Source: Aspidapion aeneum
Lineage: Eukaryota > Arthropoda > Insecta > Coleoptera > Brentidae
Length of the DNA stretch: 64,000 nucleotides
Assembly: GCA_963576565.1 (NCBI GenBank)
Contig: OY755039.1
Span: forward strand, 131,457,140-131,521,139
Direction of reading: 5' to 3'
Part shown: positions 1 to 64,000 of the stretch, piece after piece
Numbering within the stretch: the first letter of the stretch is position 1
How the letters are laid out: each line of letters begins with the position of its first letter
Translations under genes and position numbers: made by a program
Notes under the pieces: generated by a model
The model's input: only the letters and a program-made list of their open reading frames with translations
Told to the model about the DNA's origin: nothing
Databases searched by the model: none

Positions 1-268
1 TTTTAGATTCACAATGGCTATATAAAATAATTCCCCAGTCCCAAAATTATTTTATCATATAAAAATATACCGAGTTTGTCGTTTTGTTGATTATCAAATT
101 GCCTGCCAGATTTATTTTTCTGATAAAATCGTATCTGAAGAGCTCTCAAAACAAGCGCGCGATCACAAAAATGCTTTTTAATAGTTTTTTGATAACAAAA
201 TAACAAATATTTAAAATAAAAATAAAATAATTTACACTATTCACCATTAATAAAGTCTGTTTGGTTTA
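1..268. other. Intron 6 sequence, nothing recognised
   Basis: AT-rich sequence downstream of RnrL exon 6 in gene sense. The continuing RnrL intron runs off the window here. No coding or repeat signal is visible. Confidence 0.5.
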
Positions 269-1405
269 CATAAATCAAAATTAAAGTAAAATTATTGTTA
301 AAAACACTGCTAAAACAACTAGATAAATATTTTCTCTTTAGAATATTTTTTAAATAAATTTATATACGCCATTATGATTTTATAGTGGTCACTTGGTTTT
401 ATTTGTTACTGTATCGCAACAAGGATTTTTGAGTGCCCTTATGAAACCAACAAAAAAGAACAAAGTAAACATAGGCAACATAACCTCACTTAAAATTTTT
501 ATATTTGTTTTTAAAGTGTTTAAAAGCGTATAATTCAACACTTTTAAATGTTTTTTATCGTGCAATTTCGACACAATCGAGAGAGCCAGTGCAATGATAT
601 TCGTTATGCCTGCAGGTTGGGGAGCAACCTTTATATTGGCCGTCTAAACAGGCCTTATCTAGGCCTGGGTGTCCTACCCAGGAGGACGGAAACTCAACAA
701 TTATTAATTATTGGGCTTTAAATAATCAATCTTGCAATAGGTAGGTACCAATCTGTACCTAGGTATATCTATTATTTTTACCAGAAATACCTAAAAAAAA
801 TAAAACACGAAAGTATTTACTTACTTCTGTTAGAACCGTTAAGGAAAAAAGGTTTTATATGACCGCCTATTTAAATAATATTTAATATACAGCTATGGGT
901 AACTATAAATACAAAAGAATTAAGTTTACCTTTAAGCCTTCCTATAAAACCTTTTTAAAATGCCTAAAAGTAAAGGCAAAAACCAAAAGTCTATAGTTTA
1001 TATTTACCACTCTTAAAAACCTTAAGGAAACTAGGTTCATTGGCCACCTATCTAATCATATTTACTTTTAAACTACTGGTAACTATAAAATGAAATGACC
1101 TAAAGTAATGAAAAAAACTAAATGACCAAAGTTTATATTTATTTCTTTTTAAAAACTTTAGGTAAAAGACCATCTATATAAATCAGAAATCAATAAAACC
1201 AAAAGTATCTAAAAGAAACAGAAGGAATATCAGTTTTATTATACTCCCTTTATAAATCACTTTTTGGTTGTATAACACCTCTTTAGGTAATTGGCAATAT
1301 AAATTACCTTTACGTAGCCAAATTGATCCTAAAACCCATAACAGCACCCTCTAAATAACCTAGGAACCAAATTAATAAAACCTTGAGTGGTAATAATGTT
1401 ACTTG
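269..1405 (+). repeat. Inverted-repeat arm (partner 7695-8794)
   Basis: This 1.1-kb stretch reads as the reverse complement of 7695-8794, with scattered substitutions and small indels. Shared landmarks include CATAAATCAAAATT at the outer edge, the AGGCCTTATCTAGGCCT-like stretch near 652, and CAAGTAACATTATTACC at the inner edge. The arm itself contains imperfect repeats of roughly 190 bp. Between the arms lie RnrL exons 6 and 5 and other repeats. It may be two oppositely oriented copies of one element or a local inverted duplication. No coding sequence is seen. Confidence 0.85.
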
Positions 1406-1455
1406 TGCAGCATACTGTGATAATTTTATTGTGAGTTTAAGAATAAACCACATAC

Positions 1456-1635
1456 CTGTATTTTTCCTGAGATTCAAAAAATCGAAGATATCACCATGCC
1501 ACGGTTCCAAGTATATGGCAAACGCTCCAGGACGTTTGTTGCCGCCCTGATCGACGTACTTGGCAGTGCTGTTGAATACCTTCAACATGGGTACTAGACC
1601 GTTCGACACACCATTTGTCCCTGCAATTTCTGTGC
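1456..1635 (-). CDS. RnrL: RnrL exon 6
   Basis: 180 nt: two bases completing a glycine codon, 59 codons, then one base. The acceptor is TTTTTAG before GCACAG and the donor is CAG followed by GTATG. It encodes [20 protein letters not shown] and then [19 protein letters not shown]. In R1 structures this region carries the substrate-specificity loops that sense dNTP effectors. It joins in phase with exon 5 (AAAG + GC gives Lys-Gly). The next exon is outside the window. Confidence 0.96.
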
Positions 1636-4600
1636 CTAAAAATTGTGAATGTGGTCACTTACTGTTCCATAGAATATCTTTATCTACGAGCAAGCGGTAA
1701 TGTGTACTTTATCGCGCTCATTTATGGGCGGTAATTACCACATTACAGTACGGCCTGCAGTAACTCGAACTACCGATAATAGCCTAGTTACCACACTTAT
1801 CACATATTTTATGTATTATTATCATGTTTAGGGAACGTTGTCTTCAAAATGGTTGTTCCTCTAAGGCTTTGATTAATGCATTGATTACAAAAATATAATA
1901 TATCATAACAAAAACATTTCATGTAAAAAAAGCCAAGTACGCGAAAATGGCATTCCGTAAAAAGAATTGAGATAAAAGTAAAGCCAAGTTCTCCAATACA
2001 AATTTCAAAATGAAAGGTTCTTACTAGTTTGGAAATGTTTTTTTAAACTTTGCTATTACAGCCAAACTTCTTTATGTTCAATTTAGCACTGTGCCTAAGG
2101 GTCATTTACAGCCGTAATAGCCAAGTTTAGAAAAATATTTCCAAACTAGTAAGAACCTTTCATTTTGAAATTTGTATTGGAGAACTTGGCTTTACTTTTA
2201 TCTCAATTCTTTTTACGGAATGCCATTTTCGCGTACTTGGCTTTTTTTACATGAAATGTTTTTGTTATGATTTCACTTCTTTTTTAAAGGAATTGGATAA
2301 TACTTAATTTTTAAAATAGTAAAATATGCGGAATATTGTTCAAAACTTTGGCAATGCCTTACTTAAATTTTTGAGGTTTTTTAATTTTTTTCCATGGTTT
2401 TATCGTAGTTCCTATTGGCCTTCCAAAGGTCAGCTCTCTAGCGTGTCTGAAAGTGCACAATGTTACTTTTACATAACTTTACATGTATAGGGGAGGGAAA
2501 TAAATTAAAATTGTCGTGTTTCTAAATTTTGTCCTATAGTTTTATCATAGTTCCTATCCGTCTTCCAATGCTCAGCTAGCGTTTCTGGAAGTGGGTAATG
2601 TTACTTTTACATAACTTTACATTTATAGGGGAGGAGAGTAAATGAAAATATTGAACTTTTAAAATTTTTTCCCATGGTTTTATCATAATTTCTATCAGCA
2701 TTCCAATGCTCAGCTCTCTAGCGTTTCTAGAAGTGGGTAATGTTACTTTTACATAACTTTACGTTTATAGGGGAGGAGAGTTAATGAAAATATTGGACTT
2801 TTTAAATTTTTTTCCATGGTTTTATCATAATTTCTATCAGCATTCCAATGCTCATTTCTCTAGCGTTTCTGGAAGTGGGCAATGTTAGTTTTATATAAAT
2901 TTACATTTATAGGAGAGGGAGGTAAATTAAAATGTTGGTGTTTTTAAATTTTTTCATATAGTTTTATCATATCGTCTTTCAGTCTTAAAAAGTTCAGCTC
3001 TCTAGCGTTTCTGGAAGTGGGCAGTGTTACTTTTACATAACTTTACATTTATAGGGGAAGGAAGTAAATTAGAATTTTGGGGTGTTTTAATTTATTTCTA
3101 TAACTTTATCATAGTTACTATCGGTCTTTCAAAGCTCAGCTCTCTAGCATGTCTGGAAGTAGGCAATGTTACTTTTACTTAACTTTACATTTATAGGGGA
3201 GGGAAGAAATTAGAATTTTGGGGTGTTTTAATTTTTTCCTATAGTTTTATCATAGTTTCTATCAGTCTGTCAAAGCTCAACTCTCTGACATTTCTGGAAG
3301 TGGGCAATGCTAATTTTACATAACTTTAAATGTAGAGGGGAGGGGAGTAAATTAAAATTTTGGGGTTTTTTGATTTTTTCCTATAGTTTTATCATAGTTC
3401 CTATCAGTCTGCCGAAGCTCAACTCTCTAGCATTTCTGGAAGTGGGCGATGCTACTTTTACATAACTTTAAATGTATAGGGGAGGGGAGTAAATTAAAAT
3501 TTTGGGGCTTTTTGATTTTTTCCAGGGGTTTGGTCATAATTTCTATCAGTCTGCCAAATTTCAGCTTTGTAGCATGTCTGGAAGTACAGTAGAATATTGA
3601 TGATCTATACATGAGTGAGTGAGTGAGTGAGTGGCAATTTCGACGTTTTTTGAAATTTCGTAACTACTTTACTACTTTATGGAATTGCATGAACCTTGGA
3701 GGGGTTGTTAACTCCATGGAGATCTACGACTGTGCAAAGTTTGAGATTCGTAGCTCATTCCGAAGTAGAGTTTTAGGTAGGTCAAATATCGGCTGAAATG
3801 TTTCAAGAAAAGATGGTTACGGCGCGCGAACTTGGCGAGGCACTGCCGTGCCCTCAGATAACACGAAGGTCAGGTGGATTAGAACATCCTGATTTAAAAT
3901 TCAAGGAGTTGGTTTTTGGAAAAAACCCTCGGACAAGTCGGTTTTGGAAACATACCTCAGATGTACAATGTGTCCGAAAAGGAGATATTGTACCCTATTC
4001 TTTTTAAAGGGAACGCATTTTTGCATCTCCAATCTAAGCCAGTAAAATATTTTTAACCTTCCACAACAAAGATAACCAAACCAAAACTTTCGTTTCGTTT
4101 TTATTTGCCAGCTAAATTGCTTATAAAAAAAATCAAGAGCGATAATATATACAGAGTGTTCGGCACATGAACCGTCAAAATTTTTTGGGATATTGCTGGG
4201 GTCATTTGCTACCTTTTCAACCTTGGAACTTGGGTCCTTAGAGTCAGGGCTAAAAAGATATGAACTTTTTAATTTTTTTCTCAAATTACCCAAAATCTCA
4301 CCTTTAAACCCTTGTAAGCTTTTTTTAATGTCTGGAAAAGCACCATTTTTTTTTATAATTCTGTAATCTTATGCTACTTCAACTAATTAATAGATTTGTT
4401 AAAATTTATGTACCAAAGGGACATACGAGGTTTTTTATTGAAGAACATTAGTGATTTTGTGAAAGAAAATCAATTTCAAAATTAAAGTAATTATCGACAG
4501 TTGAGAACTTCATTTTCTTTTAAAAACTTCTCTAGTTGATTACCTTTCTAACGGTATGCTACACATTGATTTTAAAAAAACAATTCTGCTTTACAATACG

Positions 4601-7600
4601 GATATTCCGTGAGACAAGCAATAATCGTTCGAACTTGATAAGAAAAACAATTTGATGTTTATGATCGTTTCAAACAAAATTTATAAATAAAGAACACAAT
4701 ACATTATTGTTAAAAGTTTAACTTTTGTTTAATTAGGTAAACGATCATAAACATCAAGTTGTTTTTCTTACCAATTCCGAACGAGTCTCGCCCTTCTGAC
4801 AGAATATCCGTTTTTTAAAGCAGAAATGTTTTTTTTTTATCAATGTGTAGCATACCGTTAGAAAGGTAACCAACTAAAGAAGTTTTTAAAAGAAAATGAA
4901 GTTTTCAATTGTCGATACCTTTTTTGATTTTTAATTTTGAAATTGATTTTTTTTCACAAAATCACTAATGTTCTTCAATAAAAAACCTCGTATGTACCGA
5001 ACCGAACCGAACCCTTTGGTACATCAATTTTAACAAATCTATTAATTAGTTGAAGAAGCATAAGATTACAGAATTATTTAAAAAATGGTGCGTTTCCAGA
5101 CATTACTAAAAAGTTAACGAGCGTTTAAAGGTGGAATTTTGGATAATTATATTATAATAAACCCAAGTTCTAAGGTTGAAAAGGTAGCAAATAACCCCAA
5201 CAATATCCCAACAAATTTTGACGGTTCATGTGCCGAACACCCTGTATTGTGGGTGACTTTATTTTATTTAGTGCAAAACAGATATCCTTCATTGCACGTT
5301 AAATAATATACTACGTACCTTTGGCTCTAATATTGTGAACACTAACGCCAATACCCCCCGCAGACTTGGAGATAAAAGCGCACTGCGTTAGGCATTTAAA
5401 AATACCCTCGATGCTGTCTTCTGGCATTGTCAACAAAAAACATGAGGATAACTGGGGTTTCGGCGTTGCAGCGTTGAACAACGTCGGACTAGCGTGACTA
5501 AAATACTTTTCCGACAGAAGGTTGTACGTTTCAATAGCTGCGTCAATATTCTAAAGAAAAAACATTTTTAGATAAAAAAATTTTTTTATAAAAAAAACAC
5601 CCAACTGCTAAATTAACTTGTTAGTACTAGTCGCAGTTGAGTACAAAATTTATAGGTATAGAGCAAAATTATTTAAGAAAAGCCGGACCTGTCCCTCACC
5701 CCCTCCGATTTTCTTGATTTTTTGGCGGAATATTACCTACCTGGAGAATAGACAAAAGCCAAAAAATTGGCTTTCAAAAAAATTTATTGGCTAGGATATA
5801 GCCATTCTTCTGTTTTTCATAAATTTTTGACATGATTTTGGGTATTTTCTATAATTCAGAAGTTTTTTGCAGTAAAATGTTGAAAATTGGTACATTGATG
5901 TAGAAGTCATCAAAGAACAAGAATGTGGCCAACAATTTGACCTAGGACAAATTTCCACAAAAATGGTGGCCAAAACCCCTAAAATTTACAGAAAAATACC
6001 CATTTCTTGGGAAAACGTTGAAAAAATTTTTTTGAATGCGTCTTACAGAAAAAGAATCAGCGAATCTAATGAGCCCGTACTCATATTTTTCGGATTAATC
6101 GTTTAGGAAATACATGGTTTCAAAATTGGAAATTGTTTTTGTAGGCGGTAAATATTGAGATTTTTGATCGAATAAGACAATCTTCGACTTATAGACCTAT
6201 TTTGTGTGAGCGAGACATGTAGCTACCTAAAAAAAAGTAAAAAAATGCAAACCCGTCAAACGCGCTGGGTGATAGCTATATTAGGCCAGTCATTAAAGCG
6301 AAAAAAATACCCCCAGCTTTCAAAAAGTGGTAGTCACGATTTTGACATATTATGTTGTTCACATTGGAGTTCTAAAAGAAAATTTAAGTTTTCGACTTGA
6401 GTGGGGCGGTTCCCCCCCACCGGCTTGGATTTAGTGTGCACAAAAACCTTTTTTTTTTAATTACTTGGTCCCTGCACATTTTAGAAAATAAAGTTTTGAC
6501 AAAAGTTGAACACAATAAAATTTCTCACAAAAACGCTATTGTAAAGTTTTTTGCCAGACGAATGGTTTCTCCGCCTTTTTGGATTTTAAACAGTTTTAGC
6601 TCACACATATACTATACTATAGTAGTGTGAGCTATGGTGATCCTAATTTTTTCGAGAAAAAAAAAGTTGCTCCGATTTCAAAAGTTTTTATATATCTTTG
6701 CGTTTCAGATGATTTTGAAACTTTTTTGTTGCGCCGTCTGTCTGTCTGTATGTAACGACCAACGCGCATAACTCAAAAACGGCTTGCCCGATTTCAATGA
6801 AATTTGGTACCTAGGCTGGGTCTTGGGTCGAGATGGTCCCATTTAAAAATGAACAAAATCCACCGAACACAAGCCAAGTAAAAGGGTGGGGGTAGATTTC
6901 AAAAATTAGAGTTTATGTGAAAATATGGCGTGCGTGATATCAAACGAAAGGTAATTAAGTTTGGAGTTAAACAAAATACATTTTAGTTTTTTTTTTAAAG
7001 GGTGGGGATAGATTTCAAAAATTAGAGTTTACGTGAAAACATGGCATGTGTGATATCAAACGAACGGTAATTGAGTCCGGAGTTAAACAAAATACATTTT
7101 AGTTCTTGTTTTTTTAAGGGTGGGGGTAGATTTCAAAAATTTGAGTTTAATTTAAAACATGGCTTGTGTGGTATCAAACGAAAGGTAATTTAGTCTCGAG
7201 TTGAATAAAATATATTTCAGTTTTTAGTTATATTAGCTCACACGTACACTATAACTATAGTACCTAGTGTGAGCTTAGGGGCCCATATATTGGAAGAGTA
7301 TTTTATTTAGTGGCCTTTTAACTTGAAAACTGCTTATTTTTGGGAAAATCTGTTATAACATAAAATAAAGACCAACTAATAGCCTATAAAATGGCCTATG
7401 GATGCCAATTAAGTGCTAACCGTGGACTTGGCCCACTTAGGTGATACATCGTTTAAAAGATAATTTAATTTTCTACAAAAAAGTTCATTACATACTTTCT
7501 GTAAAATGCTTACCTTTTTAGAAAATTACATAAAACTGAATAATTTCGGTTTCGTTTGCATATACTATGGAAATACATAGGAAACGGGTGTACTGCTAAC

Positions 7601-9978
7601 ACTTCAGGGTTCGTATCTCAGCAAGGGTACTACCCAGATGAAATCAGTGATATATTATTTTATAGGCTATTAGTTGGTCTTTATTTTACGTTCCCAAGTA
7701 ACATTATTACCACTCAAGGTTTTATTAATTTGGTTCCAAGGTTATTTAGAGGGTGCTGTTATGGCTTTTAGGATCAATTTGGCTACAAAAAGGTAATTTA
7801 TATTGCCAATTACCTAAAGAGGTGTTATACAACCAAAAAGTGTTCTTCTGTTCCTTTTAGATACTTTTGGTTTTATTGATTTCTGATTTATAAAGATGGT
7901 CTTATAAAACCCTTTTACCTAAAGTTTTTAAAAAGAAATAAATATAAAATTTGGTCTTTTAGTTTTTTTCATTACTTTAGGTCATTCAACAAAAGTGTTT
8001 ATAATAGAGCTAAAAGGTTGCCTTATATCCTTTTGTTTTTGTAGTTACCAGTAGTTTAATAGTAAATATGATTATATCGGCGGCCATATAGAACCTAGTT
8101 TCCTTAAGGTTTTTAAGAGTGGTAAATATAAACTTTAGACTTTTGGTTTTTGCCATTACTTTTAGGCATTTTAAACAGGTTTTAAAAGGAAGGCTTAAAG
8201 GTAAACTTAATTCTTTTGTATTTATGGTTACCCATAGCTGCATATTAAATATTATTTAAATAGGCGGTCATATAAAACTTTGTTTCCTTAAGGGTTCTAA
8301 CAGAAGTAAATAAATACTTTCGTATTTTAGTTTTTACTAGTACTAGTACAGATTGGTACCTACCTATTGCAAGATTGATTATTTATTATCCTCCTGGGTA
8401 GGGCACCCAAGCCTAGATAAGGCCTGTTTAAACGGCCAATATAAGAGGTTTCCCTCCAACCTGCAGGCACAACGGATATCATTGCACTGGACCTCCTGAT
8501 TGTGTGCAAATTGCACGATAAAAAACATTTAAATTTAACACAACACTTTAAAAAACAAATACAAAAAATTTAAGTGAGGTTATGTTCACTATGTTTACCT
8601 TCTCTTTTTTATTGGTTTCATAAGCGCAGTCAAAAATCCTTGTTGCGATAGAGTAACAAATAAAACCAAGTGACCACTATAAAACGATAATGGCGTATAT
8701 AGAATTATTTTAAAAATATTGTAAACAGAAAATATTTATCTAGTTGTTTTAGCAGTGTTTTTTAACAATAATTTTACTTTAATTTTGATTTATGCCTAAG
8801 GTCACTAATCGTCAAGCAAGCTTTACAGGTAGCGAAGCTAACGTCAGGGTTTCTATTTTTTGGTTATTATTTTTTACATTTTTTCCTCGGTTTCGCATTG
8901 GCGGTTCTGTTTTATTTTGAAGATGTTGTTTTACACAGTATGATGGTACCTAAACTATATATATTTATGTAATTAGAATTAAAAAGTTATGCTGCAAACT
9001 ATCTTGAAACTGTATCAATAATAAATAGATCTTTAGACTGTGTTAAAACCAGGTCGAAAATTTAAATTTGTTTTAAAGACTCCAATGTCAATGTCATATG
9101 TCAAAATCGCGACGACAACACCTTTTGCAAGCAGGGGGTCTGTGGCGGAGGGGGGGGGGCGGCCCCCCACAAGGTCGAAAATTCAAATTTGTTTTTAAGA
9201 CTCCAATGTCAAAGTCATATGTGAAAATCGCGACGACAACACCTTTTGCAAGCAGGGGGTCTTTTTTTCGCTTTAATGCCTGGCCTAATATAGCTAAATT
9301 ACCCAGTGCGTTTGACGGGTTTGCATTTTTTACTTTTTTTTTTAAGTAGCTACCTGTGTCGCTCACACAAAATTAGTCGAAGATTGTCTTATTGGGTCAA
9401 AAATCTCAATTTTTACCGCGAACAAAAAATACTCTGCCAATCTATGGGCACCTAAGCTCACACTAGGTACTATAGTTATAGTGTGAGCTGAAATATATTT
9501 TATTCAACTCCAGACTCAATTACCTTTCGTTTGATACCACACAAGCCATGTTTTGACTTAAAATCAAATTTTTTTAATCTACCCCCCACCCTTTTAAAAA
9601 AACTAAAATGTATTTTGTTTAACTCCAGACTCAATTACCTTTCGTTTGATATCACACACGCCATATTTTCACTTAAACTCTAATTTTTGACATCTACCCC
9701 CACCCTTTTTTTAAAAATAAACTAAAATTAATTTTTTTAAACTCCAGACTTAATTACCTTTCGTTTGATATCACACACGCCATATTTTCACATAAACTCT
9801 AATTTTTGGAATCTACCCCCACCCTTTTATTTGGCTTGCGTTCGGTGGATTTTGTTCATTTTTAAATGGGACCATCACGGCCCAAGACCCAACTTAGGTA
9901 CCAAATTTCATTAAAATCGGACAAGCGGTTTTTGAGTTATGCGGGTTGGTCGTTACAGACAGACATACAGACAGACAT

Positions 9979-10021
<43 letters not shown>

Positions 10022-13000
10022 GCAAAACAAAAAAGTTTCAAAATCATCTGAAACGCAAAGATATATAAAAAATTTTAAAATCGGAGCAACTTTTTTTTTC
10101 TCGAAAAAATTAGGATCACCATAGCTCACACTACTTATAGTAGTAGTGTGAGCTAAAAACTTCCAATTTTTAAACAATGTATTTACTAAACGATTTATCC
10201 GAAAAATATGAATAAATGCTCATTAGATTTGCTAATTCTTTATCTGTAAGAGGCATTTAAAAAATTTTAAGAATTTTTTTTTTTCAACGTTTTCCCAAAA
10301 AATGGGTATTTTTCTGTACATTTTAGGGGTTTTGGCCACCATTTTTGTGGAAATTTGTCCTAGGTCAAATTATTGACCACATTCTTGTTCTTTGATCACT
10401 GCTACATCAATGTTCCAATTTTCAACATTTTACTGCAAAAAACTTCTGAATTATAGAAAATACCCAAAATCATGTCAAAAATTTATGAAAAACAGAAAAC
10501 GGCTATATCCTAGCCAATACATTATTTTGAAAGCCAATATATTGGCTTTTGTCTATTCTTCAGGTAGGTAATATTCCCACAAAAAATCAAGAAAATCGGA
10601 GGTGGTGAGGGACAGGTCCGGCTTTTCTTAAATAATTTTGCTCATACCTATAATGTACGACATACTTCAACTTTTAGTTTTGATACCCAAAGCGCACTTA
10701 CGAAATTATACAGATCGGGTTATTGGGTAATTTTGTACCCAACTGCGACTAGTAGTTGCAAGGAAATTTAGCAGTTTTTTATTAACTTTTTTTTATTTTC
10801 AACTTTTAGGTTTAATTCTTATTCAGCCTTATAAAAAGCACTATGCATTTACAATTTTATTTAGCTTTACCCAAAAAGTACGTGTAGATTTTCTACGGAC
10901 GCGAACAGTGTTACCTTCCATTGAGTGAAGGTGGGGAAGGAGAAAGGAGGGAACAAGAACTGAATACAAACTTATTCCACATGCAGTACGTAATTCTTAA
11001 TTTTATTAATACAGGGTTCGTCAACGATCGTTTGGCCATTGAAAATATGTGAATTGAAGTAAGATCGCTATTTAAATAAATGGCACTAAGAGAGATAAGT
11101 AGTTTAGCGCTGTTGTCAAGTTAGCAATTCAAGAAAATGGTTTTCTTTTCGCGATCTAATGACGTTACTCTTACCGGCTGACTAGGCCAAAGCCGGCCAT
11201 TAATAAAATCCAAAGAACACCTTGATTTTAATTGCTGTTGTGCCATCTCTTAGATATCATTTGATCTGTATGACTAATAATCAATACTGCGAATCCGTAA
11301 TTCTGCTTTTAGTTCAGGCCCTACATCCGAGATTACAGCCATGTGCTGCGTTTAATGATAGAAGCAACACACTTGGCATGGATAGACATAAGACTCGCCC
11401 GAACATTTTACGAAAGGGAACCACCCCCTCCCTGGCAGGGGGTGGTCCCCCCCCTTAAACGTGCTTTTTGATAGTTTTTTGCTGATAACTCGAAAACAGT
11501 CAACTTTTTCAAAAATATTCTAGAAATCATTTTTCAAGCGGATACAATTTCCTTTTCAACGATGTACCTTAGTAACCTTTAACGGCAGTGCTGCATATTC
11601 CATTAGCGTACGAAAAAAGGGGAAAATTTTTAAAATATTTTTTTTATCTATTTTTTGTGGTATTATTATTATTATGTGGTATTATTTGCAAACTTTTAAC
11701 TTGGCAAAAATAACTAAGTAACAATTATTGAGGCAGATGAAAAGTCCTCTCTAACGATGTATAACACTCCCCCCTTACATCATTGGCGTACCTTTTATAG
11801 GCATTTAAATAAATGAGAGGTGTGGAAAAAACTAGTTCTTTTTAATTTTCTTAAATTTTACTGTCCCACATGTCTGGTTTTAACACTTATTTTTAAAGCT
11901 GAAGAAATTTCCTTTCCAACGATATTATATCGCGCCCCCCTCAAGGCAGCGGTGGATCTGGCATAGACACACCAACAATGGTCAAATTTGGTATACACTT
12001 GAATCTTCATTTAAGACAACCATGCTGAAACAGTTTTAATATAGACACTGCATTGAATGAGAGAGGCAACACACTTGGTATGAATATATAGTATACTCCC
12101 CCGAAAATATAACGACGGGGAACCATCGGCCCACCCTTGGTGGGGGGGCTATCTCTACCCTAAATGTTTTTTTGACAGTTTTCGGTTTATTAGAAAAAAT
12201 GTGAAAAAAATATTTAAGGGGGGACCACCCCCCGCCATGAGTAGGCGGGTGGATCCCCTTCGTTATCTTATTGGGGGGAGTATACTGTATATCCATACCA
12301 ATTGTGTTGCTTCTCTCATTGAATGTAGTGTGTGTATTAATACTGTTCCAAAAAGATTGTCTTAAATGAAGATTCAAGTGTATACCAAACTTGACCATTT
12401 TTGGTGCGACTATCCTAGATCTACCGCTGCCTTGAGGGGAGAGTGATATACATTGTTGGAAAGGAAATTTTTTCAACTTTAAAAATAAGTTTTAAAACCA
12501 GATATGTGGGACAGTAATATTTAAGAAAATTTTTTCCACACCTCTAATTTATTTAAATGCTTATAAAAGGTGCGCCACTGATGTAAGGGGGGCGTGTTAT
12601 ACATTTCATCAGCCTTAATAGTTATTACTTAGATGTGTTTTTCCAAGTTAAAAGTTTGCAAATAATTGGGAAAATACTGTAAGAGAGCACTTTTGAGAGG
12701 GGTGAGAGGAGGGATCCCCACTTTGAAAAAGGTTAACTAGAAAAAGTCAGTTTTAAGTTATTACTAACCAAAAATAATTTTTTTACTCTCTATTTTTATT
12801 TACTCGTTTTCGTAACTTAGTGGCACACTAGGAAAAAATACTCTGCCAATATATGGGTACCTAAGCTCACACCAGGTACTATAGTTATAGTGTTCGTGTG
12901 AGCTGTAACGTGTCATTTTTACGTTTAAGGCAACGTTACATATTTGTTTATTTAGGTAAATAATCAAGGCTCTTCGACTCGTCTTTCTGTACACAAATTA

Positions 13001-16000
13001 AGGGTATTTTATAGAGCTAGGTTTGGAGGTTATATAGTGTCCAGGAAGTTACCTTAAAAAGGAGGCATTCCATCGAATTACTGTGGACACTGCGCACATC
13101 GCATTATCTGGACATCGTAATTGGAACTTGAGATCACAGGTTTCGGGAAAAATCACATAAAACTTTTGATTGCTGTGTTTATCTGTAAAATTTCGTAGTT
13201 TTCTTTGACGTTCACGAAGATAAACAGCTGTTCTGCTGGGGCATGGCGGCGTTGCCGCATCACAAATGGTTTCAGTAACAGGAAGAAAACATTTAGGTGA
13301 ACATTTCATTCGCTTATGTTTATTTTCGAGGATATTGGGACAATCATTTCTCTTCCGGAACTCATATCCTTCACGGATTAGCTAGTTTTGATAGCACGAA
13401 AATATATTTGGGTCCACGGTTCGACCAGGAACAACCGAGGCTCCGCCCCTTTAATATCTTTATTAATTTGATAAGGAGAAGATAAAATAAATACGAGTTA
13501 TGCACTTTTGTAAATGGGTGATAAACGAGGGATAAAAACCAGGACTAAAAGAATAAACAAAATCGTATTTTTATATTATATAAATTTATATATAATCATA
13601 GTTAAATAAAGTTAATAGCTAACTCAGTCGGATTGGAAGGTTGTGTAGGGCTAGCTAGTGGTGAGCAAACTTAACATCTGGCCGGGTTTAAGCAGTAGTT
13701 CAATGTGTATTTTTAGGTTCAAGTTCAGAAACAACTTTATTAATGTAGAAATGTTTTACAAAAATGGCGTCAAACCATATGAATCTTAGAGAAAACATAT
13801 CTAAAGAGCAAAGGAAACTTTTGACTAAAACTGTAACTAAAATACAACTAAATTCTACACTCAGTATAGCTTTACTCATATGGGAATTGGTTGAGTGTTC
13901 GAATATTCCTGGGTTTGATGCATGCTCTGATCTCCAGTAATTGATTTTACAGTTGATGGTTTCAATGCTGAGCTTCTTATAGTCCTGCTGGTTATTTTCC
14001 TCCTACTTGCTATGTCGGCGGGGGTCCGGTGGGCAAATGTTCGGTCTATGTATGGAGGGTGTCTCGATGTCCTTGTTATAAAAATTTCAACCGTGGAAAT
14101 AGATCCGACAACACCTCAATGTGCGTTTTACGTATTTTCGATATCCCCTTGGTCGATGCTGCCCCCTGTAGACCGGTACGGAAGTATTAATGTATTTCCT
14201 CATTGGTTAGTTTGAAAACCGCGGGTTTTTTTCTCCAGGCTCGCAAACCGAATTTAGTGATTTTTCGACGAGAGCGTTTTTTTTATAAATGGGTTTGCAT
14301 CCTTATTTGAATTTAACCGGGAAAATTTGGTTGGTACTGTGTACTGTCCCCACCAAATCTAGAAACGATTTCCGGCAACTTCATTTTTTTTGTGTTCTTG
14401 AAAAAGTGTCTTGTCTCTTTCCTAAAGAATCCACATTGGCACTTAATGGCACTGCAGTAGTTGCAGATTATACCAAAGACGGTATAACTGTGAGCCGTCG
14501 TTGTTTAGGCGAATCTTAAGTGACGCATACACCCTCTGAGAGGGATTTAAGGCGGCCTACGCCGTTTCTACAGGAAAGAAGCGTGCCCGTCCATTCCATC
14601 GACGGGACAGTTTTGCTGGTGGAACGAGGTTCGAGCCAGTTGTAACCCTGGGAAAGGTACGTTAGGATTATTTTAGTTCATCTGTTTAAATCTACTTTAT
14701 TTTATTGAGTCGACATGGGGTTCTCGATTTAAGTCACTCGGTGTAGGGGAACTTCGTGCAAAATAGACGAATTCCAGGAAACTGAAACATTTCATTTTCC
14801 ACAGGGTTTTTATGCTCGGGCAAGAATCCAACAGCATTCTTCTGACCATGTACTGCCCTAGCGTCATGTGCTAGATAATCAGCAGGGGAGGCGCGGGCAG
14901 AACTGGGACCGATGTAGCAGTGAGGAGATGTCTGGACAACACCAGGTTTACAAAATAAAACACACATTTACTCATACAATAATCAAGGACCAAGGTAGGA
15001 GCGAGCTTTAGATTTAATTTCTTTTTTTTAATAATTTTCTTTGTATAATTTCAGTATTGCTTGTAAACGCAAAAAGGTATGACGTCATAGCCCCAATTTT
15101 GCGGTATATTTAAGATAATTTTCCTGTGACATTTAAAGTGCCTTGCTATTTTGGCCCTGTTTTATTTCCAACCATTTAATTTTTTTTCCTATTTCATGTT
15201 TCTGGTATTTTTATCAGGATTTAAAATAAACAAGATGAACTAAATCTTTGTGTTATTTGTACAATCCAGTGAACCAACTTTGCAGAGACAAAAGAGAGAT
15301 GAGGTTATATTTTTTAGAGGTTTCCTTACATTGTTTTACCTCATGGGGTAGATCTCGGACTGGGTTGCTGTCTGTCTACGTTGGGTAGAATGATGACAGC
15401 AGATATTTGGTCCAGATCTCCCCTATGACGGAATAATTTTGAAAGATTTTTTTTTTTTTACAATCATTTATATAACTGAGTCTCACACTACTGACTCAGA
15501 TGTAGGTACACTATGACCTGTTAAAGGAGTCCATCTACCTGTAACGTGCCTCTAGTTTTGTCATCTTAATTCAATCTTTTACAATTTTATTTTGTCGATG
15601 AGTCAATTTTTTTTTTGGTTTTTTTTAATTGGACAAATACTCTGGAAGCCTCGGAAGTAGGTAGAATTTCATTGTTTGGCTACAACGTTTGGGTTGAACT
15701 GTATTTTAATTAAGATCTTCTTTGTAAAACATTGATATTAAAATACTGTGGCGCTTAAAATTTTCTTATTTCTGAACCCCCCCTTCTCCACTGTATAAAA
15801 GTTACCGGGCATATCAGTGTTTTACCTATACAGTTCTGCTTCCAGATATTTGTTTAATTACTCAGTAATTTTCTTTTAGTGTCACAAATTGGCACAGCGT
15901 TATTATTCTATTTAATTGGCCACAGAGCTAATATAACTAAAATCTGAAATATATTTTATTAAACTCCAGGCTCAATTACCTTTCGCTTGATACCATACAA

Positions 16001-19000
16001 GCCATGTTTTTAACCTCTAATTTTTTAAATCTACCCCCACCCTTTTTTTAAAACCAAAATGTATTTTGTTTAACTCCAGACTCAATTAGCTTTCATTTGA
16101 TATCACACACGACATATTTTCACTTAAACTCTATTTTTTGAAATCTACCCTTTTTTTAACTAAAATTTATTTTGTTTAACTCCAGACTCAATTACCTTTC
16201 GTTTGATATCACACAAGCCATGTTCTCACATAAACTCTAATTTTTGAAATCTACCCTCACCCTTTTATTTGGCTTGTGATTGATGGATTTTGTTCATTTT
16301 CATTTTTCCCAAGTTAAAAGTTTGCAAATAATTGGGAAAATACTGTAAGAGAGCACTTTTGAGAGGGGTGAGAGGAGGGATCCCCACTTTGAAAAAGGTT
16401 AACTAGAAAAAGTCAGTTTTAAGTTATTACTAACCAAAAATAATTTTTTTACTCTCTATTTTTATTTACTTGTTTTCGTAACTTAGTGGCACACTAGGAA
16501 AAACTACTCTGCCAATATATGGGTACCTAAGCTCACACCAGGTACTATAGTTATAGTGTTCGTGTGAGCTAATATAACTAAAATCTGAAATATATTTTAT
16601 TAAACTACAGGCTCAATTACCTTTCGTTTGATACCATACAAGCCATGTTTTAACTTTACCTCTAATTTTTGAAATCTACCCCCACCCTTTTTTTAAAACC
16701 AAAATGTATTTTGTTTAACTCCAGACTCAATTAGCTTTCGTTTGATATCACACACGACATATTTTCAGTTAAACTCTATTTTTTTAAATCTACCCCCACC
16801 CTTTTTTTTAACTAAAATTTATTTTGTTTAACTCCAGACTCAATTACCTTTCGTTTGATATCACACAAGCCATGTTTTCACATAAACTCTAATTTTTGAA
16901 ATCTACCCCCACCCTTTTATTTGGCTTGTGATTGATGGATTTCGTTCATTAAATGAATGGGACCATCCCGACCCGAGACCCAGCCTAGGTACCAAATTTA
17001 ATTAAAATCGGGCAAGCGGTTTTTGAGTTATGCGCGTTGGTCGTTACAGACATACAGACGGACAGACAGACGGCGCAACAAAAAAGTTTCAAAATCATCT
17101 GAAACGCAAAGATATATAAAAATTTTTGAAATCGGAGCAATTTTTTTTTCTCGAAAAAATTAGGATCACCATAGCTCACACTACTATAGTATAGTAGTAG
17201 TGTGAGCTAATATAGTTTTTTTTCTGTCTACTTTTAAAAATATGAAGTGTTATATTTTTTTAACTATGCCTAGATTTGCCGGACCCCAACATAGAAAAGG
17301 TATTTTACCTTGAATTTTTGCTGCACATACCAAAACAATATGAGCTAAAACAATAGAAAAAAATAATATACAGGGTGCTATACTACAATAAAACATGCTT
17401 TTTTATTAACACACCTTGTACATATATTTTTTTCTACTGTTTTTTTAGTTTATTCTCCTACTATAACATACCAAATTTATAGCAAATTCCACCGAGACAA
17501 AAAAATCCCATATAACCTGTGTAAACGGGATTCTTACCTCTCCATGTATGCCAACAGCAACTCTCATAAGCATATGCTGAGGCCTCTCAGCAATTTTTCC
17601 ATTAATTTTTAGCAAATATGACCTTTCTAAGGTCTTAAATCCAAAATAATTGTATGAAAAGTCTCTGTCATATATAATACAGGAGTTAAGGCGATCAGCA
17701 TTTTCCATAATGATATTGTAATGAGTTTCTGATATCATTGGAGTGCATTTTCTCGTTTTGGTATTAACCATAGTGTAGAGGTCGTAAATAACGTCTGAAA
17801 ACAAAAAAATGGGTTTTGATTGATATCAATTTTTTTTAAACATGCCTAACATATTATTCAAAAATATAATACCATAAAGTTACTCATAAAAGAAAGTTGT
17901 CAAAATTTAACAAATATAGTGTGTTTGGAATTGGGGATAGATATTTTCCACAAGACTATTTTTGTTTCATTTTAATATTTTTTTAAAATTATTTTTCTTT
18001 TTACAATTTTGGTAAAGTTTAAGAAACAACATTTTAGTTTTTTTTAATTAATTTAAAATTTGAATACACCTGCGCACCACCCCCGCCATGAAGCGACGAT
18101 TAACGGCACAAACTGCTACGACATAATGCAAAAACAAAAAGAGTGCCAGAAATATAGAGACTCATGTTACCTTTGTGGACCTACAAAAAACATATGATGC
18201 CGTTCCAGTAGAAAAATTGACAGTGTTAGAACAAATCAATATCAATCATACATACATAAAAGCGATAAAAGAACTCTGCAAAGGGTCAAAATTTAAAATT
18301 AAAGTTGGGAATCGACTATCAAAAGAATTCCTGGTCACGAAAGGCTTAAGACAGGGATGTTGTATTTCTCCAACTCTTTTTAAATTTTATATCACAGTAG
18401 CTCTGAAAAAACTGGATACGTAAAGTGCACGGCATGGGAATAAAAGTTAACGACCGATGTACCATATACACACTACAGTTTGGTGACGACCAAGTAATTG
18501 TAGCTAATGATAAAGAAGACATGGATATGATGAAAAAGTTAACGGAAAAATACCAAAAGTGCGGGTTAACAGTAAACGTGGACAAGACACAGTACTTATG
18601 TATTGGAAACGAATCAAGTGAGTTAGAACTAGACAATGGATAAACAATATCTCCATGCAATGAGTTTGTATACTTGGGTGTCACATTTGATACGACAGGA
18701 ACAGACTGGAAAGAAGAAAGAAATAGTAAAGGCGAAAAAGGTTATTGGATGTCTTAGCAGTATTTTATGAAGCAGAGAGATAAAAAATAATGTAAAATTT
18801 AACATATATGAAGCAATCGTAAAAACCACGCTGTTGTACGGAATGGAGATCGGCTTAGATCGTCTAGAATTAGGATAATAAATTGGAAGTGACACGTCAC
18901 GTCGAAGGAACTTGCGGGAACCTAATTCCGATTTTCTTAATTTTAAACTAACAAAAGGTATATGTATGATAAGTTATAGAGACAAACATTTTAACCTTAC

Positions 19001-22000
19001 CACTAAATTGTTTTTTTGTCTCCTTATGCAGATTGGAAACAGCGATCCTAGCGGCAAGCACAGCATAATCGGGATGGTCTATGGTCATTGTAGCTGATGT
19101 TTCAGCAGCCAAAGTGTCGAGTTCTACTGTCGTCACACCAGGATACAGACCACGAGTCACTTTTAGGGTAATTGCCAACTAGCAGAAAAAAAATAGTTTA
19201 TAAATTCAGGTTTATTTCAAAAATATACAGGGTTAAATTTAAATGATACACCATCCGTAAGGGGTGGCAGGGAGAAAAAAATATTGTGTGTTTCCAAACT
19301 ACTATGTGTTAAGGAGATACAGTGTGTGGCCAAAGAACCTTAGGCACTATTTTAAACTTTAAATACAAAAGTTGCACACTTTCTCCATATTATCTTTTTG
19401 ACTATCTCAGAAGTTTCAGATGACATTCCTTATGTCAAATTTTTACAACTTTCTAAAGTTTAAGGGAACACATTGTATGTATATTAAGGTCGGTACAGTC
19501 TCATAAATTACATTAGATTAAATTAAACTAACTTACCCGGGTAGCGGACAATTCGCCGCGGCCGATTCGCTGCAGCCCATTCGCCGCGAGGACAATTCGC
19601 CGCGAGATTTTTTGTTTTATGATATTATTATGGGCAATTGTATAAACATTTTTATTTAGCTTGACTTTTGGTTATAACTTTTTTCAAACTTTTCCAACTA
19701 GGTATTTGGTGGTTAGTATACAATTCAACATTTTTTTTTTTAATAAATAAAATTATGATTTCTAACTTAAACTTTTAAAAAATCAAAATGGCGATTCCAA
19801 AATGGCGGATTTTCCCATTTATTAACCGATTTGCATCAAACTCGGAAGTTTGAGATCTTTCAGGTCGCTAATTATTATTTTAAACCTAATGGAATAGAAA
19901 TCGAGGGAAGCATAACGGATGACATCACTAAAAGGCAACTGATATGGTACGGTCATCTACAACGGATGAGCGACGAAAGATTACCAAAGCAGGTCCTAGA
20001 ATGGCAACCAATAGGGCGCAGAAAAAGAGGGCGTCCTAAACTGGAATGGCAACAGTCAATCCAAAGATCAATGAGTCAAAAAAACCTGACGGAAGATGAC
20101 TGTCAGGATCGAAGGAGGTGGAGAATAGGCGTCGGACAACGTAGAAAAACGTTCTAAACCGACATAGTAGTAGTAGTTTCTTGTTACATAATTAGATTAA
20201 ATAACTGTGTGTTTATCTTGGGTGTCACTTCAATTGTGGTTTAGTTATGGAAGATGTAAATAAATAAATATGAACATTTTTCAAATGTTGTTCTTGGAAT
20301 AAACCGATGTTAATTTTTTTATTTAAATATCTGCAATAATATTATTTAAATTTTTGAACAAAATAAAAATGTTTTAATTGCTGTTCAATTTTAATTATTT
20401 TCTACTTACAGGATCCACAAAGTCCATATTCAATCCATAGCATAACTTTTGAATTCTCGAGGTGATTTTATCCAGATAGACCTGTTCTTGACGACCATCT
20501 GCAACAAAAATAAAAGATATCTAATTTAGAAAAAAGACACCCTGGATATAAATTATACAACGAGAACAATTAAGTCGCATAAGGCCAAGAGAAAAATAAG
20601 AAAATAATAAAAAAAATTGGGTTCAAATCCAGCCTGAGGTAAATCTTTTTATTATCTTATTTTTTTCCCTTGCCCTTATAGGGCACTAAAACTAACCTTT
20701 GTGATTTTCAGTTTGGCTTGATATTGTTTGTTGGAAATTTCTCGTCTGACACCTTTAGTGACGCGCTATATGTCGTGCACCACTGGTAGATGGATAAATA
20801 GAGTTTCATACAACTACAAATCGTGAATGTGTATTCCTCTCCCATCCTCATATAATACCTACCGTGTTCTCGTAGCTACCGGAAGCTTGAGAGCCCGGAA
20901 GGGCGAAAAAATATCGAAACACAAAATAACGAAACTACAAAATATCGAAACTACAAAATATAGAAACTACAAAATATCGAAACTACAAAATATCGAAAAT
21001 ACAAAATATCGAAACAACAAAATATCGAAATAACAAAATATCGAAAATACAAAATATCGAAAACACAAAATATCGAATAACAAAATATCGAAAATACAAA
21101 ATATCGAAAATACAAAATATTGAAACAACAAAATGTTGAAACAACTAAATATCGAAAATACAAAATATCAAAAACACAAAATATCGAATAATAAAATATC
21201 GAAAATACAATATATCGAAACAACAAAATATCGAAAATCAAAAACAGAAAATTTTGGAACCTTCACCTAACCTAACCTAATTTGATATAACCACACGAAA
21301 ATAGATAGTTTCAAAAACCAAACCTAACGAAACCTAATCAAATCTAACCGAACCGAATCAAACTGAACCAAAGCAAACTGAACCAACAATTTTTTTCAAA
21401 AAAAAACTTTCCTGACTTCTTTCCCGGGATCCTAGAAGGTGTGAATTCAAACTGAACCGGAAGGAACTGAACCGAACTGAACCAGACCAAACCAAACCGA
21501 ACCGAACCTATCCATACCCAACCAAACCTAATTAGCAGTGTTGTAGTTTAGTTTGGTTGGTTAGGTTTGATTCGGTTTAGTCTGGTCCTGTTCTGTTTGG
21601 TTCAGATTCACACCCTCTAGGATCCCAGGACAGAAGTCAGGAAAGTTTTTTCTTAAGAAATTGTTGGTTCAGTTTGCTTTGGTTCGGTTCAGTTCGGTTC
21701 ATTTTGGCTAGATTTGATAAGGTTTTGTCAGGTTAGAATTTTGAAACTTACTATTTTTATGAGGTTAGGTCAGATTAAGTTTAGTTAGATTAGGTTAGGT
21801 TACTTCGGGTCGGGTTAGGTTAAGGTTTCGAAATTTTCTATTTTTGTTTTTGATATTTTCTGTGTTCGATATTTTGTGATTCGATATTTTGTATTTTCGA
21901 TATTTTGTATTTTCAATATTTTGTATTTTCAATATTTTGTAATTTCAATATTTTGTATTTTCGATATTTTGTATTTTCGATATTTTGTAGTTTCGATATT

Positions 22001-25000
22001 TTGTAGTTTTGATATATTGTGGTTTCAATATTTTGTAGTTTCGATATTTTTTAATACGATAAAATGTAGTTTTGATATTTTGTGGTTTTGATATTTTGTA
22101 GTTTCGATATTTTGTATGTTTTCGATATTTTGTATTTTTGATATTTTGTGTTTTCGATATTTTGTGTTTCAATATTTTTTCGCCCTTCCGCCTCGGTAGC
22201 TCAGCAGGAAAGGACGCTGGTTCAAATCCCGCCTGAGGTAAACCTTTTTATTATCTTATTTTTCCCTTGTCCTTATGCCACTAAATTCTCCTCGTTGTAC
22301 AATTTATATTTAGGACGCTTAAACTAACCTTTGTGATTTTCAGTTTGGCTTGAAATTGTTTGTTGGAAATTCCACGTCTGATACTTTAGTGACGCGCTAT
22401 ATATCGTGCATCATTGGTAGATGGATAACTAGGGTTTCATTCAACTTTCTAGTGGTTTTTTAGACCTTCTGTTTTAGTGAAGTGAAGTGAAGTGAAGTGA
22501 AGTGAAGTAAAGTAAAGTAAAGTAAAGTAAAGTAAAGTAAAGTAAAGTAAAGTCGAGGGGTCATCGGCACCCTAAAATTTTGTACAGCGTCCAACAGGAC
22601 TTGAGTACTGTTGGGTACTGTCGTGTACTGTCGAGTACTGTTGGGTCCTGTCGAGTACTGTTGAGTACTGTCGTGTACTGTCGAGTACTGTTGGGTCCTG
22701 TCGAGTACTGTCGTGTACTGTTGGGTCCTGTCGTGTACTGTCGAGTACTGTTGGGTCTTGTTGAGTACTGTCGTGTACTGTTGGGTCCTGTCGAGTACTG
22801 TTGGGTCCTGTCGAGTACTGTTGAGTACTGTCGTGTACTGTTGGGTCCTGTCGTGTACTGTCGAGTACTGTTGAGTACTGTCGTGTACTGTTGGGTCCTG
22901 TCGTGTACTGTCGAATACTGTTGGGTCCTGTTGGGTCCTGTCAAGTACTGTCGTGTCCTGTTGGGTCCTGTAGATTACTGTTAAGTACTGTCGTGTTCTG
23001 TTGGGTCCTGTCAAGTACTGTCGTGTCATGTTGGGTCCTGTAGAGTACTGTTAAGTACTGTCGTGTTCTGTATGGAAAAAATTACAAAATTTTAATAATT
23101 AGAGACATAAAAAGGTCGTTTTGGTGCAAAAGCAGTGGCGGTCTGTGGGGTGCAAAGCTGGAGGAGCGAAAATCGACTTGAAGGTGGAAATTATGATTTT
23201 ATTTAAACTATATTGAGTAATTGTAATTACACTATTAAGATCTGGTAAGGACCTACCCAGTTTTTAACTGTTTTTTTATCTTCCAAAAACTGTTTTTTTT
23301 TTTCATAATATTACTGAAGTGGTCGAGATGCAGTTCTAAATAAATTTGTGTGTATGTATGGATAGTTTAAGGTGTTGGACGCTCGACTGCAGATCCAAAG
23401 GCCATGAGTTCGATTCTCACATAAAACTTTTTTTTTTCAAACAACTTTAAATTAAAATTTGCTAATGACCAATTAATACGGGTTGCTTACGTGATGGTCA
23501 TGAATATTTATACAGTGTCTCAAAATCTCTCTGCACTTTATTTGCATTAGAATTAACCTTATTCGTATTAAAAATAACGATATAACAACTATCAAATTCT
23601 CGATCAAATTTTTAACTTTTGTTTATTAAAATTAAAAAACATATAAAACAAAAAATGGAAATTATACAAAAATTGGCAACGGTGGATACACTTTAATCAG
23701 CAGGCGTTGAAAAGGAAACGATCCCGCCACTGCTTTTGCACCCAAACCTCGACCAAAACGACCTTTTTATGTCTCTAATTATTAAAATTTTATAATTTTT
23801 TCCATACAGAACACGACAGTACTTAACAGTACTCTACAGGACCCTCGACAGGACCCAACAGGACACGACAGTACTTGACAGGACCCAACAGAACACGACA
23901 GTACTTAACAGTAATCTACAGGACACAACAGGACACGACAGTACTCAACAGGACCCGACAGGACCCAACAGTACACGACAGGACCCAACAGGACCAAGAC
24001 AGTACCTGACAGGACCCAACAGGACTGAATTATTTTGGTTCATATCATTCATTCATAAAAATATAAAAATAAACGGACTTTTTTTGTCTCGTTTTTTGTC
24101 CATACCAATAAAAATTTATTTTTGATAAAAGTTCAATAAAAGAGGGACGAAGAGGGATCAATTCCCTCGCAAAATACTCGATAAAGTATATTCAACTCGG
24201 TATTCAAAGTATTTTTTAGGGACACAAAGAAGTGCAAAGAAGACAAAAATACGCAAAAATATTTTACAATACCCTCGGTAATTGCACTATTAGCGGGACT
24301 ATTAGTCTATGCTTCAGTTTAGATCTTGTAATGACCTACCCAGATTTTTATTTGTTTTTATATTCGATTGGATTTTTAAATATTACTGACGCAATCGAGA
24401 TGTAGTTCAAAAAGATATTCTATATAAGGTTATAGATAGCATAAAGTGTGGAGTGTTTGGCTCATGATCCGCAGGTCATGGGTTCGAGGCCCACACCTCG
24501 CATTTTTTTTTCTTTTAAACAATTTTAATTAAAATTTATTAATTACTGCTAGGTAGTTTTGGTTTAACAGCAGTGTATATTTTAAAGAATTTTGTTTTTG
24601 TATTGGAACCGATTAAAGATTAGCGCTTGAAAAGCAAACGATTTCAAATAGGTTAGGATAGGTTTCCGACCGTTTCCGACTCGGTTTCCGATTAATTGAC
24701 CAAGGTTAGGTGTGGTTTAACAACGATTTCAACCTCCCAAAACGAGGAAATAAAAGTTTTAATTTTAAAAATTTCGCCTTTTATCCGACTTTTATCTAAT
24801 ATTCTCATTTTGAAATTCCCGCAGAGACAGTTTTACACGAAGTTTTACATTGGGATCGTTTGCTTTTCAACGCCTGCTGATCGACTGCTGATTAAAGTGT
24901 ATCCACCGTTGCCAATTTTTGTATAATTTCCATTTTTTGTTTTATTAATATGTTTTTTAATTTTAATAAACAAAAGTTAAAAAAGATCAATGGAGGCATT

Positions 25001-28000
25001 TTGGGTCAGTTAAAATAACAAAAAAATTTGATAGTTGTTATATCGTTATTTTTAATACGAATAAGGTTAATTCTAATGCAAATAAAGTGCAGAGAGATTT
25101 TGAGACACTGTATAAATATTCATGACCATCACGTAAGCAACCCGTATTAATTAGTCATTAGCAAATTTTAATTTAAAGTTGTTTGAAAAAGAAAAGTTTT
25201 ATGTGAGAATCGAACTTATGGCCTTTGGATCTTCAGTCGAGCGTGCAACACCTTATACTATCCATACATACACACAAATTTATTTAGAACTGCATCCCTA
25301 CTTCAGTAATATTATGAAAAAAAAAACAGTTTTTGAAAGATAAAAAAAAAGTTAAAAACTGGGTAGGTCCTTACCAGATCTTAATAGTGTAATTACAATT
25401 ACTCAATATAGTTTAAATAAAATCATAATTTCCACCTTCAAGTCGATTTTCGCTCCTCCAGCTTTGCACCCCACAGACCGCCACTGCTTTTGCACCAAAA
25501 CGACCTTTTTATGTCTCTAATTATTATAATTTTATAATTTTTTCCATACAGAACACGACAGTACTTAACAGTACTCTACAGGACCCTCGACAGGACCCAA
25601 CAGGACACGACAGTACTTGACAGGACCCAACAGAACACGACAGTACTTAACAGTAATCTACAGGACCCAACAGGACACGACAGTACTCAACAGGACCCAA
25701 CAGTACTCAACAGGACCCGACAGTACTCAACAGTACTCGACAGGACCCAACAGTACTCGACAGTACACGGCCGTACTCAACAGTACTCGACAGGACCCAA
25801 CAGTACTCGACAGTACACGACAGTACCCAACAGTACTCAACAGGACCCAACAGTACACGACAGTACTCAACAGTACTCGACAGGACCCAACAGTACTCGA
25901 CAGTACCCAACAGTATTCAACAGGACCCAACAGTACACGACAGGACCCAACAGTACTCGACAGTACACGACAGTACTCGACAGGACCCAACAGTACTCGA
26001 CAGTACACGACAGTACTCAACAGGACCCAACAGTACACGACAGTACTCAACAGTACTCGACAGGACCCAACAGTACTCGACAGTACACGACAGTACCCAA
26101 CAGTACTCAACAGGACCCAACAGTACACGACAGTACTCAACAGTACTCGACAGGACCCAACAGTACTCGACAGTACCCAACAGTACTCAACAGGACCCAA
26201 CAGTACACGACAGGACCCAACAGTACTCGACAGTACACGACAGTACCCAACAGGACCCAACAGTATTCGACAGTACACGACAGGACCCAACAGTACACGA
26301 CAGTACTCAACAGGACCCAACAGTACTCGACAGTACACGACAGGACCCAACAGTACACGACAGTACTCAACAGGACCCGACAGGACCCAACAGTACACGA
26401 CAGGACCCAACAGGACCACGACAGTACCTGACAGGACCCAACAGGACTGAATTATTTTGGTTCATACGAGGGTTCATATCATTCATTCATAAAAATATAA
26501 AAATAAACGGACTTTTTTTGTCTCGTTTTTTGTCCATATCAATAAAAATTTATTTTTGATAAAAGTTCAATAAAAGAGGGACGAAGAGGGATCAATTCCC
26601 TCGCAAAATACTCGATAAAGTATATTCAACTCGGTATTCAAAGTATTTTTTAGGGACACAAAGAAGTGCAAAGAAGACAAAAATACGCAAAAATATTTTA
26701 CAATACCCTCGGTAATTGCACTATTAGCGAGACTATTAGTCTATGCTTCAGTGTAGATCTTGTAATGACCTACCCAGATTTTTATTTGTTTATATTTTCC
26801 AGATTGGATTATTTTTAAATATTACTGACGCAATCGAGATGTAGTTCAAAAAGATATTCTATTTAAGGTTATAGATAGCATAAAGTGTGGAGTGTTTGAC
26901 TCTTGATCCGCAGGTCATGGGTTCGAGGCACACCTAGCATTTTTTTTTCTTTTAAACAACTTTAATTAAAATTTATTAATTACTACTAGGTAGTTTTGGT
27001 TTAACAGCAATGTATATTTAGTATATTTTAAAGAATTTTGTTTTTGTATTGGACTCGAGATTGGAACCGATTAAAGATTAGCGCTTGAAAAGCAAACGAT
27101 TTCAAATAGGTTAGGACGGGATAGGTTTCCGATCAATTGACCAACGTTAGGTTTGGTTTCGGTTTGGTTTGACAACGATTTCAACCTCCCAAAACGAGGA
27201 CAGGAAAGTTCGAGGTTTTAATTTTAAAAATTTCGCCTGTTATCGAGCCTGTTATCTAATATTCTCATTTTGAAAATCCCGCAGAGACAGTTTTACATTG
27301 GGATCGTTTCGGATCGTTTGCTTTTCAACGCCTGCTGATTAAAGTGTATCCACCGTTGCCAATTTTTGTATAATTTCCATTTTTTGTTTTATTAATATGT
27401 TTTTTAATTTTAATAAACAAAAGTTAAAAATTTGATCGAGAATTTGATAGTTGTTATATTGTTATTTTTAATACGAATAAGGTTAATTCTAATGCAAATA
27501 AAGTGCAGAGAGATTTTGAGACACTGTATAAATATTCATGACCATCACGTAAGCAACCCGTATTAATTAGTCATTAGCAAATTTTAATTTAAAGTTGTTT
27601 GAAAAAAAAGTGTTTTATGTGAGAATCGAACTTATGGCCTTTGAATCTTCAGTCGAGCGTGCAACACCTTATACTATCCATACATACACACAAATTTATT
27701 TAGAACTGCATCCCGACTACTTCAGTAATATTATTTAAAAAAAAAAACAGTTTTTGAAAGATAAAAAAAAAGTTAAAAACTGGGTAGGTCGAGGGGTAGG
27801 TCCTTACCAGATCTTAATAGTGTAATTACAATTACCTCGACAATTACTCAATATAGTTTAAACTCGAGTTTAAATCGAGGTTTAAATAAAACGAGAAATA
27901 AAATCATAATTTCCACCTTCAAGTCGATTTTCCGAGCGATTTTCGCTCCTCCAGCTTTGCACCCCACAGACCGCCACTCGCCACTGCTTTTGCACCAAAA

Positions 28001-31000
28001 CGACCTTTTTCGTTTATACCTTTTTATGCGAGATGTCCTCGGAGATGTCCGAGGAGATGTCTCTAATTATTAAAATTTTATAATTTTTTCCATACAGAAC
28101 ACGACAGTACTTAACAGTACTCTACAGGGCCCAACAGGACACGACAGTACTTGACAGGATCCAACAGGACGCGACAGTACTTGACAGGACCCAACAGGAC
28201 TCAACAGTACACGACAGGACTCAACAGGTCCCAACAGTACTCGACAGGCCCAACAGTACTCGACAGGACTCAACAGTACCTGAAAGGACCGGACAGGACC
28301 CAACAGTACTCGACAGGACCCGACAGTACTCAACAGGACCCAACAGTACTCAACAGGACCCGACAGGATCCAACAGTACTCGACAGGACCCAACAGTACC
28401 CAACAGGACCCAACAGTACTCAACAGGACCCGACAGGACCCAACAGTACTCGACAGGACCCAACAGTACCCAACAGGACCCAACAGTACTCGACAGGACC
28501 CAACAGTACTCGACAGTACACGACAGGACCCAACAGTACACGACAGTACTCAACAGGACCCAACAGTACTCGACAGTACACGACAGGACCCAACAGTACA
28601 CGACAGTACTCAACAGTACTCGACAGGACCCAACAGTACTCGACAGTACACGACAGTACTCAACAGTACTCGACAGGACCCAACAGTACTCGACAGTACA
28701 CGACAGTACTCAACAGGACCCAACAGTACACGACAGGACCCAACAGTACTCGACAGTACACGACAGTATCCAACAGTATTCGACAGTACACGACAGGACC
28801 CAACAGTACACGACAGTACTCAACAGGACCCAACAGTACTCGACAGTACACGACAGGACCCAACAGTACACGACAGTACTCAACAGTACTCGACAGGACC
28901 CAACAGTACTCGACAGTACACGACAGTACTCAACAGTACTCGACAGGACCCAACAGTACTCGACAGTACACGACAGTACCCAACAGTACTCAACAGGACC
29001 CAACAGTACACGACAGGACCCAACAGTACTCGACAGTACACGACAGTACCCAACAGTATTCGACAGTACACGACAGGACCCAACAGTACTCAACAGGACC
29101 CAACAGTACTCGACAGTACACGACAGGACCCAACAGTACACGAGAGTACTCAACAGGACCCGACAGGACCCAACAGTACACGACAGGACCCAACAGGACC
29201 ACGACAGTACCTGACAGGACCCAACAGGACTGAATTATTTTGGTTCATATCATTCATTCATAAAAATATAAAAATAAACGGACTTTTTTGTCTCGTTTTT
29301 TGTCCATACCAATAAAATTTATTTTTGATAAAAGTTCAATAAAAGAGGGATCAATTCCCTCGCAAAATACTCGATAAAGTATATTCAACTCGGTATTCAA
29401 AGTATTTTTTAGGGACACAAAGAAGTGCAAAGAAGACAAAAATACGCAAAAATATTTTACAATACCCTCGGTAATTGCACTATTAGTCTATGCTTCAGTT
29501 TAGATCTTGTAATGACCTACCCAGATTTTTATTTGTTTTTATATTCCAGATTGGATTATTTTTAAATATTACTGACGCAATCGAGATGTAGTTCAAAAAG
29601 ACATTCTAAATTAGGATATAGATAGCATAAAGTGTGGAGTGTTTGGCTCATGATCCGCAGGTCATGGGTTCGAGGCCCACACCTTCAATTTTTTTTTCTT
29701 TTAAACAACTTTAATTAAAATTTATTAATTACTACTAGGTAGTTTTGGTTTAACAGCAGTGTATATTTAGTATATTTTAAAGAATTTTGTTTTTGTATTG
29801 GAACCTCGATTGGAACCGATTAAAGATTAGCGCTTGAAAAGCAAACGATTTCAAATAGGTTAGGACGGGATAGGTTTCCGATCAATTGACCAAGGTTAGG
29901 TTTGGTTTCGGTTTGGTTTAACAACGATTTCAACCTCCCAAAACGAGGACAGGAAAGTTCGAGGTTTTAATTTTAAAAATTTCGCCTGTTATCTAATATT
30001 CTCATTTTGAAATTCCCGCAGAGACAGTTTTACATTGGGATCGTTTAGTGGCGGTCTGTGGGGTGCAAAGCTGGAGGAGCGAAAATCCCGAAAATCGACT
30101 TGAAGGTGGAAATTATGATTTTATTTAAACTATATTGAGTAATTGTAATTACACTATTAAGATCTGGTAAGGACCTACCCAGTTTTTAACTTTTTTTTTA
30201 TCTTTCAAAAACTGTTTTTTTTTTCCATTACTGAAGTCGACTGAAGTAGTCGGGATGCAGTTCTAAATAAATTTGTGTGTATGTATGGATAGTTTAAGGT
30301 GTTGCATGCTCGACTGAAGATCCAAAGGCCATGAGTTCGATTCTCACATAAAACTCTTTTTTTTTTTTCAAACAACTTTAAATTAAAATTTGCGAAATTT
30401 TTAAAATTAAAACTTTCCTGTCCTCGTTTTGGGAGGTTGAAATCGTTGTTTAACCCGAGGTTAAACCAAACCGAAACAAAACCTAACCTTGGTCAATTGA
30501 TCGGAAACCTATCCCGTCCTAACCTATTTGAAATCGTTTGCTTTTCAAGCGCTAATCTTTAATCGGTTCCAATCGAGTCCAATACAAAAACAAAATTCTT
30601 TAAAATATACTAAATATACATTGCTGTTAAACCAATACTACCTAGTGGTAATTAATAAATTTTAATTAAAGTTGTTTAAAAGAAAAAAAAAATGCTAGGT
30701 GTGGGCCTCGAACCCATGACCTGCGGATCATGAGTCAAACACTTCACACTTTATGCTATCTATATCCTAAACTAGAATATCTTTTTGAACTACATCTCGA
30801 TTGCGTCAGTAATATTTAAAAATAATCCAATCTGGAATATAAAAACAAATAAAAATCTGGGTAGGTAATTACAAGATCTAAACTGAAGCATAGACTAATA
30901 GTCTCGCTAATAGTGCAATTACCGAGGGTATTGTAAAATATTTTTGCGTATTTTTGTCTTCTTTGCACTTCTTTGTGTCCCTAAAAAATCCTTTGAATAC

Positions 31001-31715
31001 CGAGTTGAATATACTTTATCGAGTATTTTGCGAGGGAATTGATCCCTCTTCGTCCTCTCGTTCGTCCCTCTTTTATTGAACTTTTATCGAGACTTTTATC
31101 AAAAATAAATTTTTATTGGTATGGACAAAAAAAGTCCATTTATTTTTATATTTTTATGAATGAATGATATGAACCCTCGTATGAACCAAAATAATTCAGT
31201 CCTGTTGGGTCCTGTCAGGTACTGTCGTGTACTGTTGGGTCCTGTCGAGTACTGTCGTGTACTGTTGGGTCCTGTCGGGTCCTGTTGAGTACTGTCGTGT
31301 ACTGTTGGGTCCTGTCGTGTACTGTCGAGTACTGTTGGGTCCTGTTGAGTACTGTCGTGTACTGTTGGGTCCTGTCGTGTACTGTCGAGTACTGTTGGGT
31401 CCTGTCCAGTACTGTTGGGTCCTGTCGAGTACTGTTGGGTCCTGTTGAGTACTGTCGTGTACTGTTGGGTCCTGTCGTGTACTGTCGAGTACTGTCGAGT
31501 ACTGTTGGGTCCTGTTGAGTACTGTTGAGTACTGTCGTGTACTGTTGAGTACTGTCGTGTACTGTTGAGTACTGTCGTGTACTGTTGAGTACTGTCGTGT
31601 ACTGTTGGGTCCTGTTGTGTACTGTCGAGTACTGTCGAGTACTGTTGGGTCCTGTTGAGTACTGTCGTGTACTGTTGGGTCCTGTCGTGTACTGTCGAGT
31701 ACTGTCGAGTACTGT

Positions 31716-31747
<32 letters not shown>

Positions 31748-34700
31748 TCAACGTATAAGGTACATTTTCAAGTAAATTAAATTAAATACAGTTGTTTAAA
31801 ATCCTAACTTATTATTGCACAAGCAATGAGCAATAATAAATCACCAAACAATTTTATGTAAGAACAAATTTTTTTGCAGCTGATTTAAATTTTTCTAAGT
31901 TTGAAAAATTAAAATAATCAAGTTTAGAGTAATGTTTATTAGCAGTGTTTGATATTCGGTTTACTGGACAATGGAGCAAGTAGAATGCTCTACAGTATGG
32001 CACATGTAGAAGAGACTGGTTACGAGTGTGATAAGCTGGAACATGTATTTTAAGAGTTTCTAAACATTCAGGACTCTTAGTAATGTTGTTAAAAATTTTA
32101 TATACAAAGCACACATCGTAATACTCTCTTCTGCTGGACAAACTGTTCAGATTAAGGTAGGACTGAGTTAAGTCTCTTGTAAGATGTGTGCCAGTTTTTG
32201 AAAGAGTGTAGCATGCAAACTTTAGAAATTTGTTTTGGACATTATTTAATCTGTCTATGTGGATTTGATTATAAGGACACCAAATAATATTAGAAAATTC
32301 AAGTATTGACCTTGTTGGGTCCTGTTGAGTACTGTTGAGTACTGTCGTGTACTGTTGAGTACTGTCGTGTACTGTTGGGTCCTGTTGTGTACTGTCGAGT
32401 ACTGTCGAGTACTGTTGGGTCCTGTCGGGTCCTGTTAAGTACTGTCGTGTACTGTTGGGTCCTGTCGTGTACTGTCGAGTACTGTTGTGTCCTGTCGAGT
32501 ACTGTTGGGTCCTGTTGGGTACTGTTGGGTCCTGTTGAGTACTGTTGGGTCCTGTTGAGTACTGTCGGGTCCTGTCGAGTACTGTTGGGTCCTGTCGAGT
32601 ACTGTCGGGTCCTGTTGAGTACTGTTGAGTCCTGTTGAGTACTGTTGGGTCCTGTTGAGTACTGTCGGGTCCTGTCGAGTACTGTTGGGTCCTGTCAGGT
32701 ACAGTTCGGGTACAGTTGAGTCCTGTCGAGTACTGTTGGGCCTCTCGAGTACTGTTGGGTCCTGTTGAGTACTGTTGAGTCCTGTTTAAACTATATTGAG
32801 TAATTGTAACTCGTTGTAATTACACTATTAAGATCTGGTAAGGACCTACCCAGTTTTTAACTTTTTTTTTATCTTTCAAAAACTGTTTTTTTTTTTCATT
32901 ACTGAAGTCGACTGAAGTAGTCGGGATGCAGTTCTAAATAAATTTGTGTGTATGTATGGATAGTTTAAGGTGTTGCGTGCTCGACTGAAGATCCAAAGGC
33001 CATGAGTTCGATTCTCACATAAAACTCTTTTTTTTTTCAAACAACTTTAAATTAAAATTTGCGAAATTTTTAAAATTAAAACTTTCCTGTCCTCGTTTTG
33101 GGAGGTTGAAATCGTTGTTAAACCCGAGGTTAAACCAAACCGAAACAAAACCAAACCTTGGTCAATTGATCGGAAACCTATCCCGTCCTAACCTATTTGA
33201 AATCGTTTGCTTTTCAAGCGCTAATCTTTAATCGGTTCCAATCGAGTCCAATACAAAAACAAAATTCTTTAAAATATACTAAATATACATTGCTGTTAAA
33301 CCAAAACTACCTAGTGGTAATTAATAAATTTTAATTAAAGTTGTTTAAAAGAAAAAAAAATGCTAGGTGTGGGCCTCGAACCTATGACCTGCGGATCATG
33401 AGTCAAACACTCCACACTTTATGCTATCTATAACCTTATATAGAATATCTTTTTGAACTACATCTCGATTGCGTCAGTAATATTTAAAAAGAATCCAATC
33501 TGGAATATAAAAACAAATAAAAATCTGGGTAGGTCATTACAAGATCTAAACTGAAGCATAGACTAATAGTGCAATTACCGAGGGTATTGTAAAATATTTT
33601 ATTTTGTCTTCTTTGCACTTCTTTGTGTCCCTAAAAAATACTTTGAATACCGAGTTGAATATACTTTATCGAGTATTTTGCGAGGGAATTGATCCCTCTT
33701 CGTCTCTCTTTTATTGAACTTTTATCAAAAATAAATTTTTATTGGTATGGACAAAAAACGAGACAAAAAAAGTCCGTTTATTTTTATATTTTTATGAATG
33801 AATGATATGAACCAAAATAATTCAGTCCTGTTGGGTCCTGTCAGGTACTGTCGTGGTCCTGTTGGGTCCTGTCGTGTACTGTTGGGTCCTGTCGGGTCCT
33901 TTTGAGTACTGTCGTGTACTGTTGGGTCCTGTCGTGTACTGTCGAGTACTGTTGGGTCCTGTTGAGTACTGTTGGGTACTGTCGTGTACTGTCGAGTACT
34001 GTTGGGTCCTGTCGAGTACTGTTGAGTACTGTCGTGTACTGTTGGGTCCTGTCGTGTACTGTCGAGTACTGTTGGGTCCTGTTGAGTACTGTCGTGTACT
34101 GTTGGGTCCTGTCGTGTACTGTCGAGTACTGTTGGGTCCTGTCGAGTACTGTTGAGTACTGTCGTGTACTGTCGAGTACTGTTGGGTCCTGTCGAGTACT
34201 GTCGTGTACTGTTGGGTCCTGTCGTGTACTGTCGAGTACTGTTGGGTACTGTCGTGTACTGTCGAGTACTGTTGGGTCCTGTCGTGTACTGTCGAGTACT
34301 GTTGGGTCCTGTCGTGGTACTGTCGGGTACTGTTGTGAAATTTGTACAGTACTGTTGAAAGCTGATGACCCCTCGAGTAAAGTAAAGTAAAGTAAAGTAA
34401 AGTAAAATGTAAAGTAAAGTAAAGTAAAGTAAAGTAAAGTAAAGTAAAGTAAAGTAAAGTAAAGTAAAGTAAAGTAAAGTAAAGTAAAGTAAAGTAAAGT
34501 AAAGTAAAGTAAAGTAAAGTAAAGTAAAGTAAAGTAAAGTAAAGTAAAGTAAAGCAAAGTAAAGTAAAGTATATCACAGATTAGATTTAGGTCTTAAAGT
34601 GAATTTTGTCAAACTTTATCTTTGTTCCCTTGTCTGAACGGTATTCGACCAACAATCAAATGTACCATGGAAATTGAAGAAGATTCGGCCTTACCATTTT

Positions 34701-37131
34701 TGGATGTTCTTGTCAAACGATTAGACCGAAACATTAAAACCACTGTATATAGAAAACCTACTCACATGAGACAGCACCTAAATTTTAAGTCTAACCATTC
34801 TGTTGCTACAAAACAAGGAGTTATAAGAAGTTTGTATTTAAGAGCCGTAAATATTTGTAGTAATAATGAAGAATTAACCACAGAAATTAACAACATTAAA
34901 AAGGACTTACAACAAAATGGGTATTCAGAGAAAATAATCAACTTAGTGATCTCTAAAATTAAAAACAAACCAAATGTAGCAAATTCTCAAAGTAATAATC
35001 TGTTGGGTGTTATTAACATTCCATATGTTCAAGGGATTTCAGAAAACATAAGACGAATAGCCAAGCACTATAGTATCAAAACAGTATTTTTATCGGGAAA
35101 TATGATAAGAAGTTTTGTAACTAAAACAAAACCAGAAAATCCCTCAAATAATAAGGAATGTATTTACCAAATCCTGTGTAAGTGTGGTAAATCATATGTA
35201 GGTGAAACGAAACACCCTCTTCAGGTTAGAGTAAATGAAAATATTGGAGTGAATGCAATCACTTAAAACTAAACGTGTTAAAAACAAAACTTATAAGCTT
35301 TAGAAAGATCGGTGTCTCTGACGTCTCTCTCTATGTTCCCTTGAATGGCAAAACCATAGAACAAACCAATGACAGTAAATTCCTAGGACTTATAGTTGAT
35401 TCGACCTTAAGCTGGAGTGCACATATACAGTTCACCGCAGGTAGAATAAATAGCCACTGTGCTGCTATTCGGAGATTAAGAGAAATCTTATCTCTGGATA
35501 GTCTTACGACCTTCTATTATGCTTCAGTCCAATCTGTCATATGTTATTGAGTGCTTTTCTGGGGAGCGGCGTCGGATGCAGAGAAAGTTTTCAAAGCACA
35601 AAAACGAGTAATATGTTGCATGTTAAAATTGCACCCAAGAGCTTCATGTAGATCACATTTTAAAACCCTTAATCTTCTCACAGCTCCTTCACTTTATTTC
35701 AAATGTCTAGTCACATTTGTTAAAAAACATCCTGCATTATTTACAATAAATCGAGACAATGCATCTGTAACAGGCATGACCACAAGAACCAGAGATGAAC
35801 TTGCCATACCTTCACACAGCTCCAGTTTTTTTGAAAGAGGCCCCTATTATCGAGCTGTGAAAACATATCAGATGCTCCCCAAAACAATCAGGGACATACT
35901 AAGTATTGTAGGTTTCAAAAAGGCAGTAAATAACTATTTATTAGAAAAACAACATTACTCTTTTGATTTTCTTTTTTAAAACAAAAATAGATGGGTGTGT
36001 ATGTAAATAGGTATTGTAAGTTTTATATAGCTTTAACTTATTATGAAAATGTATTTTAAGGATCTTAGATCTAACAATTTTTGACTTTGCTCTTGCATTT
36101 GTAAAAATGATTTGATGGCAATAAAGATTAAACAAACAAACAAACAAACATCTAAAAAGTACCCAATTAGGGGATATTGAAAAATCCAGTTTAGCGGATC
36201 ATGCATGGTCAAATGATCACAGGATTCAGTGGTCAGAAGCTAAAGTTTTGCATAAGGAGTCGCATTGGCGAAAACGAAAGTTTATTGAAGCTGCATTTAT
36301 AATGCAGAATAAAGAAGTTTTCCAGTCAACCAAGCACGGACATACCAAACATATGGAAACCACTCCTTAAGGAAAACAGGATTAAAAAAGGGGGCGGACC
36401 GTCACACCTGACTGCACACCAAGTAGTATAAGTAGTAGCCCAGAGACTAGATTGTTTAGTTTACATTTGAAAACGGTTAGAGATACTTACTAACCGAAAC
36501 GTCATGTTTAAAATAAATAAAGACAATGGAAGTCTGAAATTTTATTTCTACTCAATCATTGTCTATGAGTTTCAAATAAAGAGGTACTTTTAAGTTAGAA
36601 AATATATTTTCTTTATTAATAGTATTTTCAAGTGAATAATTTGCAGATTCCAACAGATAGTTTTTCAATGTTGAATTAAATTTTTTAGGGGACAATTCTT
36701 TTATAGTGTTAGGCAATTTATTATAAATAGTTTTACCCATATAAAAAAAGAATTCCTTGAAAGTGAAGTTAGTGGCCTGTCAGTAACTAGATCATTTTTA
36801 TTTCTTGTATTGTGTTGATGCACATCTGATCTTTTCTGACAGAACCCTGTTTTATTATAAGTATGAATCATGTTCACTGTTTCATATAAAATTAGATCAT
36901 AGACTGTTAAGACTTTCAACTTTCTAAAATATGGTTGGCAAGAATTTGTTCGTGCAATCTTTGATATAAGGCAAATTGTAACAGAAATATTTTTAGCTCA
37001 CACTTATACTATACTATAGTAGTGTGAGCTATGGTGATCCTAATTTTTTCGAGAAAAAAAAAGTTGCTCCGATTTCAAAATTTTTTATATATCTTTGCGT
37101 TTCAGATGATTTTGAAACTTTTTGTTGCGCC

Positions 37132-37181
<50 letters not shown>

Positions 37182-40025
37182 ATGTCTGTAACGACCAACG
37201 CGCATAACTCAAAAACCGCTCGGCCGATTTTAATGAAATTTGGTACTTAGGCTGGGTCTTGTGTCGAGATGGTCCCATTTAAAAATGAACAAAATCCACC
37301 GAACACAAACCAAATAAAAGGGTGGGGGTAGATTTCAAAAATTAGAGTTTATGTGAAAATATGGCGTGTGTGATATCAAACAAATGGTAATTGAGTCTGG
37401 AGTTAAACAAAATACATTTTAATTTATTTAAAAAAAAGGGTGGGGGTATATTTCAAAAATTCGAGTTTAAGTGAAAATATGGCGTGTGTGATATCAAACG
37501 AAAGGTAATTGAGTCCGGAGTTTAACAAAATACATTTTAGTTTTTACTTTTTTTAAGGGTGGGGGTAGATTTTAAAAATTTGAGTTTAAGTCAAAACATG
37601 GCTTGTGTGGTATCAAACAAAAGGTAATTTAGTCTGGAGTTGAATAAAATATATTTCAGTTTTTAGTTATATTAGCTCACACGTAAACTATAACTATAGT
37701 ACCTAGTGTGAGCTTAGGGGCCCATATATTGGCAGAGTATTTTTGATTGTCTTCTTATAGTTTTTCATTCCATTCCTTGCTGCATATACATATTTGACTT
37801 TTTACACTTTTCAAATTCACTTTATTTTCCAATTTTTGACCTATACAAAGGTATAAGGAATATTGTCAAGAACATTAAAAAAAAAAAATTTAAATTACAA
37901 TACATACAAGCATAAAAATAAAATTCATCACAAATTAAACACTAAGTTACTAAAACAAACATGCAGTGCAAGATCAGACACCACCAAGATAACAAGACAT
38001 AATTTCTGATATTGAGTAAACTGAGTCGCTTAAAAGAATTTGTTTAACTCTATTTCTGAAGATATTTTTACTCTGGATTTGCTTTAGCTTACCAGGCAGT
38101 TTGTTAAAAAGTTTGATTGCAACCACATGAGGACCTCTAGCAGCCATGGTTGAATGATGCCTAGGCAGGGCTACACTATAGTTTTTTCTGAGACTGTAAC
38201 TTTTCTATGTATTTTAACTATTTATAGCACTTTTTTAATGTTAACTAAGAGGCTGAAAGCTCGATTATCACTCTTACAACTTTTTGAACCTTTGATGTCT
38301 GGTGTTTAAGTGATTTTTAGCTTTTTTTTGATATCTCACAACAAGCATTTTGTGAGGTTAGATATGTCTATGATAAATTGGGTGCCAAATAATTATTGCA
38401 TATTCTAATTTTAATCTTACATATGAGTAAAATAAAATCTATGTTTTAGAATTGTCAAATGCTCTGCAATTTCTAATAATAAATCCTAAAGATTTAAATG
38501 CTAAAAAAGTTGTTACTTGCAAGTGATTATTAAAGCTCAATACTTGGTCGAAAGTTACGCCATGATCTTTGATTTTGTCACACCTAGCACTTGAGGTTTA
38601 ATTTCATAAGGATAATAGATTATTCAAGTTAAGCTAATTCATCTTGCACCACCTACTTAATTTATTCAATTCATGTTGCAATTGTTGACAATCATTAATG
38701 TTGGAAACACAGAGAAAGATCTTCAGGTTTTTATGCGTTTTAAAAGCTGATCTGAGACAAAAAAATTTTTATGTTGGAAAAAGTTTGTTCTTTTATAGTT
38801 TTACTGTAATTTTCTGACTATTCTCTGCAATATCCACACTCTCACTTGATGCAGAAGCAAAGGTTTAGTTGTTGGTTTGTTTTCCACTAAAAAACTGATG
38901 TTTATTAGTCCTGTTTTTATAAATTTCTGTAGACTTCACTTTGCCACTCTTTCTGTGTTTTCACTTTCAATGAGTCAAATGCAGGGCTCATGGGCATGGA
39001 ATTTAAGAGTAAAACCCTAGCAAATGGCCCAAAGGACAGTATCATATACATAGGCCCAATATCCCAGTGTATGTGGTTTTGTATGCATTTGATATAAAAA
39101 TTAAAAAGTGTGTTTTTATTAAAAAAAACTATTTATTTAAAATTTTCCTTACCTAACTAAGTTTCAAGATTGCTAAATAACTGTTTTCAAAAAGAATCAT
39201 CAAAAAATTTCTTGTTTTAGTGTCTGGATTGAGGGGTGATCAGCTGAACCAAATTTATACACTGTCCTACAGAACTTTAATAAATGTTTGGTCCTGTAGT
39301 GTCCTGCCTGTGGGGTCCTGTATAGTCCTGTGGCTGAAAAGGTGCCCATAAAAAAATTCGTGACCAAAAAAAAAAGGTCATCACATCTTAACTCTCGTTT
39401 TTCTTAGTGAGCTGATTTGCCTTTGCCAGCCTTAGTACTTAATCATGCTTAGGGCACCCCTTAGGAGCCCGTAACCTCGGGGTCCTGTATAGTCCTGTGG
39501 AAGTCCTGTAGAAAAATTTGTACACCTACTGTGGGCAGCTGATCACCCCTCGGTCTAGATAGTGCACAGAAACCAAATTACAAACAAGGGGTGATCTGCT
39601 GTCCCAAATTTGTACACCATCCTACAGGAGTTTAAAATAAAATCTTGGTCCTGTAGTGTATTTCAGAGTCCTGTAGACTAAATTTGTACACCTACTGTGA
39701 GCAGCAGATCACCCCTTAATTAAAAACCTCTAGAGAAATGTTCAGCAAGCTATTGCAGACTATTGCATTGTTATTGAGAGTATTGCAAGGTACTGCAAGA
39801 CTATTTAATGCGGCCTAATGCCAACCACAGCCAGATTATTGTGCAATACATATATTGCAGGCAGTGTAATCACCCTCAATTTCACCTGTTGTGATTTAAA
39901 ACTGTAAAATTATCAAAGGCGCCCGCCGGGGGGTTTAAAGACATGAAAACCACGAAGTGGCCCCTAAATTCTAACAACTTACCTCTTTTGATAACATACA
40001 TCTTATGCATTGGTTTGTTCACCAT
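1456..40025 (-). CDS. RnrL: Ribonucleoside-diphosphate reductase large subunit, 5' half, six coding exons
   Basis: Class I ribonucleotide reductase large (R1) subunit, which with the small subunit reduces ribonucleoside diphosphates to deoxyribonucleotides for DNA synthesis in the cytosol. Coding exons on the minus strand are 40025-39983, 20498-20410, 19178-19001, 17794-17538, 5550-5319 and 1635-1456 (979 nt, about 326 codons). Every internal boundary has GT/AG ends and phases agree (1, 0, 1, 0, 1, 1). Introns are 19484, 1231, 1206, 11987 and 3683 bp. The product begins with an ATP-cone (MYVIKRDGRQEQ), then the R1 N-terminal helical region, and runs into the barrel with LSSCFLL, the conserved redox cysteine of the family, and [18 protein letters not shown]. 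The thiyl-radical cysteine region (NLCTEI in the family) and the C-terminal CxxC lie beyond the left edge. I see no frameshift or stop in any exon, so the gene appears functional despite repeat-loaded introns. Confidence is very high from continuous similarity in six collinear exons. Confidence 0.97.
1903..2270. mobile_element. Foldback MITE with about 165-bp inverted arms
   Basis: Arms 1903 to about 2065 and about 2110-2270 are almost perfect reverse complements, starting TCATAACAAAAACATTTCATG. About 40 bp separate them at the apex. Arm divergence rises toward the apex. It lies in RnrL intron 5 and has no coding content. The family is not identified, and no convincing target-site duplication is visible. 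Confidence 0.88.
2372..3600. repeat. 141-bp tandem satellite, about 9 units
   Basis: The landmark GTTTTATCATAG/AT recurs at about 2396, 2537, 2675, 2817, 2961, 3102, 3242, 3383 and 3526, with spacings of 138-144 bp. Each unit also contains CAGCTCTCTAGCGTTTCTGGAAGTGGGCAATG-like sequence and ACTTTTACATAACTTTACAT. Units are clearly diverged. It lies in intron 5. A coding-looking frame across the last units is a by-product of the repeat. Confidence 0.9.
3611..3634. repeat. (GAGT)n microsatellite
   Basis: Five or so tandem GAGT units directly after the 141-bp satellite. Confidence 0.85.
3635..4149. other. Intron 5 sequence, nothing recognised
   Basis: Between the microsatellite and the next foldback element. 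Includes short open frames (about 3798-4007 and its antisense) with no family resemblance. Confidence 0.4.
4150..5246. mobile_element. 1.1-kb foldback element, TIR TACAGRGTGTTCGGCACATG
   Basis: The ends are TACAGAGTGTTCGGCACATG (left) and its complement from TACAGGGTGTTCGGCACATG (right). Complementarity continues inward for about 500 bp per arm, for example the GGTATGCTACACATTGAT block at about 4554 against ATCAATGTGTAGCATACC at about 4839. The apex is near 4700. The right arm carries an extra CGAAC-type expansion at about 4998-5012. Non-coding. It ends 73 bp from RnrL exon 5. Superfamily not assigned. Confidence 0.88.
5319..5550 (-). CDS. RnrL: RnrL exon 5
   Basis: 232 nt, phase 0 in and phase 1 out. 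The acceptor is TTCTTTAG before AATATTGACGCA and the donor is AAAG followed by GTACGTAG. It encodes [17 protein letters not shown], then [19 protein letters not shown] and [19 protein letters not shown]. The cysteine in QLSSCFLL corresponds to the N-terminal partner of the redox-active active-site cysteine pair in R1 proteins. Confidence 0.97.
5627..6420 (+). repeat. Inverted-repeat arm, left side of a large foldback (partners 9050-9432 and 10160-10760)
   Basis: 5627-6150 is complementary to about 10160-10760; an example is GCCGGACCTGTCCCTCACC against its reverse at about 10605. 6150-6420 is complementary to 9050-9432, including the TCGACTTATAGACC / CAAACCCGTCAAACGCGCT blocks. The right arm is split by insertion of the hairpin-ended element at 9455-10154, so the foldback predates that insertion. 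Located in RnrL intron 4. No coding function seen. Confidence 0.8.
6598..7275 (+). mobile_element. Hairpin-ended element, copy A
   Basis: Both ends carry a small palindrome, AGCTCACAC ... GTGTGAGCT, around a CTATAG-containing loop (6598-6636 and 7235-7275). Inside are a (CTGT)n tract, the block CATAACTCAAAAACGGCTTG, then about three copies of a 110-120 bp direct repeat with GATATCAAACGAAAGGTAAT and GGGTGGGGGTAGATTTCAAA. Similarity to other copies continues for about 30 bp past the right hairpin (GGGGCCCATATATTGG). Other copies: 9455-10154 (minus), 16530-17208 (minus), 36995-37714 (plus). Superfamily unknown to me. Confidence 0.85.
7276..7694. other. Intron 4 sequence, nothing recognised
   Basis: Begins with the outer tail shared by hairpin-ended copies. 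The remainder shows no coding or repeat signal that I can name. Confidence 0.4.
7695..8794 (-). repeat. Inverted-repeat arm (partner 269-1405)
   Basis: Reverse complement of 269-1405, about 1.1 kb, moderately diverged. Carries the same CCTAGATAAGGCCTG-like block near 8410. Non-coding. Confidence 0.85.
9051..9262. repeat. Two-copy direct repeat of about 121-bp period
   Basis: Blocks at about 9051-9140 and 9171-9262 share AAGACTCCAATGTCAA and GCGACGACAACACCTTTTGC. They are separated by a G/C homopolymer-rich stretch (9138-9168). They form the inner end of the right foldback arm. Confidence 0.8.
9455..10154 (-). mobile_element. Hairpin-ended element, copy B
   Basis: Same family as 6598-7275 in the opposite orientation. 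End hairpins are at 9455-9490 and about 10122-10154. A long (ACAG)n tract sits at about 9956-10021. Three internal repeats carry ACTCCAGACTCAATTACC and ATCTACCCCCACCC. It splits the right arm of the surrounding foldback, which is evidence of insertion. Confidence 0.85.
10160..10760 (-). repeat. Inverted-repeat arm, outer right part (partner 5627-6150)
   Basis: Reverse complement of the left arm, including CTAGGTCAAATTATTGACCAC and the GGACAGGTCCGGCTTTTCTT block near 10611. Confidence 0.8.
10761..11689. repeat. Mostly unrecognised; 11330-11640 is related to the following foldback
   Basis: 10761-11330 shows nothing I recognise. From about 11340, GCAACACACTTGGCATGGATA and the C/G-rich CCACCCCCTCCC block resemble 12065-12140. 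This suggests a second diverged copy of the same repeat family. Confidence 0.5.
11690..12665. mobile_element. Foldback element with about 480-bp arms
   Basis: The left arm 11690 to about 12180 is complementary to about 12190-12665. Shared blocks include GTATACACTTGAATCTTCAT, GAGAGGCAACACACTTGGTA and AAATAAATGAGAGGTGTGG with their reverses. The apex lies near 12185. Arms are diverged and non-coding. The open frame at 12036-12476 is an artefact of the repeat. Confidence 0.8.
12641..12904. repeat. 264-bp segment repeated at 16306-16570
   Basis: Near-identical to 16306-16570, running from CCAAGTTAAAAGTTTGCAA through GAGAGGGGTGAGAGGAGGG to a hairpin end AGCTCACACCAGG ... GTGTGAGCT. Here the hairpin end of the 6598-7275 family stands alone with no element body attached. 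Confidence 0.88.
12905..15925. other. Intron 4 interior, nothing recognised
   Basis: About 3 kb with somewhat higher GC than its surroundings (13.0-15.0 kb). Several open frames of 60-90 codons exist, for example minus 13049-13309 and minus 14734-14967, with no family I recognise and no paired splice or repeat support. It could be old transposon sequence. Confidence 0.4.
15926..16305 (-). mobile_element. Hairpin-ended element, partial copy C'
   Basis: Contains the internal 110-bp repeats and the GGCTTGTGATTGATGGATTT block of the family but lacks the tRNA-proximal/(CTGT)n end and its hairpin. It stops where the 264-bp segment begins. It is directly repeated by 16567 onward. Confidence 0.8.
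16306..16570. repeat. Second copy of the 264-bp segment (12641-12904)
   Basis: Sits between partial copy C' and full copy C of the hairpin-ended element. It includes the shared flank ACTCTGCCAATATATGGGTA and the left hairpin of copy C. Confidence 0.88.
16530..17208 (-). mobile_element. Hairpin-ended element, copy C
   Basis: Full-length copy with end hairpins at 16530-16570 and about 17173-17208, internal repeats and a short (ACAG/ACGG) tract at about 17050-17075. Confidence 0.85.
17538..17794 (-). CDS. RnrL: RnrL exon 4
   Basis: 257 nt: AC completing an aspartate codon, then 85 codons. The acceptor is TTTTCAG before ACGTT and the donor is GGAGAG followed by GTAAGAAT. It encodes the R1 core with [20 protein letters not shown], then [20 protein letters not shown] and [10 protein letters not shown], a strongly conserved stretch of the large subunit. 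Confidence 0.97.
18060..18870 (+). pseudogene. Non-LTR retrotransposon reverse transcriptase fragment
   Basis: Broken RT coding frames read [24 protein letters not shown] and then, after a frameshift near 18423, [14 protein letters not shown] (the YADD-box region with FGDD) and [16 protein letters not shown] further frame leads to LLYGMEIG near 18835. The order matches RT motifs of insect LINEs, and no intact ORF remains. It sits in RnrL intron 3, antisense to the gene. The related copy is at 48600-49955. Confidence 0.85.
19001..19178 (-). CDS. RnrL: RnrL exon 3
   Basis: 178 nt, phase 0 in and phase 1 out. The acceptor is CTGCTAG before TTGGCAATTACC and the donor is TTTAGTG followed by GTAAGG. 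It encodes [20 protein letters not shown], then [20 protein letters not shown] and [16 protein letters not shown], the R1 N-terminal domain. Confidence 0.97.
19547..19603. repeat. GC-rich ATTCGCCGCG short repeats
   Basis: Four imperfect copies of (GGACA)ATTCGCCGCG in 57 bp, within otherwise AT-rich intron 2. No function assigned. Confidence 0.7.
19880..20157 (+). pseudogene. Non-LTR retrotransposon C-terminal fragment
   Basis: Encodes [27 protein letters not shown] and [17 protein letters not shown], the typical C-terminal tail of the LINE family seen at 49660-49909. It terminates with a stop followed by ACCGACATAGTAGTAG. It lies in RnrL intron 2, on the far side of exon 3 from the RT fragment at 18060-18870. 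Confidence 0.85.
20410..20498 (-). CDS. RnrL: RnrL exon 2
   Basis: 89 nt: AT completing an aspartate codon, then 29 codons. The acceptor is GTTGCAG before ATGGTCG and the donor is GATCCT followed by GTAAGTAG. It encodes (D)[19 protein letters not shown] and [10 protein letters not shown], the ATP-cone helices of R1. Confidence 0.97.
20619..20816 (+). repeat. Direct repeat flanking a foldback, left copy
   Basis: About 200 bp matching 22219-22446, from GGTTCAAATCCAGCCTGAGG to TTTCATACAACTAC. Begins with a tRNA T-arm-like sequence. Both copies flank the foldback 20897-22189 in the same orientation. Confidence 0.85.
20897..22189. mobile_element. Foldback element built on AAATATCG repeats
   Basis: The outer ends are GGAAGGGCG and CGCCCTTCC. 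Each arm starts with a tandem array of roughly 15-bp units, ACAAAATATCGAAAA on the left (20908-21245) and the complement on the right (21845-22175). Inner arms rich in AACCTAAC/GAACCGAA-type pentamers meet near 21540. Long open frames here are repeat artefacts. Located in RnrL intron 1. Confidence 0.88.
22190..22240 (+). pseudogene. tRNA-like sequence lacking an anticodon arm
   Basis: GCCTCGGTAGCTCAGCAGG resembles a tRNA 5' end with a pol III A box. GGTTCAAATCCCGCCTGAGG resembles a T arm with B box plus acceptor strand. The acceptor halves GCCTCGG and CTGAGGT can pair with two G-T wobbles. Only about 10 bp lie between the two parts, so the anticodon arm is missing. It heads the right direct repeat, as in a tRNA-derived SINE. 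Confidence 0.6.
22219..22446 (+). repeat. Direct repeat flanking a foldback, right copy
   Basis: Matches 20619-20816 but with about 30 extra bases (CTCCTCGTTGTACAATTTAT region near 22288). Shares GACGCGCTATATRTCGTGCA and GGTAGATGGATAA. Confidence 0.85.
22475..22553. repeat. (GTGAA)n/(AAAGT)n pentanucleotide array
   Basis: Runs directly into the CGAGGGG end of the 11.8-kb element. The same AAAGT array resumes at 34376. Confidence 0.95.
22603..23068 (+). repeat. 10-bp repeat array 1
   Basis: Decamers such as ACTGTCGAGT, ACTGTTGGGT and CCTGTCGAGT. On the other strand these are ACAGTACTCG and ACAGGACCCA. Open frames of up to 189 codons here are pure repeat translation. Confidence 0.95.
23069..23810 (+). 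repeat. Spacer S1, forward
   Basis: Runs from GGAAAAAATTACAAAATTTT to its near-complement AAAATTTTATAATTTTTTCC. It includes the tRNA-like module at 23361-23425 and the AAAGCAGTGGCGGTCTGTGG block near 23128. Confidence 0.85.
23361..23425 (+). pseudogene. tRNA-like module of S1 (Cys/Phe-like)
   Basis: TAGTTTAAGGTGTTGGACGC resembles an A box. CTCGACTGCAGATCCAAAGG resembles an anticodon arm with GCA (tRNA-Cys-like). GAGTTCGATTCTC is a good B box and T loop. A run of ten T follows shortly after. Stems are imperfect, so it is not a functional tRNA. Other copies: 30287-30351 and 32959-33021 (plus; loop CTGAAGA, Phe-like), 25201-25265 and 27617-27679 (minus). Confidence 0.65.
23811..24024 (-). repeat. 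10-bp repeat array 2 (short)
   Basis: Units ACAGTACTTA, ACAGGACCCA and ACAGGACACG. At 23836-23855 two ACAGGACC 8-mers are separated by CTCG rather than a dinucleotide. Confidence 0.95.
24025..25552 (+). repeat. Spacer S2 forward followed by S1 reversed
   Basis: S2 (about 24025-24860) holds the second tRNA-like module. From about 24865 the sequence is S1 in reverse complement. It contains footprint-like duplications at 24662-24691, 24778-24796, 24829-24849 and 24874-24892. The open frame at 24696-24926 has no recognised product. Confidence 0.85.
24434..24502 (+). pseudogene. tRNA-like module of S2 (Met-like)
   Basis: TAGCATAAAGTGTGGAGTG resembles an A box. GGCTCATGATCCGCAGGTC resembles an anticodon arm with CAT. 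TGGGTTCGAGGCCCA forms a perfect T arm with B box. T9 follows. The anticodon stem does not pair, so a working tRNA is unlikely. Other copies: 26872-26940 (CTT in the loop) and 29621-29684 (plus); 30693-30762 and 33361-33430 (minus). S1 and S2 modules and flanks are themselves diverged paralogues. Confidence 0.65.
25553..26445 (-). repeat. 10-bp repeat array 3
   Basis: About 0.9 kb of ACAGTACTCG, ACAGTACACG, ACAGGACCCA and ACAGTACCCA decamers. Open frames of up to 277 codons on both strands are repeat translation. Confidence 0.95.
26446..28096 (+). repeat. Spacer S2 + reversed S1, second unit
   Basis: Same organisation as 24025-25552 but enriched in 8-bp duplications split by CGAG or CTCG: 26459, 26720, 27236, 27429, 27782, 27828, 27855, 27868, 27884, 27925, 28030 and 28042 (start of the first 8-mer). 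Confidence 0.88.
28097..29231 (-). repeat. 10-bp repeat array 4
   Basis: The longest uninterrupted array, about 1.1 kb. The 5' part is rich in ACAGGACCCA and the 3' part in ACAGTACTCG-ACAGTACACG. The 360-codon open frame is repeat-derived. Confidence 0.95.
29232..31197. repeat. Spacer S2 forward, partial S1, then S2 reversed
   Basis: S2 runs to about 30045. A forward S1 piece (30046-30395) has its tRNA-like module at 30287. From 30396 S2 is in reverse. This is the symmetry centre after which arrays switch orientation. Footprint-like duplications at 29797 and 31080. Confidence 0.85.
31198..31715 (+). repeat. 10-bp repeat array 5, first half
   Basis: Decamers in the CTGTCGAGTA orientation, opposite to arrays 3 and 4. 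Interrupted at 31716 by a non-LTR element and resumed at 32312. Confidence 0.95.
31716..32311 (-). mobile_element. 5'-truncated non-LTR element inserted in array 5
   Basis: A (TTTA)n tract at 31716-31745 is the 3' tail on the minus strand. The minus-strand frame 32141-31854 encodes a C-terminal RT-element fragment with [28 protein letters not shown] and [11 protein letters not shown]. The element is severely 5'-truncated and non-functional. The array flanks it directly on both sides. No clear target duplication can be called inside the repeats. Confidence 0.85.
32312..32784 (+). repeat. 10-bp repeat array 5, second half
   Basis: Same repeat resumed after the insertion. More diverged at its right end (CAGTTCGGGTACAGTTGAG near 32702). 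Confidence 0.95.
32785..33826. repeat. Spacer, partial S1 forward then S2 reversed
   Basis: Nearly the same order as 30060-31195, indicating duplication of the right half. tRNA-like modules at 32959-33021 and 33361-33430 (minus). An 8-mer pair ACAAAAAA split by CGAG lies near 33750-33770. Confidence 0.85.
33827..34335 (+). repeat. 10-bp repeat array 6
   Basis: Last array. It degrades into TTTGTACAGTACTGTTGAAA before the terminal CGAGGGG end at 34375. Confidence 0.95.
34376..34568. repeat. (AAAGT)n pentanucleotide array
   Basis: About 38 units of AAAGT with rare variants, continuing the array seen at 22475-22553. Confidence 0.97.
34600..35250 (+). pseudogene. Penelope-like element, RT end and GIY-YIG start
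   Basis: Frame 34622-35266 contains the PLE reverse transcriptase C-terminal signature [15 protein letters not shown] and [16 protein letters not shown]. It continues to the GIY-YIG endonuclease start [17 protein letters not shown]. The 5' part is truncated at the AAAGT array. Coding is interrupted by a nested element at about 35250 and continues at 36149. PLE RT with GIY-YIG nuclease normally mobilises the element by target-primed reverse transcription. This copy is dead. Confidence 0.88.
35250..36148 (+). mobile_element. 5'-truncated non-LTR element nested in the Penelope-like element
   Basis: Two frames in the same register (35275-35550 and 35551-35979) read through one TGA at 35548-35550. 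They encode the end of an [41 protein letters not shown], and [17 protein letters not shown] tail of (AAAC)n follows at about 36130-36149. The TGA falls where related elements usually have glycine before the FWG motif, so it looks like a nonsense mutation. Confidence 0.87.
36149..36545 (+). pseudogene. Penelope-like element, GIY-YIG end and 3' region
   Basis: Continues the nuclease with [19 protein letters not shown] and [13 protein letters not shown], and stops at 36368-36370. The tail contains a decayed hammerhead-like sequence at 36463-36507: ACAT/ATGT stem I, GGTTAG/CTAACC stem II and GAAACGTC. The CTGANGA core is altered to TTGAAAA. Confidence 0.82.
36546..36960 (-). pseudogene. Non-LTR element C-terminal relic
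   Basis: Minus frames read [35 protein letters not shown] and, after a frameshift near 36720, [19 protein letters not shown] and [16 protein letters not shown]. This is the usual C-terminal pattern of Jockey/CR1-like RT proteins. Confidence 0.82.
36995..37714 (+). mobile_element. Hairpin-ended element, copy D
   Basis: End hairpins at 36995-37030 and about 37674-37714, (TCTG)n tract at 37131-37185, three internal repeats, and the outer tail GGGGCCCATATATTGGCAGA. In intron 1, the same orientation as copy A. Confidence 0.87.
37780..38760 (-). pseudogene. Non-LTR element relic, RT palm to C-terminus
   Basis: Minus-strand reading with stops gives [48 protein letters not shown] and, in another segment, [19 protein letters not shown] then [19 protein letters not shown]. 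The order matches the RT thumb and C-terminal region of insect LINEs. Heavily decayed. Confidence 0.8.
38985..39229 (-). repeat. Diverged relic of the 41851-43629 palindrome arm
   Basis: AAAACCCTAGCAAATGGCCC, AATATCCCAGTGTATG and AAAAAGAATCATCAAAAAAT match the right arm of the palindrome (42960-43190) with many differences. The match resumes at about 39561 (AGTGCACAGAAACC) after the inserted small element. Confidence 0.8.
39230..39552. mobile_element. Small non-autonomous element related to 22554-34375
   Basis: The ends are TGAGGGGTGATCAGCTG and, on the other strand, CGAGGGGTGATCAGCTG, each followed by CAAATTT(A/G)TACAC. It is flanked by GTCTGGAT and GTCTAGAT, an 8-bp target duplication with one difference. 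The empty site is represented by GTGTCCGGATAGTGCACC at about 43181. Internal GGTCCTGTAGTGTCCTG and GGGTCCTGTATAGTCCTG motifs resemble the decamers of the large element. Confidence 0.85.
39586..39717. mobile_element. 132-bp MITE of the same family
   Basis: Perfect 16-bp ends AAGGGGTGATCTGCTG, with subterminal CAAATTTGTACACC on both sides and TCCTGTAG motifs inside. No clear 8-bp target duplication. Confidence 0.85.
39983..40025 (-). CDS. RnrL: RnrL exon 1 (coding part)
   Basis: Encodes [14 protein letters not shown] plus the first base of an aspartate codon. The donor is AAAAGAG followed by GTAAGTTG. The start at 40025 has A at -3 and G at +4. The ATG at 40010 (MHKMYVIKR) resembles the usual family start and is an alternative. 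The frame stays open upstream to 40217, but that stretch has no R1 similarity and contains a TATA-like tract, so I treat it as leader/promoter. Confidence 0.93.
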
Positions 40026-40340
40026 CGTTTGAAAAAATAAAACAATACAACTAAAATTTAACAAAGACCAAAAAAATATATATTTATATGTATATAAAGG
40101 TATGTCACCCAAGTACTTATACTTATTTCTTTGGAAAAAAATAAGCAAATAACCAAGAACCAAACACTCACAAGGGAAAAATGTCCACAAACTACAATTT
40201 CTAGCCACTTGGATCACCTTTCTTTATCTCTCTCTCTCAGTCTATGAACTTTTGTTTAATTCCTATATGTCAGAGCGAAAGCAAGAATAGAAGCGACGGA
40301 TGAGAATCTGCTACCACACATTTTCGCGCCGTTCTAGACA
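40026..40340 (-). promoter_or_regulatory. RnrL promoter region with E2F site
   Basis: TTTTCGCGCC at 40321-40330 is a full match to the E2F consensus, 296 bp upstream of the start codon. Also present are a CT/GA-repeat tract at about 40230-40240 (GAGA-type) and TATA-like sequence at about 40076-40105. E2F control is expected for an S-phase gene. The transcription start is not determined. Confidence 0.6.
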
Positions 40341-40402
40341 GATGACAGCAGTCTTGAAACAGAATGACTATAGTTGCGTTCGTTTATACGAGGCATTTTC
40401 TC

Positions 40403-41848
40403 ATGCCGTATTCCATTGGGAAAATGAGTGCAGCACTGGTGGTGCACTGACACTGAAACAGTGCTGTCAAAAATTTGCAACGAGTGCAGTTTCAATACAC
40501 GCGGAAAATGAAAAATCGCACTCGTGTGGTATAAGGTCACTATATCACGAAGTTCCTAACATCATGATATAGTGACCTTAGTGTGGTATGCCATAATGAG
40601 CTGTAGAACTTCTTTTTTATTCTTGCTTTAAGCAACGTTAATATAACATTTTCTTGCAAATAATTTTTTATAGTATATCCATTATGAATAGGGCAAATTG
40701 ATTATGCAAAAATCTCATTTTTGGAAAAAATGTCACACAACCTGTAGTTTTATCAGGCCAACGACGATATCCATTTTTATTTGTTTCAAAGTTACACGCC
40801 GATAAATATTATCCTAAAATTCGTCAAATAAATAAATAATAATTCGAAACACCTTGTATACATATATAATATTTCACAAGTTTCTTTCAACTAAACCTAA
40901 CTTTCCTGCCTTGCAGAATTTGGTCAAAAACATGTTGTTCAAAATCCATTTGTTCGAAAGTAATATTAATACTTCAATAACATTTTCTTGAAAAGGAAAA
41001 TTATTTAAAAACATTTTCTTCAAACAAAAAATTGTTTGAAAACATTTTATTAAAATTTTTTTGTTCAAAAACATTTTCTTTGAAAGTCATTTTTTTTTCA
41101 TAAGGAAAATTGTTCAAAAAAGTTTTTGAAGAAAATATTTTTGAACAAATTTCCATTCAACAAGAACATAACCTAACCTAACAGCTAAGCGCAAGGGTGT
41201 TTTAACATACCATAAAAATGGCAAGACATGTGCCTCAGCGCTAATGGGGTTTCGTCCCCCTTGTTCTTTTTTTGGACAAAATTGAGGCTACTTGAATTTA
41301 TTTATGAGGAATTCTGCAGTGCTCATCTCGAGCCGAAAGTGTTTCTTGAACTAAAAAATACATTTATTTTTACTTATAATCATAGCTGCCAGAAAACCCC
41401 AACTGTCGGAAAATTAGTCCCAGTCAACCAGATCCATACAAATCTACTTACCTGTTTGTTGTTAAATCGGTAAACCACATTTTCAATAAAGTTTTTTATT
41501 TTTGGGGTTTCCGTTCTCATTGTTTTTATTGCACAGAACTGTTCTTCTTCATCTTCATCGCTGCTACTACTTAGCAGCGAAGAAAATAATAATATCGCTA
41601 ACAACTTTATTTTCACTAATTTTTACATCTCACGACAATAATAAGCGTTTAAAATTAATGGCGGGAAAAAGTTTTCGGTGCGGCACGAGCCCTCAGAGCC
41701 GGTGTCAAAAAAGCCGCACTCAGTGAAAAACTGAATTCATAAGTTCCTCAATGGAATACGAAAACTGAAAAAGTGCATATCAATGGAATGCAAACACCGA
41801 GCCAGTTGTGCACTAGTGCTGCACTCATTTCCCCAATGGAATACGGCA
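40403..41848. mobile_element. DNA transposon relic with GCCGTATTCCATTGGG ends
   Basis: Left end ATGCCGTATTCCATTGGGAA and right end its reverse (CCAATGGAATACGGCAT), followed on both sides by ATGAGTGCAGCAC. Inside are a 15-bp-stem hairpin at 40529-40580 (AAGGTCACTATATCA and its complement), an AT-rich stretch with ACATTTTCTT repeats at 40920-41140, and a Harbinger-like exon at 41616-41457. Target duplication not clear. Confidence 0.65.
41457..41616 (-). pseudogene. Harbinger-like transposase N-terminal exon
   Basis: Encodes MKIKLLAILLFSSLLSSSS, an acidic DEDEEEQF stretch, then RTETPKIKNFIENVVYRFNN, and ends at a good donor (ACAG followed by GTAAGTAG). The serine/acidic N-terminus and PKIxNFIExVV pattern resemble insect PIF/Harbinger transposases. 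No catalytic exon is seen downstream within the element. Confidence 0.5.
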
Positions 41849-41850
41849 TC

Positions 41851-43629
41851 AGTCGAATCAGGTTTGAAACTGTAGCTGCGTTCGGTATTTGCATCTCAGA
41901 CGCAACGGATTTTTGGTCACGTGATTACAGATTAGTCTGAGCAAATTGGAATTAACGAACGATTCGGATCAAATCGATCAAATTATTATAAATGGTTATA
42001 GCCTTAAATATAACCAAAAATATTATGTACATATTGCAACTCACGCCCAGCTATAATTTTGATAAAATTTTCCTGTGATGTCGGAAATTTATATAATTTG
42101 TTGTCTTCAACATCAAATAATTCATTTCAATCGTTTTCCATAAAATTATTTTTGTAATCAAAACAAATACACAACATAACGTCACAATCTCGGATTAATC
42201 TGTTTCGTCGATCAAAATGTACAGAGCAACCAGATTTACGTCCGACTAGTCTGAGCAGAATTACCGAACGATTCAGAGGTTTCGGTGCACTATCCGGACA
42301 CTAAAACGAGACATTTTTTGATGACGATTCTTTTTGAAAATAGTAATTTAGGGATCTTGAAACTGATTTAAGTACGGAAAATTTTAAAAAATAGAGTTTG
42401 TTAAATAAAAAACACACTTTTCAATTTCTATCTAAAATGCACACAAAAAAACATACACAGGGATATTGGCAATAGATACTATGGACTTTGGGCCATTTGC
42501 TGGGGTTTTATTCTTTTATTCCGTGACTGACTGGAAATGCGAGGTTGCCACAACACAGGCATAAAATAAAATATTTTGATTGGTCCCTTCTTTCTGGCAT
42601 TCATATTTTTTTAACCAATAAATTAAAAGGGAAAGCTTGGATCAGGATAAGGTTCATTATATTTGTAGAAAGGCTGGGTTTGGGTTGGTATTGGTAGAGC
42701 TGGGAAGCCTTGATTTAGGTTTGGTTTGGGTTCAGTTGGGATGGGTTGGTTTGTTTTGTTTTGGTTTGGTTCAGTTTGGTTCGCTTCGCGTTCGGTTGGG
42801 ATCGGTTCGGTTCGGGTTGGTTCTGATCGGTTCGGTTCAGGTTGGTTCGGTTCGGTTCGGTTGGGCTCGGTTTCGTTCGGGTTCGGTTGGGATCGGTTCG
42901 GGTTGGTTCCGTTCGGTTCGGTTTAGGTTGGTTCCGTTCGCATTTCCAGTCAGTCACGGAATAAAAGAATAAAACCCCAGCAAATGGCCCAAAGTCCATA
43001 GTATCTATTGCCAATATCCCTGTGTATGTTTTTTTGTGTGCATTTTAGATAGAAATTGAAAAGTGTGTTTTTTATTTAACAAACTCTATTTTTTAAAATT
43101 TTCCGTACTTAAATCAGTTTCAAGATCCCTAAATTACTATTTTCAAAAAGAATCGTCATCAAAAAATGTCTCGTTTTAGTGTCCGGATAGTGCACCGAAA
43201 CCTCTGAATCGTTCGGTAATTCTGCTCAGACTAGTCGGACGTAAATCTGGTTGCTCTGTACATTTTGATCGACGAAACAGATTAATCCGAGATTGTGACG
43301 TTATGTTGTGTATTTGTTTTGATTACAAAAATAATTTTATGGAAAACGATTGAAATGAATTATTTGATGTTGAAGACAACAAATTATATAAATTTCCGAC
43401 ATCACAGGAAAATTTTATCAAAATTATAGCTGGGCGTGAGTTGCAATATGTACATAATATTTTTGGTTATATTTAAGGCTATAACCATTTATAATAATTT
43501 GATCGATTTGATCCGAATCGTTCGTTAATTCCAATTTGCTCAGACTAATCTGTAATCACGTGACCAAAAATCCGTTGCGTCTGAGATGCAAATACCGAAC
43601 GCAGCTACAGTTTCAAACCTGATTCGACT
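41851..43629. mobile_element. 1.8-kb near-perfect palindrome (foldback element)
   Basis: Left arm 41851-42542 and right arm 42939-43629 are reverse complements with almost no differences over about 690 bp. The 396-bp centre contains a G-rich GGTTCGGTT-type pentanucleotide tract. Each arm includes two related blocks: CAGATTAGTCTGAGCAAATT and GACTAGTCTGAGCAGAATT. A diverged relative is at 38985-39590. Open frames in the centre are repeat artefacts. Confidence 0.92.
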
Positions 43630-44106
43630 ACATAAACCGGACACGTTTTCTCGCGCCCAACTGTTTTAAAACAGTGACGTACCGTTTGACGTCATTGGTT
43701 TGATAAGTTTGTGCCTAACTTCGCTCACCACGTCAGGGGTCCGATTCCCGACCATACAGTTTTTTAAGTTTATTCTTTATTCGATCATGTTCTCTCAATA
43801 ATTTACATTGTAAAGCATATATCAGAAACCTTTTTTACCCATAGGGTGTTGATCCCTTCAAAAACTTAAACTACAAGAAATTTTTTAAAATAAATAATAA
43901 AATTTGTTTTAAAATGAAAGTTACCTCATAGGGAGTTTAGTTATTTTTTTTTCTAAAACAAACAAAACAGCGACACACACACATACACACTCGAACAAAC
44001 CCAGTTGACTATTTGGAAGTACTAAGGTTACCTTCTTCTCTGTCTTTACAGGCCGCCCACGAGTTCTCCATCGTCCTCCAGACGCAATGCAGAAGAAGCC
44101 AGTGTA
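43630..44106. other. Mostly unrecognised; shared repeat motif
   Basis: TTTTCTCGCGCCCAACTGTT plus TTAAAACAGTGACGT near 43648 recurs near 62080 and, reversed and diverged, near 48210. GGGGTCCGATTCCCG at 43737 resembles a pol III B box with CACC upstream, weakly tRNA-like. Nothing else recognised. Confidence 0.45.
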
Positions 44107-44109
44107 CCC

Positions 44110-45050
44110 TTCTGTTTTATATTTTTGTTGATAACAAAAAAGACAATAAAATATAAAAGGGAAATTGTTATTTTATTTAATATTAGTAAAAATGAAAGAA
44201 AAATCTTTAAGTTTGTAAGTCACTCAATTCTTGGTCTGTCAAAAATTCTTCCAAACTGTAGTACGCTTTAGATTTCAGAAATGTTTTAATTTTCTTTTTG
44301 ATTTCTGGGCCCTGTCTACGAACTGAAGGTGGGAGAGTATTCCATATTTTCAGAATGTTATGTTTGACATTCCTCAATACTGCCGTCATAAGCAAAAACA
44401 CAGCAAGGATATTTGATATTTCACAGTCAAACAATCTCAGATAACATATTTTGAATAGAATGTGAGCTATCAAATGTACTTACTGTGTTTTTGCTTATGA
44501 CGGCAGAATACATATGTGTAGTGGTCAGTTTCTGTTTTTAAGTTTTCTTTGTACCTGGTATTATGATAATGATCTGATTTTACCCTTTCAAAGATATCAG
44601 GGTTTTCGGCTATGAATTTAATACTCTCAAGGACATATATATTGAAGACTGCCGGTACATTATTTTCTATAAAGATTTTTCTACAACTGTCAGTGGATTT
44701 TTTCTGAAAAATTGTTCTTAAGCACCTTTTTTGAATAAGAAGAATCCTTTTTGCTTCCGAGACAGCACCCCAGAAGATCACCCCATATCTAACCCGTGAC
44801 TGAATGTATGCACGACATGCTGTTAGGGCTGCTGAGCTACCAGCTGTGTCCCTAAGGACTCTTAGTGCATAACAGTATTTGCTCATGCTGCTTGCGAGCT
44901 GATTAATATGTGCCCGCCAATCCAGCCTCTCGTCAACGATCATCCCAAGAAATACAACATTATCCCTTGATACAATGGTATTTCCGTGATACTCGAGTTC
45001 TACCTTTTCTGGCCTTAAGTTGAAATTTATGATTTGAAAATCAAACAAGT
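44110..45050 (-). pseudogene. Non-LTR element, RT C-terminal half
   Basis: Frame 45048-44470 encodes VVFLGMIVDERLDWRAHINQ, YGVIFWGAVSEAKRILLIQK and YHNTRYKENLKTETD. A second frame adds ILKIWNTLPPSVRRQGPEI and FLKSKAYYSLEEFL. The join is disturbed by a 24-bp inverted duplication (44380-44403 and 44483-44506). 5'-truncated at 45050. Confidence 0.87.
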
Positions 45051-45549
45051 TTCGTGGCTAATCGGGCAAAAAGGAGTTTTTGTTTCTCTCACATATTTTT
45101 CCGTGGGTAGCTAAGCTTAACCTCACGGGGGTCCAAGATCTAATGGACACCTAATAAGTGTTGACAGTTAACTGTTTCGTCCTTATGGGACTCCTCAGAA
45201 CACTGCTTGGTCAGTTTGACAATTCTTGCGAAGTTAATCAGACGGTTTTGTCTCTAATCATAAGTAAATAGTGAGAAAACTATCGCAAGAAGCGCCATCT
45301 ACCGAGATACGAGAGAAACAAAAAACAAAAGCAGGCGAAAAACTGCTATTACATATCGATCAATGAAAAGATCGAAAACAAACAAAAGAAAACAAACTAT
45401 AGTCCGTGACCTACGACAGCTCTTCTGTCTTTCAGGCCGGATCAACGCATATTGCATTTTTACCCGTCATCAAGACACGTGAGCGTCAATCAACGGAATT
45501 TTTAAGCCAAAATACTAACAAAAGTGGAATTTCGTACCCGTAAATTCAA
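45051..45549 (-). mobile_element. About 500-bp insertion carrying a hammerhead ribozyme
   Basis: AAAATCAAACAAG occurs at 45038-45050 and again at about 45549-45561, flanking the segment in direct orientation, consistent with a 13-bp target duplication. The insert has no ORF. A hammerhead lies at 45156-45204 on the minus strand. Candidates are a Penelope-derived or retrozyme-like non-autonomous retroelement. Confidence 0.6.
45156..45204 (-). ncRNA. Hammerhead ribozyme, type I with short stem III
   Basis: On the minus strand, in order: stem I strand AGTGTT; core CTGAGGA; stem II GTCC-CATAA-GGAC; core GAAA; stem III CAG-TTAA-CTG closed by A-T; cleavage dinucleotide TC; stem I strand AACACT. All invariant core positions (CUGANGA, GAAA, UH) are present and all three helices pair. 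The predicted cleavage is between 45163 and 45162. The very short stem III resembles hammerheads of Penelope-like elements and retrozymes, which usually act as dimers. Confidence 0.85.
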
Positions 45550-45619
45550 AAATCAAACAAGTTACTTGTTTGATTTTTGAATTTACGGACAGCCGGCTTT
45601 ATCCTATACCTCGTTATTA

Positions 45620-45867
45620 GGGACTTTTGCAATAAAGCCAGGCAGTACTTGTGCCGGGCACTATTCTGACTGTTTCGCATTATAAGAACAGCTGTCTTCT
45701 TTCAAAATTAGACCTTTGTGTATTATAAAAGCCGGAATTAATAGTGCCGCCATTATTAATGGAAAATAAACGACTGGATTTATAAATTTGACTTTGGTAT
45801 GTCAATTTTGAAAGAAGAACTGTCAGTTTTGAATGGAAAACTGCCTGGCCTTATTGCAATAAGTCCC
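45620..45867. mobile_element. 248-bp MITE, TIR GGGACTT..GCAATAA
   Basis: The ends GGGACTTTTGCAATAAAGCC and (other strand) GGGACTTATTGCAATAAGGCC, then CAGGCAGT, are flanked by TA on each side (Tc1/mariner-like). A 3-bp ATT duplication is the alternative reading. Confidence 0.78.
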
Positions 45868-45949
45868 TATTAACACGGATCACCTAACAAATTTATGGTT
45901 GCGTCGTACTGAATTTAAAAAAAAAAAATTTTTACGTTGCCAGATTTAT

Positions 45950-46075
45950 AAAGGGTGACCATGGAGCGTTTTATCCGCTCGGATTTATCTTTTACTGGGC
46001 TCTGATTGATTGATTTACCAATTTCAGCCAATCAAAGCCTGAGATAATATGCTCCTTGGACAGCTGGCTTATTTG
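45950..46075. mobile_element. Possible small MITE
   Basis: AGGGTGACCATGGAGC ... GATTTATC at the left and GATAATATGCTCCTTGGACA at the right are imperfect inverted repeats around TGATTGATTGATTTACC. Weak evidence. Confidence 0.4.
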
Positions 46076-46763
46076 GAGTATTTTCATTACTATTTCCTAT
46101 TCTGTGAGCTAAAGAAAGAAGCTGGTTGATTGAAATTTGTGATTTTTTTTTCTTGTGATTTAGGGCAGTCCATAAATTACATAGCGGGTATAGCGGTGGA
46201 CTTTTACAAAGTATGATAAGGTGTTAAACTTTGTTACGTAAAATTTGTTAGCCTACATAAAAATAAAGTAATCTCAGCTCCAATGTCTACTATTAGCTGA
46301 ATGAAGGTAATGTTCTAGTAATAAATTTTTTACAGTTCTTTTAGGGGTCAGGACGATTCGCCGATTCACTTTTACTTCTTTTCAATTTTATTTGTTTGGC
46401 GTCCTAACCTAAATTATGTCCAGATACCACTATCTTCCTCAAAAAATCGGTAAAAAAAATTAAAGAACTTAAAAAACTGCTTTGTGAAAAAAGAAAGAAA
46501 ATTTAGTTACAATTATTTAAAAAATTGTTTTACCGATAAATATTTTCTATTCAGAATAAAATGTCAAACAAAAAACAAACAGTTTTCCCGGTGGGGAAAT
46601 GGGTTAGCGACAAGTTGGTTCGGTGGCGATATGGAATCGGCGAAACTTTCTTATTTCCATTTATTTCTACCGTGCACAGGCAAAAAAGATACTTGCAAAA
46701 ATTAAGTTTCGACATATAATCTTTTAGGACGACATTTTTTTCCTTCTAGATTATAAAAATAAG

Positions 46764-47351
46764 CAGGGTGTAAACGGTATGATAAAGGATGCCAAAATAA
46801 GAAAAAACCTCATATAACATGGAGGTGCTGTATTTAAAATGTAGGATTATTAATGTTTGACAAGAAAGGAAAAAATTTTTTTAAAAAATTAAATCCCGCA
46901 ATGCTAAATGATTATCTCATTATGATTAGAAAATGTGATTTTTTTTTGATAAAATGCAAGTTAAGGAGATAGTCAAAGTTATCTCCTAAAGTGATTGATG
47001 AAATTATTTTAAAAAATTTAAATATTTTGTTTGTGCTAATATAAATTTAAAAATATTAATGATATGATGTGCCTAGAGACCTGTTTCTAATAACATAAAA
47101 CAGCAAAAGTTTATAACCTAAAAAAAATTGTGTGTGCTTAACACGGCAGAAGTGTAAACTTCAACAAGGCGAAATTAATAATACTGGCCTTCATCTGCAT
47201 CATCATATCGCTCACAGAATGTTCCTTTCACAGTTAGTCGAACCGGAATGAGCGTTACATAGCCGAGCCTGACGGCTCAGTTTAATTCAGTACCCACGCC
47301 TAAAGAAGTTTACACTTCAAAAAGTTTATGATTCATACCATTTACACCTTG
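46764..47351. mobile_element. MITE with CAGGGTGTAAACGGTATGA ends
   Basis: Left CAGGGTGTAAACGGTATGAT and right complement of CAAGGTGTAAATGGTATGA. The interior includes AAGTTAAGGAGATAGTCAAAG, also found in diverged form in the MITE at 53199. Non-coding. Confidence 0.7.
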
Positions 47352-48446
47352 TAAATTAATGCAAACAAAAAACGAGAATTTAAAAACTTTAAAAAACTAG
47401 GTAACATTGGTATTTTTTGCAAGTACATTTTTTTTCTTTGCAGAGTAGATTTATATTGTTACGAAGGAGAAAAAAGTTGTTTTTACGTAACTAAACGAAA
47501 GGACAAATTAGCAGACACAGGTGAAGTTGGGAAAATTTACACAATTTTTAGCTCCTAGTTCGTGACCACCTCGAAGAACACGTTTACGATAAAGGTTTGA
47601 TGTTTTCTCGGTGTTAATGCGAATGCTTTTAACACAAAATGCCTTTGTTCTACTGGGTCGACCCAATAGAACAAAGTTCTCTTAAAATTTAGTAGAAGTG
47701 ATCTCCCCTATAGGAGCTCACGAATACGGATTGTGTGATTTCAGTAGAACGTTCCCATGGGAAAAATTTCAAGAATAGACGTCTAGAACGCAAAATTTGT
47801 CGAAAACATTATAACAGTCTTGGACGAGAAGTTAGCTGCCATGGCTAGTCCACAACGAACGTCTTCTATTTCTGTCTTTGTCGAAAAGAGTGAGAAGCAT
47901 TATAAAAGATATAAAAAACGTAGCATGTGGACTTTAAGGCAAAAAACGCATGCGCTGGTTTAAAACTAAAAAAAGGCTAGTTTCAAAACCATTGAAATTG
48001 GTTCAAACGTGACGTCATGGCTAACGAGCGGGAAATATCATTATTTAAACTGAAACAATAAATAAATAAAAAAACAAAACCTTATTAACTTTTTTTGGAA
48101 GTTACCAAATTGTTAGGAGGAAATACAGATGGTATTGGGTTTCCAATTGTTTTTGTGCATTAATAACACGACATTTCAGAGTTGTGACGTCACCAATCAA
48201 TGACGTATTTTATTGAAACAGTGTTTTAAAACCGCTCCAACGCGAGAAAATGATTCGGTTGTCTGGTAACTCGGTGTCATGACGGCCGTGACGTCAGAGC
48301 TACGTCACAGTTTTCCTAGCAATCAGCAGTCAAACGCTGTTTATAGCGTAATCTCTTCTTTTGCCAGGAAACTTTGTACATTTTGGGTCTTGTCGTCTTG
48401 TACGTAGTGTTTATAGCTGTTCCGTGCTTGCTATAAATGTATTATA
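47352..48446. other. Unrecognised; one 34-bp palindrome
   Basis: 47643-47676 is a palindrome with one mismatch pair (CTTTGTTCTA ... TAGAACAAAG around TGGGTCGACCCA). Near 48210 there is a reversed relative of the 43648 motif. Nothing else recognised. Confidence 0.45.
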
Positions 48447-48582
48447 CCCTGTTTCCACCAATGCATGCCCACCCTGATTCAAAAAACGCACGTGATGCGC
48501 CATGGATTTGCACCAGTTTTAAATGCAGCGTCACCTGATGCGTTTTTTTAATCGGGGTGGACATGCATTGGTGGAAACAGGG
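48447..48582. mobile_element. 136-bp MITE with TA target duplication
   Basis: Ends CCCTGTTTCCACCAATGCAT are perfect inverted repeats, and complementarity extends to CACC and the AAAAAACGCA block. TA directly on both sides suggests Tc1/mariner mobilisation. Confidence 0.85.
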
Positions 48583-48599
48583 TATTTAAGACTAACTAA

Positions 48600-49914
48600 A
48601 AGAAATTAAAGATATACTTGGAACAAGTCCTTAAAGTATGGAAGAGAAAATGCCAAAACATGGGAATTCGGTTGGACGAAACCACCTTGTATACTTTATG
48701 TTTCGCCGATGATCAGATAATAGTGGCTCAGGCTTATGACGACCTCGAATATATGACACGAAAACTAATAGAAGAGTACAATAAGTGGGGACTAGAGGTT
48801 AATCTCAATAAGACAGAGTATATGTGTATCGGTGGAATGAAACAGGATCTAATCTTAAATACCGGGCAGCGAATTCAGTCCTGTGATGAGTATAAATACT
48901 TAGGTCTAAAAATTACAGCTGACGGAACACTAGACAAAGCTATAAAAGATCGAAACGTACAAGGAAGAAAAGCAATAACTTTATTAAATGGAATAATTTG
49001 GCACCAAAGTATATCAAAACATAACAAAAAGCTTATATATGTTATACTTTAAAGTTTACTTTTAACTTTTTAAAAACTTTATTTTGATTAAATACAATAT
49101 AGGACTTAAACGTTATAATTGAACGTCTACTTAAGAACGATTCTAAAGAGAATGACTTAACATTACAATGATTTGAGTTTATATAAAGAAAAAGTGCTGA
49201 TTAAGCAATGGAATAATTCCTTAATATTCTAGATTTAAACTTCTTAGAACTAAAGTGCAATTTGGCAGGAATGCACGTGTTGTTTATGCCATGAGAGACG
49301 CAAGTCAGCAGAATGGTCTTCTTATCTTGAAAGGTTCTGAGAAATAAAGTGCTGATTCGGCTTGAATGCACGTGTTGTTTATTTCATGGGAAACGCAAGT
49401 CAGCAGAATAAGCTTCTTATCTGGAAGGTTCTCGAGTTTCATAGAAGGTTCTGGTTTCTTCTAAGTGTAGGCAGGATATTTTCATATAACATATATAACA
49501 CCATTGTAAAAATTATTATTACATACGCCTCAGAAGTATGGCCAATCAAGGATAGAACAGAAAAAATGCTTTCTGCTACGGAGATGGACTATTGGAGAAG
49601 AGCAGCAGGGAAATCAAAAAGAGAAAGAGTTACAAATCAAAGAATAAGAGAAATTATGACAGTGGAACTAAAGTGGATGATATAAGAACAAAACAACTGG
49701 TGTGGTACGGACATGTACAAAAAATGAATGATGAAAGACTACCTAAACAAATACTACAATGCAAATCAACTAGCCGAAGAAAAGGACGGCCAAGGAAAAG
49801 CTGGAGAGAAGGAATAGATAGTGAAAGAAGAATAAGAGGCCTAGATGATGAATTATGGGCAAACAGAAACGAGTGGAGATTGGGTATCGGAAGACGTAGA
49901 ACGTTGTGAAACCG

Positions 49915-49955
<41 letters not shown>
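48600..49955 (+). pseudogene. Non-LTR retrotransposon copy with internal insertion
   Basis: 48618-49052 encodes RT motifs (CFADDQIIVAQAYDDLEYM, GLEVNLNKTEYMCIG, YKYLGLKITADGTLD). 49490-49909 encodes the C-terminus (ASEVWPIKDRTEKMLSATE, KQLVWYGHVQKMNDERLPK, GRPRKSWREGI) in two frames. Between them (about 49048-49485) a foreign stretch interrupts the ORF and contains two copies of a 93-bp repeat (49253 and 49347; AATGCACGTGTTGTTTAT). It ends in (AT)n at 49918-49956. Same family as 18060-20157. Confidence 0.87.
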
Positions 49956-49962
<7 letters not shown>

Positions 49963-50385
49963 AATTTTAGAAAAAGATGGTTTAGTTTATATTGCAGGAT
50001 TTTAGCACGAAAACATCACAATGAGTTCCCTGAACTTGGTTGCTATACATATGAAAATGAACAAATCAACATGCATTCATATGCCATGCCATCTTGGGTG
50101 CAAAGCTTTTCTTTTGGAGGCTTAACCGAGCCTTCACCATCATGGAAAGAAAATATTAACAAAATGGCGAATGGTTCATAAAATTGCATGGTGTCAATTT
50201 TAAATTTATTGAGCGTGTTATTAGCACGTATCGGCTAAACTAATGGCTCTAGAGAAAATAATTTTATTAAACGTAATTAAAAATAAACAACATAAATATA
50301 ATATGTATAAACTATAAAATATTATAATAGAAAAACCCTACTTTACTTGGCCCTCTTAGAAGGACCGGGCCTTATCCATTCCGGA

Positions 50386-50613
50386 TCAGTTGGAGAGGGG
50401 GAGGAGAAGGAGGAGGAGGACATTCACTGAAAATGGAGGTGGGTACTCATATGTTAAATCGTCCAATTCCTCGTCCTCCTCATCCAGGATGATGGGAGCA
50501 ACGTTGCTGCAGCTTCGCCCTTGGCAAAAGGAACAGAGAATAGAGCACTTCAGTTCTGCTTTTCTGCAGGTGCAGGATCCTATGCAGCCTTTCTTGCATC
50601 TGCAAGCAACCAT
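50386..50613 (-). CDS. Cysteine-rich CXC-like ORF fragment
   Basis: 75 codons: CRCKKGCIGSCTCRKAELKC followed by CxxCQGRSCSN, then an acidic tail PIILDEEDEELDDLTYEYPP and a leucine run. The cysteine spacing resembles CXC-type tails found on some insect transposon-derived proteins. The tail part is present again, inverted, at 50641-50775. Likely the end of a larger ORF. Not assigned to a known protein. Confidence 0.45.
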   Translation of the reverse strand: MVACRCKKGCIGSCTCRKAELKCSILCSFCQGRSCSNVAPIILDEEDEELDDLTYEYPPPFSVNVLLLLLLPLSN

Positions 50614-50760
50614 CTTAAGCAGATTTTGAGGGGCGGGCTCAGCAACGTTGCTCCCATCATCCTGGATGAGCAGGACGAAGAATTGGACGATTTAACATAT
50701 GAGGACCCACCTCCATCTTCAGGGAATGTCCTTCCTCCTCCTCCTCCCCCTCTCCAACTG
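50390..50760. repeat. Inverted duplication of the CXC ORF tail
   Basis: 50390-50509 and 50641-50760 are reverse complements (about 120 bp each, few differences), around a 131-bp centre that encodes the cysteine-rich part. Confidence 0.88.
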
Positions 50761-50789
50761 ATCCGGAATGGATGAGTTGGAAAGATCTG

Positions 50790-51341
50790 CGTAGAGTTTG
50801 TGGTGGAACAACGTCAAATTTCGGAGCAGTACACATAGCAGATAAAATCTGCTGGGTGGGTATACTGTTACTTAAGGTCCTTTTTTAAGAATTGTAGGTT
50901 TGAGGACTTTGAGTTTTTTTAAAATTCGGCGTAGAGTTTGTCGTGGGACAACGTCAAGTTTCTGAGCAGTAGACATAGAAGTTAAAATCTGCTGGGTGGA
51001 TATACTGACACTCAAGTTCCTTTTTTAAAGAATTGTAGGGTTTTTAAGGATTTTTAGTTAGTAGGATTTAAAGAGCTCCATGAGTAGAAAAATTCTTCGT
51101 AGAGCTTGTGGTCGGACAACGTCAAGTTTCGGAGCAATAGATATGGCAGGTAAAATCTGCTGGGTGGGTATACTGGTACTTGATCCCCTATCCTAAACAA
51201 TCATGTGGTTTGTAAGGGTTTTGAGTTGGTAGGTTTTAAGAGCTTTGAGAGTAGAAAAAGTATGCCCAAAGTTCGTGGTGGGACAACGTCAAGTTCTGGA
51301 GCAGGAGACATAAAGATAAAATCTGCTGGGTGAGTATACTA
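50790..51341 (+). repeat. Diverged tandem repeat, left part
   Basis: Units of about 135-175 bp start near 50797, 50931, 51098 and 51271. Each has GTAGAGTTTGTGGTGGGACA, GGAGCAG, GATAAAATCTGCTGGGTGGG and TATACTGGTACTT. Split by the pogo-like element and resumed at 52269. Confidence 0.85.
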
Positions 51342-52268
51342 GGGTCAATGGGGGTAAATGTAAACGATTTTGACCATTTTGGGAAATTTCAGATTTAAAA
51401 TCAAAAATAGACACTCCCGTTTATAAGAAAAATTATACAAAAATTTTGTGGTAATATTTGGACATTATCCTTTGGTGTAAGAACAAAATTAACAAAAAAA
51501 TAAAAGCGCAATTAAGAAAAAACAATTGTTTAAAAAACTGTCATATGGTTACATTTATCCTAACAAACCGGAGTAAATGTAAACTGGTATTTTAGCTCAT
51601 CTTTGTCGCACAGATATCTTGCCCTGGCCAGTAGGCAATCTACAATGTTGGATTCTACATCTGCATTAAAGGCCAAAATGAGACCGGGACCAGTGGAATC
51701 TAAGGAATTCCTTTGACCATTCAGCGGATGGAATATTACAGATATTGGAACATTGTAGAAACTTTGAGCTTCACAAAATATGTTTTATTCCTGTTTTGCA
51801 CATCAACTAGAGCGTTCAGTAAAAAAGCATCTGGAATTAAATTATTAATTATTTTAGCTATGTTTACAATTACCATACATGTGTTTACATTTACCTCAAA
51901 AGTGTGTTTACATTTACCCCTAGGCAAATATTGCTGGGGGTAAATGTAAACATGATAATAATTTATTTTGTTGATATAATGCAATTAAACATGTTTAATC
52001 AAGTAAAATAATGCAATGTGTTACTAATAATTACTTTAGTTTAAAACTGACCTTGCCGACAAAAAAAATACTGACAGATTTCAGTGTCTCTGAAAAAATG
52101 AAATATGGCACCACACTAAACCAAACTGATCTGGAAGCTAATTTTCATTGCCGCTGTCAAGGAAGCGTGGTATTAGAATTGGCGCCAATATCAAATTTAG
52201 AGGCAAATTTAAATTTTTTATTAGGACTGTTTACATTTACCCCTGTTTACATTTACCCTGGTCGACCC
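51342..52268 (-). mobile_element. pogo-like Tc1/mariner relic with TA target duplication
   Basis: Ends GGGTCAATGGGGGTAAATGT and (other strand) GGGTCGACCAGGGTAAATGT, with TA on each side. The undisturbed repeat unit at about 52577 reads GTATACTAATACTT, exactly the site without the insertion. GTTTACATTTACCCC recurs inside. Minus-strand reading near 51720-51590 gives GPGLILAFNADVESNIVDCL and LARARYLCDKDEL, resembling the CENP-B-type helix-turn-helix of pogo/jerky transposases. No catalytic domain remains. Confidence 0.75.
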
Positions 52269-52960
52269 TAATACTTAAGGCTCTTTTTTAAAGAATTATA
52301 GGGTTTTGAGTTAGTTCAATTTTAATGTAAAAAATCTTGCGTAGAGTTTGTGGTAGGACAACGACCAGTTTTAGAGCAGGAGACATTTTGCAGATAAAAT
52401 CGGCTGGGTGGGTATACTGGTACTTGAACCCCTATCCTAAACAATCATGTGGTTGTGAGGGTTTTGAGTTGGTAGGTTTTAAGAGCTTTGAGATTAGAGA
52501 AAGTATGCATAGAGTTGGTGGTGGGACAACATCAAGTTCTGGAGCAGGAGACATAGCAGATAAAATCTGCTGGGTGAGTATACTAATACTTAAGGCCCTT
52601 TTTTAAAGAATTATAAGGTTTTGAGTTAGTTCAATTTTAAGAGCTTTATAAGTAGAAAAATATTGTGTAGAGTTTGTGGTGGGACAACGTCCAGTTTTAG
52701 AGCAGGAGACATTGCAGATAAAATACTAATACTTAAGGCCCTTTTTTAAAGAATGGTAGGGTTTTTGAAGCTTTATGAGTAGAAAAGTTCTGCATAGAGT
52801 TTGTAGTGGGACAATGTCAAATTTTGGAGCAGGATACACAGTACATAAAATCTGATGAATGGTTATACTTGAGGCCCTATCCTAAAGAATCATAGAATGT
52901 TTGAGGGTTTTGAGTTAGTAGGATTTTAAGAGGTTCGGCTCGGTTCAGTTTTAAAAAGAT
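52269..52960 (+). repeat. Diverged tandem repeat, right part
   Basis: Units start near 52342, 52512, 52669 and 52796 with the same landmarks as 50790-51341. Confidence 0.85.
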
Positions 52961-53198
52961 TGAGAGGTTTAAAAACAGCAAAAATATTAAATATTGTTCA
53001 TTATTTTTTCCATAAAAAATCTTCACACCAATTTATCTGCCAGTAGAAACTGCTCAGCATCAAATGACAAAAATTTTGTTGTGCAGTGTATAGAGTATAT
53101 ATCATCTTTGGACAACATTGGCTGAAAAATTCTTAATCTTAATCTACCAGCTTCTTACCGGTCCCCTTGAATTAAAATCAGCAAGACAATATTTCTTA

Positions 53199-53902
53199 TA
53201 CAGGGTGTCCCAAAACTTAGGGGCCATAGTGCAGCAGGTGATAGAGGTCTGAAAAAAAAGTTTATATACCATGGGGTCAACACACATCTGTTTTTAAGAT
53301 ATAGGATGTTTAATGTTAGAGGAGTGGGGGAAAAAAGGATTTTACAAAAAAAGAAAATCGGTCACAGCCATCTGAATACACAGCTAATTGTGATTCAAAA
53401 ATGTGGTATTCCTTTTTTTTGATAAAATTACAAGTTGAGGAGATACAGGCTGTCAAAATAACCTACAAAAATGTATTAAAAAAAATAAAAATTTAAAAAA
53501 ATAATTTTTTTACTTATTTGTTCAAAAAATATTAATAATATTTTATTATTATGTCTTGTTAAAAACTATTTTAAAAATATTGCACTTAATATGGTATTCA
53601 TAAAAGTTTATATTAAAAAAAAGCTATTTCCAAAAAAAAATGACCAACTAATTTTTTAATACTTAAATTATTTTTATTTCAATTTATTGCTCTTGTTCTA
53701 ATACACGACTTTGCGCAATTTTCTATTTTTACTGCGTTTTTTAAAAAAGCTATTATCAAAAAAGTTAAAAAATCGCCAACTTTGATGCTCTGTATCTCGT
53801 AAAAGAAAAAGTTTTGACATGCATTATAGGAACTTTTTTATCAGACATAACCTCCTTTATCACCTGTTGGCGTATGGCCCCTAAGTTATGGGACACCATG
53901 TA
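53199..53902. mobile_element. 704-bp MITE with TACAGGGTGTCCCAAAACTTA ends
   Basis: Left TACAGGGTGTCCCAAAACTT and right complement TACATGGTGTCCCATAACTT, both followed by AGGGGCCATA and CAGGTGATA. AT-rich, non-coding. Confidence 0.82.
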
Positions 53903-56637
53903 TATACCTCAAATCCCGATATTGCCAATTATCTTCTTGGCAACTGCCAAACTGGTTAATTTGGAGAACAATCTTAAATTATGTAACACAAAAATTCAGG
54001 ATTGTTAACCCCCCTTCATAATGGATTTTCAAGAAAAAATACATTAAAAATATACAATATATTAAATGTTGAGTGTAATGCTGACCTAAATCATGGAAGG
54101 GAGGGGATGGCAATGTGGGTTTTTGTAACTAGAAAATGACCTGTTATAATACTATATAGGTTGCCAATTCTCAGCACCATGCTGCATGCAAACATTTTTT
54201 TTTTCTCCATATGGCCGCTTACAATTTGGTGTTCTGTGCTTACAATGGTAGGATACAAAAAGAATTTAAACCTAGGCAAAAAACTTACTGTTTTAAATCA
54301 CAATGTGGTTTAAAAATAGGTAAAAAATATGTTGTTACACCCCTTTTTATAGTCACCCCTTTTTTAGAGTCACCATTGTTAATCCTTGAGTTAAAAAAAG
54401 GGTTAGAAAAAATCAATACCCTCATTTTACTTTATGTTATGTAATTAGAAATGTTATGTAATTAGAATTAAATGTAAAAATTTAATACTTAATAAAAATG
54501 TTTACTTATGCCACTCATTTTAGCCTCATGTATTATTATAAGGTATACATGGAATTTTTTTCACCCACCCCTATCAAAATATTAAAAAGGGTTGCACCCT
54601 TCACCCCTTTTTATACAGATACAACTGCTTAAAAAAGGGGTTTCCTTATGTATGTACACCTAAAAAACAAAAGCTATCCCCACCTTTACACAAAATTTCC
54701 CCGAGTCCTGTTACAGCCCTCCGGAGAGAGGACAAGGAGCATAACATATAAAGCTTGAGACCAAAAGAGATAAAGATATATTGAGAACTTAAAAATGAGA
54801 TTGCTGTACGCAACAGAATGTCTCTAGCCCTTATGTACAATCCATTCCGTTTCACTCATAACACATCCCCACCGGAACAAGGCCAACGGAGTAGCATCTC
54901 TTAGAAGTTTACAGGATCAGTTTTTTAAGGTGGTCAGTAAAAGAAGTATCTTATGTGTTTTATGTTTTGGGAGCTTATTTTTCTGTTCAGGTTGCATTTT
55001 AAGTTAAAGTGGATTTTGTGGTTTAAAAAATTGATCTTGTGAACATTATAATTGGAATTGTGAATTGGATTATAAAGATAGATTTGGCCTTATTTTGCCT
55101 TGGCATGTAAAATACTAGAATAATGTAAGTATGTAACACAATATTTTTTTTTGCAATTTCAGTAGATTTTTTAAACAATTTGTGCTTATAAATCTTTATT
55201 TTTAAGACTCCATCTTGAAAGACAATCTGTAATTAATAGTAGTGAAAGGGATTTTGTCTTAGGAAAAGGGGAGCAAGATTGACTGAAGTTTTGCACTTCC
55301 TACCAAATTGCTAAAAGGGACCATTCCTAATATACATAACACTCAATGGTATGTACATGTATTGCCGGTAATGCCATGTAAATCTTGGGGTAATGCCAAA
55401 AATTTTGTACATGTACTCCAGAATACCATGGTAATTTATATCCATAATGCTAGATAATACTATAAGTAAACCAAATTTTATTAAGCCCATAGTATAAAAC
55501 TTAAAAATAAATAAATTCAAAAGTAAAAAATATAGAAAAAAAAAGGCAAAAGAGAACTAACTATTTAAAAATAAAAATAACCCTGTTTAAAAATTTAGAA
55601 ATATAAAATTTGATCAACACCCTGCTCCTCCTGAATAGTCCCAAGCACCAACACCATATTACCTCTTTGGAGAGCCAAACTAATTTTTTGTGTAATTTTT
55701 AATGAAATCTCTTAGATCAACCTTTTACCAAGGCCCTAATGTATCAATAGCAATTGGGATGAAAATAAAGTGATCTGCCAGCTCTTTTTATTTTGAATGT
55801 TTTCTTGTCACAGGTTTAGCCTTGCATTACTCACTGTTTCTTAATGTGTTTTTTCTTGAAAATGCAGTATGAAAGGAGGGTCAAAAGTTGTAAATGAATG
55901 TTCCCAAACTATTACATTCATTAAAAAAAAAACTAAAGGAAAATTATTTAAATGAATTGGAAAATTACGGAAAATTAGGAGGCTCACAGTGGGATCTCTA
56001 ATCTAACGCTTTTTCTTCAAACCGTCATCCATTAAGAAATTGAAGAAAACACATACTTAAAAAAAAAGAACCCTGACATTATCCTTTTTGCCTTGTGCTT
56101 CTTTGCATAAAACATGTTTATGTCTTTCCAGGAATTTGATAATTTTTTCCATTCTTTTTTGGCTTTTTCACATTTACCTGCATTTACCATTTTTTGCAAA
56201 AAGTAAACAAACACCCAATATACTTATTTACCTAATCTGTGCACCCAATTTCGTTGCACAGAATCAGAACACAAAAGCTTAATTGACACCATAGACCTAT
56301 AATACGAATGGACTGGACCCTTCGCATACGCACAGGGGTACGTTTAGACAAGGTTTAGATTGAAGCGTCGCACAGTGGGGCCGGGACAAATAAAAGTTAC
56401 CGAAAATTCTATATGCATATAATGTTTATTGAAATTATCTATAAACGCATTTTTATTCTTAAAATTATTAATTTAATAAAAAATTAATGTCGCACGAGCA
56501 GTTAGCCGAGGTGTGCGGTACGCTAACGCAGTACTTACATATAGCAACAAAATTTAATAGTAAAACTTGAACTAATTAAAAAAAAACAACAACCCTTATG
56601 TTCCCTGATTGCAATTTCATTATCTAGGTAAAATAAC
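53903..56637. other. No gene recognised
   Basis: AT-rich sequence between the MITE and the LTR element. Open frames are short and unlike known proteins. The minus frame near 56180-56060 (EKAKKEWKKLSNSWKD) is only vaguely like a SANT/MADF helix. Confidence 0.45.
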
Positions 56638-56810
56638 TGTAACGTTCTTGTTATGATTGTATGTCGTTGTTTAAGATGTTAAATTGATAAATAAAGAAAT
56701 GACATTGTTTGATAAAATTGTAATCAATCAGAACTGACTAAAGTCACAAACATCAAAACTATAAGTGAACTGATAAATAAAACAATACAAAATGTTGTAA
56801 GGACACTACA
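56638..56810 (-). repeat. 3' LTR
   Basis: 173 bp, TGTAACG ... CACTACA on the plus strand. Differs from the 5' LTR at GTTGTAAGG versus GTTGGAAGG. Confidence 0.96.
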
Positions 56811-56827
56811 TTCCTCCCTGCTCTTCA

Positions 56828-59800
56828 TTAGACAAAATCTTTCATCCAATGTGGAGTACTGGTGTGACGTCTAGGCCGACCAGGAACTGAACAACTTGTC
56901 TTGTCTGACTCAGGTTCGTTCATCTCATGAGAAGTGGAAGGCGAAATCAATGCTGGACGTTGGATGGGGTTTTGCACAAATGGAATACCATTTTCTTCCA
57001 ACTGGTCTGGATCAAAATTGTTAAGATGATTTTCATTTTCTTCTAACGGCATATGATTGATGTGGCTTTCATCGCTATGCTGGGTATCTTCATTTTCAGC
57101 TTTGTTGAAAATATAATCAGATCTGGAAACAGGTTTCACAATTGGCTGAAGGGGAGATGGAGAAGCTCTGGATCTGGATTCAATTTCCTTGGCTACTGTT
57201 GGGATGAAAATCTTGAAAAATGAAGAATTTCTCTCAATGTTCTTTCCATTTCTCTGTGCAACAATCTTGTCACCAAAGATTTTTACAATCCTGAATGGTT
57301 TCGGATCATAGAAGGACGTAAGCGAGTTTTTTCTCAACTGTTGACAGAGAACCAAATCTCCAATTTTGAACCCATGAGATTTGCAATTTCGTTTCTTATC
57401 AGCATGCTCCTTTTGTTTCAACTTATTCCGTTTGTCTGCTTCTTGTATTTCATTGTTACTTCCGTGCTCCTGCTTATCAAGAATAGATGGAAAACATGTT
57501 CTTACAGGTCTGCTGAACATGAGTTCATAAGGCGTCTTGGATATCGTGGAATGAGGAACGCTGCGATAGTTTGCAAGGAATTCTTGCAACTGCGAATCAA
57601 ATTGGCTAGTCTCCAAATTAGCACAAACTAAAGATTTCTTGATAGTTTTTACAAATCTTTCAACCATGCCATTAGCTTCAGGCCAATACGGAGTGATTTT
57701 TCGATGAAGTATCCCATAAGACTCAAGAAAATCTTTGAAATCTTTTCCGTTGAAAGGTGGACCATTATCAGATTTGACAATGAGCGCTCTTCCGAATAAC
57801 GAGAAGTATTTTTCAAGTATTGGTTTAACTGCCATGAAGGAAGTGGAGTTCACAACTTCAGCTATTGGATATCTGGAGTATTCATCAACCATTAAAAATA
57901 TGTATTTTCCGTTTGGAAAAGGTCCAGCAAAGTCAACATCTAACTGTTCAAAAGGAGTCCCAGGAAGTTCTGAGCTCCGTATCGGACTTCTTGAGACATC
58001 GGGTGTTACAGCTTGACATGCAGCACAGCTACGGACATAGCTTTCGACCATACTATTAATATTGGGAAACCAAATTTTTGTGCGTATCAGCTGTTTTGTT
58101 CTCACAATGCCTAAATGACCTTTGTGCGCTAGTTTTACAGCTCGTTCACGAAGAGATGTTGGAAGAATTATCCTTGTACCCCTAAGTAAGATATTTCTGT
58201 ACAACGTGATTTCTTGTATGATATTTTTGAATGGTTTGAGGTCTTCATCACTACATGAATAATAATTTGATGAATTATCAATTATACTGGAAAGTTTCTG
58301 TAAGGTCTTATCTTTTACTGTTTCTTTTTCTACTTCATCCAAGGTCATTGATTTCGGAAGGCTGCAAGAAGTGTGGAAACTAACATATTCTTCAATTTTT
58401 GCTGCTCTAGGGATCTGTTTATCGAATGGATTTCTTGACAAGTAATATGAAGGATTATTTTCACCCTTTGGATGAAAAACGTCAAATGAATACGGCTGTA
58501 TCCTTAAACAAAGTCTTTCTATACGCAAATTTGGTGCTGATCTAGGATTCTGCAAGATGCTTATCAATGGTTTATGATCGGTAAAAAGTTGAAATTGTTG
58601 GCCATACAAATAAAGATGAAAATGTGTGATAGCCCAAGATACAGCTACCATCTCTCTCTCGATCTGACTATATCTTTGTTCTACAGATGATAATGCACGG
58701 CTTCCATACGCAATGATGTTATTTTTGTTGTTATCTCTTTGTGAAAGAATGGCACCAACGCCATTTGGACCAGCATCGACGTGTAGCTGAGTTGGCTTCG
58801 AAATGTCATAATATGAAAGGTTTTTTAGGTTCATAAGTTCATTTTTCAGATCTTCAAAAACTTTTTTGTGTGTAGAAGTCCATTTCCATTCTGCTGAACT
58901 TAAAGTGAGATCTCTCAAAATTTTTGTTTTAGATGCCAGATTTGGAATGAACTTTCCTACAAAGTTGATCATACCAAGTAGACTTCTAACTTCGGATGGA
59001 TTGGTAGGTGATTGCATGTTTACAAAAACCTCTACTTTTTCTGGATCAGTATGGATACCGTCAGAAGAGAATACATATCCAGAATATTTGATTTTAGATT
59101 GATTAAAGATAGATTTTTGTTCATTGATTGTTAGATTAGCTTTTTCGAGTCTGGTAAGAACGTTCAAAAGAGCTTTATCGTGGCTAGCTTGATCTTCTCC
59201 AAAAATCAAAATATCATCACTGAAATTAATGACACCATCAATGTTTGATAAAACTTGTCTAATTGTATTTTGAAGAATTTCAGCAGCTGCGTTTATTCCA
59301 AAAAATAGTCTTTTGTATCGGAAAAGACCGATGTGCGTAGAAAAGGTTGTTAGATGTTTAGAAGTTTTTTCAAGAAGCAACTGATGATAACCATCTTTCA
59401 AATCCAATTTGCTAAAAACTTTTGCATTGTTCAAAAGTAATACTAGGTCATCGATTTTTGGTGTCAAATGACGTTCTCTTTTGATAGCTTTGTTTGCTGA
59501 TCTCATATCTACACACATTCTAATTTTTGTTGGATCAGATTTTGGTACGACTACAATAGGAGATACCCATGGGGTAGGACCTTCAGCGGGTTCTATGATG
59601 TCCTGATCTAGGAGCCTATTTATTTCAGCTTCGACTTTTTCTCTCATATGAAATGGTAAACGTCTATGCTTTTGCGCAACCGGATGAACAGAATCATCAA
59701 CATGAAGTTTAACCTCAAATTGATTGAATTTTCCAATACCTTTCACAACATTCGGAAAATTCTGTTTGATATACTCTGAATCAATTACTACTTTGTTATT

Positions 59801-60169
59801 GCTTAAACTAAATTTAATCAGATTCAATCCATGTGACGTTTCATAGCTTAATAATGGTTCGGCATTGCCTTCTATAACATAAACGTCTGCAGTTATAGAT
59901 TGTTCTCGATATGAGAAAAATCCATGAAATTTGCCAACTACAGGAAGATGTTGTTCTGAATTGTAAGGACATATCAATGAAGAATCTTGGAAAAGTTTAA
60001 CATTTGATAAACTATTGAAGATGTTCTTGTTAATAATGTTCACTGAGGATCCTGTGTCAACTATGAAATTTTGACTAATTCCATTTAGATTTAACGTAAC
60101 TCGGGGAAGAGTTGAGATTTTGTTCAGTTTGTAAACAGTGAAAGAGGAATCTGAATCAGAGCCTTTCAA
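56828..60169 (-). CDS. pol: Pol polyprotein of the Ty3-type element
   Basis: 1113 codons, uninterrupted. In order: aspartic protease with DTGS at about 38-41; reverse transcriptase at about 170-350 with KLDLKDGYHQ (D256) and the catalytic box FSDD (316-319); RNase H at about 455-570 with HVDAGPNG (D465), the IERE region and FTDHKPL (D531); integrase zinc region H682, H685, C715, C718; integrase core with D746, D801 and E837 (35 residues between the last two); then a basic C-terminal region. All catalytic acids are present. The first codons overlap the end of gag by 14 nt in a different frame, so expression probably needs frameshifting. The F-S-D-D form of the RT box is typical of mag-like relatives. 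Confidence 0.95.
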   Translation of the reverse strand: MKGSDSDSSFTVYKLNKISTLPRVTLNLNGISQNFIVDTGSSVNIINKNIFNSLSNVKLFQDSSLICPYNSEQHLPVVGKFHGFFSYREQSITADVYVIEGNAEPLLSYETSHGLNLIKFSLSNNKVVIDSEYIKQNFPNVVKGIGKFNQFEVKLHVDDSVHPVAQKHRRLPFHMREKVEAEINRLLDQDIIEPAEGPTPWVSPIVVVPKSDPTKIRMCVDMRSANKAIKRERHLTPKIDDLVLLLNNAKVFSKLDLKDGYHQLLLEKTSKHLTTFSTHIGLFRYKRLFFGINAAAEILQNTIRQVLSNIDGVINFSDDILIFGEDQASHDKALLNVLTRLEKANLTINEQKSIFNQSKIKYSGYVFSSDGIHTDPEKVEVFVNMQSPTNPSEVRSLLGMINFVGKFIPNLASKTKILRDLTLSSAEWKWTSTHKKVFEDLKNELMNLKNLSYYDISKPTQLHVDAGPNGVGAILSQRDNNKNNIIAYGSRALSSVEQRYSQIEREMVAVSWAITHFHLYLYGQQFQLFTDHKPLISILQNPRSAPNLRIERLCLRIQPYSFDVFHPKGENNPSYYLSRNPFDKQIPRAAKIEEYVSFHTSCSLPKSMTLDEVEKETVKDKTLQKLSSIIDNSSNYYSCSDEDLKPFKNIIQEITLYRNILLRGTRIILPTSLRERAVKLAHKGHLGIVRTKQLIRTKIWFPNINSMVESYVRSCAACQAVTPDVSRSPIRSSELPGTPFEQLDVDFAGPFPNGKYIFLMVDEYSRYPIAEVVNSTSFMAVKPILEKYFSLFGRALIVKSDNGPPFNGKDFKDFLESYGILHRKITPYWPEANGMVERFVKTIKKSLVCANLETSQFDSQLQEFLANYRSVPHSTISKTPYELMFSRPVRTCFPSILDKQEHGSNNEIQEADKRNKLKQKEHADKKRNCKSHGFKIGDLVLCQQLRKNSLTSFYDPKPFRIVKIFGDKIVAQRNGKNIERNSSFFKIFIPTVAKEIESRSRASPSPLQPIVKPVSRSDYIFNKAENEDTQHSDESHINHMPLEENENHLNNFDPDQLEENGIPFVQNPIQRPALISPSTSHEMNEPESDKTSCSVPGRPRRHTSTPHWMKDFV

Positions 60170-61014
60170 TAGCGTTGATACGTTTGTTAGTACTACTGTT
60201 TTGGTTCGAGCTTGTTAACTGAATACTATCATTGTTTTTAGAAGAAAGGCACATCTTACTAAAATGACCCCTTTTGGTACAAGAATGACAAGTTACATTT
60301 CTGGCTGGACATGACTTAAGTCCATTTTTATGCCAACTGTTTCCACAATAAGAGCAAATGTTGTTATCTTTACCTGATGATGATGGTTTATCTTTATAGC
60401 TCGTGTTTATCACCCTGTTCCGGTTCACCATAACTTCTGTCTCGCTTTGTTGGGATGCTTGCATCTGGTGTAGATGGACTTTTGTAGTTTCCAACAGCTT
60501 GGCTTTCTGCAGTAGTTGTTCCAAGGAAACGTTCTCTGTTAGTGCATACTTGCGAAGATCTTTGTTCCTAGTTTTTGAAACAATTTGACTTTTAATTTCA
60601 CGTTCTTTATCAGAAAATTGGCAGTTTTTAAAAAAATGAAAGTAGCCTGGCGTAAAATTGATCCGTAGTTTCATGCTCAAACTGGTGTAATTCCCTAAAC
60701 TGATATATTTCAAAGTCTACATTGATTTTAGGAGCAAAATATCGATCTAGTTTTCCTTTCGCTATAATGTATGGAGACTCCTCAACAGTAGTTTCATTAT
60801 TTGTCGGTAAATCCGGTAATGAACTGTATAAATCATAAACATCCTCACCTGCACAATGTAGTAACATAGCTTTTTTACGTTCTTCATTTGTAATACCTGT
60901 AGCTAAGACATAGTTTTCAAATCTCTCAATGTATCTTGCCCATCTTACACCTACATTGTGAATATCTGTTCTCATATCAAATGATGAAAACACACTGGTT
61001 TGAAATAGGGCCAT
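60156..61014 (-). pseudogene. gag: Gag of the Ty3-type element, one frameshift
   Basis: The first frame (61014-60628) encodes the capsid-like part with RWARYIERFENYV and FRELHQFEHETTDQFYARL. The second frame (to 60156) holds the nucleocapsid part with two zinc knuckles, one CX2CX4HX6C and one CX2CX4HX4C (CHSCTKRGHFSKMC). The frames part at a run of seven T (sense strand) near 60637, where one base too many breaks the reading. This may be a true mutation or a homopolymer assembly error. Confidence 0.9.
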
Positions 61015-61078
61015 CTTCTACGTTTTTGTTTTCTGTTGAATCAACTTGCTGGGGTTCTTCTTAGAATTCTCGTCGCAA

Positions 61079-61251
61079 TGTAACGTTCTTGTTATGATTG
61101 TATGTCGTTGTTTAAGATGTTAAATTGATAAATAAAGAAATGACATTGTTTGATAAAATTGTAATCAATCAGAACTGACTAAAGTCACAAACATCAAAAC
61201 TATAAGTGAACTGATAAATAAAACAATACAAAATGTTGGAAGGACACTACA
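61079..61251 (-). repeat. 5' LTR
   Basis: 173 bp, matching 56638-56810 with one difference. Confidence 0.96.
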
Positions 61252-61255
61252 ATAA

Positions 61256-61455
61256 NNNNNNNNNNNNNNNNNNNNNNNNNNNNNNNNNNNNNNNNNNNNN
61301 NNNNNNNNNNNNNNNNNNNNNNNNNNNNNNNNNNNNNNNNNNNNNNNNNNNNNNNNNNNNNNNNNNNNNNNNNNNNNNNNNNNNNNNNNNNNNNNNNNNN
61401 NNNNNNNNNNNNNNNNNNNNNNNNNNNNNNNNNNNNNNNNNNNNNNNNNNNNNNN
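61256..61455. other. Assembly gap
   Basis: 200 N. It removes the last base of the expected target duplication of the LTR element. (AT)n follows. Confidence 1.
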
Positions 61456-61470
61456 ATATATATATATATA

Positions 61471-62020
61471 TATATGTCGAATTTTACAGGTCACTGGTGG
61501 TTCAGCTGATTTTTGTCAACAAAAGTTAGATATGATATGAACAACGGAACTACTAATATTTTTTAATTTTTTGAAAACTAAGGCAATTTTCCCACTGTTT
61601 TCTAGTACATTCTCACAAAATAAAGTTTTCTAGACTTATTGTCGTTATTTTTTTTTAGCCCGCTTTATTTTTTATTACACAAAATTTAAAACTACAAGTC
61701 AACCTGAATGTGATCGTTTAGTATCAAAGGTAACCCGAGGACTTGGGAATTAAACAAAGATGTAAGTCAGCGGATTATTTTTGAGGCTAAAACGAACACA
61801 TTATTTTCTTCGAATTTTAATTTTTGTGTAAAGAGAAATGAAGCGGGGCTAAAAAAAATAACGACTGGTATGTCTGACAAATATTATTTTATAAGAATAT
61901 ACTAAAAAATAGTAGGAAAATTGCCTTAGTTTTTAAAAAATTCAAAAAATATTGGTCGTTCATATCATATCTAACTTTTGTTTACAAAAATCAGCTGACC
62001 ACCGTGAAAATTCGACATAT
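61471..62020. mobile_element. Foldback MITE of about 550 bp
   Basis: Ends TATATGTCGAATTTTACAGG and complement ATATGTCGAATTTTCACGG. Arms of about 220 bp share CAGCTGATTTTTGTCAACAAAAGTTAGATATGATATGAAC-like sequence. Apex near 61740. It sits beside the (AT)n that borders the gap. Confidence 0.85.
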
Positions 62021-63140
62021 ATTTATAAGATCCGAACACCGGTCTATTCTATCTACCGTGATGTGTAATCACCAAGCGTTTTCTCTCGCCCAACTGTTTT
62101 AAAAAAGTATTAAAACAGTGACGTCACGTTTGACTTCATTAATAGATAGTTTTTGGTCATAGCAAAAACGGCAACTTGACACTGTTGACATTTGAACGTC
62201 AAATGTCGTTAGCGGCTTCCCGCAGCCAACGATAAAGACCGGCCATGGCGCGTTATAAGCAAGTCGGCGGTCACGTGATCTTAGGAGTTCCAGGATTCTT
62301 ATTGTATTGCTTAATATATTATCTGTTTTTACACAATTTAAATAAATTGACAAACAATTTTTGTTCTCATATAGCCAAAATTGAAAAAAATATTTTGCTG
62401 ATGTATGTGTTTATTACAGATAACAGAACTGAATCTATAAAATAAAAGATTATATACAATTTGCACTCTAATATCTTCAGGTATATTAGGTACATAATAT
62501 CGTTAGTTACTTCAATTCTATACAAGTCTTTTAAAATTGGACATAAAAAAACTAAGCTTTAAGTTTTTTAATTTTTCTTTGAGTGTCATCATCTTTGTCT
62601 GTGTTCTTGTTCAAAGATTTATTAGCAGACACTAAATCCTTATGCTTTTTAATAAAATTATTTTAAAAAACTTTACGTGTCCTTAAACTAATTTTTTCAA
62701 GATTTGACAATAGTTTTTCTCCACAAAAACACTCGCTAGAGTTATCTAAAGAAAATTTTTTAAAATAAAACATTTCACAATAATTTATTAAAAAGAAACA
62801 AGTGATTTTGTGAATAAGTGAGATGGTTTCACGTTCAATAAATTGAATTTATTGGTCGTCAATAATTTTTTAAAAAATTACCCAGCACAAAGTTTAATAT
62901 ATATTTCATCAATGTGTAAGTAAACTATACCAACTCATGTTCTTTAAAAGCTGTATCTTACTTTTTTCACAATACCAGAGAGATTACTATCTGTTAGCGA
63001 TATTTTACAAATCAGTTTTATAATATTGCGAGTGTGCAGAATACATTTGTTTTGTAAATTGACATGTATGCCCTGGATGACTGGATAAACAAAGATGAAG
63101 CCAACATTAAAGTGTATCCACAATATCTTCGGTTCTCAGG
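62021..63140. other. No gene recognised
   Basis: The start carries the CTCGCCCAACTGTTTTAAAA / AACAGTGACGTCACG motif shared with 43648. The remainder is AT-rich with no named feature. Confidence 0.45.
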
Positions 63141-63149
63141 TGACCTTTT

Positions 63150-63901
63150 CAAGAGACCTAATTATTCAATAAGAAATGACAATTGACCACATTTTTCACT
63201 CTCACTATCGAAAATGTCACTAAGGATGTCTATTACTTGATCAATCTTATATTTAACCAATTCTTTCCCGTTTGCAACTTTCATTTCAATAAACTGCATT
63301 AGCTCTTCAAGTGTATCGGTGCTGTCCAAAATTAAAACTCCAACTTTTTTTGAAAGTTTGTTTTTGGTATGGACACATTGTTAACATTTACAAAAAATGA
63401 CAGATTTCCCTCAACAACTAGAGATGCTAACAGTGATGGATTGTTGTTCAAAAATGTCATCAGGCACAGGCAGACTGTGTCACGTTTTTGGGTAAAAATC
63501 CAATTTTTGTTTATTTTAGTATTAGAACAATAAAATTTTGAAATGTCCTCAATATTTGATAAAAATTTTGATTTCTTATGAGCTGAAAGAGGTTCAAGAC
63601 TTTCTTATATTGCAGTTTTCAGTTGTTGACTCTCGATATCAGCTAATCGAACAGTAGATACAGGTTGTCTACTTAGGTATTTCGGAACATTTTCAACACT
63701 CTCCAGTTACAACACACTTATCAAACAAAATAACCTGCTCGTTAGGAAAATGTTTGATGCAAACTTGTGGACGTTTTAAGATACTTAATTTTTACAAATT
63801 TTATGCATTTGTTTATCCACTTGCAAATTAAAATTTGTCTCATATTCGATTTCAGTTTTATAGTTGGACCGACAACCAACAACACTACACGTTCGCGGCA
63901 T
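63150..63901 (-). pseudogene. THAP-domain transposase relic
   Basis: From the ATG at 63901 the minus strand reads MPRTCSVVGCRSNYKTEIEY, the start of a THAP zinc finger (CxxxxCRSNY). After a deletion and stop it reads RPQVCIKHFPNEQVI near 63770, matching the C-x2-H-F end of THAP. Further frames give IEDISKFYCSNTKINKNWIF and VCLCLMTFLNNNPSLLASLV, resembling middle parts of THAP-containing transposase-derived proteins. Frameshifts and stops make it non-functional. It could also be a decayed host THAP gene. Confidence 0.6.
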
Positions 63902-64000
63902 TGTTGTCTTTTTCGTGGGCTGCGTTATTTTAATAACTTTGATAAAATTCACAAAAAATTCATGCCCGAAATAAAAAAAAATCAACGTAAACAAACATAC

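What the first reader, a model, noticed from the sequence alone, without database searches (positions are those of the whole stretch)
24025..33826. More than twenty 8-bp duplications split by CGAG, CTCG, CGA or CG: apparent excision footprints
Comparing paralogous spacers shows insertions of one design: an 8-mer, then CGAG or CTCG (sometimes trimmed to CGA or CG), then the same 8-mer. Verified first-copy positions: 24662 and 24672 (GTTTCCGA), 24778 (CTTTTATC), 24874 (CTGCTGAT), 26459 (GGTTCATA), 26720 (ACTATTAG), 27236 (CCTGTTAT), 27429 (AATTTGAT), 27782 (GGGTAGGT), 27828 (ACAATTAC), 27855 (AGTTTAAA), 27868 (GTTTAAAT), 27884 (AAATAAAA), 27925 (CGATTTTC), 28030 and 28042 (GAGATGTC), 29797 (ATTGGAAC), 31080 (ACTTTTAT). 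Sister copies keep the single 8-mer, for example 24041 and 29243 for GGTTCATA, and 29475 for ACTATTAG. CGAG and CTCG are the two terminal tetranucleotides of the element that contains them. The simplest reading is repeated insertion and excision of an 8-bp-TSD transposon with CGAG ends, concentrated in this locus.
Basis: partly seen in the sequence, partly recalled or inferred. Interest (0 to 1): 0.95.

Follow-up and report, generated by a model that had tools for sequence, protein, structure and literature searches.

The report
Jumping gene scarred by its kin
A large, repeat-filled jumping gene in an animal genome, perhaps a beetle's, carries many tiny scars, each an 8-letter duplication around the four letters found at the tip of the jumping gene itself, which look like the marks left when members of its own family jumped in and out of it.

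Summary
The window holds an 11,822-bp non-autonomous transposon (22554-34375; ends CGAGGGGTCATC/GATGACCCCTCG; 8-bp target duplication AGTAAAGT). Its non-repeat spacers (6,947 bp) carry 25 exact 8-mer/4-nt/8-mer structures; 23 have CGAG or CTCG, and resampled sequence gives 0.3. None of this kind lies in the other 52 kb. The own genome has 1,306 exact copies of the right end. In 13 relative loci, 93 of 103 period-12 structures inside elements are CGAG/CTCG, against 0 of 19 in 63 kb of flank. 29 of 35 distinct 8-mer/spacer pairs have an empty counterpart.

Best reading: excision footprints of this family inside itself, suggesting that the non-transferred strand is cut 4 nt inside each end, as in Sleeping Beauty (3 nt) but with 8-bp duplications. 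Two target 8-mers are duplicated at both ends of a 6.3-kb inversion that made the foldback shape. Insertion sites favour RTTnnAAY.

The transposase was not found; P, MULE and hAT searches gave no linked copy in the part examined, so the superfamily is open. Why only element DNA is hit is also open (autointegration, local hopping or tethering by the 10-bp arrays).

The parts
22554..34375 (+). Element E: 11,822-bp non-autonomous transposon that contains all the footprints
   Evidence: no stop-to-stop ORF of 150 aa or more inside apart from array frames and a frame through the 31717-32312 insert
22546..22553 (+). Left copy of the 8-bp target duplication AGTAAAGT, inside an (AGTAA)n array
   Evidence: the pentamer phase requires a duplication of 3, 8 or 13 bp
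34376..34383 (+). Right copy of the 8-bp target duplication AGTAAAGT
22554..22600 (+). Left terminal inverted repeat and subterminal region (CGAGGGGTCATCGGC...; ACAGGAC motif)
   Evidence: 97-100% identical ends in relatives
34331..34375 (-). Right terminal inverted repeat; its 38-bp end occurs 1,306 times exactly in the genome
26459..26478 (+). Footprint GGTTCATA-CGAG-GGTTCATA; also at 31168 (reverse); empty in sisters a1 (24037), a3 (29242) and a5
   Evidence: genome-wide states
26720..26739 (+). Footprint ACTATTAG-CGAG-ACTATTAG; also at 30895 (reverse); CGGG variant at 24286; empty in two sister spacers
24080..24099 (+). Footprint TTTTTTGT-CTCG-TTTTTTGT; also at 26514, 29284 and 33750 (reverse); empty in sister a4
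24662..24691 (+). Two serial scars on the same 8-mer GTTTCCGA (spacers CC/CG and CTCG)
27782..28061 (+). Cluster in spacer b3: GGGTAGGT, ACAATTAC, AGTTTAAA, GTTTAAAT, AAATAAAA, CGATTTTC, and GAGATGTC twice, plus trimmed ones; some nested
   Evidence: 1 substitution in 215 aligned bp against b2; the cluster is shared by other loci
29797..29816 (+). Footprint ATTGGAAC-CTCG-ATTGGAAC; other repair forms at the same site in a2, a4 and a5; empty in a1
33117..33136 (-). Footprint GGTTTAAC-CTCG-GGTTTAAC (read on the - strand)
23716..23731 (+). Inversion junction J1: AAACGATC joined to CCGCCACT
30039..30054 (+). Inversion junction J2: GATCGTTT joined to AGTGGCGG
28090..29232 (+). One of seven blocks of 10-bp minisatellite (ACAGTACTCG/ACAGGACCCA), 4,279 bp in all
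   Evidence: core motif shared with the subterminal ACAGGAC
39230..39552 (+). Short relative M1 (323 bp), flanks GTCTGGAT/GTCTAGAT
39585..39718 (+). Short relative M2 (134 bp), flanks ATTACAAA/ATTAAAAA
31717..32312 (-). Insert between two arrays, with a (TTTA)n end; no footprint in its 596 bp

Best explanation
Each 8-mer/CGAG-or-CTCG/8-mer is the scar of a member of E's own family that inserted (8-bp staggered strand transfer) and then excised by cut and paste. The transferred strands must be cut exactly at the element tip; the other strands are cut 4 nt inside it. The donor gap is then left with two 3' overhangs reading CGAG. Paired with each other, their outer bases form C:G and G:C pairs around two G.A mismatches. 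Repair or replication turns this into CGAG or CTCG; trimming to the self-complementary CG gives the 2-nt class. Shown: the scars, their 8+4 design, the 8-bp duplications of whole elements, empty sister sites, and confinement to element DNA in the stretches examined. Inferred: the overhang, its polarity, and the mismatch step.
For: E spacers: 25 period-12 structures, 23 with CGAG/CTCG, against 0.3 in resampled sequence. 30 loci: 222 period-12 structures outside arrays, 212 with CGAG/CTCG. 35 distinct 8-mer/spacer pairs with CGAG or CTCG, 29 with an empty counterpart allowing one mismatch per flank. ATTGGAAC occurs with CTCG and with CGAG at one and the same place. Among spacers of 0-8 nt the 4-nt class has most distinct sites (59, of which 33 CGAG/CTCG), then 2 nt (19, of which 10 CG) and 3 nt (19, of which 5 CGA/TCG). 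The blunt-fill product CGAGCTCG is absent from E and from all 43 loci L036-L078. Ten elements have 8-bp duplications, 7 perfect. Inside elements 93 of 103 period-12 structures are CGAG/CTCG, in flanks 0 of 19. Symmetrised target preference over 40 8-mers, 0 of 5,000 random sets from E's spacers as strong. Precedent: Sleeping Beauty, whose cut 3 nt inside the end leaves non-complementary CAG overhangs and a footprint (PMC7351741 passages; PMC7827188 passages).
Against: No occupied state was seen at a footprint 8-mer: 0 exact genome-wide at GGTTCATA; nested ends were seen only in arrays, one end each (L068, L076, L077). The transposase is unknown. Many copies of a footprint are inherited, so events are far fewer than structures. 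The equal numbers of CGAG and CTCG (106 and 106; 18 and 17) are no evidence, since the two are one sequence read on either strand of randomly oriented targets; only ATTGGAAC shows both outcomes at one place. One search also finds 26 distinct 4-nt sites with other spacers; some are one mutation away, others ordinary repeats. Sequence alone cannot tell 3' from 5' overhangs. The inversion junctions have no spacer, unlike the footprints.
Confidence: 0.77

Rival explanations
1. Self-scarring (autointegration and escape): the excised element attacks its own interior, the resulting inversion circle is cut again at the two ends, and end joining restores a linear element that carries one internal footprint. 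Each failed cycle scars only the element itself.
For: Footprints are confined to element interiors in the stretches examined. A foreign pogo-like MITE inside the element of L070 carries footprints at both its ends, so family sequence is not needed in the target. Autointegration with inversion circles is known for Sleeping Beauty and is promoted by element size (PMC3952818 abstract and passages). It needs no long-lived occupied state (0 at site 1).
Against: Re-excision of an autointegrant is not described in the passages read. Nested ends do exist inside arrays. Two targets are needed for the inversion. The same MITE in L076 and L077, also inside elements, is unscarred.
Confidence: 0.22
2. Insertion in trans, steered into family members by transposase bound to the 10-bp arrays, or local hopping between units, followed by ordinary excision.
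For: All six ends compared carry the array core ACAGGAC or a near form subterminally. Nested ends sit inside arrays. P elements prefer nearby sites (PMC7776569 passage).
Against: Binding to the array is not shown. Few footprints are seen in arrays (ACAGGACC and GACCCAAC among 35 pairs), though arrays may be homogenised.
Confidence: 0.45
3. Footprints of hAT-type hairpin excision or of Mutator-type excision.
For: 8-bp duplications fit hAT (recalled) and MULEs. The relative MITE in L074 begins CAAGGGG, which fits the hAT start YARNG (recalled).
Against: hAT hairpins form on flanking DNA, so scars would vary with the 8-mer (recalled); here they are the element's tip. Muta1 excises precisely in about 90% of cases with donor TSDs (PMC5225508 passages). 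No hAT or MULE hit lies near a listed right end on the part of C1 compared, and one hAT flank read has no end of this family.
Confidence: 0.12
4. Not transposition: templated repair, slippage or assembly error.
For: Short duplications are common products of break repair (general knowledge).
Against: Constant 8+4 design, constant spacer equal to the element tip, absence from the flanks examined, recurrence in many loci.
Confidence: 0.02

Closest known systems
Tc1/mariner, Sleeping Beauty canonical footprint
   Same: Target duplication around the element's terminal bases; explained by a cut a few nt inside the end and non-complementary 3' overhangs (passages)
   Different: 4 nt not 3; 8-bp duplication not TA; short TIR with a subterminal array; no transposase known
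P element superfamily
   Same: 8-bp duplications, short TIR, staggered cut at the ends with a 3' extension (passages); P transposase hits are abundant in this genome
   Different: P staggers 17 nt; TIR CATACCTGTCAAC in zebrafish Pdre2; no linked P gene in the loci examined; a P element found here has TIR CTTAGACAAGG
Foldback elements such as Tetris of Drosophila virilis, and MULEs such as Muta1
   Same: Inverted arms, tandem repeats, 8-10-bp duplications (passages)
   Different: E's foldback form comes from one internal inversion of a direct-repeat element; Muta1 excision is mostly precise

Membership tests
Class II cut-and-paste TIR transposon | Terminal inverted repeats | tested here: met
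   12-17 bp TIR shared by the six ends compared
Class II cut-and-paste TIR transposon | Fixed-length target duplication | tested here: met
   8 bp in 10 elements, 7 perfect; pairs were selected by the 8-mer; one end pair (L075) had no match, its right flank matching the left flank in L076
Class II cut-and-paste TIR transposon | DDE transposase in autonomous copies | tested here: inconclusive
   not found; only P, MULE and hAT profiles were searched and only the best candidates are scored
P superfamily | 8-bp duplication | tested here: met
   as above
P superfamily | 17-nt staggered cut | tested here: not met
   footprints keep 4 nt or fewer, if footprint length reports the stagger; spacers above 8 nt were scanned only (E; to 12 nt)
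P superfamily | Linked P transposase gene | tested here: inconclusive
   10 of 150 scored loci examined, 8 with 1.5-kb flanks, 3 with 8 kb (L089 and L083 are one place): no end with 3 or fewer mismatches in 8, only unpaired 4-mismatch hits in 3; 17 C1 hits lie 61 kb or more from the 100 listed right ends
hAT superfamily | 8-bp duplication | tested here: met
   as above
hAT superfamily | Hairpin-derived footprint without element bases | tested here: not met
   footprints carry CGAG/CTCG independent of the 8-mer; the hAT feature itself is recalled
hAT superfamily | Linked hAT transposase gene | tested here: inconclusive
   150 of 3,687 candidates scored; 14 C1 hits lie 37 kb or more from the listed right ends; one flank of 1.2 kb read
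Mutator superfamily | 8-10-bp duplication | tested here: met
   8 bp
Mutator superfamily | MULE transposase linked | tested here: inconclusive
   66 hits; the 3 on C1 below 102.6 Mb lie 263 kb or more from the listed right ends; flanks not read
Tc1/mariner | TA target duplication | tested here: not met
   8-bp duplications of varied sequence

The most novel reading that the evidence does not exclude
A transposase lineage that combines 8-bp target duplications with a 4-nt staggered cut, whose elements repeatedly attack their own interior and escape by re-excision. Each element then keeps a written record of its failed self-insertions, and inversions such as J1/J2 make the foldback shape.
Probability: 0.2. 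Interest if true: 0.88.

Novelty: new variant of a known kind. Interest (0 to 1): 0.72.

Why it matters
Excision footprints are usually studied one at a time in laboratory assays (general knowledge). Here dozens of distinct ones, most with an empty sister site, are stored inside one family that has over a thousand exact ends. From sequence alone this gives the 8-bp stagger, a probable 4-nt cut offset, a target motif and an inversion with swapped 8-mers. It makes the cleavage geometry of an unassigned family directly testable, and may offer a natural record of self-insertion.

Tried and rejected
Outside collections: 35 viral contigs matched the 15-bp TIR pattern; one of them (L009, 69% GC) has two ends in facing orientation with up to 2 mismatches, not tested further, the other 34 none; the phage collection had no match to M1/M2. 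Rfam and ARAGORN found nothing in the window. The pattern CGAGGGGN{0,10}CGAG had 890 matches in the genome against 610 for its reversed control: not informative. One search used a best-match regex that missed E's left end; one search repeats the pairing. The idea that family interiors have no occupied sites was dropped after one search showed ends inside arrays of L068, L076 and L077 (the partner ends lie beyond the stretches). Three tests are not used: the Fisher test for that reason, the b3-cluster test because one search shows the cluster in several loci, and the concentration test because copies are not independent. Equal CGAG and CTCG counts were first taken as support and dropped as trivial. 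P loci L079-L089 and 1.2 kb downstream of a 765-aa hAT frame (L090) hold no convincing end of this family. P, MULE and hAT hits on the first 102.6 Mb of C1 (17, 3 and 14) lie at least 61, 263 and 37 kb from the 100 listed right ends of 1,306. The M1 DNA query did not complete. Profile PF21787 was asked once, not answered. Paper searches (listings; then abstracts or passages of seven papers) showed no paper with this TIR in a transposon context; one search listed 19 papers holding one of six strings, none about transposons by title. One protein search with a gypsy-type frame has Photinus and Zophobas as the first two named hits, ticks further down; hence only 'perhaps a beetle'.
Full report
What is there. 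The window is one stretch (C2:131457140-131521139) of a 1.286-Gb genome in 149 contigs. The first two named protein relatives of a gypsy-type polyprotein in it are from beetles, which is weak evidence for the host. At 22554-34375 lies element E, 11,822 bp, with CGAGGGGTCATC/GATGACCCCTCG ends and AGTAAAGT on both sides. It sits in an (AGTAA)n array, and the pentamer phase on the two sides requires a duplication of 3, 8 or 13 bp. E is built of blocks of a 10-bp minisatellite (4,279 bp in seven blocks) alternating with two kinds of spacer, a and b, in five copies each, some partial. It has no reading frame of 150 aa or more besides array frames and one through an insert.

The footprints. One search scanned periods 8 to 30 for runs no longer than the period. 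In E's spacers (6,947 bp) period 12 stands out: 25 structures, against 15 at period 10, 4 at period 11 and 0 to 5 elsewhere. Of the 25, 23 have CGAG or CTCG between the 8-mers; the other two have CGGG and CGAA. Resampled sequence gives 0.3 per set and none with CGAG/CTCG. Outside E there are 4 period-12 structures, none of this kind. They reduce to 18 distinct footprints at 17 sites. The aligned sister spacers show the same places without insertion in other copies: 19 of 22 site queries gave both states, the other three only one. Some footprints are serial or nested: GTTTCCGA twice, GAGATGTC twice, and one (with a mismatch) inside an older AAGAGGGA-CG footprint in a4.

The family. A DNA search with spacer a3 scored 40 of 512 candidates and gave 30 loci, the window's own among them. 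Thirteen 10-kb stretches were fetched; some overlap the 30, so locus counts are not counts of independent places. Relatives of 2.1 to 4.8 kb and short MITEs have 8-bp duplications: perfect in E, L053, L069, L071, L073, L078 and the L074 MITE, one mismatch in L072, M1 and M2. Selecting pairs by the 8-mer favours such pairs; L075 had two ends without a match, and its right flank GAATTAAT matches the left flank of the element end in L076, 21 kb away. The 38-bp right end occurs 1,306 times exactly; the reversed control pattern occurs 0 times.

Inside against outside. In the 13 stretches, element interiors (66,914 bp; extents set by hand) have 103 period-12 structures, 93 with CGAG/CTCG. The flanks (63,086 bp, including some stretches of other family members) have 19, none with CGAG/CTCG. 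Over all loci and E there are 35 distinct 8-mer/spacer pairs with CGAG or CTCG, 29 of them with an empty counterpart. Four 8-mers appear with both spacers; only ATTGGAAC does so at one place, while GACATCTC and ACCAAAAT are serial scars and GGTTCGAC lies at the two ends of one MITE. At site GGTTCATA the genome holds 170 exact empty, 39 exact CGAG-footprint and 0 exact occupied copies; E's own three empty and two footprint copies are among them. Because footprints are inherited, 39 copies need not be 39 events, and a low number of occupied copies is then less surprising.

Target choice. Over 40 8-mers (footprints and whole elements, not all independent), the symmetrised first position is 79% purine and positions 2 and 3 favour T, giving RTTnnAAY; none of 5,000 random sets from E's spacers was as informative. 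A smaller set of 26 gave p = 0.02. Symmetrising assumes a two-fold site; it does not prove one.

The inversion. E has direct and inverted repeats. Turning 23732-30046 around in a script removes every inverted self-match of 200 bp or more (147,675 aligned bp, redundantly counted, to 0), leaving a direct-repeat element. At J1 (23716-23731) AAACGATC meets CCGCCACT; at J2 (30039-30054) GATCGTTT meets AGTGGCGG. So both 8-mers are present at both junctions, 8 + 8 with no spacer (the split is ambiguous by up to 2 nt). Both places are scarred in another unit of E: GATCGTTT with CG at 27301, and a 7-bp insertion, not an 8+4 form, near 27972. Breaks with 8-bp stagger at two target sites and inverted rejoining explain this. 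Why there is no CGAG there is not explained. Tandem 8+8 repeats without spacer do exist in E (ATAAAAAT in all five a copies, TTATAATT in b2), but they are AT-rich, the first has no empty counterpart among the sisters, and the second differs from its sisters by substitutions, so they are no clear scars.

Mechanism. For strand transfer the 3' ends must be cut exactly at the tip (general knowledge of DDE enzymes). A scar with four bases of one tip then suggests that the other strand was cut 4 nt inside, leaving CGAG as a 3' overhang on both sides. CGAG against CGAG pairs at its outer bases around two G.A mismatches; resolving it gives CGAG or CTCG. Equal numbers of the two are expected from strand symmetry alone and prove nothing; both at the one place ATTGGAAC do speak for two outcomes. 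CG alone is self-complementary and is the commonest 2-nt spacer (10 of 19 distinct sites). Full fill-in would give CGAGCTCG, which is absent from E and from the 43 loci. This is how the Sleeping Beauty scar is explained, with 3 nt (passages of PMC7827188 and PMC7351741). P elements have a 17-nt stagger (passages of PMC7776569 and PMC10983969). The mosquito MULE Muta1 excises precisely in about 90% of cases with donor TSDs (passages of PMC5225508).

Why only in elements. Three accounts remain: autointegration with re-excision, local hopping, or tethering through the arrays, whose core ACAGGAC or a near form sits in all six ends compared. A foreign pogo-like MITE inside the element of L070 has footprints at both its ends, so the target need not be family sequence; the same insertion in L076 and L077, inside elements, and a copy in the flank of L075 have none. 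Against autointegration speaks that nested ends exist in arrays. I cannot decide between them.

Membership. The family is a TIR transposon by ends and duplications. P transposase hits are plentiful (150 scored) but none of the 10 loci examined has these ends. MULE and hAT hits were compared only by position on part of C1, plus one hAT flank. The superfamily is open.

Noticed in passing
41851-42542 and 42938-43629: Perfect 692-bp inverted arms 395 nt apart, with a GGTTT/GGTTC array around 42718-42940.
   Followed up: no
6881-7225, 9491-9829, 15947-16257, 16588-16922, 37312-37665: Tandem units of about 106-119 bp resembling, by eye, repeats beside P transposase hits in L084-L086.
   Followed up: no
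spacers a and b of E, e.g. 24450-24500 and 25200-25260: tRNA-like stretches by eye (GGTTCGAGGCC; rc ACTGAAGATCC); ARAGORN reports no tRNA gene. E may have captured SINE pieces.
   Followed up: no
L070:2290-2501: pogo-like MITE (name by eye) nested in a relative of E with a footprint on the same 8-mer GGTTCGAC at both its ends.
   Followed up: partly
L076:3986 to L075:6488 (C6:52223185-52244187): Outer flanks GAATTAAT on both sides, about 21 kb apart, with further family ends between: a possible composite transposon.
   Followed up: no
L089:1660-6743: P transposase locus with TIR CTTAGACAAGG and 8-bp duplication CGTGCTAC; tandem repeats beside P hits in L080-L083.
   Followed up: partly
C2:131406308 and six other places: Seven hAT hits with identical scores in 765-aa open frames, one 51 kb before the window: perhaps a recent hAT family.
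   Followed up: partly
56828-60214: gypsy-type polyprotein frame with RT, RNase H and integrase domains.
   Followed up: partly
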